Shown one piece after another: positions 1 to 48,625 of a stretch of 48,625 nucleotides of DNA; the first letter of the stretch is position 1; every line of letters starts with the position of its first letter. The position numbers were made by a program, and so were the translations under genes. The notes under the pieces were generated by a model. That model saw only the letters and a program-made list of their open reading frames with translations, made no database searches and was not told the origin of the DNA. The stretch is from an uncultured Alphaproteobacteria bacterium (lineage in GTDB: Bacteria > Pseudomonadota > Alphaproteobacteria > Thalassobaculales > Thalassobaculaceae), in contig CACITD010000016.1 in assembly GCA_902589475.1 (NCBI GenBank), forward strand, positions 1 to 48,625, in the 5' to 3' direction.

Positions 1-243
1 TGAGAAATATTCTGGGCTTAACCTGAATTCTCTTTTCGATCCAATCGTTTTTGCGGGATATTTGGTGCCCACTTTCGATATGCATGCTATAAAGGGCGTT
101 AGTTGAATCTTGGCCCAAGTTAACTTGTCTTAGTGTTTAAGTAGAGAAACAGGTGGATTATATAAAGCGGACCTGTGTTTTTTATTGTAATCTGCTAACG
201 GCTAAAAATATTTGGATTTTCGTGGTAAGGAATAAAAACAAAA
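1..243. other. Region upstream of gmk, no gene assigned
   Basis: No recognisable gene. One plus-strand frame is open from the window edge (base 2) to a TGA at 104-106. It could be the last 34 codons of an upstream gene, ending in the residues HAIKGVS. A minus-strand frame starting at about base 85 is also open to the edge. I recognise neither peptide, and yicC, often upstream of gmk, is not visible. An AT-rich TATATAAA box at 159-166 could be a -10 for gmk, but no convincing -35 precedes it. Confidence 0.3.
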
Positions 244-876
244 ATGGCGGAAATAAATCGTCGCGGCCTCATGTTGGTACTTTCATCGCCCTCAGGTGCT
301 GGTAAGACAAGTATCTGTAGAGAATTACTTTCGCTGGAAGAAAATTTAAAAATGTCGATATCTGCGACGACGCGGCCGCGCAGACCAGGTGAAGTGCACG
401 GCGTAGATTATAGTTTTATAGATGGCACCCAATTTGACAAACTTATAAAAACGAGTGCGCTGTTGGAATATGCAAAAGTTTTTGACTATTACTATGGCAC
501 ACCAAGAGCTCAAGTAGAGACTTCACTTGATAAAGGTCAAGATGTTCTTTTTGATATCGATTGGCAGGGTACCCAGCAATTAGGAGAACATCTGGAAGCA
601 GACTTAGTAAGAGTATTTATTTTGCCGCCTTCAACTCGCGAGTTAGAGCATCGTCTGAAAAAACGGGCTCAAGACCCCGCGCACGTCGTAGATAAAAGGA
701 TGGCAAAAGCAATGGATGAGATAAGCCATTACCCAGAATATGACTACATAATCATTAATTCAGATCTGTCTGAAAGTGTTAAGAGTGTTAGATCAATTTT
801 ACATGCGGAAAGACTTAAAAGGGGTCGACAAATAGGCCTTATACATTTTGTCAAACAACTGCGTGATGGACGTTAA
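244..876 (+). CDS. gmk: Guanylate kinase
   Basis: Cytosolic enzyme that phosphorylates GMP to GDP with ATP, essential for guanine nucleotide supply. The 210-residue length is normal for the family. The P-loop SSPSGAGKT lies at residues 14-22. It is followed by the GMP-binding segment (TTRPRRPGEVHGVDYSF, about 42-58) and the FDIDWQG motif of the core. The ATG is preceded by an AAGGAA at a rather long spacing, and no alternative start would keep the P-loop. It converges on ksgA, and the two stop regions overlap by 4 bases. rsh at the far end of the window also belongs to guanine-nucleotide metabolism but is not linked in an operon. Assignment is secure. Confidence 0.97.
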   Translation: MAEINRRGLMLVLSSPSGAGKTSICRELLSLEENLKMSISATTRPRRPGEVHGVDYSFIDGTQFDKLIKTSALLEYAKVFDYYYGTPRAQVETSLDKGQDVLFDIDWQGTQQLGEHLEADLVRVFILPPSTRELEHRLKKRAQDPAHVVDKRMAKAMDEISHYPEYDYIIINSDLSESVKSVRSILHAERLKRGRQIGLIHFVKQLRDGR

Positions 877-1730
877 AAGCGGTTTGTTTCTATTAAATTG
901 GCCAATGTGCAAAAATCTTCAAGTGTAAGGTTTTCTGGCCGCTCCTCAGGGTTTATACCGGCTTTTTCAAGTAGTTTGTTGCCTCCAAACATTTTAAAAC
1001 TGCTGCGCAACATTTTTCTTCGTTGATTAAATGCAGTTATGAGCACCTTTTGTAGGGCAGATTTATTAGTTTTGTATAAAGGTTTCTTTCGCGGTAATAC
1101 TTGCACCATTGAACTGATGACTTTTGGTCTAGGTACAAAAGCATTAGCCGGGACATCAAATAAAAACTGCGTCTCGGCAAGCAAATTTACCATTAAGGTA
1201 AGTCTACCATATGCAGAGCTACCTGGTTGTGCACATAATCGGTTGGCGACTTCTTTTTGAATCATTATGGTTATCGCAGAAAGAGGCGGAGTGCTTTCTA
1301 ACCACTTAAAAATTAAGTTAGTTGCTATATTAAAAGGAAGATTTGCAACGACTTGTATCGGCTCTTTACCCAATTCGACCAGTGATATTTCTAAGGCATC
1401 AGCACAAATGACTTTCAATCGTGGTTTCGCTATTTCTTCAAGTTCTCTCAGAATTTGTATGGCTCTTTTGTCTTTCTCTATTGCGATTACTTGAGACGCC
1501 CCTTCTATTAAAAGAGCCCGCGTTAACCCCCCAGGCCCGGCTCCAATTTCTATAACAGTACCGGAATCTAAAGGTTTTGCTGATCGCGCGATTTTTCGGG
1601 TAAGATTAATGTCAAATATGAAGTTTTGACCAAGAGAGCGCCTTGGAAAAAGTTGGTGTTCTCTGATAACTGTATTAAGCGGTTGCATCTCAAGAATTTT
1701 TTGACCTAGTTCGCTCATGAGGTCATCCAA
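873..1730 (-). CDS. ksgA: 16S rRNA (adenine1518/1519-N6)-dimethyltransferase
   Basis: Dimethylates two adjacent adenines in the 3' terminal helix of 16S rRNA during late 30S assembly, using S-adenosylmethionine. The SAM-binding motif IEIGAGPGGLT is at about residues 60-70. The catalytic motif reads NLPFNIAT, where most family members have NLPYN; Phe is a conservative change at that place. The C-terminal region with FNQRRKMLR is typical. At 285 residues the length fits. The start overlaps the end of pdxA by 8 bases (ATGGATGA), so translation is probably coupled. It is the last gene of the lptF-to-ksgA minus-strand series and runs tail-to-tail into gmk. Confidence 0.96.
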   Translation of the reverse strand: MDDLMSELGQKILEMQPLNTVIREHQLFPRRSLGQNFIFDINLTRKIARSAKPLDSGTVIEIGAGPGGLTRALLIEGASQVIAIEKDKRAIQILRELEEIAKPRLKVICADALEISLVELGKEPIQVVANLPFNIATNLIFKWLESTPPLSAITIMIQKEVANRLCAQPGSSAYGRLTLMVNLLAETQFLFDVPANAFVPRPKVISSMVQVLPRKKPLYKTNKSALQKVLITAFNQRRKMLRSSFKMFGGNKLLEKAGINPEERPENLTLEDFCTLANLIETNRF

Positions 1731-2730
1731 AACCTAAACTAGCCAATCTATTCTTGTGAATTTTATGGGCAAGTTTTATGGCTGTGATCATACTATCTGC
1801 GTTTGCATCACCCGATCCCGCAAGATTGAGAGCAGTGCCATGGTCTGGCGATGTACGAACGATAGGTAGCCCAATTGTAACGTTAACGCTATTCCAAAAA
1901 TCTAAAGTCTTAATAGGTATAAGAGCTTGATCATGATACATACAGATTGCGATGTCGTAACTCATCCTAGCGTTCTTAGTAAACATGCTATCGGCAGAAA
2001 CTGGTCCATTAATCCGAAGACCGCTATTCTTAAGGGACTCTATAACAGGTTTTATTATTTGTTCCTCTTCTAATCCTATTGTGCCATTCTCTCCGGCGTG
2101 GGGATTTAAACCGGAGACACACAAGCGCGGGCTATTTATTGAGAAATCAGTTTTAAGAGCAGAATTTGCTATTAAGATAGTCCGTTGAAGAAGGCTTTCA
2201 TTCAGAATTTTTGTTACGTTTGCAAGCGGTTCGTGTACGGTGACGGGCACCACGAGTAGTTCATTTGATGCTAGAAGCATAACTGGTTCTACTTCGGCCC
2301 CGCACAGAGCCGCTAAAAACTCAGTATGGCCAGGATATTGAAATTTTTCTCTCGTAAGTATTTCTTTCTGGATTGGGTTGGTGACAACGGCACTGACTAG
2401 GCCGGTTTTAGCATAGCTAACGGCAATTTCTATTGCTTTGATAACAGCCGGGGCATTTAGCTCCTGTGGCTTGCCAGGCTTACAATGAACTGGAAATTTG
2501 TGTGGTAGTATTGGGAGAGCATTAATAAAACATTCTTGAGTTTGTTCTGGCGAATTGATTATTTTAATAGGCACTTCTAAGTTTGCCTCTTTTGCACGAG
2601 TAGCAACCCTTTCCGCATCATCGATTAAAAAGAAAGGAGGACAAGACTTATCTTTCCAGGCTTTTAATGTTATTTCCGTGCCGATGCCTGCTGGTTCTCC
2701 TGGGGTTATTGCTATCGGTTTTTCTAGCAT
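1723..2730 (-). CDS. pdxA: 4-hydroxythreonine-4-phosphate dehydrogenase
   Basis: Oxidises 4-phosphohydroxy-L-threonine with NAD(P) to a product that decarboxylates to 3-amino-2-oxopropyl phosphate, in the DXP-dependent route to pyridoxal phosphate. The 335 residues open with ITPGEPAGIG, the usual N-terminal signature. They contain the metal and substrate motifs SGLNPHAGENG and MYHDQALIPIK, and the C-terminal block RTSPDHGTALNLAG. The neighbours are surA upstream (39 bases) and ksgA downstream (overlap of 8). The surA-pdxA-ksgA order is shared by many Proteobacteria. PdxA2-type relatives act on other substrates in catabolic clusters, but this housekeeping context supports the vitamin B6 role. 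Confidence 0.95.
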   Translation of the reverse strand: MLEKPIAITPGEPAGIGTEITLKAWKDKSCPPFFLIDDAERVATRAKEANLEVPIKIINSPEQTQECFINALPILPHKFPVHCKPGKPQELNAPAVIKAIEIAVSYAKTGLVSAVVTNPIQKEILTREKFQYPGHTEFLAALCGAEVEPVMLLASNELLVVPVTVHEPLANVTKILNESLLQRTILIANSALKTDFSINSPRLCVSGLNPHAGENGTIGLEEEQIIKPVIESLKNSGLRINGPVSADSMFTKNARMSYDIAICMYHDQALIPIKTLDFWNSVNVTIGLPIVRTSPDHGTALNLAGSGDANADSMITAIKLAHKIHKNRLASLGFG

Positions 2731-2769
2731 TTCTGACCCTTTATATTTTTTACAAAACCAGTAATATTT

Positions 2770-4089
2770 TTATATTTTTATTTCAATAAAAGAACTCTGC
2801 CGAAGATCATAAAGATATTTCTTTGCTAGCTTTTCAAGTTTTTCTCCTTGAAGTTTTAGAGCCACTGCTTCCCGGCTAGGAATGATACTTTTCGGTAATA
2901 ATCTCTGACACACGCTTATAATTGCTATACCACTACTTGTTTTTAAAGGTTTTGAAGGGACCCCAATTTTTAATTTCTGGACTATTTTTCTTAGCTCGGT
3001 GGATAATTCACCCATAAAAAATCCACCTAAATCTTGAAGTTCGCCATCAGGAAGCTGTTCTGAAAGGTCTTTAAATTTTGAGCACGAGTTCACGTTTTCA
3101 AATTTTGTCCTAATTTGCGATAATTTAAGGTCGATTTGTTCTTTTGTATTGTTTTGTTTAGGACTAAAAAGGAGTTGTAAAATCCTAACGCGCGTTTTCA
3201 GCGGATCAAATTCGGTCACTTTTTTTCGAGCCTCGACTTTCAATAGAAGGTATCCGGATTTTATTTTAATTGGTGCTGTTATACCGCCAGTCTTCACTAA
3301 CTTTAACGAGGGCACTAAGAAAGGCTCTAATTGGTCGAAGGTAGTCCATCCTACCTTGCCATAAGAGTTTGCGCTTCGTGCATTAGAGAAGCGTCGGGCA
3401 AGGGCCGAAAAATTTGCTCCTTCCTTTAGTTTGGTATAAATTTCATCGATCAGTCTTTTGGCGTTTTCTTGGCCTCGCGCGATACTATTCTCGATAACTA
3501 TTTCTGACAAAAAAAGTTGGCTGGTACCGATGCTGTCTTCGACTTTTTTTTGGATCTCTCTAATTTCGTCGTCACTAATTTTTAATTGATTTCTATAACG
3601 GATTTGAACAGCTTTAGTCCATCCTAGATTAGTTTCAATCTGTGTAATCGCATCCAATTTACTTAATTTATTTTCAGATAAAAATTTTGACAATTTTCCT
3701 TTTGAGATTTTGAGCTGTCTCTCCATAATATTTTTAGCTGAATTTAATTCCTCCAAGGTAATTTTGATTTGTAACCGTTTAATTTCCTGCCTCTCTAATT
3801 CTTCGTCAATAAGCTGTTCCAATACTTGTCTTTTAAATTTTTCACTTAGCATTACTGCTTGTTCGATTTTAGACATGAATCCTATAAATTTTATGCGATC
3901 GCTAATATCCTTTGTCGAAATTATTTTATTATTCACCACTGCAGCTATTTTCACTTTAGACAGATAGTCTTGTTTTATTTTGTCCTCGGCAATGCCATTA
4001 TTGTGGACTGGCACTAATGCGAAAAAAATAAAATAAAGCAGCAATTTAATTACCGGAAAATATGTAGTTGTTTTCATTATTACTGACAT
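2770..4089 (-). CDS. surA: Periplasmic chaperone / peptidyl-prolyl isomerase SurA
   Basis: Periplasmic chaperone that escorts unfolded beta-barrel proteins, including LptD, to the outer membrane. After an N-terminal signal segment (hydrophobic stretch VIKLLLYFIFFALV) comes the SurA N-domain with AAVVNNKIISTKDISDR. Next are a long charged helical region and two parvulin-like repeats, the first around FLSEIVIE...ARRFS...GKVGW and the second ending KPLKTSSGIAIISV. The start is uncertain: GTG at 4107, ATG at 4089 and ATG at 4077 are all in frame without a clear Shine-Dalgarno, and I use 4089. It lies 62 bases downstream of lptD, whose product is a major SurA client. Confidence 0.9.
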   Translation of the reverse strand: MSVIMKTTTYFPVIKLLLYFIFFALVPVHNNGIAEDKIKQDYLSKVKIAAVVNNKIISTKDISDRIKFIGFMSKIEQAVMLSEKFKRQVLEQLIDEELERQEIKRLQIKITLEELNSAKNIMERQLKISKGKLSKFLSENKLSKLDAITQIETNLGWTKAVQIRYRNQLKISDDEIREIQKKVEDSIGTSQLFLSEIVIENSIARGQENAKRLIDEIYTKLKEGANFSALARRFSNARSANSYGKVGWTTFDQLEPFLVPSLKLVKTGGITAPIKIKSGYLLLKVEARKKVTEFDPLKTRVRILQLLFSPKQNNTKEQIDLKLSQIRTKFENVNSCSKFKDLSEQLPDGELQDLGGFFMGELSTELRKIVQKLKIGVPSKPLKTSSGIAIISVCQRLLPKSIIPSREAVALKLQGEKLEKLAKKYLYDLRQSSFIEIKI

Positions 4090-4151
4090 TTTCAAATTTC
4101 TAAACACGCCAACGAATTAAAAAATTAAATTAGCTGAAAGAGTTAATATTT

Positions 4152-6332
4152 TTATAGTGATCCCAAGTCTCTAAAATTGATAAGTAGTAACACTTGATCT
4201 TCAGGTTGCAATTCTTCACCACTCATATCCTCACGTTGATATTGAAGGCCTATTGTAAAACATTCATCAGTATAGGTAACCCCAAGCGATGCTTTTATTG
4301 TTCTGTTGGAATTATCTTTAAAATCCTGCACAAGTTGCAAACTCGAGGTCCAGTTTTCTAACAATTTAGAATTAATTTTAAGATCTAATTGTTCGCGATC
4401 CCCAAACTCTTCAGTCTCACTTTGCTCGTCTATAAGTATATAGTCCAAACCCATAGTGTAATACGGATGAAATAAATTAAGTCCTAATTCAACTCTATTT
4501 GGGCTAAAATTTTCTCTGTCTAGTCTGAAGCGATAGTTAATATTAAAAGCGTCGTTAGGAAAGAAAGTGAACCTTCCAATGTAATCTGACTTTTTATGCT
4601 CTAATCCGGAAGCTTCACCGAAGGAGGAACTTCCTGCAAATCTATAGCTTTGTGCGAGTAATAGTTCGGATTGTTGGCCGTCATCCTTTGCTATTAACGT
4701 TCTTATTCCATAATCGATGCGAGAACCACTTGTAATGCGGTCTGTTCCTGCATATCGATTAAGATCAAAAATATTGGTGTCGTCAAACTCAAACGCCTGG
4801 CTGTCTTCATTAGCGATTTTTGAAGAGTTTTGAGTATCAGGCCCTAAAACAAAATTAATTATTGGTTCTACGATTTGCATGTTGTCTATTTGTTTACGTA
4901 CAAAAGGGTACCGCCAATTAACACCAAACTGAGGAATGATACGAAACTCTCTGTTGTCGGTGCTTGATTTAACGTCTAGACCACCATTCATATTATTCGA
5001 AAAAAATAGGTCTGTTTGCAGCGAGGAATGGAAAGTATAGATTTCTCCTAAATCGCTATAAAACGGCATTTGCAAACCGGTTTTTAAGGAAAGTTTTCGA
5101 CTGTCTACTCCAAGTTCTCGCGTTATGGAACTTATTTCGAGATCTATCTCAGGACGAATGGCATACGCGTTAGGTTGACCCGTGAAGTTATAATTTAACG
5201 TTGGGAAAACAAAAGGTTGTGTTCGCCGGTCATCTGTAACTCGAAGTCCTTGGAATTTATAAAGGCTTAGAGAAGTGTAATTGCGTGACCGGAATCCTTC
5301 CAGAATAGCTCTGCTTGTAAGCACTTCTTTTGTCCCTAAATCGAATTTCCTTTGATAGTTTTTATTGCTAGTTTGTTCTAGATCAAAGCTAGTGCGCCAA
5401 GTGTCGTCGATCGCAAACTTCGCTTCTAAATCAATGCTGCCCTTTAGCGCAACGTCATTAAAGCCGGTTTCGTCCAGGGTATTAGCGATAACTCCAGTTG
5501 TGGTTTTTAAGTCTACATCGCCAAGCTCTAAAGCATGCCTATAATGTGTTTTCAAAATCATACCTTTACGCGTGTAGATAGTAGGCTCTAGTTTAATATC
5601 ACGTGCTTCGTCTATTATTTGAAAATAAGGTTGTCCATATATAAAGCCCTTTTCGTCGGAGTGCCCAACAGTAGGGATCAAAAATCCGGATCTGCGTTCA
5701 ACCGAAGGGTCGGGGTGAATAAAGTAGGGCATATAAAAAATTGGGAGGTCGAATATCTCCAGGAGCGCGCCCTCATATTCTAAATCTTTTGTGGCTTCAT
5801 AGTGGGTGATCTGGTCGGCCTTTATTTGCCAAACGAGTGGCTTATTAGGATCTTCTTTGCAGGGATGGCACGGAGAAAAAATAGCCTCTTTCATTACGTT
5901 TCGATTGCCATCAGACCGTATGGCGGAATTAGCAGCAAATCGGGAACCATCATTCATTAGCAATTTAAAGTCTTTAATAAGGCCACTTTTTAATTTGTCT
6001 GATAAAACCACTTTAGTCGAAAAAAGGACCTCCCCATTGGGTTCCAATAAGATCACGTTACCCTCAGCAGTTACTTCATCTTTTTTTTGCCGGTAAATTA
6101 CCTTATCAGCCAAAAGAATCCTCGAACCGTGTGATAACTCAACATTTCCAAGCGCTATTATAACATCATTTTCTTTTAAATAAGTTATTTCAGCAGCCTG
6201 CAGCAAAGTCTGCCGGTTAGTTGGGCTATCTGCAAATACAGGTTGGTTTATCTGTGTGAGCAAGAATGTGCATAATAAGATTAGTTGAACTAAAATATGC
6301 CATATGGCTTGCGGGTGCTGTTTCAATTCCAT
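4152..6332 (-). CDS. lptD: LPS-assembly outer-membrane protein LptD
   Basis: Outer-membrane beta-barrel that inserts lipopolysaccharide into the outer leaflet at the end of the Lpt bridge. The 726 residues start with a signal peptide ending near VFADS. An OstA-like periplasmic domain follows (about 45-150, with GNVELSHGSRILLADKVIY). The rest is a long barrel rich in alternating aromatic strands, including the conserved FDLPIFYMPYF block. Cysteines 155 and 158 (SPCHPC) and one near the C-terminus (DECFTIG) could form the inter-domain disulfide known in the family, although the spacing differs from E. coli. It is the third gene of lptF-lptG-lptD-surA, starting 3 bases after lptG ends. Confidence 0.95.
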   Translation of the reverse strand: MELKQHPQAIWHILVQLILLCTFLLTQINQPVFADSPTNRQTLLQAAEITYLKENDVIIALGNVELSHGSRILLADKVIYRQKKDEVTAEGNVILLEPNGEVLFSTKVVLSDKLKSGLIKDFKLLMNDGSRFAANSAIRSDGNRNVMKEAIFSPCHPCKEDPNKPLVWQIKADQITHYEATKDLEYEGALLEIFDLPIFYMPYFIHPDPSVERRSGFLIPTVGHSDEKGFIYGQPYFQIIDEARDIKLEPTIYTRKGMILKTHYRHALELGDVDLKTTTGVIANTLDETGFNDVALKGSIDLEAKFAIDDTWRTSFDLEQTSNKNYQRKFDLGTKEVLTSRAILEGFRSRNYTSLSLYKFQGLRVTDDRRTQPFVFPTLNYNFTGQPNAYAIRPEIDLEISSITRELGVDSRKLSLKTGLQMPFYSDLGEIYTFHSSLQTDLFFSNNMNGGLDVKSSTDNREFRIIPQFGVNWRYPFVRKQIDNMQIVEPIINFVLGPDTQNSSKIANEDSQAFEFDDTNIFDLNRYAGTDRITSGSRIDYGIRTLIAKDDGQQSELLLAQSYRFAGSSSFGEASGLEHKKSDYIGRFTFFPNDAFNINYRFRLDRENFSPNRVELGLNLFHPYYTMGLDYILIDEQSETEEFGDREQLDLKINSKLLENWTSSLQLVQDFKDNSNRTIKASLGVTYTDECFTIGLQYQREDMSGEELQPEDQVLLLINFRDLGSL

Positions 6333-6335
6333 AAC

Positions 6336-7445
6336 TTACGAATCTTCCAAGTATAGCAAACTGGTTATCCCGATAAGTGTTGTAACCATCACGGGGGTCC
6401 AGGCAGCAAATACTTCTGGAATCCGGCCTGATAAACCAAGTGCGAAAACCAGATCCGTCATAAAATATAAAAAGAATCCAAAAAATAGGCCACCTAGCAT
6501 CCATTTTTTTGAACTAATTCGTGCTGAAGCCCTTAGTGAAAATGTTGCTGCAATTAAAACCATTGCACACAAAAGCAAAGGCGAAGCTAGAAGGGAATGC
6601 CAATGAAGGCGGTGTCGTACAGCAGAAAAGCCTGCTTTTTCCAATACGCCTATAAACTGGGGTAGTTCCCAAAAAGACATCGCATGTGGAGAAGCAAAAC
6701 TGTCTTGAAGGTTTTCTTTTGTAAGTTGGGTCAAGTGTCTCGAAAAAGCTTGCTTTTGGGGTACACCGTCATCAGTTATAACGACGATATCTCTCAATTC
6801 CCAAAAACCAGCCTTAAGTGTAGCATGTTTAGCATCTATTCTGGCACTAAATATATCCTCGTTCTCGAATATAAAGATCGTAACATTCGAGAGCATCTCT
6901 CCGTCGTCAGAAATCGCTCTCGCATGCAGCACAGAGTGCCCATTGGCATTTTTTTCTCTTATCCACAAACCTCCAGGAGAAAGGCTTAACGCACTGCTTT
7001 GGTTTCTCAAGACGCTATTTTCCAGGGTTTCAAATTTAGCCGTTAAAACAGAAGATACCGGATTAATGACTGATATCCAGAATGTACCAATTATTAGAAC
7101 CACACATATCGAGGGAATTATTATCTGCCAGATTGTAAAGCCAGCAGCATGTGCGGCAACAAGCTCTCTGCTTTTTACAATTTTTGTGAACGCCATCATG
7201 CTACCGAACAGAACGGCAAACGGAAGTATTTTATGACCAATGCTAGGTGCCTTGAGAATAGCCATTTCTAGTATCAAACCTAATGAAATGCTGTCCTTGG
7301 AGGCGCCTCTGCGTAAAAACTCTACTACATCTAAAAGATAGATAACCGCCATAATAATTAAGAAAATACTGAGTACATAAGAGATAAAATGTCTCGCGAA
7401 ATAATTAAATAAGGTTGGTGAAAAAAACAAACCGCTAGCCTTCAT
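6336..7445 (-). CDS. lptG: LPS export ABC transporter permease LptG
   Basis: Inner-membrane permease of the LptB2FG complex that extracts lipopolysaccharide from the inner membrane. The 369 residues have the YjgP/YjgQ layout. Three N-terminal membrane segments (from YVLSIFLIIMAVIYLLDVVEF) are followed by the conserved LVAAHAAGFTIWQIIIPS coupling region. A periplasmic jellyroll of about 140 residues comes next, then three C-terminal segments. It is assigned LptG rather than LptF because it is the second of two homologous genes and carries LLDVVEFLRR near its start, as LptG proteins do. It lies 20 bases after lptF and 3 bases before lptD. Confidence 0.92.
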   Translation of the reverse strand: MKASGLFFSPTLFNYFARHFISYVLSIFLIIMAVIYLLDVVEFLRRGASKDSISLGLILEMAILKAPSIGHKILPFAVLFGSMMAFTKIVKSRELVAAHAAGFTIWQIIIPSICVVLIIGTFWISVINPVSSVLTAKFETLENSVLRNQSSALSLSPGGLWIREKNANGHSVLHARAISDDGEMLSNVTIFIFENEDIFSARIDAKHATLKAGFWELRDIVVITDDGVPQKQAFSRHLTQLTKENLQDSFASPHAMSFWELPQFIGVLEKAGFSAVRHRLHWHSLLASPLLLCAMVLIAATFSLRASARISSKKWMLGGLFFGFFLYFMTDLVFALGLSGRIPEVFAAWTPVMVTTLIGITSLLYLEDS

Positions 7446-7465
7446 TCATCAGCAAGAAAAGACAT

Positions 7466-8575
7466 TCAATAATCTCTCTTCGGTTTAAACTTGAAATTCG
7501 ATGGATATGAGATAAGCGATACGAAGGCTATAGCTAAAGGTGCAGCGACGGCACCGTACATGATGGGGATAAGCATTGCATTCTGTGCAACAAAAAACTT
7601 ACTTCCTAAGACTGTACATTCAACTAACCCTGCTAATATCACTGCAGTGCAGATTCGGAGCGTTTGGCCACGCCTCGAGAATTCACCCTTGAGTAATACC
7701 GCGAGCCCCAAGATTGGGAGTACTATCGCTAAAAGTGGAGACGTAATTCTATAATGTGCTTCTGCTATAAATTTTTTATATTTTTTAGAGCTCTCGGTTT
7801 CGTTGCTAGGATTAAGTAATTCATGCAAAAAATATTCATTTTGATCTTTCCAAGATCGCTGCGACATAGAATTTAATCCGCTAAGGTCGACGGTGTAACT
7901 GTCAAAGTACAGCAATCCGACTTGACCAGTTTTGGTATTTCTGGACTGTCTGTTACCATTGCGCATGAAAACTTGTGGTCCTTTTTCTGTCACTGATAGC
8001 GCCCCACTCTCAGCCATAACTGTTATACTTTCTAGCGAGTTTCTCTCATCGTTGATTATAATTCCAGATAGTCCCCCTTTAAGGTTTCGCTCTCTGATAT
8101 ATACCGTAATGTCTTTCCCAACGGCGTTAAAGGTTCCTTCGCGAAGAAGAATATCTGTGTAATTATGCCGGATTTTGAATTGAAGTTCTTTGAAAGCTTG
8201 ATAAGAAACTGGAATAAAATATAGCGTCATAGAATAACATAGGATTGTAACTATTAATGAAACAAGAAGAACGGGAGAGGAAAGGCGCCAAGGGCTTAAC
8301 CCCGCTGCTACAAGAACGATAATTTCTCTATCTACGAGCATGCGGTTATAGATGTAGAGTGAACTGGCGAAAATAGCGATTGGCATAACAATAGAAAGCC
8401 AAGTTGGTAAAAGTAATATGGTAAGATAAATGAAAGTGGGTAAAGGTAATCCCCTGTTTACGATTAAGTCTATGAAGCGCAGGGATTGGCTTAACCAAAC
8501 CACACAAGTAAGTGATATGACCACTACCATGAAAGCGAGAACAAGTTGCTTGGCAAAGTAGGTGTTTACTTGCAA
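7466..8575 (-). CDS. lptF: LPS export ABC transporter permease LptF
   Basis: Partner of LptG in LptB2FG. It has three N-terminal membrane segments, the motif REIIVLVAAGLSPWRLSSPV, a periplasmic domain (about 130-260, with GKDITVYIRERN) and three C-terminal membrane segments. There is no ATG at the front. A TTG at 8575 sits seven bases after a GGAG Shine-Dalgarno. This gives a 369-residue protein starting MQVNTYFAKQLVLAF, which matches the short amino end usual for LptF. A TTG at 8590 is also in frame but would overlap the Shine-Dalgarno. It is first in the operon and divergent from pepA. Confidence 0.92.
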   Translation of the reverse strand: MQVNTYFAKQLVLAFMVVVISLTCVVWLSQSLRFIDLIVNRGLPLPTFIYLTILLLPTWLSIVMPIAIFASSLYIYNRMLVDREIIVLVAAGLSPWRLSSPVLLVSLIVTILCYSMTLYFIPVSYQAFKELQFKIRHNYTDILLREGTFNAVGKDITVYIRERNLKGGLSGIIINDERNSLESITVMAESGALSVTEKGPQVFMRNGNRQSRNTKTGQVGLLYFDSYTVDLSGLNSMSQRSWKDQNEYFLHELLNPSNETESSKKYKKFIAEAHYRITSPLLAIVLPILGLAVLLKGEFSRRGQTLRICTAVILAGLVECTVLGSKFFVAQNAMLIPIMYGAVAAPLAIAFVSLISYPSNFKFKPKRDY

Positions 8576-8671
8576 TTCTAGGCTCCGCAAAAAATTTAAC
8601 TATAGTGAATTAAACACAAACATACGCGTAAGTCATGTCACTAAGAAGACCAAGATAATATTCTCGTAAGA

Positions 8672-8700
8672 TTGACATTGTCTTCAGGCACAGTTACCCA
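8672..8700 (+). promoter_or_regulatory. Possible sigma-70 promoter for pepA
   Basis: A perfect -35 hexamer TTGACA lies at 8672-8677 in the divergent lptF-pepA spacer, 53 bases upstream of the pepA start. At a 17-base spacing the matching -10 is TACCCA, which is poor, so this is only a candidate. Confidence 0.25.
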
Positions 8701-8729
8701 TTTTACTGCCGTATGTTAAGGAGATAAAA

Positions 8730-10208
8730 ATGCAAATAGGTTTTTCAAAAATCGGTTTCCCAAAGCAGGGGGCCTTGGTTTTAGGTATCTTGGAAGACAG
8801 TAAGATGTTAGCAAAAACCCAAGAAGTTGACCGAAATAGTGGCGGAATGATTACAGCCGCCATTAGGAATAGTAACTTTTCGGGAAAGTCACATCAAATA
8901 TTGAGCGTATTTACTCCAGAAAGGCGAATCGTACTCTATGGGTTAGGTAAAGGTGAAAATATAGATGAGCTTTGGAGTGAGGAAGCAGGGGGACGTATAT
9001 TTTCTTTTCTGGAAAAATCTGGTGAAAAGACAGTCACAGTAATATTCGAGAATCATTCTAGAACAAAAAAAAATATCGATAAACGCGCAGCTCATTTGGC
9101 ATATGGTGCTCTCCTTAGATCTTACAAATTTGATAAGTACAAGACGAAAGACAAACTTGGTAAAGATACAACTTTAAAAAGAATCAACGTAGCGGTAGAG
9201 CAGCATCCACAAGCTAAGAAAATATTTTCGGAGCTTGTTGCCGTGGCGGATGGTATCTTCTTCGCCCGGGACTTGGTGTCTGAACCACCTAACGTGCTTT
9301 ATCCAGATAGTTTTGCTAAAAAACTTACTGCATTACGGAAACTAGGCCTTAAAGTGGAGGTGCTTGGCGAGAAGGAAATGTCAAAGTTAGGAATGGGGGC
9401 GCTCCTGGGGGTTGGGCAGGGGTCCTCTAGAGAAAGTAAATTAGTTGTAATGCGTTGGAATGGTGGGAAAAGGGGAGAAAAACCAATTGCCTTTGTTGGC
9501 AAGGGTGTTTGTTTTGATACTGGGGGCATTTCCTTGAAACCTGCATCCGGTATGGAAGACATGAAATGGGATATGGGTGGCGCCGCGACGGTTTCTGGCT
9601 TAATGATGGCATTAGCTGGTCGAAAAGCTAAGACCAATGCCGTCGGCGTTGTTGGTCTGGTAGAAAATATGCCGGATGGAAACGCTCAACGTCCTGGAGA
9701 CGTGGTCACCTCTATGAGCGGGCAAACTATTGAGATTATAAACACAGATGCTGAAGGTCGCTTAGTACTAGCTGATGCTCTTTGGTACACAAATAGACGG
9801 TTTAAGCCAAAATTCATGATAGATTTGGCTACTTTAACTGGAGCAATGATGGTGGCGCTTGGTCAAGTGAATTGTGGCTATTTTACAAACAATGATGGCC
9901 TAGCCAAAGAGATGGAAAGTGCGGCAAAAGACGCTGGTGAAGGTATCTGGAGAATGCCACTTGGGGTTGAATACAATAAAATGATGGACTCGGATATCGC
10001 TGACATGAAGAATGCCGGGCCGCGTTTTGCGGGCAGTGTCACAGCGGCGTGCTTTCTCGAGCGCTTCGTTGAAAACTGTCCTTGGTCCCATTTCGATATA
10101 GCTGGAATGGCATGGTCGTCTAAGGATAGTCCTACAGTTCCTAAAGGTGGTACCGGCTGGGGTGTGAGAACACTCAATCAGCTAGTAAAATCAAGTTATG
10201 AGGCATAA
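8730..10208 (+). CDS. pepA: Leucyl aminopeptidase (M17)
   Basis: Cytosolic metallo-aminopeptidase that removes N-terminal residues from peptides. The 492 residues show an N-terminal macrodomain-like part (1-160) and a catalytic M17 domain. The signature NTDAEGRL of the family is intact. The metal and active-site block GKGVCFDTGGISLKPASGM and the segment KWDMGGAATV are also present. A strong Shine-Dalgarno (TAAGGAG) precedes the ATG. In many alphaproteobacteria pepA is divergent from lptF and followed by holC, as here. It may also bind DNA as in E. coli, but nothing in the sequence tests that. Confidence 0.95.
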   Translation: MQIGFSKIGFPKQGALVLGILEDSKMLAKTQEVDRNSGGMITAAIRNSNFSGKSHQILSVFTPERRIVLYGLGKGENIDELWSEEAGGRIFSFLEKSGEKTVTVIFENHSRTKKNIDKRAAHLAYGALLRSYKFDKYKTKDKLGKDTTLKRINVAVEQHPQAKKIFSELVAVADGIFFARDLVSEPPNVLYPDSFAKKLTALRKLGLKVEVLGEKEMSKLGMGALLGVGQGSSRESKLVVMRWNGGKRGEKPIAFVGKGVCFDTGGISLKPASGMEDMKWDMGGAATVSGLMMALAGRKAKTNAVGVVGLVENMPDGNAQRPGDVVTSMSGQTIEIINTDAEGRLVLADALWYTNRRFKPKFMIDLATLTGAMMVALGQVNCGYFTNNDGLAKEMESAAKDAGEGIWRMPLGVEYNKMMDSDIADMKNAGPRFAGSVTAACFLERFVENCPWSHFDIAGMAWSSKDSPTVPKGGTGWGVRTLNQLVKSSYEA

Positions 10209-10223
10209 AGCGATCCGAAATAT

Positions 10224-10673
10224 ATGACTGATATAAGTTTTTATCATCTTATTAAACGTTCACTAGAAAATGTACTTCCCAAGCTTTTGGAAAAAACACT
10301 CGAGGCAGGCGGCCGCGCCGTGATTTTTGCCTCGAGTGAAGAAAGAGTGAAGGAAATAGATGATTTACTTTGGACGTACGACCCCAATTCATGGTTGCCT
10401 CATGGTGCCAGCAAAGATGGTTTTACTGCAGAGCAACCGGTTTGGATAACTTGTGAAAACGATAATGCTAACGATGCGTCCTATTTATTTTTAATTGATG
10501 GGATTCGGCTTGAGCAAATTAACGGGTATAAGCGCATTTTTGATCTCTTTGATGGGCATGATGAGAACGCAGTCATTGATGCTAGAACAAGATGGACGTT
10601 TTATAAGGAAAAAGGTGTGCAACCCACCTATTGGCAAGAAGATGAAAATGGTAAATGGGCTAAAGTACAATAA
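10224..10673 (+). CDS. holC: DNA polymerase III subunit chi
   Basis: Clamp-loader accessory subunit that, in the E. coli complex, contacts single-strand binding protein and psi. The 149 residues contain the family's opening ISFYHLIKRSLENVLPKLLEKT, the strand AVIFASSEERVKEIDDLLWTYDPNSWLPHG and the DGIRLEQINGYKRIFDLFDG region. It starts 15 bases after pepA ends, without a clear Shine-Dalgarno, so it is probably co-transcribed and coupled. In related genomes ndk often follows, but here the next gene begins the accessory block. This makes 10674 the likely left edge of that block. Confidence 0.9.
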   Translation: MTDISFYHLIKRSLENVLPKLLEKTLEAGGRAVIFASSEERVKEIDDLLWTYDPNSWLPHGASKDGFTAEQPVWITCENDNANDASYLFLIDGIRLEQINGYKRIFDLFDGHDENAVIDARTRWTFYKEKGVQPTYWQEDENGKWAKVQ

Positions 10674-10743
10674 TTCGTTAGAGAGTGAGAAGCAGCCATT
10701 TTTATGAATGCGTTGATGTTTCGAATTGTAGCGGGATTATTTG

Positions 10744-11811
10744 ATGAAAGTATTACTTCTTCCAGGTGATGGCATAGGACCAGAAATTTCTAGAGTAATA
10801 GCTGATATTATTACATGCTTAAATAATAAGTTAGATCTAGGAATAGAATTAAATGAAAAAGATGCAGGGTTCAAGGCCCTTAAAACTCATGGGACAACTT
10901 TCCCTGCTGACGTAGCTTATGAAGCGGAGACTTCTGATGGAATAATTTTAGGCCCCTCCGACAGCGCAGCATATCCACCACCTGAGCAAGGGGGTATAAA
11001 CCTTTCAGCGGCTTTCCGCCGTAAATTCGATTTATTTGCGAACATTCGTCCTGCTAAAGCTTGGGCAGGGATAAAATCTAATGCGCCTTCAATGGATATG
11101 ATTGTAGTGCGTGAAAATACCGAAGGTTTTTATGCTGATAGGAATATGTTCACTGGTTCTGGGGAGTTTATGCCGACGCCCGATCTAGCGTTAGCTGTTA
11201 GAAAAATAAGTCGGGATGGATCTCGCCGGATCGGACAAGTTGCAGCAAAAATTGCGTCGGAACGCCCAAGACAGAAGATCACTATAATAACGAAGTCGAA
11301 TGTCTTGAAACTTTCTGATGGATTATTCAGAGATGAATGTATAGAGGCCGCAAAAAAATATCCTGGCCTAGAAGTTGACGAGATACATGTTGATGCGGCT
11401 GCTTCTTTGTTTGTTAGAACGCCTGATAATTTTGATGTAGTTGTGACGTCCAATATGTTCGGAGATATATTGTCCAACTTAGCAAACGAGCTATCGGGTG
11501 GGCTCGGATTGGGTGGTTCTCTGAATGCTGGACATAATAAAGCCGTAGCACAAGCAAGTCATGGTTCCGCTCCCGATATCGCGGATAAAAATATAGCAAA
11601 TCCATCGGCACTCCTGCTGTCCACTGGAATGTTGTTTGACTGGTTGGCCGAACGCAATGATAGTAATGCGTTGAAAGAGGCTGCAAGGTTAATCAGGTCC
11701 AGTATGGAACAAGTTTTTTCCCAATCGGATAATTTAACAGTTGACCTAAATGGTAGTTTGGGAACTAAAGAATTTGGTATGCAATTGAAGAAAAAGATTG
11801 AGGAACTCTGA
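10744..11811 (+). CDS. Isocitrate/isopropylmalate dehydrogenase family protein
   Basis: A metal- and NAD(P)-dependent beta-decarboxylating dehydrogenase of the LeuB/IDH/tartrate-malate dehydrogenase family, 355 residues. It shows LLPGDGIGPEIS at the start, FANIRPAKAW, the catalytic segment IVVRENTEGFYAD, TKSNVLKLSDGLFRDE with the active lysine, and SNMFGDILSNLANELSGGLG with the metal-binding Asp. Near the end is the nucleotide loop HGSAPDIADKNIANPSA. There are no leuCD or aconitase neighbours, so leucine synthesis or the TCA cycle is less likely than oxidation of a free hydroxyacid such as a malate- or tartrate-like compound (inference). The start is the ATG at 10744; a TTG directly before it is less likely. 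It leads a three-gene plus-strand unit with the next two genes. Confidence 0.8.
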   Translation: MKVLLLPGDGIGPEISRVIADIITCLNNKLDLGIELNEKDAGFKALKTHGTTFPADVAYEAETSDGIILGPSDSAAYPPPEQGGINLSAAFRRKFDLFANIRPAKAWAGIKSNAPSMDMIVVRENTEGFYADRNMFTGSGEFMPTPDLALAVRKISRDGSRRIGQVAAKIASERPRQKITIITKSNVLKLSDGLFRDECIEAAKKYPGLEVDEIHVDAAASLFVRTPDNFDVVVTSNMFGDILSNLANELSGGLGLGGSLNAGHNKAVAQASHGSAPDIADKNIANPSALLLSTGMLFDWLAERNDSNALKEAARLIRSSMEQVFSQSDNLTVDLNGSLGTKEFGMQLKKKIEEL

Positions 11812-11812
11812 A

Positions 11813-12649
11813 ATGAGTTCGACTATCATTCTGCCAAATGGTCGTGACGCTCCATCTTTAGGACTGGGGACATGGCATATGGGAGAGAGGATCGGTGATC
11901 CTGCTGCTGAGGCGCTAGCTTTAAAGCGAGGTTTAGACCTTGGGGCTACTTTGATAGATACTGCGGAAATGTACGCCCGCGGCGGAGCAGAACGAGTTGT
12001 TGCCGACGCTATTAAGGGAAGGCGGGAAGAAGTTTTCATCGTCTCCAAAGTATTACCTCACAATGCCAGCAGACATGGCACAATAAAAGCTTGTGAAAAT
12101 AGTCTGCAGCGTTTGGGCATAGAATCGATAGATTTATACTTATTACATTGGCCTGGTCGCCACCCCTTGAGGGACACGGTTGAAGCGTTTCATGAGTTAA
12201 AAAATACAGGAAAAATAAAAGCATGGGGGGTCAGTAATTTTGATACTTCCGATATGGAAGAACTTTGGAGTGTCCCCGGTGGAGCAGACTGTCAAACGAA
12301 CCAAATTTTATACAATTTAATGCGACGCGGTGTCGAATGGGATCTTTTACCCTGGTGTGAGAAAAAGGGTGTCTCGGTTATGGCGTATTCACCGCTTGAA
12401 CAAGGACGATTGCTCGGCAATGAAAAGTTGAGACTAATCGCTGAACAGCTGAATCTTTCGGCCGCCCAGATAGCAATTGCTTGGACACTTCGCAAAAAGG
12501 GAATAATTTCTATTCCAAAGGCCAGTTCAATAAAGCATGTTGAAGAAAATATAGCTGCCTGGAGTATCGAACTAGAAAAGAAGGATTGTGACGCGCTAGA
12601 CGATGAATTTAAACCGCCTTTTAAAAAAGAAATGCTCGATATTTTATAA
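11813..12649 (+). CDS. Aldo/keto reductase
   Basis: NADPH-dependent carbonyl reductase with the aldo/keto reductase barrel, 278 residues. The tetrad can be seen as Asp and Tyr in LIDTAEMYARGG, Lys in FIVSKVLPHNAS and His in LYLLHWPGRHPL. The conserved GVSNFD motif and the late phosphate-binding loop SIPKASSIKHVEEN follow. The ATG at 11813 begins two bases after the previous stop codon and has GAGG nine bases upstream. A longer frame from TTG 11798 would overlap the preceding gene. The physiological substrate is unknown, but pairing with a hydroxyacid dehydrogenase suggests redox work on small oxo-acids or aldehydes. Confidence 0.88.
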   Translation: MSSTIILPNGRDAPSLGLGTWHMGERIGDPAAEALALKRGLDLGATLIDTAEMYARGGAERVVADAIKGRREEVFIVSKVLPHNASRHGTIKACENSLQRLGIESIDLYLLHWPGRHPLRDTVEAFHELKNTGKIKAWGVSNFDTSDMEELWSVPGGADCQTNQILYNLMRRGVEWDLLPWCEKKGVSVMAYSPLEQGRLLGNEKLRLIAEQLNLSAAQIAIAWTLRKKGIISIPKASSIKHVEENIAAWSIELEKKDCDALDDEFKPPFKKEMLDIL

Positions 12650-12677
12650 ATTATCAAACGCTAATATAGGTGAGAGA

Positions 12678-13187
12678 ATGGTTGTTCGAATATTTTTGAC
12701 ACTTTCATTACTAGTTTTTTCGGTCTTCTCTTCTGATAATACCTTTTCACAGGAAGAAGTATCTGGTAGAGCAACGATTATATCGGGAGATACAATATCA
12801 ATAAAAAATATAGACGATGGAAAACAATTTATCTTTCGACTATGGGGTATAGATGCTCCTGAATTAGAACAACCCTGCGAAAAAAAGAATGGTCAGTCGG
12901 TAGACTGCGGCATCCTTGCTCGTAATGCTGTACGGGAAATTGTTCGAAAAAACGAGCTAGTGTGTGTTGATTTTGAAAAAGATCTAGAAGGTAAGCTTAC
13001 AGGATTGTGCTACATGGGGGATAAAATCCTTAACGGATCTATTGTTCGAGCTGGTTGGGCTCTGGCATACCAAGAAGAAAGTAGGGATTTTTTAGACGTA
13101 GAAAAAAAGGCGAGACTAAAAGATAGGGGCGTATGGAAGTATAAATTTATGGCTCCATGGAAATGGCGTAAGAGCCAAAAGAAGTGA
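12678..13187 (+). CDS. Secreted thermonuclease-like (SNase-fold) protein
   Basis: Exported SNase-domain protein of 169 residues. A signal peptide covers about residues 1-24 (MVVRIFLTLSLLVFSVFSS...FSQ). The OB-fold nuclease core keeps the active-site FRLWGIDAPELEQ, with Arg54 and Glu62. By alignment to staphylococcal nuclease, the second catalytic arginine (KYGR) corresponds to Lys106 in LEGKLTGLCY. The enzyme may therefore be weak or bind without cutting (inference). Cysteines 67, 79, 96 and 111 could form disulfides in the periplasm. The ATG at 12678 has AGGTGAGAG just upstream, and a longer frame from 12603 lacks support. It ends 4 bases from the oppositely oriented Ldh-family gene. Confidence 0.82.
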   Translation: MVVRIFLTLSLLVFSVFSSDNTFSQEEVSGRATIISGDTISIKNIDDGKQFIFRLWGIDAPELEQPCEKKNGQSVDCGILARNAVREIVRKNELVCVDFEKDLEGKLTGLCYMGDKILNGSIVRAGWALAYQEESRDFLDVEKKARLKDRGVWKYKFMAPWKWRKSQKK

Positions 13188-13191
13188 AGCT

Positions 13192-14325
13192 CTAAGCTAA
13201 AAGGTCATCGATTTTACTTTGCATTACGCCGGCATTTCTTGCTGCATTTAGGATATCTTTCCAAGCTTCTTTCGCTAAAGGAACCCCACCTTTCAGTCTA
13301 TCGGCCATCACTTGTCGCTCTTTTTCCCCAGGTATCAAAACCACTCCGCCTGGTTCAGTAGGCCGTGAACTTTTAAGGAACTCCACGTAAGCTCTTACTT
13401 CGCTCACAAATGAGTCGTCACTATGGCCAAATGCTTCTGGGGATAGGTAAATAGAGAACATGCCATTACAAAATCTTCTTTTAGGCTCATTAATCGTTCC
13501 CGCACAGCCGGATCCTGTCAAGGCCCCTGCCATCATTTCCATAAGAAAGTTTAAACCGGACCCCTTATGATTTCCAAAAGCTCTCAGCGCACCTGATCCG
13601 TTATTTGGGTTTGGAAACATACCCTGCTTTGTTTCCCCGTAGAGCGGTTTGGGGTCTCCTGTAATTGTTCCATCTTCAGATACTATCGCATCTTCTGGTA
13701 AAGGTTTCCCGCCTTTAAGTGCTACAAGCGCCTTCCCTTCAGCCACTACTGAAGTTGCCATGTCGAGTATTATTGGTTCATCTCCATTGTCTAATGGGAT
13801 CCCTGCGCAGAATGGTGAGGTACTCATGCGCCTTTCGATACCCCCGAATGGAGCAACAATCAAACTCCCTCTAACATTAACCATGTGTATAGACACTAAT
13901 CCTTTTTCTGCCGCTCTTTCAGCCCAATCCCCAATTCGGCCCAAATGACCAGCGTTTTGCAGTGCTGTGATGGCAAGCCCATTGTTGAGAGCTTTTTTGA
14001 TGCCAATATCTACCGCTTGTTCGCCTACGGTTTGTCCAAAACCAAATTTACCATCTATGACTGCAAGCGTTTCATTTTCTATCTTTATATCGACAGTGAC
14101 ATTAGGTATTTGCGTACCTTCTTCTATGTAATTTGCGTATCTTGGTGCTCTAATCACGCCGTGGCTATCATGTCCGCGGAGGTTGGCACCAGCTAATCTC
14201 TCAGCAATTCGCGTTGCCTCCAACTCTGAACAGCCCAACTTGAAGAAGGTTTCTGAAATGACAGCTTTTAAAGGGGTCACTTTGACCGTAACTGATCCAT
14301 CGGCATTCTCTACTAATGATGACAT
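13192..14325 (-). CDS. Ldh family (malate/L-sulfolactate-type) NAD(P) dehydrogenase
   Basis: Member of the Ldh_2 family, which includes malate, ureidoglycolate and (R)-sulfolactate (ComC) dehydrogenases, 377 residues. The catalytic signature RGHDSHGVIRAPRY is at about residues 50-63. The cofactor region GIKKALNNGLAITALQNAGHLGRIG and the FGGIERRMSTSP and DMATSVVAEGK segments are typical. I chose ATG 14325, which has AAAGG eight bases upstream; a longer frame from 14373 overlaps the aldolase gene. It is last of four genes: RraA-like, D-2-hydroxyacid dehydrogenase, aldolase, Ldh. Co-occurrence with a D-2-hydroxyacid dehydrogenase of opposite stereospecificity and ComDE-like genes recalls sulfolactate racemisation, but the substrate is not proven. 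Confidence 0.85.
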   Translation of the reverse strand: MSSLVENADGSVTVKVTPLKAVISETFFKLGCSELEATRIAERLAGANLRGHDSHGVIRAPRYANYIEEGTQIPNVTVDIKIENETLAVIDGKFGFGQTVGEQAVDIGIKKALNNGLAITALQNAGHLGRIGDWAERAAEKGLVSIHMVNVRGSLIVAPFGGIERRMSTSPFCAGIPLDNGDEPIILDMATSVVAEGKALVALKGGKPLPEDAIVSEDGTITGDPKPLYGETKQGMFPNPNNGSGALRAFGNHKGSGLNFLMEMMAGALTGSGCAGTINEPKRRFCNGMFSIYLSPEAFGHSDDSFVSEVRAYVEFLKSSRPTEPGGVVLIPGEKERQVMADRLKGGVPLAKEAWKDILNAARNAGVMQSKIDDLLA

Positions 14326-14338
14326 GACAAAACCTTTT

Positions 14339-15091
14339 TTATGATCGAACTGCATTGATTTGTGATGTGACAACTTGTGTCAATAAACGAACGTCATTTG
14401 ATAGTGATGCGAAATCAAAACCACATTCGTACATTTTTTTTATGTAGTCGGGGTCCATGCAATGAAGTCCTGCACGAATGCCTGACGCTTTCGCTGTCGT
14501 TAAAACATGCTGAATAGCATCATAGACCTTACCAGGTCCTCTATCGAGCCCAGGTCCTTCGCCCATAGAAATAGCTAGATCGCTTGGCCCAACGTAAATG
14601 CCGGTCAAGCCCGGTGTGGAGCATATTGCTTCGGCGTTTTCAACTGCTTGTTCCGTTTCAATCATTGCTAGGCTGATAATCTGATCATTGGCAGAGTTAT
14701 GATAATCAGGGTGAATTATATTAGCTCTAACTGGGCCTGAGCTTCTATATCCATCTGGAGAATAGAGCGTCGCACCGACAAATTCTTCTGCTTCCTCTCT
14801 TGAGTTAATCATGGGGCAAATAATGCCCATCGCTCCAGCGTCTAGTAATTTCATAATAATACCCGCTTCTAACCAAGGCACTCGGCAGAGCATCGTTGCA
14901 TCACTCGCTGACATAGCCTGCATCATTGGAACAGCTATAGAATAGTCGGTGAGGCCGTGTTGTAGATCGATGGTAATGGAGTCAAAGTTTTGGTGCGACA
15001 TAATTTCCGCAGAAAAGGTGCTAGGGATGGCGAGCCACCCGTTTAGTGCAGGTTTTCCAGTGTTCCAAGTTTCTCTAAGTCTATTTATCAT
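14339..15091 (-). CDS. HpcH/HpaI family class II aldolase
   Basis: Metal-dependent pyruvate aldolase of the HpcH/HpaI (citrate-lyase-like) fold, 250 residues. It cleaves 2-oxo-4-hydroxy acids to pyruvate or oxaloacetate and an aldehyde. Signatures seen are SITIDLQHGLTDY, GAMGIICPMINSREEAEEFV, the metal-ligand stretch SLAMIETEQAVENAEAI and the TPGLTGIYVGPSDLAIS loop. A Shine-Dalgarno AGGGGAG precedes the ATG. It lies 25 bases after the D-2-hydroxyacid dehydrogenase and 13 before the Ldh gene, so it is within an operon. With a 2-keto-3-deoxygluconate-type kinase divergent nearby, a 2-keto-3-deoxy acid is a reasonable substrate class (inference). Confidence 0.87.
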   Translation of the reverse strand: MINRLRETWNTGKPALNGWLAIPSTFSAEIMSHQNFDSITIDLQHGLTDYSIAVPMMQAMSASDATMLCRVPWLEAGIIMKLLDAGAMGIICPMINSREEAEEFVGATLYSPDGYRSSGPVRANIIHPDYHNSANDQIISLAMIETEQAVENAEAICSTPGLTGIYVGPSDLAISMGEGPGLDRGPGKVYDAIQHVLTTAKASGIRAGLHCMDPDYIKKMYECGFDFASLSNDVRLLTQVVTSQINAVRS

Positions 15092-15116
15092 AACGCTTCT
15101 CCCCTTAATTCAAATT

Positions 15117-16109
15117 TTATCCAGATGAACTCAATACACTTTGGTTCACCACACATTCGGGATCAATATTCCCATCAAATACTCTTAAAACATTGTCTAC
15201 TGTTTGGGTTGCCATTCGTTGCGTGGACTCGACTGTAACGCCCGCTATGTGAGGACTAAGTAAAACGTTTTTTAAACTAAATAGAGGGTGATCCGCCGCT
15301 GAGGGTTCACTAAGCAGTACATCAAGTCCCGCGCCTTTTATTTCACCACTTATTAGCGCTTGATATAGTGCATGTTCGTCTATTATTCCGCCCCGAGCAC
15401 AGTTTACGATAAAGGCATGCGGTTTCATTTCTTTAAATTCAGCCTCGGAAAACATATTAGTCGTCTCTTCGGTTTTCATGCAATGTATCGCCACGGCGTC
15501 CATATCGCCGAGTACTTTTCTGAAGTCACTTACTGGTTCTACATTTGCTGTTTTTAAAATCGCATCATCAACGTATGGGTCGTATCCAAATACTTTCATA
15601 TCAAAACCCAAAGCTCTTTTTGCAACTTGGCGGCCGATACGCCCAAACCCAATAATTAAAAGGTTTTTCCCGTCTAAATCGACTGCGCGAGTCGGAAATC
15701 GAGGTCCCCAATCATCGTTTCGCGTTACCCCATCATAGTAAAAAATGTCTTTTGCTAACCCTAACAAGAGAGCCATTGCTTGTTCTGCAACGGATATCAT
15801 ATTTGAGTGAATAGCTATGCAAAGCGGAATGTTCCGTTCATTTAAGGTATTCAGGTCAACAGCATCGTATCCCACTCCATGTCGAGAAACGACCATGAGG
15901 TCTGGAGCCTGTGACATGATTTTGCGTGTAATCGTCGCACCTCGAACCGTCATGGCATGAACATCTTTTGCAGCTTCAGCGATAACATTCTCATCAAGCG
16001 AGTCACACTCTATTATTTCGATATCGTCTCTTGCCTTTAGCATTTCCATGCCAGCTGGATGAAGTGGTTGGATTACTAAAACCCGTTTTTTATTTGTATT
16101 TATAGCCAT
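15117..16109 (-). CDS. D-isomer-specific 2-hydroxyacid dehydrogenase
   Basis: NAD-dependent dehydrogenase of the phosphoglycerate dehydrogenase family, 330 residues without the regulatory ACT domain of biosynthetic SerA. The Rossmann motif is IIGFGRIGRQVAKRA. Catalytic Arg lies in NCARGGIIDE, Glu in LDVLLSEPS and His in LSPHIAG. The ATG at 16109 has GAGG six bases upstream; the longer frame from TTG 16121 is less likely. It starts 8 bases after the RraA-like gene ends. Related enzymes include (S)-sulfolactate dehydrogenase SlcC as well as hydroxypyruvate and glyoxylate reductases. Pairing with an Ldh-family gene is consistent with interconversion of two hydroxyacid enantiomers through a shared oxoacid. 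Confidence 0.86.
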   Translation of the reverse strand: MAINTNKKRVLVIQPLHPAGMEMLKARDDIEIIECDSLDENVIAEAAKDVHAMTVRGATITRKIMSQAPDLMVVSRHGVGYDAVDLNTLNERNIPLCIAIHSNMISVAEQAMALLLGLAKDIFYYDGVTRNDDWGPRFPTRAVDLDGKNLLIIGFGRIGRQVAKRALGFDMKVFGYDPYVDDAILKTANVEPVSDFRKVLGDMDAVAIHCMKTEETTNMFSEAEFKEMKPHAFIVNCARGGIIDEHALYQALISGEIKGAGLDVLLSEPSAADHPLFSLKNVLLSPHIAGVTVESTQRMATQTVDNVLRVFDGNIDPECVVNQSVLSSSG

Positions 16110-16117
16110 TTTTATCC

Positions 16118-16825
16118 TCAATGTATCTCAGCAGAATCAGCCATTGCTTTTTTTAATATTTCGACATTAAAACCAGGAGATCGAGCGACTTCAAGAATTA
16201 CGGCTTCTCTACGGGTCAGAACATCGATAGCAGATGGCAGTTCTTTCACACACTCTTCTGGAACTACGACTGCGCCATGTCGATCGGCATGAATGATATC
16301 ATTTGGTTTTACTGCCATTCCAAAAATATTGACTTCACACTCAATGGCAACAAGATGGACCCATGCATGACTTGGGGCTACCTTTCCACCTAAAAGTTGA
16401 AAGCCGGGCGCGCATGCATCTATATCGCGAAACGAGCCATTTGTTACTACACCTAAACATCCCAATCCTTTGTGAATAGCGGTGTTTACTTCTCCCCAAA
16501 AAGCGCCAAACCCTGGGGTGGGGTCAAGGTCTTGAATGACGCTTATCGAAGGGTTAGGCGGCGCTGAGATAGTTTCATAGTATCGAGCTCTCATTTCTCT
16601 TATATCTTCTGGTTTCCCTTCAGGGGGTGTCATCGAGCGTATCATCGCGGTTCTAGCATATCCAATGATTGGGGGTAACGAAGGATCAAAACACTGCATC
16701 TGCTCAACGGTGAAGCTTTTTACGCGGTATTCCGAACTTAAATGTTCCAGACCATTGCAGATAGTCGGAGTATCCCATTCCGTCAATTTATTCAGGTCAG
16801 CAGCAGTCAAATCAGTTTTTGCCAT
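16118..16825 (-). CDS. RraA family protein (HMG/CHA-type aldolase-decarboxylase-like)
   Basis: RraA-like fold protein of 235 residues. Family members cleave 4-hydroxy-4-methyl-2-oxoglutarate or decarboxylate oxaloacetate with a divalent metal, while E. coli RraA itself regulates RNase E. The substrate and metal loop reads GCLGVVTNGSFRDIDAC. The Arg-Asp of the catalytic signature is kept, but the usual DG before it is NG. The GEVNTAIHKGLG helix and the GMAVKPNDIIHADRHGAVVVPEE segment are clear. AGAGG precedes the ATG. It is first in the four-gene minus-strand operon and divergent from the sugar-acid kinase, which argues for a catabolic aldolase or decarboxylase role rather than RNase control. 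Confidence 0.83.
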   Translation of the reverse strand: MAKTDLTAADLNKLTEWDTPTICNGLEHLSSEYRVKSFTVEQMQCFDPSLPPIIGYARTAMIRSMTPPEGKPEDIREMRARYYETISAPPNPSISVIQDLDPTPGFGAFWGEVNTAIHKGLGCLGVVTNGSFRDIDACAPGFQLLGGKVAPSHAWVHLVAIECEVNIFGMAVKPNDIIHADRHGAVVVPEECVKELPSAIDVLTRREAVILEVARSPGFNVEILKKAMADSAEIH

Positions 16826-16850
16826 TTCAGCCTCTTGATAAAAGTTATTA

Positions 16851-16871
16851 GGATTGCGATGTTAGCAATCC
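16851..16871. promoter_or_regulatory. Perfect dyad GGATTGC-N7-GCAATCC, candidate operator
   Basis: Seven-base perfect inverted repeat with a 7-base spacer, lying 26 bases upstream of the RraA-like gene in the spacer shared with the divergent kinase gene. A second palindrome, TTTGATCAAA, is at 16905-16914 closer to the kinase. The position and symmetry suit a repressor or activator dimer site; the factor is not encoded in this window. Confidence 0.4.
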
Positions 16872-16951
16872 GCCGCAGATAAAGTTAGGGCTGAATAAAA
16901 ATATTTTGATCAAATCATAGCTACGATTTTATAGAAAAGTTGAGGGGCATT

Positions 16952-17884
16952 GTGTCCGGTGATATAGATATCAGTTGTGTAGGTGAGCCTATGGTTGAAT
17001 TCACTCGCCTCAAAAAAAGCGTTGAACAAAATTACTATATCCAAAGTTTGGGTGGTGATACATCTAACTGCGCCATAGCTGCTGCACGCCAGGGTGCCAA
17101 AGTAGCCTACATTACCGCTGTCGGAGATGACCGCTTTGGTCGCTTTGCAATAGATTTTTGGATAAAAGAAAATATTGACGTGTCTGGTGTTTCGGTTTTC
17201 GCCGATTATCCAACAGGAATTTATTTCATAGAACCTGCTGGTAATGCGCGCGACTTCACCTATTACCGAAAAGGGTCGGCTGCGAGTATGATGACGTCAG
17301 AAAATTTTCCCGTGGAAATAATCTCGAAATCGAAATTTCTACATCTTTCGGCAATTAGTCAAGCTATAAGCAATACAGCATTGCAAACATGTGCGTACGC
17401 TATAAATCTTGCAAAGCAAAATGCCGTTAAAATTTCGTACGACACGAATTTGCGATTAAATCTCTTGGATCTTAAAAGCGCGCGGAAACTGATACACGAG
17501 ACCGCCAAGACAGCTGATATACTTCTCCCCAGCCTTGATGAGGCACGTTTGCTAAGTGGAAAACAATCGATTAGAGATATTGTGGAGTATTATATCAAAT
17601 TTGGGCCGGACATTTTGGCATTGAAGTGTGGTGATCAGGGGGCAGTGATCGCTTATAAAAATAAAATCGAGTTTTTACCCCCACTAAAAGTTAATGCAAT
17701 TGATACGAGTGGGGCGGGCGATACCTTTGATGGCGCATTTCTCTCACGATTAGCCTCAGGATATTCGCCATTTGATGCAGGAGAATATGCTGTGACTGCA
17801 GCAGGGCTTTCGGTAAAAGGATACGGTGCTGTTAAAGCTATTCCTGCCAGAAAAAGAGTTTTAAAGGAAAACGCAAACAAGTGA
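16952..17884 (+). CDS. PfkB family carbohydrate kinase, 2-keto-3-deoxygluconate kinase-like
   Basis: Ribokinase-fold kinase of 310 residues that phosphorylates a sugar or sugar acid with ATP. The N-terminal substrate region GGDTSNCAIAAARQGAKVAY resembles 2-keto-3-deoxygluconate kinases. The C-terminal PfkB signature DTSGAGDTFDGAF holds the catalytic Asp and anion hole. The start is taken as GTG 16952 with GAGGGG four bases upstream; a TTG at 16940 would lie inside that ribosome-binding stretch. It is divergent from the RraA-aldolase operon and converges on the MFS gene with a 14-base gap. The context suggests entry of a 2-keto-3-deoxy acid, but phosphorylated and non-phosphorylated aldol cleavage both remain possible. 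Confidence 0.82.
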   Translation: MSGDIDISCVGEPMVEFTRLKKSVEQNYYIQSLGGDTSNCAIAAARQGAKVAYITAVGDDRFGRFAIDFWIKENIDVSGVSVFADYPTGIYFIEPAGNARDFTYYRKGSAASMMTSENFPVEIISKSKFLHLSAISQAISNTALQTCAYAINLAKQNAVKISYDTNLRLNLLDLKSARKLIHETAKTADILLPSLDEARLLSGKQSIRDIVEYYIKFGPDILALKCGDQGAVIAYKNKIEFLPPLKVNAIDTSGAGDTFDGAFLSRLASGYSPFDAGEYAVTAAGLSVKGYGAVKAIPARKRVLKENANK

Positions 17885-17898
17885 AAAAATGTCGTGGG

Positions 17899-19104
17899 TT
17901 ATTTAGGAGTGCGGGTAATCTTAGCTCCGGATTTTACAATAAAAAACATTGCCAATAAAGCTATAATAATAGTTAGAAAAAAGGTTATATTATATGCTCC
18001 TACGATGGAATAGCCGGCGCTGAATAAAAGTGGCCCAATAAAAACGCCCGAAAAAGTAATAAAAAAGCTTGCCCCAGTGGTTTTACTAACATCGCTCTTA
18101 GGCGACAACCGTACAATTTCGCTTGCATAGACACCATTCCATCCCATACCAGCAATACCGAAGACAAAACAAAGTGAAAATACTAACACTGGAGGCCATT
18201 GTGGCGACAAAGTGATTGTTATAACGGCACAAATCGTGGCAATCAAAGCTATGACCATTAAGGTCAAGCGGCCATTGTTAATTTTATCTGCAACCCACCC
18301 CCACGTCACTCTTCCGAAGATACTTGAAAACTGAATTACAGATAACCCCAATCCAGCTAGAACAAGTGAATACCCTATATCTTCTACCAACATCGTAACG
18401 GTATATGTTGTCAAAGTAGTTTGGACTGCCCCCATGCACATACCATATAAAGCAACCCATCGCAGCGAGGTTAGCCGCCAAACGAGTTTAAGGTCGGCTA
18501 ATGGGTTTCGAAGCAGGGTTACATTACTTGACCTATCGCTGTCCCATTGGCTTCGGAAAGGTTGCATTGTAAGGCAAAGTGCTGCAGCGACTGCCACTGA
18601 AAATAGCATACTTTTTTGCCATCCAAACTCTAAGGCGAGTTGTGGAGCAAAAATACCGGCAAGCACCCCGCCAATGGGAACGCCCGTAAATCGAATTGAG
18701 AAGATAAGGTTTCTATTTTTCTGCGTTACTACTTTTGATAACAAATGTGAGGCAGGTGGGGTTAGCATGCCGTAAGCCCATCCGAGAATCATTGAGCCCA
18801 GGGCAATTAAAAATAAAGATCCTCCCATAAACATTAAATGGGAAATGCCTATCAAAAAAAGTGCTAACTGAGAGGTTCTCCAGGCACCAAACCTTGTAAC
18901 GAACCCCCCGGCAAATAGGCTGGATATCATTGCAAAAATATAAAGTATTAAGACGGGATACGCTATCAAGGAGGCATTTAACCCTACGTCATCGGCCACC
19001 TCAGGAGCTATCGCCGGCAACCAAAAACCTGCCACGGCCCCGGTCCCTTGAACCAGGATTAAAAACCCCACGACGATAAACGTATCAAGTCGTGAGTTAG
19101 TCAT
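17899..19104 (-). CDS. MFS transporter, CynX/NimT-like
   Basis: Twelve-segment major facilitator protein of 401 residues. The loop between helices 2 and 3 carries GGFVTRFGAWRTSQ in the place of the usual MFS A motif. A second copy between helices 8 and 9 reads GRVTWGWVADKINNGRL. It probably imports or exports a small organic anion. It is last of the comD-comE-mfs unit, 17 bases after comE. No Shine-Dalgarno precedes its ATG; nearly all of the gap is a perfect 14-base palindrome (19107-19120). Linkage to a ThDP decarboxylase suggests its cargo is the decarboxylase substrate or a precursor (inference). Confidence 0.85.
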   Translation of the reverse strand: MTNSRLDTFIVVGFLILVQGTGAVAGFWLPAIAPEVADDVGLNASLIAYPVLILYIFAMISSLFAGGFVTRFGAWRTSQLALFLIGISHLMFMGGSLFLIALGSMILGWAYGMLTPPASHLLSKVVTQKNRNLIFSIRFTGVPIGGVLAGIFAPQLALEFGWQKSMLFSVAVAAALCLTMQPFRSQWDSDRSSNVTLLRNPLADLKLVWRLTSLRWVALYGMCMGAVQTTLTTYTVTMLVEDIGYSLVLAGLGLSVIQFSSIFGRVTWGWVADKINNGRLTLMVIALIATICAVITITLSPQWPPVLVFSLCFVFGIAGMGWNGVYASEIVRLSPKSDVSKTTGASFFITFSGVFIGPLLFSAGYSIVGAYNITFFLTIIIALLAMFFIVKSGAKITRTPK

Positions 19105-19106
19105 TT

Positions 19107-19120
19107 ACAGAATATTCTGT
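19107..19120. promoter_or_regulatory. Perfect 14-bp palindrome ACAGAATATTCTGT
   Basis: Fills the comE-MFS gap, beginning two bases upstream of the MFS ATG on the minus strand, where a Shine-Dalgarno would normally be. It could be an operator or an RNA element affecting MFS translation. Symmetry and place are seen; function is inferred. Confidence 0.4.
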
Positions 19121-19121
19121 C

Positions 19122-19721
19122 CTAGGTTACATGCAAAGCCGCGGTTGACCCTAACACAGCTTGTCTAAACCTCGTTTTGATGTAAACGCCATCTCTTGAA
19201 GGTAAAACTAATTTGGGTTTTGTACTCTCGACCTTGATGCTAGCAACAAGAGGTAGCGGTGATGTTTTTAATGCGTTTATTAAATTATTGAGGTCCTCAT
19301 CATTATGGACGGTCATTGTGGTTGGGATACCGGCTCCAGCTGCCATAGCCGCTAGGTCTGTGCCACCCGATGTATGGGTTTTTTGCATGCCTGTTTCACC
19401 ATAGTGTTCATTGTCAAGAATTATAATTACTAAGTTGTCTGGTCTTTGGTTTGCAACGGTCGCAAAAGATCCCACTCCCATTAGTGCTTCACCATCGCCA
19501 GTAATTACCCAGACGTTCCTTTTGGGTTGAGCTAGAGCACAGCCTAATCCCATTGATATAGCACAGCCCATACCACCCCAATTATAAAAGTTTTCAGGTT
19601 GATGGTCTGATGCGGCGAGGTCCCAAACAGGAGAACCAAGTCCTGCAATAGCAAGCGCATTTCCCCGGACTTCCATTAACTTATTCAAAACGTCACTACG
19701 ATTTAACTTAGTTATCGACAT
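19122..19721 (-). CDS. ThDP-dependent decarboxylase beta subunit, sulfopyruvate decarboxylase ComE-like
   Basis: Pyrophosphate-binding half of a split thiamine-diphosphate decarboxylase, 199 residues. The ThDP motif starts GDGEALMG (Gly75) and ends with Asn104 in ILDNEHYGETG, the normal length of about 30 residues. GGMGCAISMGLGCALAQP precedes it as in ComE and phosphonopyruvate decarboxylase. Its reading frame starts 14 bases inside the end of the alpha-subunit gene, with GAGG six bases before the ATG, so production is likely coupled one-to-one. Family members turn 3-sulfopyruvate or 3-phosphonopyruvate into the matching acetaldehyde. No sulfonate- or phosphonate-specific partner is nearby, so a different 3-substituted pyruvate is possible. 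Confidence 0.83.
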   Translation of the reverse strand: MSITKLNRSDVLNKLMEVRGNALAIAGLGSPVWDLAASDHQPENFYNWGGMGCAISMGLGCALAQPKRNVWVITGDGEALMGVGSFATVANQRPDNLVIIILDNEHYGETGMQKTHTSGGTDLAAMAAGAGIPTTMTVHNDEDLNNLINALKTSPLPLVASIKVESTKPKLVLPSRDGVYIKTRFRQAVLGSTAALHVT

Positions 19722-20259
19722 TTATTACCTCCTCTGCCACATCAGCTATGAACGACTTGGCACCAATCAGTTTTTGGCCAATTAGAATAGCCACGGCGGC
19801 ATTTGATACAAATGCCATTTTCAGCCCGGCTTCAATCGCCTCAGCGGCCTCATCGTCAGTCTCTACCTCAAAAACATGCATGCCTAGACTTTTAAGGACG
19901 GGTGCTACAGCTTGGCCCATCGGCATTTGCCATGGGTTCGACTCCCCATATTGTCCTCGCATCGTAACAATCATAAAAAGGGGGAACTGACAGGAGCTAA
20001 CTATTGATGCAATTGCGTTAACTGTATTTCCAACACCACTACTTTGCATCAAAACCGCCGCCTTCTCACCCCCTAGCCACGCACCTGACGATAAGCCTAT
20101 ACCTTCTTCTTCTGTCGTCATTACAACGGATTTTATATCGTTATCGGCATGGCAGCTCTTAATCAATTCTGTGAGACCGGCATCGGGTACATAACCTACC
20201 GTCCTTATATTATGTTTTTTAAAAAGGCGATGTGCCGCTGTAGTCCATGGTTCGGCCAT
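19708..20259 (-). CDS. ThDP-dependent decarboxylase alpha subunit, sulfopyruvate decarboxylase ComD-like
   Basis: Pyrimidine-binding half of the split decarboxylase, 183 residues. It has the early substrate loop GYVPDAGLTELI and the ThDP-activating glutamate region TTEEEGIGLSSGAWLGG (Glu50-52). The conserved QSSGVGNTVNAIASI and TMRGQYGESNPWQ segments follow. Together with the downstream beta subunit (14-base overlap) it forms a complete enzyme. It is divergent from the molybdoenzyme gene across a 206-base spacer. Acetolactate synthases and benzoylformate decarboxylases are single-chain and longer, so the ComDE/Ppd group fits best. I see no Shine-Dalgarno before this ATG. Confidence 0.83.
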   Translation of the reverse strand: MAEPWTTAAHRLFKKHNIRTVGYVPDAGLTELIKSCHADNDIKSVVMTTEEEGIGLSSGAWLGGEKAAVLMQSSGVGNTVNAIASIVSSCQFPLFMIVTMRGQYGESNPWQMPMGQAVAPVLKSLGMHVFEVETDDEAAEAIEAGLKMAFVSNAAVAILIGQKLIGAKSFIADVAEEVINVDN

Positions 20260-20317
20260 GTCTTAATCACTCCAAAGCAAGTATTAAAATTTTAACGCAA
20301 AAAAGCATGAAAATACT

Positions 20318-20362
20318 TTGAATATTGGTATGACATTGGCATAATTCTCCGTCAACTCCGTC
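20318..20362 (+). promoter_or_regulatory. Candidate promoter with direct repeat CTCCGTC-AA-CTCCGTC
   Basis: TTGAAT (20318-20323) and CATAAT (20340-20345) are separated by 16 bases and point toward the molybdoenzyme operon. Directly after the -10, where transcription would begin, is a 7-base direct repeat (20347-20353 and 20356-20362) with a 9-base period. Such tandem half-sites can bind a head-to-tail dimer. Both promoter and site are predictions. Confidence 0.3.
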
Positions 20363-20465
20363 TATCAATATTTCTTGTTTGTGTTGCTGAAAAGAAAAAG
20401 TGTTTTCTCAGTGTTAAAAAACATGCGAAAGATGATAACGCAAAGTTACTAAGGTGGAAACGTAA

Positions 20466-22799
20466 ATGCTATTAGATACAGATAAAAATCGACCAATAGC
20501 TACAACGGCACATTGGGGTACTTATTATGCCGAGGTAGAGAATGGTAAACTAACTGGTCTGCGAGATTATGAAAAAGACCCATCACCATCGATTATTGGC
20601 CAGGGAATTCTTGAAGCGTTGGATGATAAAGTACGGGTGCGACGCCCAATGGTTCGAAAAAGCTTCCTAGAAAATGGTAAGAGCTCGAATAGAAAACTTC
20701 GGGGTAAAGAGCCATTTGTTGCAGTGTCGTGGGAAAAAGCCTTGGACTTGGCCGCAGGTGAGATCGATAGAGTTAGAAATGATTTCGGTAATAAGTCAAT
20801 TTTTGGAGGTTCTTATGGATGGGCAAGTTCTGGTAGATTTCATCATGCGCAGAGCCAGGTCCACCGTTTTTTAAATACTATTGGCGGGTACGTGGCTCAT
20901 AAGAATAGCTACAGCCATGCTGCAGCCGAGGTGATTTTGCCACATATAGTAGCAGAAATGAAACCGATCATTTTTGATCAAGCCACTCAGTGGCCTGATA
21001 TAGCTTCGGAGTGTGAGCTAATTGTTGCATTTGGTGGGTTGCCCCATAAAAACGCGCAAGTGAATTTAGGGGGCGTTGGGCGGCATACGTTGCATGAGGA
21101 AATGAATAATTGTTATGAATCCGGAATAGAATTCGTAAACATAAGTCCGCTTAAAAGCGATATAGCCGAGCATTTTGAACCAGAATGGATTGGCATTCGA
21201 CCAAATACGGATGCAGCATTAATGCTTGCAATTGCTTATGTACTTTTAAATGAGTCGTTGTATGACGAGAGTTTTATAAAAAAATATACTGTTGGGCTCG
21301 ATAAGTTTATCCCCTATGTCAATGGTATAGAAGACGGTTGCCCAAAAAACCCATTATGGGCCTCTAAGATTACGGGAGTACCAGTTGAAACTATCATTGA
21401 GTTGGCCTATCGGATGGCCGAGTGTCGAACGATGATCATGACCGCATGGAGCTTGCAGCGTGGTGATCACGGGGAGCAACCTATTTGGTTAACTGTTGTT
21501 TTGGCTGCGCTGTTGGGTCAAATAGGATTGCCTGGAGGTGGATTTGGAATTGGCTATGGTTGCGAAAACGGGGTAGGGAACGCCGTTAAATACCATAGAT
21601 GGCCAGCCCTCTCTCAAGGTGTTAATAAGGTGTCCGAATTCATTCCGGTTGCTCGTATCGCCGATATGTTGCTTTCACCAAATAAGGTCTTTGATTACGA
21701 TGGGAAGAAGTTGAAGTATCCCGATATTAAGCTAGTTTATTGGGCGGGAGGTAACCCGTTTCACCACCATCAAGACCTTTCCAGATTGATAGAGGCGTTC
21801 ACCAAACCGGAATGTATAATAGTTAACGAAATTTGGTGGACCTCAACGGCTCGCCATGCCGATATAGTTTTTCCAATCACCACAGCGCTTGAGCGAAACG
21901 ACCTAATGATAACCAAATGGGAGCAAACGGCCTCGCCAATGCATAGAGCTATTGACCCAATTGGTGAAAGTAAAAATGACTATGATGTTTTTACAGAATT
22001 ATCTACTCGCCTTGGTTGCTGGGAAGAGTTCACAGAGGGGCGTGACGAGGAAGGATGGTTAAGACATTTATGGGATCAAGCAAGACAGCAGGCTGGACGG
22101 GCAGGCTTTGAACTTCCAGATTTTGAAGCTTTCTGGGCTATGGGACCAGTTGAACTTCTCAAACCAGACAAACCTAGTATTCTTCTGAGCGAGTTTCGAG
22201 AGGCCCCTGAGAAAAACCCTTTATCTACGCCATCCGGGAAAATAGAGATATTTTCAGAAGTTATAGACAAATTTGGCTATGATGATTGCAAAGGATGTCC
22301 TGTCTGGATGGAGCCCATAGAATGGTTAGGAAGTGAAAGTGCAAAAGAGTTTCCATTGCACTTAATCTCAAATCAACCGAGTACACGCTTGCACAGTCAG
22401 TTAGATAGCGGTGGGATCAGTAAAGGGAGTAAAATAAAGGATCGCGAGCCCATGGTAATGCACCCTGATGATGCTGAAAAAAGAGGAATTCAAACCGGCG
22501 ATGTTGTCAGAGTTCACAATAAAAGAGGTAGCTGCTTAGCAGGCGTAAACATCTCCACCAATATTTTACCTGGTGTGATCCAATTAGCAACAGGGGCTTG
22601 GTTTGATCCCCTTCACGGTGATGATGGAAGTTTACTTTGCAGGCACGGTAATCCTAACGTTTTAACTCGGGATGAAGGTACATCTAAACTGGCGCAGGGA
22701 CCGACGGCGCATTCTACACTCGTAGAAGTCGAGAAATATGCCAGCACCCCTCCGGCGGTAGAAGCTCACGAGGCACCAACCATTTCTGATTCCATCTAA
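20466..22799 (+). CDS. Cytosolic molybdopterin oxidoreductase, biotin sulfoxide/DMSO reductase type
   Basis: Molybdenum enzyme of the DMSO reductase family, 777 residues, most like BisC/TorZ proteins that reduce S- or N-oxides. There is no twin-arginine signal and no N-terminal cysteine cluster. It is therefore cytosolic and lacks the extra [4Fe-4S]. Ser116 in FGGSYGWASSGRFHHAQSQ is at the position of the Mo-ligand serine in this group. Later blocks WAGGNPFHHHQDL and ETTALERND-like (TTALERNDL) match pterin-binding regions. The C-terminal domain with HPDDAEKRGIQTGDVVRV is the usual molydopterin dinucleotide-binding domain. AAGGTGG precedes the ATG. It heads the operon with an SDR, an aminopropyltransferase-like gene and a ligase. 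The electron donor and oxide substrate are unknown. Confidence 0.85.
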   Translation: MLLDTDKNRPIATTAHWGTYYAEVENGKLTGLRDYEKDPSPSIIGQGILEALDDKVRVRRPMVRKSFLENGKSSNRKLRGKEPFVAVSWEKALDLAAGEIDRVRNDFGNKSIFGGSYGWASSGRFHHAQSQVHRFLNTIGGYVAHKNSYSHAAAEVILPHIVAEMKPIIFDQATQWPDIASECELIVAFGGLPHKNAQVNLGGVGRHTLHEEMNNCYESGIEFVNISPLKSDIAEHFEPEWIGIRPNTDAALMLAIAYVLLNESLYDESFIKKYTVGLDKFIPYVNGIEDGCPKNPLWASKITGVPVETIIELAYRMAECRTMIMTAWSLQRGDHGEQPIWLTVVLAALLGQIGLPGGGFGIGYGCENGVGNAVKYHRWPALSQGVNKVSEFIPVARIADMLLSPNKVFDYDGKKLKYPDIKLVYWAGGNPFHHHQDLSRLIEAFTKPECIIVNEIWWTSTARHADIVFPITTALERNDLMITKWEQTASPMHRAIDPIGESKNDYDVFTELSTRLGCWEEFTEGRDEEGWLRHLWDQARQQAGRAGFELPDFEAFWAMGPVELLKPDKPSILLSEFREAPEKNPLSTPSGKIEIFSEVIDKFGYDDCKGCPVWMEPIEWLGSESAKEFPLHLISNQPSTRLHSQLDSGGISKGSKIKDREPMVMHPDDAEKRGIQTGDVVRVHNKRGSCLAGVNISTNILPGVIQLATGAWFDPLHGDDGSLLCRHGNPNVLTRDEGTSKLAQGPTAHSTLVEVEKYASTPPAVEAHEAPTISDSI

Positions 22800-22800
22800 C

Positions 22801-23586
22801 ATGGTAGGCATCGATTTAACTGGCAGAAATGTGCTGATAACTGGCGGCGCTAGCGGAATAGGAAAGGCGAGTGCAAAATCTTTTGCCGCTAGCGGTGCTC
22901 GTGTGGCAGTCACGGATATAGATAGGGATGGAATTCAAGAGATTATCCGAGGACTAGGAAACGAGCACTTTGCTATTGATGGTGATATTTCCAATAAAAA
23001 CGATATTGATAAAATCATTAAAGCAGCGGGCGAGGCTCTTGGCAAAATTGATATATTAATAAATTCTGCCGGTGTATCCGATGTAATAATGTCTACCGTT
23101 GATCAAGAAGTTGAAACTTGGCAACGCATTATAGATATTAATCTCACAGGAACTTTCTTGGCGAGCCAGGCGGTTGCTCCCGATATGTTGAAAAGGGGAA
23201 ATGGATGTATCGTGAATGTAAGCTCGATTGCTGGCCTGGTTGGTTTACCTCGGCGTAATGCCTATACCGCCTCTAAACATGGCGTCGCGGGAATAACTAA
23301 AACACTCGCGGCAGAATGGGGAATCAGCGGTGTTAGAGTGAATGCTGTCGCTCCAGGTTACGTGCTAACGCCGATGGTCGCTGATCTTATAAGTAGTGGT
23401 AAGTTAGATGAAAAAAATCTTATGAGGCGCACGCCGCTGGGCCGACTGGCTTCTCCCAACGAGATAGCAGAAGTTATTCTTTTTTTAGCCTCAAAATTAG
23501 CATCCTATATAAACGGGGCTATTATACCAGTAGATGGTGGATACACGGCCTACGGGGCTGCTGGACCTGCTGTTGAGATAGAATGA
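22801..23586 (+). CDS. Short-chain dehydrogenase/reductase
   Basis: Classical SDR of 261 residues. The cofactor motif is TGGASGIG (about 14-21), followed by ILINSAGVSD. Ser in NVSSIAG and the YTASK active site are present, as is the VNAVAPGYVLTPM segment. An Asp at the end of beta-2 (VAVTDIDRDG) favours NAD over NADP. The ATG starts one base after the molybdoenzyme stop, so the two are translated from one message and probably act on the same or consecutive intermediates. The specific alcohol is not predictable. A second, less similar SDR is at 38128. Confidence 0.9.
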   Translation: MVGIDLTGRNVLITGGASGIGKASAKSFAASGARVAVTDIDRDGIQEIIRGLGNEHFAIDGDISNKNDIDKIIKAAGEALGKIDILINSAGVSDVIMSTVDQEVETWQRIIDINLTGTFLASQAVAPDMLKRGNGCIVNVSSIAGLVGLPRRNAYTASKHGVAGITKTLAAEWGISGVRVNAVAPGYVLTPMVADLISSGKLDEKNLMRRTPLGRLASPNEIAEVILFLASKLASYINGAIIPVDGGYTAYGAAGPAVEIE

Positions 23587-23593
23587 CTTAAGG

Positions 23594-24463
23594 TTGGCGA
23601 AAAAAACCATCAGTTGGAGAGAGCGCTCAGATAATCTGGGACTATCTGTTGTTTTGGATGTGGAGGTTTTATTTCGAGAAAAAAGTGATTTTCAGACAAT
23701 AGAAGTTCTCAGCCACGATCGTTTTGGTAGGTTGCTGTCTTTAGATGGATATATTCAAGCCTGCCAGGCAGATGAGTTTATTTACCATGAAATGGCCGTG
23801 CATGTACCACTTCTTGGTCAACAACGTTCAGATAGCTCCGTTCTCATAGTAGGAGGAGGTGACGGCGGAATATTGCGAGAAGTTCTTAAACATGATTTTG
23901 TTAAAAGCGTTACTATGGTCGAAATAGACAAAAAGGTCATAGAAGTATCAAATAGATTTCTAGGGATTCAGGGAAATTATGAGGATCCACGTGTGTCCCT
24001 GGTAATCCAAGACGCTAGCGAGTTTGTACTTAAGGAAAAAAATAATGGTGTCTTATATGATGTCATAATCTTAGACTTAACAGAACCAATTGGCCCCTCC
24101 GCAAGCGTTTTCACACTTGATTTTGTTAAAAATATTTCGAAACTTATTGGTGCATCAGGCGTTATAGTTGACTCAGACAGTATTTTTCTTGCTCAAAGTG
24201 ATGGCTTTTTTTTGCAAGAAGAGAGCGGCGATGGCGAAAATTTATTTTCTGTTATAAGAAAAACAAAAATACTTCCTGCAATTGAGATTTTTAGAACAGA
24301 TGTCCCGTTTTTTCCTGGAGCAGATTTTATGTTTTTTTTATATGGATTAAAACAGATTAGCTATAAAAAGCCGACATCTGAATATTTAGGAAAACACTAC
24401 AGCCCGGCTATTCACGAGGCCGCTTTTGTATTGCCGGCTTGGCAACGTAAATGGTTGGGGTAA
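23594..24463 (+). CDS. Spermidine synthase-like aminopropyltransferase
   Basis: Protein of 289 residues with the polyamine synthase fold. An N-terminal beta domain (VLFREKSDFQTIEVLSHD) is followed by a Rossmann domain with GGGDGGILREVLKH at 87-100. Substrate residues in DEFIYHEMAVHVPLL are kept. The catalytic loop reads DLTEPIGPS (Asp161, Glu164), where family members usually have DxTDP, so the second Asp is Glu. The only usable start is TTG 23594, since a stop lies 12 bases upstream in frame. No adenosylmethionine decarboxylase, the usual partner, is in the window. A spermidine synthase inside a redox/ligase operon is unexpected, so it may transfer aminopropyl to another amine or have a new role. 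Confidence 0.8.
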   Translation: MAKKTISWRERSDNLGLSVVLDVEVLFREKSDFQTIEVLSHDRFGRLLSLDGYIQACQADEFIYHEMAVHVPLLGQQRSDSSVLIVGGGDGGILREVLKHDFVKSVTMVEIDKKVIEVSNRFLGIQGNYEDPRVSLVIQDASEFVLKEKNNGVLYDVIILDLTEPIGPSASVFTLDFVKNISKLIGASGVIVDSDSIFLAQSDGFFLQEESGDGENLFSVIRKTKILPAIEIFRTDVPFFPGADFMFFLYGLKQISYKKPTSEYLGKHYSPAIHEAAFVLPAWQRKWLG

Positions 24464-24571
24464 TCGTCGTTTTATCTCGTTATACATTCGAAAACGGGCA
24501 GGATTATATTTGATTATACCTTCCATCTAAGTCAAACTGCAGGCCAAAAAAAGTTTTGGAAACACTCAATT

Positions 24572-26173
24572 TTGGATACTCCTTTGGACACAATTCCGCA
24601 ACTATTTACTCACGCAGCCAACTCTTATGGCGAGTCAAAAATATACGGGGCGGATGAAATATTTAACTATAGAAACCTTGAACTTGAGGCGCGTAGAATT
24701 GCGCAAGGGTTGACGCAACTTGGTGTAGGTCCGGGTGACAGAGTGGGGTTTTGGCTTCCCAATATTAAGGCATACATAGGGTTATTAGGTGCGTGCGGAC
24801 ATCTTGGTGCGATAGCAGTTGCAATGAACACTAGGTTTCGAAAAGCAGAAATAGAAGATGTTATACGAAGAGTTGAGCCAAAGGTTATCGCATTTGTTTC
24901 AAACATTGGGAGCGCTAATAACATCGATATTATAAACGAAGTTGATTCGAAATTGTTGTCGAAATGCGCTGCGTTAATTCAGTGCGATGGTGAAAAAGTG
25001 GCAGATATTTCGCATGCTAACGTTCGTGCCTATGAAACCTTACGGCTAGGCGAGCCCATAAAATCTTCTTTAGGAGAACCACAATCTCCGTTCTGTATTT
25101 TCAACACTTCCGGAACCACTAGCCTTCCTAAATTTGTCCTTCATAATCAACAACAAGTCGCTCGGCATTCCATCGAAGTAATGGAATTAATGAAGATGAA
25201 AGAAGCCGACACGATGGTGCTGCAATCGTTACCATTCTGCGGTGTTTTTGGATTTATATTTCTGTTGAGTTCAGTGAGCGCGGGCGCGCCGTTTGTGATG
25301 CCGCCTATATTTGAGGCTAAGAGCTGTGCAAAGCAGTTAATGGACTTTAAAGTGACCCATGTTGCGGGAGGCGATGATATGTTTTTTCGTCTGTTGCAGG
25401 AGGGAGAGGCCTTGAGCCAAACTAAGGCCAGTCCATTCCCGGCTTTAAAGTACTGCCCCTACGCCTCTTTTAATTCGGCTTTGGCCGATTTTCCCGCAAC
25501 AGCTGTCGAACGAGGAATACCGTTGATCGCACCATTTGGTATGAGCGAGGTATTTTCTTTCTTCTCACTGAGACATGCAGACGATCCCTTGGAACGGAAA
25601 ACATTAGGCGGCGGGTTCCCAGTTAATAAAGAGGCAAAAGTGCGTGTGCGTGATCCGGAGACGGGTTGTCTTTTAGGTCATGAAGAGGAGGGAGAATTAG
25701 AGATTTGGAGCCCAAATATTTTTGTTGGGTATTATGGCGATGAAGCTTCGACAAAAGCAGCGTTCACAGACGATGGTTTTCTTAAAACCGGCGACCTTGG
25801 AACAACCTGCAGTGACGGTTCATTTACTTATTTGGGGCGAATGGGAGATGTGTTGAGGCTTGGAGGTTTCTTAGTAAATCCCCTGGAAATTGAAACTTTT
25901 TTGTGTAAGCACAAGGTAATTAATGACGCGCAGGTTGTTGCTGTTCCAACAGAAAAAGGTAATAAGCCGGTGGCTTTTATTCTGCGAGAAGAAGGTGCTC
26001 AATTAGACGAAAATGAAATAATCGCTTATTGCAAGCGAGGGCTGGCCGGATTTAAAGTTCCAATTTTTGTTGTAGAAATTGCAAAATTTCCAACAACGCC
26101 AAGTCCAAACGGTACCAAAATACAAAAATCCACACTTAGAAAATTAGCTATTGAGCGTCTTGAGCAAGTCTAG
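24572..26173 (+). CDS. AMP-forming acyl-CoA synthetase / ligase
   Basis: Adenylate-forming enzyme of the ANL superfamily, 533 residues, that activates a carboxylic acid with ATP, usually to its CoA thioester. It shows the P-loop FNTSGTTSLPK (180-187), A5 PFGMSEVF, A7 FLKTGDLG, the hinge GRMGDVLRLGGFLVNPLEIE and a C-terminal Lys in PNGTKIQKSTLRK. Its best start is TTG 24572; no ATG or GTG exists upstream in frame. That frame is the same as the preceding gene's and stays open for 36 codons back to its TAA stop. It closes the molybdoenzyme operon and ends 11 bases from the convergent dehydrogenase gene. The acid is unknown. Confidence 0.85.
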   Translation: MDTPLDTIPQLFTHAANSYGESKIYGADEIFNYRNLELEARRIAQGLTQLGVGPGDRVGFWLPNIKAYIGLLGACGHLGAIAVAMNTRFRKAEIEDVIRRVEPKVIAFVSNIGSANNIDIINEVDSKLLSKCAALIQCDGEKVADISHANVRAYETLRLGEPIKSSLGEPQSPFCIFNTSGTTSLPKFVLHNQQQVARHSIEVMELMKMKEADTMVLQSLPFCGVFGFIFLLSSVSAGAPFVMPPIFEAKSCAKQLMDFKVTHVAGGDDMFFRLLQEGEALSQTKASPFPALKYCPYASFNSALADFPATAVERGIPLIAPFGMSEVFSFFSLRHADDPLERKTLGGGFPVNKEAKVRVRDPETGCLLGHEEEGELEIWSPNIFVGYYGDEASTKAAFTDDGFLKTGDLGTTCSDGSFTYLGRMGDVLRLGGFLVNPLEIETFLCKHKVINDAQVVAVPTEKGNKPVAFILREEGAQLDENEIIAYCKRGLAGFKVPIFVVEIAKFPTTPSPNGTKIQKSTLRKLAIERLEQV

Positions 26174-26184
26174 TGTTCAACTTA

Positions 26185-27189
26185 TTATTTTGTTAGAAAC
26201 TCCAAGTTTTGGCAATTTCTAGTGGAGCCATCTCGTAAGCGTTGAGCTACGGTGGCAACCGCTTTTGACCGTAAGTCGTGAAGGCCGGGAGGACTATAAA
26301 ATGCTGCATGCGGTGTCACCATTAAGCGACCGCGCAACCATTCCTCGTTATTCATGTATGCTTTCAGTAGGGGATGACTTGTATCCGCAGGTTCAATCGG
26401 AAGAACATCTAGTGCAGCACCGGTTGTCAAATTTGATCTTAACGATTCAAACAAGTCATCTAAATTTATAATGGGGCCGCGTGCAGTATTGATAACAATT
26501 GCTTTAGGGCGCATGCGTCCCAGAAGATCCTTATTGATTGCCCCTCTAGTTTCATCCGTGTGAGGGCTGTGGATACTTATTGTGTCGGCACTTTCGAAAA
26601 GTTCTTGCGGCGTTTTTACTCTTTTATATCCGGTAGAAAGTTCTACCCCATCTGGGAGATGCGGGTCATAAAACATAATATTCATATCGAAACCCTGTGC
26701 TCTTCTAGCAGCGGCTAGACCTATTCTCCCTAGGCCAAACACTCCAAAGTTCTTATCGCGAAGTCGATCTATGCAGGGACTTTCAATATACCGCCATAGC
26801 TTTTGGGGGTCTCGCCGCATTAGAATATCGTATTGGTCAAGGCCTCTTCTCAGTGCAAGCATAAGTGCTATAGCATGGTCCGCGACTTCTGTGGTGCCGT
26901 AATCAGGTACTGTGCAAACAGCTATGCCACGTTCGCCAAGTTTCTTCAGATCTAAGCCATCGAAACCAACTCCTCCCCTAACAACAATGGTTGCTTTTTG
27001 CAACTTGGGAAGTGCGGTCATTACGGCGGCTGTTCCTCGATAGGTAACAATTCCATCCGCACGGCCCCAGGCTTCGTCGGTAACATCATCATGATGGTCG
27101 AAAAATTCTAGTTCAATATCTGGACCAACAGCATTTTGTTCAATGTTCTCGTCACCGGAAGTATGCCGATCGGTAATTAAAATACGCAT
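26185..27189 (-). CDS. D-isomer-specific 2-hydroxyacid dehydrogenase (second copy)
   Basis: CtBP/phosphoglycerate dehydrogenase-like NAD enzyme, 334 residues. Rossmann loop GVFGLGRIGLAAARRA, catalytic Arg in NTARGPIINLDD, Glu in LDVLPIEPAD and His in TPHAAFYS are in order. It differs clearly from the family member at 15117-16109, with an N-terminal RHTSGDENIEQN stretch and PPGLHDLRSKAV near the end, so this is not a recent duplication. It is transcribed alone, toward the ligase operon (11-base gap) and divergent from the CoA-transferase genes. It may reduce or oxidise a 2-oxo/hydroxy acid made by the neighbouring modules. No Shine-Dalgarno is obvious. Confidence 0.86.
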   Translation of the reverse strand: MRILITDRHTSGDENIEQNAVGPDIELEFFDHHDDVTDEAWGRADGIVTYRGTAAVMTALPKLQKATIVVRGGVGFDGLDLKKLGERGIAVCTVPDYGTTEVADHAIALMLALRRGLDQYDILMRRDPQKLWRYIESPCIDRLRDKNFGVFGLGRIGLAAARRAQGFDMNIMFYDPHLPDGVELSTGYKRVKTPQELFESADTISIHSPHTDETRGAINKDLLGRMRPKAIVINTARGPIINLDDLFESLRSNLTTGAALDVLPIEPADTSHPLLKAYMNNEEWLRGRLMVTPHAAFYSPPGLHDLRSKAVATVAQRLRDGSTRNCQNLEFLTK

Positions 27190-27261
27190 TGGTAATCCAA
27201 AAATCTAGCAGGTTAAGTATATAATGGTAAGTCTACCAGTGTTATTTCAAATAAAAAAGAC

Positions 27262-27396
27262 ATGCAAGTTAGATTTAAAATTCGAAATAGAAACAATACA
27301 ATGATGATTGTTCGGTGGCGTATAGTTGCATATCTGATAATAATATCGTTTGTTGGGTATAACTTGGGTGAACGTTTGTTTAGAGAAAATATTTAG
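27262..27396 (+). CDS. Possible small membrane protein, 44 residues
   Basis: Open frame of 44 codons with a basic amino end (RFKIRNRNN), one hydrophobic segment (IVAYLIIISFVGYNLG) and a charged tail (ERLFRENI). A second in-frame ATG pair is at 27301. No Shine-Dalgarno precedes either start and I recognise no family. The topology, with positive residues then a helix, would suit a single-pass protein, but a chance frame in AT-rich spacer DNA is equally likely. Confidence 0.2.
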   Translation: MQVRFKIRNRNNTMMIVRWRIVAYLIIISFVGYNLGERLFRENI

Positions 27397-27475
27397 TGCG
27401 ACCTTACAAAAATTTTTTTTGTTGCGTTTTTAAGAGTTGATATAAGTTTGGGTTTTTAATTTCTTTGCACACACT

Positions 27476-27481
27476 TATAAT
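27476..27481 (+). promoter_or_regulatory. -10 box TATAAT before CoA-transferase genes
   Basis: Consensus -10 hexamer 49 bases upstream of the CoA-transferase A start. The T-rich stretch TTTTTA at 27453-27458 would be the -35 and is weak. An ACTGGTAG copy (27493-27500) follows just after the likely start site. Confidence 0.3.
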
Positions 27482-27530
27482 AATGGTTATCTACTGGTAG
27501 CCTCTTGAGGTATCATTTTTGGAGTAGGAT

Positions 27531-28226
27531 ATGAAGAAAGTTTTCTCAAGCGCAGAAGAGGCCCTGAATGGCGTTCTCAAAGATGGAATGACAATCGCGG
27601 CTGGAGGTTTTGGTCTCTGCGGTATTCCAGAAAATTTAATTGCTGCTATCAAAAGCTCCGGTGTGAAAGAGCTAACAATAGCGTCTAATAACGCAGGAGT
27701 GGACGATTTTGGGCTGGGTTTACTGCTTCAAGATCGTCAAGTAAAAAAAATGATATCATCCTATGTTGGCGAGAATGATCTTTTTATGCAGCAATATTTG
27801 GCGGGGGAACTTGAAATAGAGTTTAATCCCCAAGGAACCCTTGCTGAACGCCTCCGTGCCGGTGGAGCCGGTATACCAGGTTTTTATACGGCTACTGGAG
27901 TAGGTACAAAGATAGCAGAAGGCAAAGAAACTAAGGAGTTTGACGGTAAGACCTACGTTCTGGAGCGAGGTTTAAGGGCTGATTTGGCTATCGTTAAAGC
28001 TTGGAAAGGTGATGCCCAAGGAAATCTCACATATAGCAAGACGGCAATGAATTTCAATCCGGAATGCGCAACCGCAGGAAAAATAACGATAGCTGAGGTG
28101 GAAGAAATAGTTCCTGTTGGATCTCTAGATAAGATGCAAATTCACACACCAGGCGTATACGTGCAAAGAATTTTTGCTGCAAATCATGAAAAAAGAATAG
28201 AGCAACGTACAACACGTGCGGCTTAA
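27531..28226 (+). CDS. scoA: 3-oxoacid CoA-transferase subunit A
   Basis: Alpha subunit of a two-subunit family I CoA-transferase, 231 residues. It moves CoA from succinyl-CoA (or acetyl-CoA) to a 3-oxoacid. Family features are the opening SSAEEALNGVLKDGMTIAAGGFGLCGIP, the oxyanion-hole stretch STAS-like IASNNAGVDDFGLG, and FNPQGTLAERLRAGGAGIPGFYT. GGAGTAGG precedes the ATG and subunit B follows after 15 bases. The sequence fits succinyl-CoA:acetoacetate transferase best; 3-oxoadipate transferase (PcaI) is a close alternative, made plausible by the thiolase at 39048. It is divergent from the second hydroxyacid dehydrogenase. Confidence 0.9.
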   Translation: MKKVFSSAEEALNGVLKDGMTIAAGGFGLCGIPENLIAAIKSSGVKELTIASNNAGVDDFGLGLLLQDRQVKKMISSYVGENDLFMQQYLAGELEIEFNPQGTLAERLRAGGAGIPGFYTATGVGTKIAEGKETKEFDGKTYVLERGLRADLAIVKAWKGDAQGNLTYSKTAMNFNPECATAGKITIAEVEEIVPVGSLDKMQIHTPGVYVQRIFAANHEKRIEQRTTRAA

Positions 28227-28241
28227 TGGAGGTTTAAACTT

Positions 28242-28874
28242 ATGCCCTGGGATAGGAATGACATGGCTGCTAGAGCAGCTCAAGAATTGGAAGATGGTTT
28301 TTACGTTAATTTAGGAATAGGGATCCCTACTCTTGTATCGAATTATGTTCCCGAAGATTATGATATTACGCTCCAGTCGGAGAATGGCATGCTTGGTATG
28401 GGGCCCTTTCCCACAGAGGAAGAGATTGATGCAGATTTAATAAACGCAGGCAAACAAACGGTCACTGAATTAGACAGGACCAGCTATTTTTCGTCTTCGC
28501 AAAGTTTCGCGATGATAAGAGGCGGCCATATAAATTTATCAATTCTTGGGGCAATGGAAGTTTCCGAAACGGGCGATCTAGCTAATTGGATGATACCAGG
28601 ACGTCTCGTAAAAGGCATGGGAGGCGCCATGGATCTAGTAGCTGGCGTGCAAAGAATAGTCATAATAATGGATCATGCTAACAAAGCGGGCGAATCAAAG
28701 CTTCTTAAGAAATGCAGCTTACCATTAACTGGCCAAGGCGTTGTAGACCGCATCATTACCAACTTGGGTGTTTTTGATGTCGTGGAGGGTGGACTAAAGG
28801 TTATTGAATTAGCTCCTGAGGTTACCATGGAGGAAGTTCGTAACAAAACTGAAGCAACAATAGTGGGCTCGTAG
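28242..28874 (+). CDS. scoB: 3-oxoacid CoA-transferase subunit B
   Basis: Beta subunit carrying the catalytic glutamate, 210 residues. The nucleophile lies in LQSENGMLGMGPFP. Other signatures are FYVNLGIGIPTLVSNYVP, DRTSYFSSSQSFAMIRGGH, the HINLSILGAMEVSETGDLANWMIPG run read in two parts, and KKCSLPLTGQGVVDRIIT. GGAGG precedes the ATG by nine bases. Together with subunit A it makes a complete enzyme for ketone-body or 3-oxoadipate activation. It ends 35 bases from the convergent nitronate monooxygenase-like gene, without a terminator hairpin between them. Confidence 0.9.
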   Translation: MPWDRNDMAARAAQELEDGFYVNLGIGIPTLVSNYVPEDYDITLQSENGMLGMGPFPTEEEIDADLINAGKQTVTELDRTSYFSSSQSFAMIRGGHINLSILGAMEVSETGDLANWMIPGRLVKGMGGAMDLVAGVQRIVIIMDHANKAGESKLLKKCSLPLTGQGVVDRIITNLGVFDVVEGGLKVIELAPEVTMEEVRNKTEATIVGS

Positions 28875-28909
28875 TTTAGGAATTACAGACAAATTTTGGC
28901 GATATACAC

Positions 28910-29914
28910 CTAACCCGTTTTCCAAGTCCTCAACCCACTAAGTCGTTCCAGCGCCGCAGCTGCTTCATCAATTAAAGTGTCGTAAATTTGTTCCATTGGT
29001 TGCACCGAGTCAGCAAAAACCGCTGATTGTCCCATGGATAACAGAGCTTTGTTCCAGTCCCCACTTTTATAGGCATCAAAAGCATTCGCTCCTTTTACAT
29101 ACGGCCAATATTGATCAAAATCCTCTATCCCATCCAACTCAAGACTCTGTACAGCCCGCGCAAACTCATTATTTATCACGCGAGATGTATTTCTAAATGA
29201 ACTCATTACTAATGTACTGTCAGCAGCTCCTGAATTAACAATTTGTTTCTTTACTTCTGCATGCGACCAAACTTCTTCCGCGACTAACACCCTCGTGCCA
29301 ATAAGGACCCCATCTGCACCCATGCCTAAAACAGCTGCGAGTTGTCGTCCATGGCCAATGCCACCGCCAATGACAACAGGTATATCTATTTGCTCGGGAC
29401 CAAGAACGCTGTGTATCATACTACTAACAAGTTCAAGTCCCGGATGTCCACCGCATTCAGCACCAACAATTGTTACTGCATCGATATCCAACTTAGTTGC
29501 CGCAGATAAGGCGTGTCTAACCGTAGAGACTTTATGAAGGACTATCGATCCAGCTTCCTTGAGTTTTGGAAGCAAGGTCGTTGGCGGCAACCCCGCAGTT
29601 TCAAAAAATCTCACACCCTCATCTAGAGCTATTTTTAAATGGCCTTCCAAAACCTCATTTTCTTCAGCTCGCATAGACTGATAGAGATTTACTCCGATTG
29701 GTTTGCCTGAGGTTAATGAAAGCGCTTTCTCTAATTCATCCTTAAATTGAATGGGATCAGGAAACGTTTTAGCCGTTAAAAAACCCATGCCCCCAGCATT
29801 TACAGCGGCCGCTGTATAATTGGCGTCTGCAAGCCACATTAATCCCCCACATAATATAGGGTGTTCAATATTGAATAATTTAGTGATGCGTGTTGAAAAT
29901 AGAGGTTCTCTCAA
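28910..29914 (-). CDS. Nitronate monooxygenase family flavoprotein
   Basis: FMN-dependent TIM barrel of the NMO/2-nitropropane dioxygenase family, 334 residues. It opens with the barrel motif FNIEHPILCGGLMWLADANY. The catalytic or flavin segment VGAECGGHPGLE contains the conserved His. IPVVIGGGIGHGRQLAAVLGMGADGVLIGTR is the phosphate-binding part, read across two strands. The start is TTG 29914 with AGGAG eight bases upstream. Family members oxidise alkyl nitronates, including 3-nitropropionate, but others are enoyl reductases or unknown, so the reaction is uncertain. It precedes no other gene in its direction within 35 bases. Confidence 0.82.
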   Translation of the reverse strand: MREPLFSTRITKLFNIEHPILCGGLMWLADANYTAAAVNAGGMGFLTAKTFPDPIQFKDELEKALSLTSGKPIGVNLYQSMRAEENEVLEGHLKIALDEGVRFFETAGLPPTTLLPKLKEAGSIVLHKVSTVRHALSAATKLDIDAVTIVGAECGGHPGLELVSSMIHSVLGPEQIDIPVVIGGGIGHGRQLAAVLGMGADGVLIGTRVLVAEEVWSHAEVKKQIVNSGAADSTLVMSSFRNTSRVINNEFARAVQSLELDGIEDFDQYWPYVKGANAFDAYKSGDWNKALLSMGQSAVFADSVQPMEQIYDTLIDEAAAALERLSGLRTWKTG

Positions 29915-29972
29915 AGCTTAAACTCCTAGTGTTCAGTAAAAATATTATTTGGCTAGTTTAATCTAGCCGACC

Positions 29973-31019
29973 TTAAACCGTCGCTATTGGGGACGGTGGT
30001 GATCCTACTGCACCGGGTAATCGAAGCGGCGGAGCTGTTAGTAGAAACCTATTTCTTTTGTTTTTGCGCAACCAATCTCGCAAAGGCGTAAGGTAAAACA
30101 TTTCGCCAATGTGTATCCCAAGCTTAAAGATACATAATTCATGCAGAGGCAACATCGCTATAGGGTTGGTTCCTGTGGGGAGCGGTGAACTTACGTCTTC
30201 AATTCCATAGTTATCTGCAATAATAACTGAAATCCCGCTATCTCTTATCCAATCTTGCAACTTTTCATCTCGGCCATCAAGACAAGCGAAAGTATTGTGT
30301 AAATCATGCTCATTGGGGTTTTTCTTCATATCCATTAAACCCTGAGCAAATCCCGTGTGAAAACACGCCATGTCACCCTCTTCAATCTCTATATTATCTT
30401 CTTCTAATATTCTCATTAGCTCGTCGTAACCAACAAGGACCCTGTCTCGCCCATGACGCTGTTCAAGATCGACTAATACCCCTCGGCCTTGAACGCAGGC
30501 TTCGGCCATATTTTCGATGCCTAGAGCCTTGGCATTTGAACCTTCGAATTTTGTAAACTCGTCAGCCTCGATTTTTTCTTTAGGCGAAACAATATGCTCG
30601 TCACCTCTCCAACCATTGTAATAGACCACTTCTGGTTTTCCATCTCCATCAGCATCAAACCATCCCCCCACATGGCAAAGGCTATCCCACTGTGTCGAAT
30701 ATTGAAGACAGATTAATGCGGCGTCGTCGCAAACGACATCCGTAAGACGTGGGTCGCTAATATGTAATGGAAGATTAAAGTTGGCTAAGCCGCCCCTTTG
30801 GGTTGCAAATAAACGCGGGGGAAAGCGGCGGGGATTAAGTAAGCGGCCGCCCGGGTAGTCAAGAGGGAGGGACAGACAAAATCTCTCGCCTGTTTTTACT
30901 TCCCTGACAGCTCTAACTACTCTTTCTGGTGTTAATAAATTTAAACGCCCTTTTTGATCATCTGGACCAAATTCGCCCCAATTCGAACCGTCTGGTCTGT
31001 TTTTCCATCTTTGAGTCAT
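29973..31019 (-). CDS. Cyclase family protein (kynurenine formamidase-like fold)
   Basis: Putative metal-dependent hydrolase of the cyclase superfamily, 348 residues. The normal zinc motif HxGTHxDxxxH is replaced by STQWDSLCHVGG, as in a divergent branch. Asp and the second His remain, while the first HxGTH part is changed. It contains GRGVLVDLEQRHG, EEGDMACFHTGFAQG and a final IADNYGIEDVSSP region that resembles the substrate pocket of the family. GGGAAGAAG precedes the ATG. Known members open formylkynurenine, isatin or similar amides and lactones. It starts 58 bases upstream of the nitronate monooxygenase-like gene, so the two may be one unit. The substrate is unknown. Confidence 0.8.
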   Translation of the reverse strand: MTQRWKNRPDGSNWGEFGPDDQKGRLNLLTPERVVRAVREVKTGERFCLSLPLDYPGGRLLNPRRFPPRLFATQRGGLANFNLPLHISDPRLTDVVCDDAALICLQYSTQWDSLCHVGGWFDADGDGKPEVVYYNGWRGDEHIVSPKEKIEADEFTKFEGSNAKALGIENMAEACVQGRGVLVDLEQRHGRDRVLVGYDELMRILEEDNIEIEEGDMACFHTGFAQGLMDMKKNPNEHDLHNTFACLDGRDEKLQDWIRDSGISVIIADNYGIEDVSSPLPTGTNPIAMLPLHELCIFKLGIHIGEMFYLTPLRDWLRKNKRNRFLLTAPPLRLPGAVGSPPSPIATV

Positions 31020-31095
31020 TTTCTTCTTCCCAGTCGTGCAATTAATTATCCTGTAATTTCAATCGAGGTGTGACAAGAGTTTATATAAAGCATTA

Positions 31096-31130
31096 CACTA
31101 TTGAATAGTGCGAATCTTTTTTGAAAGATT
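31096..31130. promoter_or_regulatory. Two adjacent dyads upstream of the EamA gene
   Basis: CACTATT-G-AATAGTG (31096-31110) is a 7-base perfect palindrome with a one-base centre. Two bases later AATCTTT-TTTG-AAAGATT (31113-31130) forms a 7-base stem with a 4-base loop. They follow an AT-rich TATAAA box near 31083, so they could be an operator plus leader hairpin. Function is inferred. Confidence 0.4.
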
Positions 31131-31156
31131 AACGACAGTTGAAAAATATCCTCTCG

Positions 31157-32014
31157 ATGCAATCAAATACAGTAATTGGAATTTTGATCATGATTCTAGG
31201 CATGATCATTCTCGCAAGTACCGATGCAATATCTAAGTATCTAACAGTTACTTTTGCTGTAATTCAGATTTTATGGATACGGTATATGGTCTTTGCTGTT
31301 ATAGGCACTCTCGTCGTTTTAAAAAAACATGGCGTTTCAGGACTACGCACAAAAAGGCCTTTTGCTCAAATTTTAAGAGGGCTCTTGCTTACCGGAACAA
31401 ACTGCATGGCAGTTTTTGCCTTGAGTCTAATGCCGATAGCGGATGCGCATGCAATCTTGGCCATGGCACCACTCTTAGTGACTGCCGCTTCTGCTCCCTT
31501 ATTAGGCGAGATAATAAGTTTAAAAAGATGGATGGCAGTGCTCTTTGGTTTCTTAGGTGTAATCATAATTTTGCGGCCGGGAATAGGAGTTTTTGACCCG
31601 ATTGCTTTAATCCCGCTAGGTGTAGCAGTTATGTTTAGTGCTTATACCATTTTAACTAAAGTGATTAGTAGAGATGATACAAATGAAACAACTCTTTTTT
31701 ATACGGGCATTGTAGGTCTGGTTTCGCTCTCTTTAATCGGGCCATTTTTTTGGATTGGCCCATCCATGGTTGACTGGTTTTGGCTTCTTTTGGCTGCCTT
31801 ATTTGGTTCACTGGCGCACGTATTCATTATCACGGCGCTCCATTTGGCGCCTGCTAGTGCACTTCAGCCATTTAATTACACAATGTTAATATGGGCCACA
31901 TTTCTAGGGTATCTTGTCTTTGGAGACTTCCCTGACGAATGGACTGTCACAGGCGCTGCTGCGATTGTAATTAGTGGTTTGTTAGCATGGCATTGGGAAC
32001 GTAAAGGAATTTAA
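31157..32014 (+). CDS. EamA/DMT family transporter
   Basis: Ten-segment drug/metabolite transporter, 285 residues, with the two EamA repeats. The first has ILASTDAISKYLTV and the conserved LSLMPIADAHAILAMAPLLV. The second has LGVAVMFSAYTILTKVIS and ends LQPFNYTMLIWATFLGYLVFG. Such carriers mostly export amino acids or metabolites. I use ATG 31157; a TTG at 31139 is in frame and neither has a Shine-Dalgarno. It is divergent from the cyclase gene and converges on the Gfo/Idh gene with a 3-base gap. The cargo is unknown. Confidence 0.87.
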   Translation: MQSNTVIGILIMILGMIILASTDAISKYLTVTFAVIQILWIRYMVFAVIGTLVVLKKHGVSGLRTKRPFAQILRGLLLTGTNCMAVFALSLMPIADAHAILAMAPLLVTAASAPLLGEIISLKRWMAVLFGFLGVIIILRPGIGVFDPIALIPLGVAVMFSAYTILTKVISRDDTNETTLFYTGIVGLVSLSLIGPFFWIGPSMVDWFWLLLAALFGSLAHVFIITALHLAPASALQPFNYTMLIWATFLGYLVFGDFPDEWTVTGAAAIVISGLLAWHWERKGI

Positions 32015-32017
32015 GAG

Positions 32018-32980
32018 TTACGCAACCAATAGTCTTTCAATAATTTTCTGAACAGACAGTGCTGTGCGGGCGTCAGCCAATGGCTGGGGACGGCCTTCTA
32101 GAAGGTTGACTATATTATCTAGCTGCCGCTGCAATGTTTCCGTGCGCGGGTCTGATTGAGTTTTTGAAATCGTTGACCATTTTTCGTTTTCAGAAATTTC
32201 CAATAGGTAGAAGTCACTTATTTTAGCGCTTTTTTTTGCACCCCAAATGGTGATTTCTTGCCTGTCCGGACCATGACCACCACATGACCCAAAAATATTT
32301 ATCGGTATTGTTCCACATACCAATTTTGCCTGTAGGTGTGTTTCGCATAACGCAGAATCATCTGGGTAGGTGGGGTGTGAGAAATTTACCTTAGCTTCGC
32401 CAAACAATCTTTCTACTACAAAAATGAAATGTGATAGCACTTCGCGAATATAACCGCCAGAAGCTTTAAACCGGAGCCAGTCTGCCTCCACTTGCCAAGT
32501 TCTTGGCCATTGTTGATATTGTAAAATTATATCTACACCTTCGACTTTTCCGAGCTCGTCATTATTCAAAAGTTCTTGAACTTCCTCTATCGCTTCACTT
32601 GAGGCTTGAACAAAATTAACTGCATTAATGTGGTCCTTTTGTTCTAAGAGTTCAACGAGGCCCTCACTCCCCTGAACATCAACACCAAGAGGTTTTTCTA
32701 GATATAGTGGAATTGAAGCGTCTATTGCTTGTAAAGCATATTGCTTGTGAAATTCTGGGGGGCATGCGATGTAGAGGAGATCAGGTTTAACCCCGTTTAT
32801 AAGTTGCTCGGGCGTCTCGCTATAATGTATATCCTGAAATTCTTGCTTTGTTGCTGTTAACGATTTGCTAGATGGATCCCACACTGAAGAGACTTTGAAT
32901 GCCGGATGTTTAGCAAAGTTCGCTATCATTCGTCGACCCATAATTCCTAATCCTATAATTCCGGCATTATATTGCTTCAT
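32018..32980 (-). CDS. Gfo/Idh/MocA family oxidoreductase
   Basis: NAD(P)-dependent oxidoreductase of 320 residues. The N-terminal Rossmann motif is GIIGLGIMGRRMI, the signature Lys is in LYLEKPLGV, and the C-terminal alpha/beta domain contains WLRFKASGGYIREVLSHFIF. Family members act on sugars, inositols, trans-dihydrodiols and biliverdin. ATG 32980 is chosen because TAGGA lies six bases upstream; ATG 32986 is too close to it. It is transcribed in the same direction as the gamma-glutamyltransferase-like gene (47 bases upstream), possibly as one unit. No substrate can be named. Confidence 0.84.
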   Translation of the reverse strand: MKQYNAGIIGLGIMGRRMIANFAKHPAFKVSSVWDPSSKSLTATKQEFQDIHYSETPEQLINGVKPDLLYIACPPEFHKQYALQAIDASIPLYLEKPLGVDVQGSEGLVELLEQKDHINAVNFVQASSEAIEEVQELLNNDELGKVEGVDIILQYQQWPRTWQVEADWLRFKASGGYIREVLSHFIFVVERLFGEAKVNFSHPTYPDDSALCETHLQAKLVCGTIPINIFGSCGGHGPDRQEITIWGAKKSAKISDFYLLEISENEKWSTISKTQSDPRTETLQRQLDNIVNLLEGRPQPLADARTALSVQKIIERLLVA

Positions 32981-33027
32981 GAACATTCCTAATTAGTGAT
33001 AAATGTATCTTGTTTAGTTTAAGGGAC

Positions 33028-34608
33028 TTAATAGCCCATTGCGCAACCATCTTTGCGCGGCTCGGAGCCGCCAATTAGTACACCGTCTTCGTGATTAATC
33101 CAGATACATTGGCTTCCACCAAGAGGTTTACTCAACTTTTCAATCTGGTGTCCTCTATTTGTTAAATCGGTAAAGATACTAGGTGAAAAGTTCTCTTCCA
33201 TTTGAAGTTGCTGGTTAGTGGCAAAACTTCTTGGTTGATCCATCGCTTGCTGCACATCGAGACCAAGGTCCAAAACATTACTGATAAAATTAGCGTGACC
33301 CGCAGATTGGTACTGTCCACCCATCACGCCGAATGGAGCAATAGTTTTTGCATCTTTTGTTACCATGCCGGGGATAATTGTGTGCATAGGGCGTTTCCCG
33401 CCTTCAATACAATTAACATGATCTGGATTGAGGTTAAAAGATGAACCACGATTTTGTAAAACAATACCTGTTTTTTCTGCCATGATACCTGAGCCAAAAC
33501 CAGAAAATAAGGAATTGATAAAAGAGATTGCGTTCCCGTTGACGTCAACACAGCATAGGTACGTCGTGTCGGTATGGCTTGGAAAATCAGAGGGGCCATA
33601 AGATTTTGCTTTAGCCATATCTATCTGTTTCTGAAGCGTACCAATATGTTCATCTGAAAGTAACCAATCTACCGGTATTTCATTGAATGACGGATCGGAG
33701 ATATAGGCATCTCTTTGATGATAAGCCAATTTAGTAGCCTCGGCGAGTAAGTGTATTCGATCTGCCTCGTTTAGACTTTCTATATTATAGTGACTGAGAA
33801 TTCGCAATATAATTAAAGCACAGATACCCTGACCATTTGGCGGGCATTCGTTGATAGTATGGTTGTTGTATGAGACGCTGATAGGTTCGACATAATCTGC
33901 AACACATGATGCGAAGTCATCTAGCGTATGAAGGCCGCCCAACTTATTTAGCCGAGTAACCATATCTTCAGCTATTTCATCAGTATAGAATGCGTCTCTG
34001 CCACCCTTGGCAATTGCTGCTAAAGTCCTTCCTAGCAGCGGTTGCGCAAATGTTGTCCCTGCTTTTGGAGCCGCTCCCCTAACGGTTAATATTTTACTCG
34101 ATACTTCATCACCTAAAAGTTTTGGTAGATTGTCCGCCCAATCAAGTGCCACCCTAGGTGCTACAGGAAAGCCATTTTCAGCATAATTTATGGCAGACCG
34201 TAAAAGCTCTGTTAGGTCTTTTGTTCCATAATCTGTATTAAGTTGTGTCCAAGCGGCGATAGCCCCTGGAACGTTCACGGCATGCGGAGTTTCTACCTCT
34301 ATTTGTTCTATCCCTCTATCTCTCAAGTTATCAGCATTAGCTGCAGCAGGTGATTTTCCTGAGCCATTTAAAGCGATTGGTTTTGAGGAGTTATAGGGAC
34401 TGTAAAGAACGAAACAATCTCCTCCAATTCCGGTCATGGCTGGTTCGACTACACATAGAGTTGCACAGGCGGCAATAGCTGCATCAACGGCGTTTCCCCC
34501 AGATTTTAACACATCAATGCCGGCCTGTGTTGCTAGTGGGTGACTAGTTGAAACCATAGCTGAGGGGGCCATAACTGGAGAACGGCCCGGGAAGTGAAAA
34601 TTTCGCAT
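33028..34608 (-). CDS. Gamma-glutamyltransferase-like Ntn hydrolase, cytosolic
   Basis: Ntn-type autoprocessing hydrolase of the gamma-glutamyltransferase family, 526 residues, with no signal peptide, unlike periplasmic E. coli GGT. It has MVSTSHPLATQAGIDVLKSGGN, GIGGDCFVLY and the cleavage/nucleophile site HTDTTYLCCVD. There the Thr at 348 is the expected nucleophile, and the usual THxxVxD His is Tyr, as in YwrD-like members. The motifs MHTIIPGM and PFGVMGGQYQSAGH form the small subunit pocket. The start is ATG 34608; TTG 34614 is in frame. It could hydrolyse imported gamma-glutamyl compounds or be an acylase of another specificity. It follows the TRAP transporter genes after a terminator. 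Confidence 0.85.
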   Translation of the reverse strand: MRNFHFPGRSPVMAPSAMVSTSHPLATQAGIDVLKSGGNAVDAAIAACATLCVVEPAMTGIGGDCFVLYSPYNSSKPIALNGSGKSPAAANADNLRDRGIEQIEVETPHAVNVPGAIAAWTQLNTDYGTKDLTELLRSAINYAENGFPVAPRVALDWADNLPKLLGDEVSSKILTVRGAAPKAGTTFAQPLLGRTLAAIAKGGRDAFYTDEIAEDMVTRLNKLGGLHTLDDFASCVADYVEPISVSYNNHTINECPPNGQGICALIILRILSHYNIESLNEADRIHLLAEATKLAYHQRDAYISDPSFNEIPVDWLLSDEHIGTLQKQIDMAKAKSYGPSDFPSHTDTTYLCCVDVNGNAISFINSLFSGFGSGIMAEKTGIVLQNRGSSFNLNPDHVNCIEGGKRPMHTIIPGMVTKDAKTIAPFGVMGGQYQSAGHANFISNVLDLGLDVQQAMDQPRSFATNQQLQMEENFSPSIFTDLTNRGHQIEKLSKPLGGSQCIWINHEDGVLIGGSEPRKDGCAMGY

Positions 34609-34640
34609 AACCAAATTCCAAACTTACTTTTATTCATCTC

Positions 34641-34690
34641 CCGAAATAAAACATTCCCCTATGTCAATTAAGCAATAGGGGAATGTTTCA
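34641..34690 (-). terminator. Rho-independent terminator after the TRAP transporter genes
   Basis: Perfect 14-base stem (34649-34662 with 34675-34688), 12-base loop, and on the minus strand a T-rich tail (TTTTATTT) just downstream. It ends the TAXI-TRAP transcript 34 bases after the permease stop. It separates it from the gamma-glutamyltransferase-like gene, which therefore needs its own promoter or read-through. Confidence 0.75.
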
Positions 34691-34722
34691 TATAATACCA
34701 AAGTTGAGGGCATTAAAATGAA

Positions 34723-36702
34723 CTAGTTTGCGGGACTTAATTTGCGCGCGAGTACAGCTAGCAAAATAGCTCCTCCAGTCAGAACTAGTCCTATAATGAA
34801 CAAATCTAGGTTTCCTAGCCCGACGACGTCATTTCCCGGCATTGCAAATGATAACGCCCCAATTAATAAAGCCAATCTAATTGGCCATTGGATAACACCC
34901 ATGCCTGTTAGATCTCCAACTCCGTAAAGATAACCTTGCAAACTAGTTGAAAGAACGATTACGCCTAGGATTGCGCAACTAAATACGGTTAAAATATGTA
35001 GTGGTTCTCCCTGCATTATCAGGCCGGGGTCTAGAACAAAGAAGAACGGAACAAAATATATAATTGTCCCTAGCTTCATTGATTCAAACCCTGTTCGCAT
35101 TGGATTTGCTTGAGCCAAACTTGCTGCAGCAAATGACCCTAATGCAACAGGCGGCGTAATATACGAGAGCATACCCCAATACAACATGAACATATGAACT
35201 CCCATTAGCGACAAGCCGCTATCTGTGAGTGCTGGCGCGAGTGTTAAAGCTAAGATGATATAAGCTACAGTTACTGTCACGCCAATGCCCATAATGAAAC
35301 TTGCTAGCGCGCCGAGTATCAATAATAGGGCAACATTGTTTCCGGCAAGCTGCAACAGTTCGAAAGCTAATGTTCCTATTTTACCAGAATAGGAGAGAGA
35401 TCCTACAATAAGACCAATTCCCACTAAAATTGCCGCTAGTTCAGCAAACAGACGTCCAGTAGCAAGCAGGAAGTCGACGAAGCGTTCCCAATTCCAGCGA
35501 TGTTTGGGATGCAGCTGGTTAATTATTAGCAATAGTGCCGTTGCATAAAAAGGAGCTTGTGCTTCCCGTTGCATGAAAACCAAAAGGTAAATAAGTAATG
35601 CAAAAACGGCTACATAGTACCAACCGTCTTTAAGTGTTTGGCTAACAGTTGGAAGCTCGACTTTTGGTAGGCCTTCGAGTTTGTTTTTCGCGGCATATCC
35701 ATCTATCTGCATGAACAAGGCGAAAAAATACAGTACAGATGGAATCACAGCTGCAACAACGATATCGCGATATGGGACTTCAAGATTGATTGCCATTATA
35801 AAAGCGGTTGCACCCATGATAGGCGGCATAAGAACGCCGCCTGTTGAAGCGCAAGCTTCAACACCACCTGCCACGTGTGGTTTAAATCCGATTCTTTTCA
35901 TAGCTGGAATCGAAAGGGCACCTGTCGTGAGAACATTTGTTATCACACTGCCACTCATAGAGCCCATTAACCCAGATGCAAAAATCGCAACTTTAGCCGG
36001 GCCACCACGAACATACCCCAAAAGAGAAAAAGCTAAATTGAGAAAAAATTGCCCGCCGCCTGTATATTGCAGCGCAACTCCAAATAATAGAAACCCTATT
36101 ACTAAACCCGCAAACGCTCTTGTTGGAATACCGATTAATGCTTCTGTGGAAAGTGCATAATATGCAACTGTATCCCAAAGTGTTTCACTAGTGCCCTCCA
36201 GAACTCCGGGCATACTTCCTGCGACGAGAGGATAGACAGCAAAAATTACAATGATGATCGTAACGACCCCACCACCGGTCCTTCGCACGCCTTCTATCGC
36301 TAAAAGAACAAGCGCTAAACTTAGCCATTGCATTTTTTCTGGCGCTGAAAATTCCCATCCCTCGTCTAGCATATCTATGGAGTAATAGACGAAGACAAGA
36401 CAAATGGCTCCCGTTGCCAGGAATAATAGAATATCGTACCACGTCATGCCTTCTTTTCCTCGCTTAGAGGAAACAGGAAATACAATAAAGGCTGTTGGAA
36501 GAAGCAGTGCTACTATTGCGTAAAAATACTGGTTTTCAATTGGAACGTAACCAGTAAAACGACCTAGGTTGAACACCTGATAAGCCGAAAATACAACGGA
36601 CGATACCGATAGAATTGTTAGGACCCACTGCCAAAATGGAGTGAGCCGGCGAAACCGTTGCTCGGTGTTCGCCGGCTCAACTTGTGTGTCAGCACTAGAC
36701 AT
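34723..36702 (-). CDS. TRAP transporter fused permease (4TM/12TM), TAXI type
   Basis: Fused small (DctQ-like) and large (DctM-like) membrane subunits of a TAXI-type TRAP transporter, 659 residues with many membrane segments. The N-terminal part spans about 30-130. The large subunit starts near RTGGGVVTIIIVIFAVYP and shows FASGLMGSMSGSVITNVLTTG and STGGVLMPPIMGATAFIMA, the conserved core loops. A late stretch SYITPPVALGSFAAASLAQAN is typical. It works with the binding protein encoded 28 bases upstream, using an ion gradient to import an organic anion such as a dicarboxylate or amino-acid-like compound. The transcript ends at a clear terminator. Confidence 0.93.
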   Translation of the reverse strand: MSSADTQVEPANTEQRFRRLTPFWQWVLTILSVSSVVFSAYQVFNLGRFTGYVPIENQYFYAIVALLLPTAFIVFPVSSKRGKEGMTWYDILLFLATGAICLVFVYYSIDMLDEGWEFSAPEKMQWLSLALVLLAIEGVRRTGGGVVTIIIVIFAVYPLVAGSMPGVLEGTSETLWDTVAYYALSTEALIGIPTRAFAGLVIGFLLFGVALQYTGGGQFFLNLAFSLLGYVRGGPAKVAIFASGLMGSMSGSVITNVLTTGALSIPAMKRIGFKPHVAGGVEACASTGGVLMPPIMGATAFIMAINLEVPYRDIVVAAVIPSVLYFFALFMQIDGYAAKNKLEGLPKVELPTVSQTLKDGWYYVAVFALLIYLLVFMQREAQAPFYATALLLIINQLHPKHRWNWERFVDFLLATGRLFAELAAILVGIGLIVGSLSYSGKIGTLAFELLQLAGNNVALLLILGALASFIMGIGVTVTVAYIILALTLAPALTDSGLSLMGVHMFMLYWGMLSYITPPVALGSFAAASLAQANPMRTGFESMKLGTIIYFVPFFFVLDPGLIMQGEPLHILTVFSCAILGVIVLSTSLQGYLYGVGDLTGMGVIQWPIRLALLIGALSFAMPGNDVVGLGNLDLFIIGLVLTGGAILLAVLARKLSPAN

Positions 36703-36730
36703 TTTTACACTTTAATGTTTCAAGCTGTGC

Positions 36731-37882
36731 CTAGTTGAAAATTGGATCTAAGCCAGCTGCCTTTAGCGCAGCTACTCTTGCTTTGCCCCAAGCTGCCTTT
36801 AGATCTTCTTTGCTCATGCTATCCTTTCCGGACATGGCGTCCCAAGCCTTCTTGATGACTTCTTGCCTGCCAAGTAGCATGTCTTGATGTTTTTGTGCAG
36901 CTGCATTCCATGTGCCGGACTCTTTATAGTATTTTACCGCACCATCATGATACGGCATTGCCCACTGCATATTTTGGTTTGCAAGTTTCCAACCTAGAGC
37001 ACCTTTTGCTGCATTCTTATAATCGTCATAATGTTCTACCATAGCCTTAACGATGGCATAGACTTCACCAGCATCCTGACTGTCATTGGCGACGAGTATT
37101 GGGTATGGGTAGTTTGAAAGATGAGGTGGATTTTGTTTATCGATTTCGGAACCAATCTTAGCTTTTACTTTTCCATAAACTGGTGCAGCAGCTGACATGC
37201 GCTTCCATCCTTCTGAGTCGTTATGAGGAACAGGCACCCAGCGAAGACCACGTGGTGAGGCTGCAAGTTTTTTTGGGCTAGGAGAAACTGTGCTTGAAAA
37301 AGCTGCATCAGACTGCCCGTTTATAATTGCGTCGAAAGAAGCAGCAAAACCTGATACTTTAACTTTCTCCACGTCGTCCCAGGTTAACCCAGCGAATGAA
37401 AGTTGCGCAGCAACGTTCCAATTTAACGCAGGAGCACCTTGTACCCAAGATACCCTTTTCCCTTTCATATCTGCCATTGTTTTAACATTTGCATCTTTTG
37501 CGGTGGCAAGGGATAAGCCGAATGATCCAATATTTGTCATCAAAACGCGAATTGGTTGAGGGCCCCAGTTTTTATCAGCAAAAATAAAAACACCTTCTTG
37601 GCCAAAGTAAGCGGCAATACCGCAAGCGCAATATCCAGCTTTTTTATCTCTTAATGGTGCCATGCGAGAGATATCGTTTTTGCCAGGTATAACACGCAGA
37701 TTTGTACCATAATGTTTTTTGAGCATATTGCCGATAGCTACAGCCTGAGCATATCCTGAAGATGTTGTGCCATATGCAGTCCACGCGGTTTTCTTCGGTA
37801 CACCGCCTGCTTGAGCGGCTGAGGACACTGCAAATGCTGCGCCTACCAACCCAGCAATTAAGCTAGTTTTATTGAAAATCAT
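36731..37882 (-). CDS. TAXI-type TRAP transporter solute-binding protein
   Basis: Periplasmic receptor of the TRAP transporter, 383 residues. A signal peptide covers about 1-26 (SLIAGLVGAAFAVSSAAQAGG). The TAXI motif region TTSSGYAQAVAIGNMLKKHYG is near the mature start. GKRVSWVQGAPALNWNVAAQL and GQSDAAFSSTVSPSP follow, as in the family. A strong Shine-Dalgarno GGGAGGAA precedes ATG 37882; a longer frame from 37912 would include it and is rejected. First in the two-gene operon. A divergent SDR gene lies 245 bases away. TAXI receptors bind glutamate, aspartate, aromatic or other acids, and the ligand here is not predictable. Confidence 0.92.
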   Translation of the reverse strand: MIFNKTSLIAGLVGAAFAVSSAAQAGGVPKKTAWTAYGTTSSGYAQAVAIGNMLKKHYGTNLRVIPGKNDISRMAPLRDKKAGYCACGIAAYFGQEGVFIFADKNWGPQPIRVLMTNIGSFGLSLATAKDANVKTMADMKGKRVSWVQGAPALNWNVAAQLSFAGLTWDDVEKVKVSGFAASFDAIINGQSDAAFSSTVSPSPKKLAASPRGLRWVPVPHNDSEGWKRMSAAAPVYGKVKAKIGSEIDKQNPPHLSNYPYPILVANDSQDAGEVYAIVKAMVEHYDDYKNAAKGALGWKLANQNMQWAMPYHDGAVKYYKESGTWNAAAQKHQDMLLGRQEVIKKAWDAMSGKDSMSKEDLKAAWGKARVAALKAAGLDPIFN

Positions 37883-38127
37883 ATATTCCTCCCAGTTTAA
37901 ACTTTGAAGCAAAAAACGGCTTGCCCCAATTTAGTAAAAGAACACTGCAATATCTCAGCAAACCTTGCAAGAGTAGATAGTTTTTTTTTTATCTTTAGTT
38001 AAGGGGCAGTAATTGCTCTATCAAAGTATCGAGTAAGTGAACTTTTACGTTGCACCGTAATGAGATTTTGACATTTGTTAGCCTCTAATAAACGCTTCAA
38101 AAAAAATTCTAAACATTGGAGAGCGAA

Positions 38128-38889
38128 ATGTTGAAGGCAGACCTATCGGGGAAAAAAGCATTAGTTACTGGAGCCTCATCAGGGATAGGAAAGGCGATTG
38201 CATCTTTATTAGCAGAATGTGGAGCAACGGTTGCGGTTAATCATTTGCAGGAAGATGTGCGAGGCCCAGCCACAGTAGAGGCATTAAACAAGAGAGGTTT
38301 TCAAGCCCTGAGTACACCAGGTGACGTATCTTCTGTCGATAGCGCCGAGAGTATGGTGTCGAATGCGATAGATGGTTTAGGTGGTTTAGATATTCTAATC
38401 AACAACGCAGGTACTGCTGCAACTACTGAACCTATACCTTTTGAAAATTTGGAAATGATAACGGAGGAACGTTGGCAGCAAATCTTACATACTAATGTGA
38501 TAGGGCCTTTTAGGTGCTCAAGAATGGCGACTTCGACTTTAAAAGAAAGAAAGGGTTGTATCGTTAATACTGCTTCTATCGCGGGTATAGGAAATGCTGG
38601 TAGCTCTATTGCGTATTCCAACTCAAAGGCCGCTATTATAAGTCAAACTCGCTGCTTGGCGAGAGCACTCGCTCCAGAAATTCGAGTAAACGCGGTAGCT
38701 CCTGGTCTTACTCGTACTGCCTGGACAGATCCATGGAATAACGAGGGAAAGCAAGTTTCCATTGAGGCATCACTTCTTAAACGAATGGTTGAACCAGAAG
38801 ACATTGCTCAGGGCATGTTATTTCTTGTTGTAAATCCTGCCATAACCGGACAAACTATAGTCATAGATAATGGGCGACTGCCCACTTAG
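38128..38889 (+). CDS. Short-chain dehydrogenase/reductase
   Basis: Classical SDR, 253 residues. The cofactor loop TGASSGIG is at about residues 14-21, ILINNAGTAA follows, the active Ser is in NTASIAG, and the catalytic Tyr and Lys are in AYSNSKAAI. VNAVAPGLTRTAW closes the substrate side. GGAGAG four bases before ATG 38128 decides the start over TTG 38116. It lies 158 bases upstream of the thiolase gene and is divergent from the TAXI operon. It may dehydrogenate a hydroxy intermediate of that transported substrate. It is not close in sequence to the SDR at 22801. Confidence 0.88.
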   Translation: MLKADLSGKKALVTGASSGIGKAIASLLAECGATVAVNHLQEDVRGPATVEALNKRGFQALSTPGDVSSVDSAESMVSNAIDGLGGLDILINNAGTAATTEPIPFENLEMITEERWQQILHTNVIGPFRCSRMATSTLKERKGCIVNTASIAGIGNAGSSIAYSNSKAAIISQTRCLARALAPEIRVNAVAPGLTRTAWTDPWNNEGKQVSIEASLLKRMVEPEDIAQGMLFLVVNPAITGQTIVIDNGRLPT

Positions 38890-39047
38890 GGATGCCAGTC
38901 GGTATAATAAAATCTAAATAGTAATTTATTGATCATTATATAGGGAATTCTTAGTCTGGTAGCGTCTTCTTAATTGACGAACCTACCCTGCTATGTAAAC
39001 CTCCTCGACGTTTCAAAAGAGTTTTTGGAAGATATTTGGAGGATTTT

Positions 39048-40256
39048 ATGAGTGAAGCTTTCGTCTGTGATGCGGTTCGCACGCCTATTGGCCGCTATGG
39101 TGGTGCATTGTCAAAGGTTCGTGCTGATGATTTAGCAGCACTTCCAATAAAGGAGTTGATGAAACGAAATCCAGATGTCGACTGGAGTAAAGTAGACGAT
39201 GTCTATTATGGATGCGTTAACCAAGCGGGTGAGGACAACCGTAATGTTGCAAGAATGGCCCTTTTACTGGCGGGTTTATCGCCGGAGGTTCCAGGAGCGA
39301 CAGTGAATAGACTTTGCGCTTCGGGTATGGAGGCTGTTAACTCTGCCGCCCGTGCAATCCGGTCTAATGAGGGTAACCTTTTTATCGCTGGTGGAAGCGA
39401 AAGTATGAGCCGAGCGCCATTCGTAATGGCAAAGGCGGAAACCGCCTTCGCACGTTCAGCTGAGATTTACGACACAACGATTGGATGGCGTTTTATTAAT
39501 CCCAAGCTCGATGGACAGTATGGCTCAGACTCAATGCCGGAAACGGGAGAGAACGTTGCCGAAAAATTTCAAATAAGAAGAGAAGATCAAGATAAATTCG
39601 CCCTAGGAAGCCAAACAAAAGCTGGCAAAGCTATAGAAAGTGGACGTATGGCTAAAGAACTTCTAACAGTCGAAATACCCGGTCGAAGGGGTGATGTCAC
39701 TATTGTAAACAAAGATGAACATCCTAGGCCAGATACTACTTTGGAAGCGCTCTCCAAGTTGCCCACCCCTTTTAGAAAGGAAGGTGGCAGTGTCACGCCA
39801 GGAAATGCGAGCGGTGTAAATGATGGTGCAGCAGCAATGATTATTGCGAGTGAAGATGCAGCAAAACAGCATGGCTTGACGATTAGAGCAAGGGTTGTCG
39901 CTTGTGCCACTGCTGGAGTAGAACCAAGGATTATGGGAATAGGACCTGCGCCTGCCTCACAAAAAGTCCTCGACCGTGCTGGTCTTAAAATCTCCGATAT
40001 GGACGTCATAGAGTTGAACGAGGCTTTTGCCAGTCAAGCACTGGCAACAATGAGAGAACTCGGCGTAGAAGACGATGATCCAAGGGTTAACCCGAATGGA
40101 GGAGCCATTGCATTAGGGCATCCACTTGGTGCATCCGGCGCTAGGCTGATATTAACAGCTGCGCAGGAGCTTGAGGAAACGGGCGGAAGATATGGACTAT
40201 GCACGATGTGTATAGGTGTAGGCCAGGGGATGGCAACTATAATAGAGCGTGTCTGA
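39048..40256 (+). CDS. 3-oxoadipyl-CoA / acetyl-CoA C-acyltransferase (PcaF/PaaJ-like thiolase)
   Basis: Degradative thiolase, 402 residues. Cys90 in VNRLCASGMEA is the nucleophile, and the base His is in ALGHPLGASGAR with CIGVGQG as the second Cys loop. The segment DTTIGWRFINPKLDGQYG and EHPRPDTTLEAL are characteristic of the 3-oxoadipyl-CoA subgroup rather than PhaA thiolases. It would cleave 3-oxoadipyl-CoA, or a related 3-oxoacyl-CoA, to succinyl-CoA and acetyl-CoA. GGAGG five bases before ATG 39048 decides the start; TTG 39036 overlaps it. It is followed at a one-base gap by a 3-hydroxyacyl-CoA dehydrogenase that would supply its substrate. Confidence 0.9.
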   Translation: MSEAFVCDAVRTPIGRYGGALSKVRADDLAALPIKELMKRNPDVDWSKVDDVYYGCVNQAGEDNRNVARMALLLAGLSPEVPGATVNRLCASGMEAVNSAARAIRSNEGNLFIAGGSESMSRAPFVMAKAETAFARSAEIYDTTIGWRFINPKLDGQYGSDSMPETGENVAEKFQIRREDQDKFALGSQTKAGKAIESGRMAKELLTVEIPGRRGDVTIVNKDEHPRPDTTLEALSKLPTPFRKEGGSVTPGNASGVNDGAAAMIIASEDAAKQHGLTIRARVVACATAGVEPRIMGIGPAPASQKVLDRAGLKISDMDVIELNEAFASQALATMRELGVEDDDPRVNPNGGAIALGHPLGASGARLILTAAQELEETGGRYGLCTMCIGVGQGMATIIERV

Positions 40257-40257
40257 T

Positions 40258-41766
40258 ATGGAACTAAATACCAAGTCTGACGACCTCTTAATAGGGGTTG
40301 TCGGTGGTGGCGCAATGGGGCAAGGCATTGTGCAGGTTTCTCTTGAAGGTGGCATGAAGGTTGTTCTATTTGATGCGAAGCCCGGGGGTGGTAATGAAGC
40401 TAAGGACGCAATTTTTGGGCGATTAGAGAGAAATGTAGAAAAAGGTCGCCTCGAAAAAAACTTCCTGGAAAACATTAAACAGAACCTCTTTCTTGCTACA
40501 GATTTCTCGGAATTTAAAAAATGCGATGTAGTTATAGAAGCAGTCTTTGAGGATATTGACGTAAAGCTCGAGGTTTTTAAGGAGGTTGAGAAATGGGTGG
40601 CGTCAAATTGCGTAATAGCATCGAACACGTCGTCTCTACCAATAGCTTCACTCGGTCGATATTGCGAACATCAAAACCGGTTTGCAGGACTACACTTTTT
40701 CAATCCAGTTCCGTTAATGAGGCTTGTCGAAGTAATAAAGGGACCTTCGACGGAAGATTGGGTCATCGAGGGTTTAACAAATCTTGGAAAACGTATGGGA
40801 CGGACACCGGTCGTCGTTAGAGATGCGCCGGGGTTTTTAGTTAATACGGGTGGACGTGCATTTACTACTGAAGCATTGCATATACTTCATGAAGGTGTAG
40901 CAAATCCAGCTCAGGTTGATGCTGTTATGCGTGATTGTGCTCACTTCAGGATGGGGCCGTTTGAATTAATGGACCTAACCGGAGTTGATATCAACTATCC
41001 GGCTTCGCTTATAATGCATGAGCAAAACTCCTATGATCCCAGAATTAGAACAGTCCCTTACCACAAATCACTTTTTGATGCAGGTCGGTTTGGCCGAAAA
41101 ACGGGACAGGGAAATTATAGATACAATAGTGACGGCGAAATAATTGACGCTCCGAGCCCGGATTATGAGGTTAAAGGACACGGAGCTGCAAAAATTGTTC
41201 TTTTGTCGGAAAATGATATTTTTGCTGATGTATTTGCAGGTTGTAGTATGACAACCTCCGACGATGATATTAGTCCAATTGTTGTATCGCCTATGGGGAC
41301 GGACTGTGCGACTTTTGCTAGTATAAATAAACTAGATCATCGGCGGCTTGTTGCGATTGACACAACAGGGGATCTCTCTCGCAGAGTTACTTTGATGACT
41401 CCTCCTGGATCTAATTTGGAAAACTTAGATGCTGTGGCTGGACTGATCTGTAATAACGGCAGAAAAGTGACCGCTATAAAGGACTCGCCTGGTTTTATAT
41501 CTCAGAGAATAAGGGCTATGATAGGTAATTTGGGTTGTGAGATGGCTAACATTCAATTAGCTAGTCCAGAGGATATCGATTTAGCGATGCGATTAGGCTT
41601 AAATTATCCGATGGGCCCCTTAGAAATAATTGACGATCTGGGCGTAAAGAATGCCTTCAATATAATGCAAACTATGCAAGAGATCACAGGTGACGATCGT
41701 TATCGACCTAGTCCCTGGTTACGCCGGCGGGCACTATTGGGATTGAGTGCTTATACGTCTCCGTAA
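40258..41766 (+). CDS. 3-hydroxyacyl-CoA dehydrogenase (PaaH/PaaC-like, duplicated C-terminal domain)
   Basis: NAD-dependent dehydrogenase for 3-hydroxyacyl-CoA, 502 residues, about 200 longer than single-domain types. The N-terminal Rossmann part starts VVGGGAMGQGIVQVSLEGG, the catalytic His lies in FAGLHFFNPVPLM, and KGPSTEDWV and RTPVVVRDAPGFLVN follow. A first C-terminal helical domain (about 190-285) has MGPFELMDLTG. A second copy near the end has YPMGPLEIIDDLG. The 3-hydroxyadipyl-CoA enzymes of phenylacetate degradation share this layout. It starts one base after the thiolase (GTG 40249 is an alternative overlapping start) and ends 6 bases from slt. No phenylacetyl-CoA epoxidase genes are present. 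Confidence 0.9.
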   Translation: MELNTKSDDLLIGVVGGGAMGQGIVQVSLEGGMKVVLFDAKPGGGNEAKDAIFGRLERNVEKGRLEKNFLENIKQNLFLATDFSEFKKCDVVIEAVFEDIDVKLEVFKEVEKWVASNCVIASNTSSLPIASLGRYCEHQNRFAGLHFFNPVPLMRLVEVIKGPSTEDWVIEGLTNLGKRMGRTPVVVRDAPGFLVNTGGRAFTTEALHILHEGVANPAQVDAVMRDCAHFRMGPFELMDLTGVDINYPASLIMHEQNSYDPRIRTVPYHKSLFDAGRFGRKTGQGNYRYNSDGEIIDAPSPDYEVKGHGAAKIVLLSENDIFADVFAGCSMTTSDDDISPIVVSPMGTDCATFASINKLDHRRLVAIDTTGDLSRRVTLMTPPGSNLENLDAVAGLICNNGRKVTAIKDSPGFISQRIRAMIGNLGCEMANIQLASPEDIDLAMRLGLNYPMGPLEIIDDLGVKNAFNIMQTMQEITGDDRYRPSPWLRRRALLGLSAYTSP

Positions 41767-41772
41767 AAAATA

Positions 41773-43785
41773 TCAGTTAGTGGAAGTGGGTTTTAAAATC
41801 AATTCTCTATAAACAGTCAAATTTTCCAATACTCTTTGAACATAGTTCCGAGTTTCTCCGTACGGTATTCTCTCGATCCAGTCGATAAGATCAACGTCGT
41901 TTTGAGTTGGGTTTCCCACCCTTTTTATCCATTTGTTTACATTGTGCGGGCCGGCGTTATATGCGGCTATCGCAAGCGGGTAGCTCCCATCGTACTTTTT
42001 AATTAAAGATCTAAGATAACTAGCCCCTAGCTTAATATTGTAACTATGATCGCTCGTTAATCTTTCCTTATCAAACTCGATGTTTAAGTTTATTGCAACG
42101 GCCTTAGCTGTTGCAGGCATCAGTTGCATTAATCCTAGCGCGCCCTTGTAGCTTTCAGCTTGGGGGTCGAAATTACTTTCTTGTCTAACAATTGAATATA
42201 TCAAAGCTTTTTCAACTTGACTGGTATCATAGAGCGCTGGTTTTGGATAACTGGCGGAGATAAAATATATTCCTTTCCTTGCTGCTCTTCTTGCTGCATA
42301 TACTGCTAAATGGGGTTTGTTTATTTTAAGTGCTCCTGAAATTATCGGTGAAACTTGCTCGTAACTCGATGCATGTCTTGATGCCGTTTTTAAAAACTTT
42401 ACGGCCAAATCAGTTTTCTCAATTTCTTTAAGAAAGATTGCTATGTTGACAAGTTCCGAAATATTAGAGGTTCTGTCGGTTTTTGCTTCGTTTGACTGTT
42501 TTTTGGGAAGGCGGTCTCCTGTCTTGCCAAGTTTCTTGTTTGCTAGTTGTCCGTAAAAGGTAGTTGAATGCTTTCCTGCAACTTCGAACCATTTTTTTGC
42601 ATTCAGGCTATTATTGTTTTGCTCGAATGCTCTTCCTGCCCAGTACGATGCGCGGCTTTTGCTTACAGGTGTCTGAACTCTATCATACATCTCCAAAAAA
42701 TAAGTGGAGGCCAGTTCTGGCTTGTTTGCATAGCGAAGGGCAATCCATCCTGCTAACCATTGAGCCTCTGCATAATACCGTCCCTCTTTTTGAAGGTGCA
42801 GCTGAGCTAAAAGGAATGCGGTATCGAAATTATTTTGCTTAAGAAGATAGCGGATTTGTCTCGATCTCTCCCGCCACCATAACCGCGGATATTTTTGTTC
42901 TCGCGGAATATCCCAATATAGCTCTCTAGCTTTCTCCATCATACCTTTTCGCTGGCGCCATCGCAGCCGTTCGAAGACTAGCCCGTTGTCCGTCCTGAGT
43001 TCCAAAGGTACTTTTTTAATGGCAGGGTCAACGGCGCCCATTAGATGTCGAAGACGAAGGCGAGCCTCGGCTAAACGTCGCTGGTTTTGTGTTACGTGAG
43101 GATACATTCTTTGAGATGATCTTATGTAACCTTTCCAAAGCAGCCAATCTAGTCGCTGCCAGATTATTTCAGGCGTAATAATTCTTTTGTATTTTTTTAT
43201 TAAAAAGCGCTGTTGCCGCCGTGTTAATATTTTTGTTTTCCAAAGAGAGAGAACTGCTTTATCGAGATTTTCTTTGTCGTTCGTCATCTCCAGTGCTCTT
43301 ATCCATTTAAAGTGAGCGTCTGTTGTTCTTGGTGAATATGTGGAAAACCAGTCTATTACATGCTTCGGAGACTTCTTTGATGATAAGAATAACTCCGCCT
43401 GCTTAATAAGTTGATTGCGCTCTGGCCAATACGGGTTTTGCTCCAAAAATCTCGCTATCGATCCAAAGTCATGTCGAGTATTTGAATGTTTAAGTTTCAA
43501 CCATAGTAATACTTTTTTCAGGTGCGTATTTTTAGTTAGGTGATTATATCTCTCTAACTTTATCCAGTCTCCACGTTCCGCATGGGTTATGGCTTCGTTG
43601 AAAAGCTGGCCTTGAGAAGGAATTATATTTGCAAAAGGTCTCAGAGTTGGCTTAAGGCGTGGTAGTGGGGGAGGTTTAACTATTGGCTTATAGCCAGGTT
43701 TATAGTTTTGAGCCGATGCGTTAAGGCCATACGTTTCTGAAACAAAAAAGAAAAAAAATATTAGAAAGAAAAAAATCGCTCGCAA
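41773..43785 (-). CDS. slt: Soluble lytic murein transglycosylase
   Basis: Periplasmic enzyme that cleaves peptidoglycan glycan strands to 1,6-anhydro products, 670 residues. A very Phe-rich signal segment (FFFLIFFFFF) is followed by a proline-rich linker. A long helical superhelix (about 60-480) follows. The Slt catalytic domain carries the acid Glu in IVRQESNFDPQAES, GALGLMQLMPATA, and AIAAYNAGPHNVNKW. The only front start is TTG 43785, with an AAGGCGAAG stretch upstream. It sits between the accessory block and dapA, the right edge of conserved order. Assignment secure; symbol by family. Confidence 0.93.
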   Translation of the reverse strand: MRAIFFFLIFFFFFVSETYGLNASAQNYKPGYKPIVKPPPLPRLKPTLRPFANIIPSQGQLFNEAITHAERGDWIKLERYNHLTKNTHLKKVLLWLKLKHSNTRHDFGSIARFLEQNPYWPERNQLIKQAELFLSSKKSPKHVIDWFSTYSPRTTDAHFKWIRALEMTNDKENLDKAVLSLWKTKILTRRQQRFLIKKYKRIITPEIIWQRLDWLLWKGYIRSSQRMYPHVTQNQRRLAEARLRLRHLMGAVDPAIKKVPLELRTDNGLVFERLRWRQRKGMMEKARELYWDIPREQKYPRLWWRERSRQIRYLLKQNNFDTAFLLAQLHLQKEGRYYAEAQWLAGWIALRYANKPELASTYFLEMYDRVQTPVSKSRASYWAGRAFEQNNNSLNAKKWFEVAGKHSTTFYGQLANKKLGKTGDRLPKKQSNEAKTDRTSNISELVNIAIFLKEIEKTDLAVKFLKTASRHASSYEQVSPIISGALKINKPHLAVYAARRAARKGIYFISASYPKPALYDTSQVEKALIYSIVRQESNFDPQAESYKGALGLMQLMPATAKAVAINLNIEFDKERLTSDHSYNIKLGASYLRSLIKKYDGSYPLAIAAYNAGPHNVNKWIKRVGNPTQNDVDLIDWIERIPYGETRNYVQRVLENLTVYRELILKPTSTN

Positions 43786-43903
43786 GTTGACTTCGCCTTA
43801 ACCTAACGGCATTTCGATTAATCTATTTTCAATCTGATATGACATTAAAAGTTAGAACAAGTAAATAGAGATGATTTTGATTTTTTTTGAGTAATTCAAA
43901 CTC

Positions 43904-43932
43904 TTGCTGTATCGGTTGCAAGGTCGTATGCT
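43904..43932 (+). promoter_or_regulatory. Candidate sigma-70 promoter for dapA
   Basis: TTGCTG (43904-43909), 17-base spacer, TATGCT (43927-43932), in the divergent slt-dapA spacer. It would give a leader of about 25 bases before the dapA ATG. It is the best -35/-10 pair I found in the window, though still a prediction. Confidence 0.4.
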
Positions 43933-43964
43933 GTCACCTTGTTATTGTTATAGAGGGTATTGAA

Positions 43965-44864
43965 ATGGCTTATAATGTTGGAAATCCGATGTTTAAAGGT
44001 TCGTTGGTTGCGCTTATAACTCCATTTGGCAACGGTGTAATAGATGAGTCAGCTTTTAGAAAATTAGTTAGTTGGCAGATAGAAGAAGGGACTGATGGCC
44101 TGATTCCTGTCGGTACTACTGGTGAGTCTCCAACCCTAAGCCACGAAGAACACAAGAAAGTTGTAGAGCTTTGTGTAGAGGAGGCTAATGGCCGCGTTCC
44201 CGTAATCGCTGGAGCGGGATCGAACTCTACAGCGGAGGCAATTGAATTTACACAGCATGCTAAAGCTGCCGGTGCTGATGCGGCTCTCCATGTCACGCCG
44301 TACTATAATAAACCTACGCAAGAAGGAATGTATCGCCATTTTATGGCCATAGCGGACACCGTCGATCTTCCTATCATCATTTACAATATTCCGCCAAGAA
44401 GTGTTATTGATATGAGCTTAGGTACGATGAAACGCTTGTCGGAGCATTCTAATATCGTAGGAGTAAAAGATGCTACCCAGGATTTGGTTCGTCCATTAGC
44501 TACTAGGCTAGAGATAGGACCAGATTTCTGTCAGCTCTCTGGAGAAGATGCGACAATTGTCCCTTATCTTTCTCAAGGCGGGCACGGGTGTATCTCTGTC
44601 ACTTGCAATGTAGCACCTGGGCCGCTTTCAAAAATGCATAAAGCTTGGCAAAAAGGTGATTTGGATACGGTTCGTGAAATTAATGATAGGTTGCTACCTC
44701 TTCATGATGCGTTATTTTGTGAGACAAGCCCGGGGCCAGTGAAATATGCAGCTCATCTTCTAGGCCTTTGTTCACCTGACGCGCGGTTACCCATTTGTGA
44801 AATTGCAGAAGACAGTAAAACAAAGGTAGCAGCGGCAATGCGGCATGCAGGTTTAATCAATTAA
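43965..44864 (+). CDS. dapA: 4-hydroxy-tetrahydrodipicolinate synthase
   Basis: Condenses pyruvate with aspartate semialdehyde, the first step of the diaminopimelate/lysine branch, 299 residues. Schiff-base Lys168 lies in VGVKDATQDL. Tyr140 in IIYNIPPRS and Tyr114 in TPYYNKPTQEG complete the core, with VGTTGESPTL as the pyruvate-carboxylate loop. The ATG at 43965 has GAGGG eight bases upstream; the longer frame from 43887 adds an unlikely Cys-rich end. The housekeeping dapA-smpB order supports biosynthesis rather than a catabolic relative. A promoter-like pair lies upstream. Confidence 0.95.
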   Translation: MAYNVGNPMFKGSLVALITPFGNGVIDESAFRKLVSWQIEEGTDGLIPVGTTGESPTLSHEEHKKVVELCVEEANGRVPVIAGAGSNSTAEAIEFTQHAKAAGADAALHVTPYYNKPTQEGMYRHFMAIADTVDLPIIIYNIPPRSVIDMSLGTMKRLSEHSNIVGVKDATQDLVRPLATRLEIGPDFCQLSGEDATIVPYLSQGGHGCISVTCNVAPGPLSKMHKAWQKGDLDTVREINDRLLPLHDALFCETSPGPVKYAAHLLGLCSPDARLPICEIAEDSKTKVAAAMRHAGLIN

Positions 44865-44899
44865 TTTGATATTTTACTGAATAAAATGGAGAATAGCGA

Positions 44900-45364
44900 G
44901 TGGCTGTCGAGCGCTTTCGCGCCATCGCACAAAATCGAAGAGCGCGGTACGATTATTTTATAGACGAAACATTAGAGGCGGGTCTCATATTACATGGGAC
45001 TGAGGTTAAGAGCCTTCGTAATGGTAGAGCGAGCCTTAACGAAGCATATGCCGGGGAGTCGTCTGGTTATTTAGTCTTGTTCAATTTACATATCCCAGAA
45101 TACGAAGCTGCCAATCGTTTTAATCATGAACCACGCCGCCCTCGAAATTTATTAGTTCACAAAAGGGAAAGGGACCGTCTTCTTGGTCTTGTCCGCAGAG
45201 ACGGGTGCACGCTAGTCCCGCTCCGTTTGTACTTTAACCCTAGAGGAATTGTAAAACTCGAAGTAGGAGTTGCTAGAGGTAAGCGTCAAGTTGATAAGCG
45301 ACAAGATAAAAAAAAGCGGGACTGGCAACGTGAAAAATCAAGGCTTCTGAGGGAAAAAGGTTGA
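44900..45364 (+). CDS. smpB: tmRNA-binding protein SmpB
   Basis: Binds tmRNA and brings it to stalled ribosomes in trans-translation, 154 residues. The OB core shows NRRARYDYFIDETLEAGLIL, GTEVKSLRNGRASLNEAY and HIPEYEAANRFNH; the basic tail from GKRQVDKRQDKKKRDW is typical. The start is GTG 44900 with GGAG upstream. It lies 35 bases after dapA, as in many alphaproteobacteria, and converges with the UDG gene at a 10-base gap. The tmRNA gene ssrA is not in the window. Confidence 0.95.
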   Translation: MAVERFRAIAQNRRARYDYFIDETLEAGLILHGTEVKSLRNGRASLNEAYAGESSGYLVLFNLHIPEYEAANRFNHEPRRPRNLLVHKRERDRLLGLVRRDGCTLVPLRLYFNPRGIVKLEVGVARGKRQVDKRQDKKKRDWQREKSRLLREKG

Positions 45365-45374
45365 ATTTAGGTAT

Positions 45375-46007
45375 TTATAACTTTGTTTTTATGCTTTCAA
45401 AGATTGTCTCGAACATTTCCTGAGTGAGGCGCCCGGTATTCGTATTGTATCTGGAGCAATGGTAGGAACTAACCAATTGTAAATGCTTATTTAGCCTGTA
45501 TGACCCATTGTGAACAAATTTGTACTCTGACTTTCTTTTATCCAATGCTGAAAGTATCGCCGAGTGTGCTATTCCGCCTAAGGTGAGTATCACTTTTAAC
45601 TTTCGCATGCCTTCGAGCTCTTTTATTAGGAATTTATTGCAAGTCTTAATTTCTTCACCAGTTGGTTTGTTTTCAGGTGGGACGCATCGAACAGCATTTG
45701 TTATTCTGCAGTTCAAAAGTTTGAGTCCGTCCTCGGCAGTTGCACCATATTTTCCGCTAGTAAAACCATATTTCGCAAGTGTGGCGTACAAAAGATCTCC
45801 CGCCCAATCTCCCGTAAAAGGCCTGCCGGTTTTATTTGCGCCCCGAAGGCCCGGTGCTAATCCCACTATCAGAAGTTGCCCATCCGTATCGCCAAAAGAA
45901 GAAACGGGTGCGTTATGCCAATCGATATACTTTTCGGCATTTTTAAGTCTGAAGCTATAAAGTCGCGAACATTTGCTACAATTTGTATTGGGTTGAGTAA
46001 TCATCAT
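45375..46007 (-). CDS. Uracil-DNA glycosylase, family 5 (UDGb-like)
   Basis: Iron-sulfur uracil-DNA glycosylase that removes uracil and some other deaminated bases, 210 residues. Cys10 and Cys13 (CSKCSRLYS), plus NAVRCVPPE and EIKTCNKF, are the four expected cluster ligands. Motif 1 is GLAPGLRGANKTGRPFTGD and the second active-site motif is SYHCSRYNTNTGRLT, closer to family 5 than to family 4. The ATG at 46007 is within a 12-base palindrome; ATG 46004 is next in frame. It lies between smpB and folK, an arrangement common in this class of bacteria. Confidence 0.86.
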   Translation of the reverse strand: MMITQPNTNCSKCSRLYSFRLKNAEKYIDWHNAPVSSFGDTDGQLLIVGLAPGLRGANKTGRPFTGDWAGDLLYATLAKYGFTSGKYGATAEDGLKLLNCRITNAVRCVPPENKPTGEEIKTCNKFLIKELEGMRKLKVILTLGGIAHSAILSALDKRKSEYKFVHNGSYRLNKHLQLVSSYHCSRYNTNTGRLTQEMFETIFESIKTKL

Positions 46008-46154
46008 TCCCGGGAATAGTTGTATCTTCTGTTACAGGTAACCAAACTTTATATAAAAAAAGGATGCTCAGTATACTATCTTGTATTCTAGCATATAAAA
46101 TGTGATAGAGCTGTCTTTATAAAGGAGATGCATTGTGATTTTTAGCAGGTGAAA

Positions 46155-46652
46155 ATGATTTATGTTGGAATAGGTTCAAATTTGAGTTCGAAAGGCTGTT
46201 TAACGCCTTATCAAACGGTGTTGTCTGCAATTAAACATTTCCCTAAGTTCGGTTTGAAAGTTTGTAAGCAGTCTGATTGGTATGAGTCAGAGCCAGTCCC
46301 CGTTTCATCTCAGCCGTGGTTTATAAATGGTGTAGTGGAGATCTCGAGCACCAAAGGAGCTGCGTCTATCCTTAAAACTTTGCACTTGATTGAAGACCTC
46401 TTCGGTCGAAAAAGAAGTGAAGTGAATGCTGCCAGAACTTTGGACCTAGACTTGTTGGACTACAAAGGAATGGTGGTAAACGATAACCCAAATTTGATAT
46501 TACCGCATCCCAGAATTAACAAAAGAGCATTCGTAATCTTGCCTTTACAGGATATTTGCCCAGAATGGCGATCCCCATTAACAAAACAAAAGTTGTCTGA
46601 GCTAGTAGCGCTTTTGCCGGAGGCCCAGAAAATAAAAAAAATAGATTATTAA
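46155..46652 (+). CDS. folK: 2-amino-4-hydroxy-6-hydroxymethyldihydropteridine pyrophosphokinase
   Basis: Transfers pyrophosphate from ATP to the pterin alcohol in folate synthesis, 165 residues. It contains YVGIGSNLSS, QPWFINGVVEISS, LFGRKRSEVNAARTLDLDLLDY with the metal-binding Asp pair and ATP-binding Arg, and ILPHPRINKRAFVILPLQDI. ATG 46155 is chosen because AGG lies five bases upstream; GTG 46149 would overlap it. It precedes rpoZ by 106 bases and is divergent from UDG. Confidence 0.93.
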   Translation: MIYVGIGSNLSSKGCLTPYQTVLSAIKHFPKFGLKVCKQSDWYESEPVPVSSQPWFINGVVEISSTKGAASILKTLHLIEDLFGRKRSEVNAARTLDLDLLDYKGMVVNDNPNLILPHPRINKRAFVILPLQDICPEWRSPLTKQKLSELVALLPEAQKIKKIDY

Positions 46653-46758
46653 TAAAGTGGAACCCAAAATTTAAGTGCCGAAATTTTGGCTATTGCCGAA
46701 ACCCTTAGGTGGCCTTATAAAGAGGCGTAATCGAAAAGTCTCTGGGATTGGTTTAGGC

Positions 46759-47196
46759 ATGGCGCGAGTAACGGTGGAAGATTGTATCGAGAAAATTTCA
46801 AATAGGTTTGACCTGGTAATGGTTGCAGCGCGGAGGTCGAGAGACGTCGCCTCCGGCGCAGAGATAAATGTTGAAAGGGATAATGATAAAAACCCAGTAG
46901 TCGCATTGCGCGAGATCGCGGAGGAAAAGATTGTTGTTGAAGATATACAAGAGTCGTTGGTGAAAGGTTTGCAAAGACATGTTGAAATAGATGAACCTGA
47001 AGAGGAAGATGTTGATTCAGAAGAGAATGAACAGCACAAGTTTATTGCTGGTGCTTTAGATACTTCAGGTTCTACCGAGACGTCCTATGGAACAAAAACT
47101 GCAGATGACATGGGTATGCAAATTCATGAGGGATCAGCAGTGACGGGACAAGTGTTTGAAGACGTTGACGAAGCAACGTTGGAAGATGAAACTTAA
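46759..47196 (+). CDS. rpoZ: DNA-directed RNA polymerase omega subunit
   Basis: Small RNA polymerase subunit that helps fold and hold beta', 145 residues. The conserved start [20 protein letters not shown] and the RSRDVASG and [11 protein letters not shown] segments are clear in the first 65 residues. A long acidic tail ([14 protein letters not shown]) follows, a common alphaproteobacterial extension. ATG 46759 is used; a longer frame from TTG/GTG 46675 has no family support. In this class rpoZ is followed by the (p)ppGpp synthetase gene, as here, and omega with beta' forms a ppGpp-binding site in E. coli. Confidence 0.93.
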
Positions 47197-47273
47197 TAGG
47201 TCAATTTTTTCCAAGAAAATTGGTATTATGTTATAGTTGTCCGGGATGTCATTGATCCGTCGGAGAATTAAAA

Positions 47274-48625
47274 GTGATCAGACAGTACGAATTGGTGGAA
47301 CGCGTAAAATCTTATGATACGGCCGCCAACGAGGATGCTTTAAATAAAGCTTATGTTTTTTCAATGAAGGCGCACGGATCACAGAGACGGGCCTCTGGTG
47401 ATCCCTACTTCTCTCACCCCTTAGAGGTCGCAGGCATTTTAACAAAAATGCGTTTAGACCATTACACTATCATAACAGCCTTACTTCACGACACTGTGGA
47501 AGACACAAATGTGACGGTAGAAGAGATAGGTAGAATGTTTGGAAAAGAGATAGCAAGTCTAGTCGATGGAGTAACAAAATTAAGTCGTATTGACTTAGTC
47601 TCTGATAACAGGAAACAAGCGGAAAATTTTCGAAAACTAGTAATAGCGATGTCGGATGACATACGTGTGCTGTTGGTTAAATTAGCGGACCGTTTGCATA
47701 ATATGCGGACACTGCACTTCATTTCTGACAAAGAAAAACGTAGACGAATAGCTTTTGAGACAATGGATATCTATTCACCATTGGCAGAACGAATAGGGAT
47801 ACATGAACTTAAGGATGAGTTAGAGTTTCTGGCCTTTAAAGAACTCAATGAAGATGCTTTCGAAACTGTTACGTCGAGGCTCGATGTTTTAGTTAAAGAG
47901 GGAAGCAATACTATTAAGTATATTGAAAATGAGTTATTAGAAAAGTGCCATGAAGGAGGTATAAAAGTTGAGATTTCGGGACGCGCGAAATCTCCTTATT
48001 CTGTATGGCAAAAAATGCAGCGAAAAAGTGTAAATATCGAGCAACTCTCAGATATCGTTGCCTTTCGACTGCTTGTTGAAAATAAAATGGATTGTTATAA
48101 CCTTTTAGGTTTACTTCATACTTCCTACCCTGTTCTGCCTGGTAGATTTAAAGACTATATAAGCACTCCAAAACCCAATGGTTATCAATCTCTTCATACA
48201 GGTATAATTGGACCAAAACGACAGCGAATTGAAATTCAAATACGGACGCACTCAATGCACGAGATAGCGGAATTAGGAGTGGCGGCTCACTGGAGCTACA
48301 AACACGGGAAATCAATTACAACCGAAGGGAAGCAATATCGCTGGCTTAGGGAATTGTTAGAAATTCTTGATCAAGCATCCGATCCGGAAGAATTTTTGGA
48401 GCATACCCGGCTTGAGATGTATCAAGATCAAGTTTTCGCTTTTACCCCAAAAGGTGAACTCATAGCCCTTCCAAGAGGTGCTAACCCAGTTGATTTTGCT
48501 TACGCTGTTCACTCGGAGGTTGGAGATACATGTGTTGCGGCGAGAATAAATGGTCGTTTGCGTCCTTTAAATACACAACTTGAAAATGGCGACCAAGTAT
48601 TGATAGAAACTTCAAAAAATGCATC
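47274..48625 (+). CDS. rsh: Bifunctional (p)ppGpp synthetase/hydrolase (Rsh), 3' end beyond the window
   Basis: Stringent-response enzyme, first 450 residues visible. The HD hydrolase domain is intact: ALLHDTVEDT has His72-Asp73 and Glu76-Asp77. The synthetase domain has SPYSVWQKM, GYQSLHT and EIQIRT, and the switch motif PGRFKDYI reads RFKD, the RxKD form of bifunctional enzymes rather than the ExDD of RelA. A TGS domain begins at VFAFTPKGELIALPRGANPV and the frame is still open at the end. The start is GTG 47274 with GGAG upstream. It follows rpoZ after 77 bases. The missing C-terminal part should hold a helical, zinc-finger and ACT region. Confidence 0.95.
   Translation, partial: MIRQYELVERVKSYDTAANEDALNKAYVFSMKAHGSQRRASGDPYFSHPLEVAGILTKMRLDHYTIITALLHDTVEDTNVTVEEIGRMFGKEIASLVDGVTKLSRIDLVSDNRKQAENFRKLVIAMSDDIRVLLVKLADRLHNMRTLHFISDKEKRRRIAFETMDIYSPLAERIGIHELKDELEFLAFKELNEDAFETVTSRLDVLVKEGSNTIKYIENELLEKCHEGGIKVEISGRAKSPYSVWQKMQRKSVNIEQLSDIVAFRLLVENKMDCYNLLGLLHTSYPVLPGRFKDYISTPKPNGYQSLHTGIIGPKRQRIEIQIRTHSMHEIAELGVAAHWSYKHGKSITTEGKQYRWLRELLEILDQASDPEEFLEHTRLEMYQDQVFAFTPKGELIALPRGANPVDFAYAVHSEVGDTCVAARINGRLRPLNTQLENGDQVLIETSKNA

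Follow-up and report, generated by a model that had tools for sequence, protein, structure and literature searches.

Two separately inherited sets of putative sugar-acid/keto-acid enzymes lie side by side in a Thalassobaculaceae genome

The dehydrogenase SlcC of sulfolactate catabolism belongs to the D-2-hydroxyacid dehydrogenases. LumKL, the thiamin-dependent heterocycle decarboxylase of riboflavin catabolism (PMC12746152), is, like the decarboxylase described here, a split catabolic ThDP enzyme, and since its substrate is neither sulfo- nor phosphonopyruvate, the range of the split ThDP family is broad. For the hydroxyketoacid aldolase SwHKA, F210 is described as the residue favouring hydroxypyruvate (PMC10099721).

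The locus compared here with these systems lies in a window of 48,625 nucleotides (the whole stretch of DNA analysed, contig CACITD010000016.1 of an uncultured alphaproteobacterium of the Thalassobaculaceae). A preliminary description of this DNA had listed eight genes in two minus-strand runs with one divergent gene; Pfam searches confirm their positions and families, and the strands and layout are correct. The eight genes are two separately inherited sugar-acid/keto-acid enzyme sets, termed modules A and B (Table 1), and it is unlikely that they form a single hidden route for degrading sulfonates. The gene set is far beyond chance, since other species carry orthologues of these genes in unchanged order. 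The molybdoenzyme gene, a conserved partner of the decarboxylase, had fallen outside the stretch first described.

Table 1. Genes of modules A and B and their neighbours in the window.
Feature	Position	Strand	Module and supporting match
Ldh_2-family 2-hydroxyacid dehydrogenase, YbiC-like (Ldh2)	13192..14328	-	module B; Pfam PF02615, 311 bits
HpcH/HpaI class II 2-oxoacid aldolase	14339..15091	-	module B; Pfam PF03328
D-2-hydroxyacid dehydrogenase, PGDH/hydroxypyruvate-reductase-like	15117..16121	-	module B; Pfam PF02826/PF00389
RraA-like, class II aldolase/decarboxylase fold	16118..16825	-	module B; Pfam PF03737
PfkB kinase, 2-keto-3-deoxygluconate-kinase-like	16940..17884	+	module B; Pfam PF00294
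MFS carrier, 3' of decarboxylase genes	17899..19104	-	module A; Pfam PF07690
ThDP decarboxylase beta subunit	19122..19721	-	module A; Pfam PF02775 (TPP_enzyme_C), GDG...N motif
ThDP decarboxylase alpha subunit	19708..20259	-	module A; Pfam PF02776 (TPP_enzyme_N), Glu in TTEEEG
DMSO/TMAO/BisC-type molybdoenzyme	20466..22799	+	module A partner; TIGR00509
SDR dehydrogenase	22801..23586	+	after molybdoenzyme; kept by some family members

The alpha and beta genes overlap by 14 bases and gaps within the operons are short, while 114 bases separate the divergent kinase and RraA genes and 206 bases the divergent alpha and molybdoenzyme genes. Read from the sequence, the probable starts of Ldh2 (ATG at 14328, the frame being open to a TTG at 14373) and of the D-2-hydroxyacid dehydrogenase (ATG at 16109) both closely follow the stop of the preceding gene. 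Key residues are intact throughout: GDG...N in beta and TTEEEG in alpha are conserved in alignments of relatives, R133-D134 of the RraA-like protein is invariant in an alignment of 19 relatives, the HpcH aldolase keeps its metal ligands and catalytic H and R (alignment to 6r62), and by eye the R/E/H set of the D-2-hydroxyacid dehydrogenase and the GAGD of the PfkB kinase are in place.

Among 12 Thalassobaculaceae genera, modules A and B are adjacent only in four (g1, g8, g9 and g11) and lie apart in the other eight, module B being free-standing in g2, g3, g4, g5, g7, g10, g12 and partly g6. Unlinked homologues, which the preliminary description had held to count against its idea of a single block acting on a single substrate, are thus found in the majority of genera, and that idea is not borne out. 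Measured only where one contig shows both modules, genome G029 has 370 kb between them, G024 at least 0.7 Mb and G028 1.19 Mb. Their neighbours across the family also differ, being the MFS carrier and the molybdoenzyme for A and often a TRAP transporter for B. Alpha and beta are adjacent in all 80 named loci, and those of the 80 that lie outside the family are without the module B operon. It has to be considered whether A and B nevertheless make up one pathway whose genes came to lie apart in most genera, with one module supplying the other with an aldehyde or 2-oxo acid, as adjacency in four genera, the presence of both modules in most family genomes and the recurrence of alpha/beta beside a D-2-hydroxyacid dehydrogenase gene in Roseomonas-type loci (L148, L164, L166) might suggest. 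However, the separation in eight genera, the distinct neighbours of each module and the unaccompanied alpha/beta genes outside the family argue against this, and we regard it as improbable. The reading we prefer, at a probability of about 0.65, is that two independent catabolic modules, with the roles proposed below, came to lie next to each other in a single branch of the Thalassobaculaceae.

Module B is a conserved five-gene operon present in most Thalassobaculaceae genera. It often adjoins a DctPQM TRAP transporter instead of module A (L090, L094-L098) and is therefore independent of the MFS carrier of module A. Outside the family, inspection of 20 loci found via RraA showed that the five-gene operon is not kept and that RraA+Ldh2 pairs alone recur (L205, L206, L214). 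The closest solved chain to Ldh2 is 2g8y (E=1e-58), which we take to be the YbiC-type hydroxycarboxylate dehydrogenase of E. coli; Ldh2 scores 309 bits against PRK10098 (equivalog cut-off 336). The nearest solved chain to the HpcH aldolase is 6r62, the hydroxyketoacid aldolase SwHKA (E=4e-54), that of the D-2-hydroxyacid dehydrogenase is the phosphoglycerate dehydrogenase 1wwk, and that of the PfkB kinase is the KDG kinase 1wye, although the kinase falls short of the 2-keto-3-deoxygluconate kinase model NF040938 (182.5 bits, cut-off 400). A literature search found no paper describing an RraA/HpcH/hydroxyacid dehydrogenase pathway with this gene set. Across the four genera in which A and B are adjacent, kinase identity has dropped to about 52-60%, and adjacency kept despite this divergence may reflect some selection for the linkage.

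The preliminary description had compared the dehydrogenases and the decarboxylase with ComC, SlcC and ComDE, and sulfolactate/sulfopyruvate catabolism by these three, with the end enzyme encoded elsewhere, would account for ComDE being the best-matching named family of alpha and beta, for Ldh2 belonging to a family that includes ComC and for the inclusion of SlcC among the D-2-hydroxyacid dehydrogenases. All three equivalog cut-offs are missed, however, by alpha (132.4 bits against TIGR03845, cut-off 147.95), by beta (143.4 bits against TIGR03846, cut-off 221.5) and by Ldh2 (186.4 bits against the L-sulfolactate dehydrogenase ComC model NF040650, cut-off 500), and the E. coli chain 2g8y and the archaeal malate dehydrogenase 1v9n both outscore ComC (2x06) as matches to Ldh2. 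Identity to the ComDE of a Leisingera hps-type locus is 26% for alpha and 41% for beta; by tree distance the ComDE of Leisingera, Sulfitobacter and Rhodobacteraceae, found beside hisD-like, SDR, ADH and TRAP genes, stand farthest away among the sequences checked. Neither the ComC nor the ComDE assignment is therefore upheld. The noted absence of Xsc, SuyAB and HpsN does hold among the window proteins scanned; a SAF-domain search for suyAB at genome level proved too unspecific to point either way. The suggested search for xsc elsewhere gave no match over the cut-off in the genome itself (59% complete) or in any of the 20 near-complete family genomes, and a match in only one of all 36. The view that this is not a sulfolactate/sulfopyruvate pathway ending in Xsc is thus supported by the missed cut-offs and the lack of Xsc, and the sulfonate alternative appears very unlikely.

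Phosphonopyruvate decarboxylation, giving phosphonoacetaldehyde and then phosphate via PhnX or via oxidation and PhnA, is the other substrate to be weighed for alpha/beta. Among solved split enzymes, none matches beta better than the phosphonopyruvate decarboxylase RhiEF (9iz3), which also ranks close to the top for alpha, and a C-P hydrolase exceeds its curated cut-off in most family genomes, as PhnA in the genome of the window and in g1, g7, g8, g9, g10 and g11, and as PhnX in g2, g3, g4 and g12. In G013 (L054) about 4 kb separate PhnA from alpha/beta, and a PhnCDE-like ABC transporter adjoins the module in g6. Against this, the phosphonopyruvate decarboxylase model TIGR03297, which describes a fused enzyme, is matched at 107.5 and 82.1 bits (cut-off 312.5), module A occurs without PhnX and PhnA in G008 and G009 (both 100% complete) and in G034, no PEP mutase exceeds its cut-off in the family, the PhnX of G017 sits with PhnW (L229) as in the usual 2-AEP route, and the PhnA gene of the window's genome is on a different contig, within a sugar-acid locus. 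This alternative is accordingly considered unlikely. A PhnA-alpha/beta link was rejected, the two being close in G013 only. Phosphonate biosynthesis was likewise rejected: G028 and G031 have a PEP-mutase-like gene beside a further alpha/beta copy, but this gene is without the mutase motif, sought as ED[KRQN]-4 to 6-[NS][STG], a relaxed PEP mutase signature.

Elsewhere, 17 of 91 alpha/beta loci have an aldehyde dehydrogenase gene nearby (identified by eye), which fits an aldehyde as the product of the decarboxylase. The MFS carrier lies beside alpha/beta in g1, g2, g4, g7, g8 and g11 and a few kb off in others. The molybdoenzyme scores 1006 bits against TIGR00509 (cut-off 1017.55), with the DMSO reductases 1e18/1dms as nearest solved chains and no signal peptide seen. 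Its orthologue is present in 29 of the 36 family genomes, mostly divergent from or near alpha/beta. The composition of module A does vary, with exceptions in which the molybdoenzyme is away from or without alpha/beta (G021, G012) or in which alpha/beta occurs without it (g10), a point against the reading preferred here.

We infer the substrates and step directions of both modules as follows. Module B most likely degrades a 4-hydroxy-2-oxo acid derived from a sugar acid, which the HpcH aldolase would split into pyruvate or hydroxypyruvate and an aldehyde. The RraA-like protein may serve as a second aldolase or decarboxylate a beta-keto acid. Conversion between 2-hydroxy and 2-oxo acids in either direction would fall to the two dehydrogenases, which belong to different families, and a phosphorylated 2-keto-3-deoxy exit could be opened by the kinase. 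The 2-keto-3-deoxy-type route first suggested thus survives as the best guess for this kinase-aldolase module, but not as one substrate for the whole block. For module A the best reading is import and decarboxylation of a 2-oxo acid: the most likely role of the MFS carrier is uptake of an anion of the 2-oxo- or 2-hydroxy-acid type, the split ThDP enzyme most likely converts the 2-oxo acid into an aldehyde and CO2, and the DMSO-reductase-like enzyme encoded divergently probably takes part in the same metabolism by reducing an S- or N-oxide. A more speculative proposal, which we hold only tentatively, is that B is an undescribed sugar-acid/2-keto-acid pathway with two class II aldolase folds and a two-family pair of 2-hydroxyacid dehydrogenases, and that in A a split ThDP decarboxylase and a cytosolic enzyme of the DMSO-reductase type are combined in a new way to act on a 2-oxo acid in oxidised form (S- or N-oxide).

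These genes are kept in a marine family with cultured members, so that the substrates can be found by growth tests of mutants. For this ThDP clade, similarity to sulfopyruvate decarboxylase can give the impression of sulfonate turnover in cases where Xsc has not been found, and such annotation affects claims about the sulfur cycle drawn from metagenomes.

In comparison with known systems, Ldh2 is matched best by the YbiC-type Ldh_2 enzyme of E. coli (2g8y, PRK10098) but stays below the equivalog cut-off. The module B aldolase resembles SwHKA (PMC10099721) in the conserved metal ligands and H and R positions, keeping the residues aligned with Q43, H44, R69, S116, E145 and D171, but differs in that the active-site F210 is replaced by His, which counts against the reading proposed for module B. 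With ComDE and RhiEF, alpha and beta share the arrangement of two small adjacent genes (TPP_enzyme_N alpha, TPP_enzyme_C beta), the ThDP-binding motif and the activating Glu; however, they fall below every curated cut-off, and ETGMQKTHT replaces STGDQPTYT in beta and MQSSGVGN replaces MQNTAIGV in alpha. Unlike LumKL, module A shows no genes of the lumichrome pathway (P450, amidases, catechol dioxygenase) in its vicinity. Within the DMSO reductase/BisC family (TIGR00509), the molybdoenzyme of the window differs in its positional tie to the ThDP module.

The block in the window comprises two uncharacterised, ordinary-looking catabolic modules whose enzyme folds are known, although no description of these enzyme combinations was found in the literature searched. 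All eight genes of the preliminary description, which took them for a sulfolactate-like enzyme set lacking a sulfonate-cleaving enzyme and possibly degrading a different 3-substituted lactate or pyruvate, or a 2-keto-3-deoxy acid, were found, and that observation is correct. Module A consists of the alpha and beta genes of a split ThDP decarboxylase and an MFS carrier, with a divergent molybdoenzyme outside the span first described; module B is a PfkB kinase gene divergent from a four-gene operon. Judging from the reading frames, translation probably starts at ATG 14328 for Ldh2 and ATG 16109 for the D-2-hydroxyacid dehydrogenase, each directly past the preceding stop. Active-site signatures look intact; in alignments, the beta ThDP motif and the activating Glu of alpha are kept in relatives, the R-D pair of the RraA-like protein is invariant, and the metal ligands and catalytic His/Arg of the HpcH aldolase are those of the hydroxyketoacid aldolase SwHKA.

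Genes of modules A and B in the window
Feature	Coordinates	Strand or orientation
ThDP decarboxylase, alpha	20259-19708	minus
ThDP decarboxylase, beta	19721-19122	minus
MFS carrier	19104-17899	minus
PfkB kinase	16940-17884	plus
RraA-like	16825-16118	minus
D-2-hydroxyacid dehydrogenase	16121-15117	minus
HpcH aldolase	15091-14339	minus
Ldh2	14373-13192	minus
DMSO-reductase/BisC-type molybdoenzyme, 777 aa	20466-22799	divergent from alpha

Downstream of the molybdoenzyme gene come an SDR gene, a SpeE-like one and one resembling acyl-CoA ligases; at loci L049-L053 and L069 a PehA-like sulfatase/phosphonate-ester hydrolase gene occupies the place of the last two. Elsewhere in the window (32018-37912), a DctM-domain TRAP permease and an NMT1-like (TAXI-type) binding protein adjoin a GFO/IDH/MocA oxidoreductase and a gamma-glutamyltranspeptidase; together they may serve the uptake of a gamma-glutamyl compound.

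Gene order was compared across the genomes of the window's family, identified as Thalassobaculaceae by named loci (Nisaea denitrificans, L115; Thalassobaculum litoreum, L183; marine MAGs), and surrounding loci. Each module is kept across genera: A as alpha/beta, carrier and divergent molybdoenzyme in most (L049-L053, L056-L058, L063, L064, L067, L069), and B as a compact operon in most (e.g. L085, L088-L097), with no such kinase found beside it in genera g2 and g10. However, the two lie side by side only in the window's genus (g1), g8, g9 and g11. In g2-g7, g10 and g12 they are separate: the distance is 370 kb in genome G029 and 1.19 Mb in G028, with a minimum of 0.7 Mb in G024, and in the remaining cases they are on different contigs. 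Such unlinked homologues, named beforehand as refuting, contradict a single pathway. Alpha and beta are neighbours in every one of 80 named loci, most of which belong to other bacteria, and the B operon accompanies them only at two Thalassobaculaceae loci (L112, L113). The window's own genome carries a second alpha/beta pair (G000:C5:39113-39664, L059), which shares 48% and 38-39% identity with the first; its neighbourhood is conserved in another genus (L074).

The simplest reading of module B is a sugar-acid or 2-keto-3-deoxy-acid route, since the aldolase, Ldh2 and the RraA-like protein with its R-D pair occur with a kinase that is KDG-kinase-like by structure-database match and a dehydrogenase of the phosphoglycerate/hydroxypyruvate type; its substrates are inferred. 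SwHKA, the closest match to the aldolase, accepts hydroxypyruvate and fluoropyruvate in vitro (PMC10099721), but the window's enzyme has His in place of the Phe that SwHKA uses for hydroxypyruvate, and its natural product may therefore be pyruvate. Loci in which a DctPQM TRAP transporter adjoins the module include L090 and L094-L098. In several genera (L090-L093, L096, L098) the kinase/RraA genes have a methylglyoxal synthase-type gene (cluster d3) close by.

For module A, an aldehyde dehydrogenase gene (cluster e3) close to alpha/beta in 17 of 91 loci elsewhere, usually directly downstream, is consistent with conversion of a 2-oxo acid to an aldehyde. A role of alpha/beta in phosphonate metabolism, first suggested by a PhnCDE-like transporter adjoining module A in g6, appears improbable. 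PhnA exceeds its cut-off in the window's genome and near relatives, PhnX does so in other genera, and in G013 some 4 kb separates PhnA from alpha/beta, a stretch that holds genes for a LysR regulator, a TauD-like protein and an MBL-fold protein. Yet G008 and G009, complete genomes with module A, and G034 have neither enzyme, the PhnA of the window's genome sits in a sugar-acid locus (galactarate-dehydratase-like, IlvD-like), no PEP mutase exceeded its cut-off in Thalassobaculaceae genomes, and the superfamily member adjoining another alpha/beta copy lacks the mutase motif. That PEP-mutase/isocitrate-lyase superfamily protein (L238/L239; G028, G031) is accompanied by an AMP-ligase-like gene and an SDR. 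No genus of the family combines PhnA (g1, g7-g11) with PhnX (g2, g3, g4, g12). The window genome's PhnA is at G000:C32:11537-12751 (L222 9529-10767), in the sugar-acid dehydratase locus; in G013, the whole run of beta/alpha, LysR regulator, TauD-like dioxygenase, MBL-fold gene and PhnA (L054 9461-15572) fits into about 6 kb between housekeeping genes.

The sulfolactate framing is unsupported. Against the sulfopyruvate decarboxylase models, beta scores 143 bits (cut-off 221.5) and alpha 132 (147.95), and Ldh2 reaches 186 of the 500 bits required for L-sulfolactate dehydrogenase. Although module A is common in the family, none of its 20 genomes with a completeness of 90% or more has Xsc over the cut-off, and a single one of all 36 does (G030:C360:1515-3245, L191). 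The search of the window's own genome likewise gave no Xsc over cut-off; at 59% completeness this is weak alone, whereas the family-wide absence is a strong result. E. coli 2g8y and an archaeal malate dehydrogenase are both closer to Ldh2 than ComC 2x06 is. Resemblance to ComDE is a poor guide to substrate, since the split family extends to decarboxylases of heterocyclic acids, as LumKL shows (PMC12746152). Identity to ComDE of a Leisingera locus, which carries TRAP transporter, hisD-like, SDR and ADH genes, is 26% for alpha and 41% for beta. A tree of concatenated alpha and beta sequences, with Leisingera ComDE as the root, places that pair and two further ComDE pairs far from module A; the 14 sequences of module A from Thalassobaculaceae share a single 16-member clade (support 0.96) with L054, also Thalassobaculaceae, and one other locus, L156.
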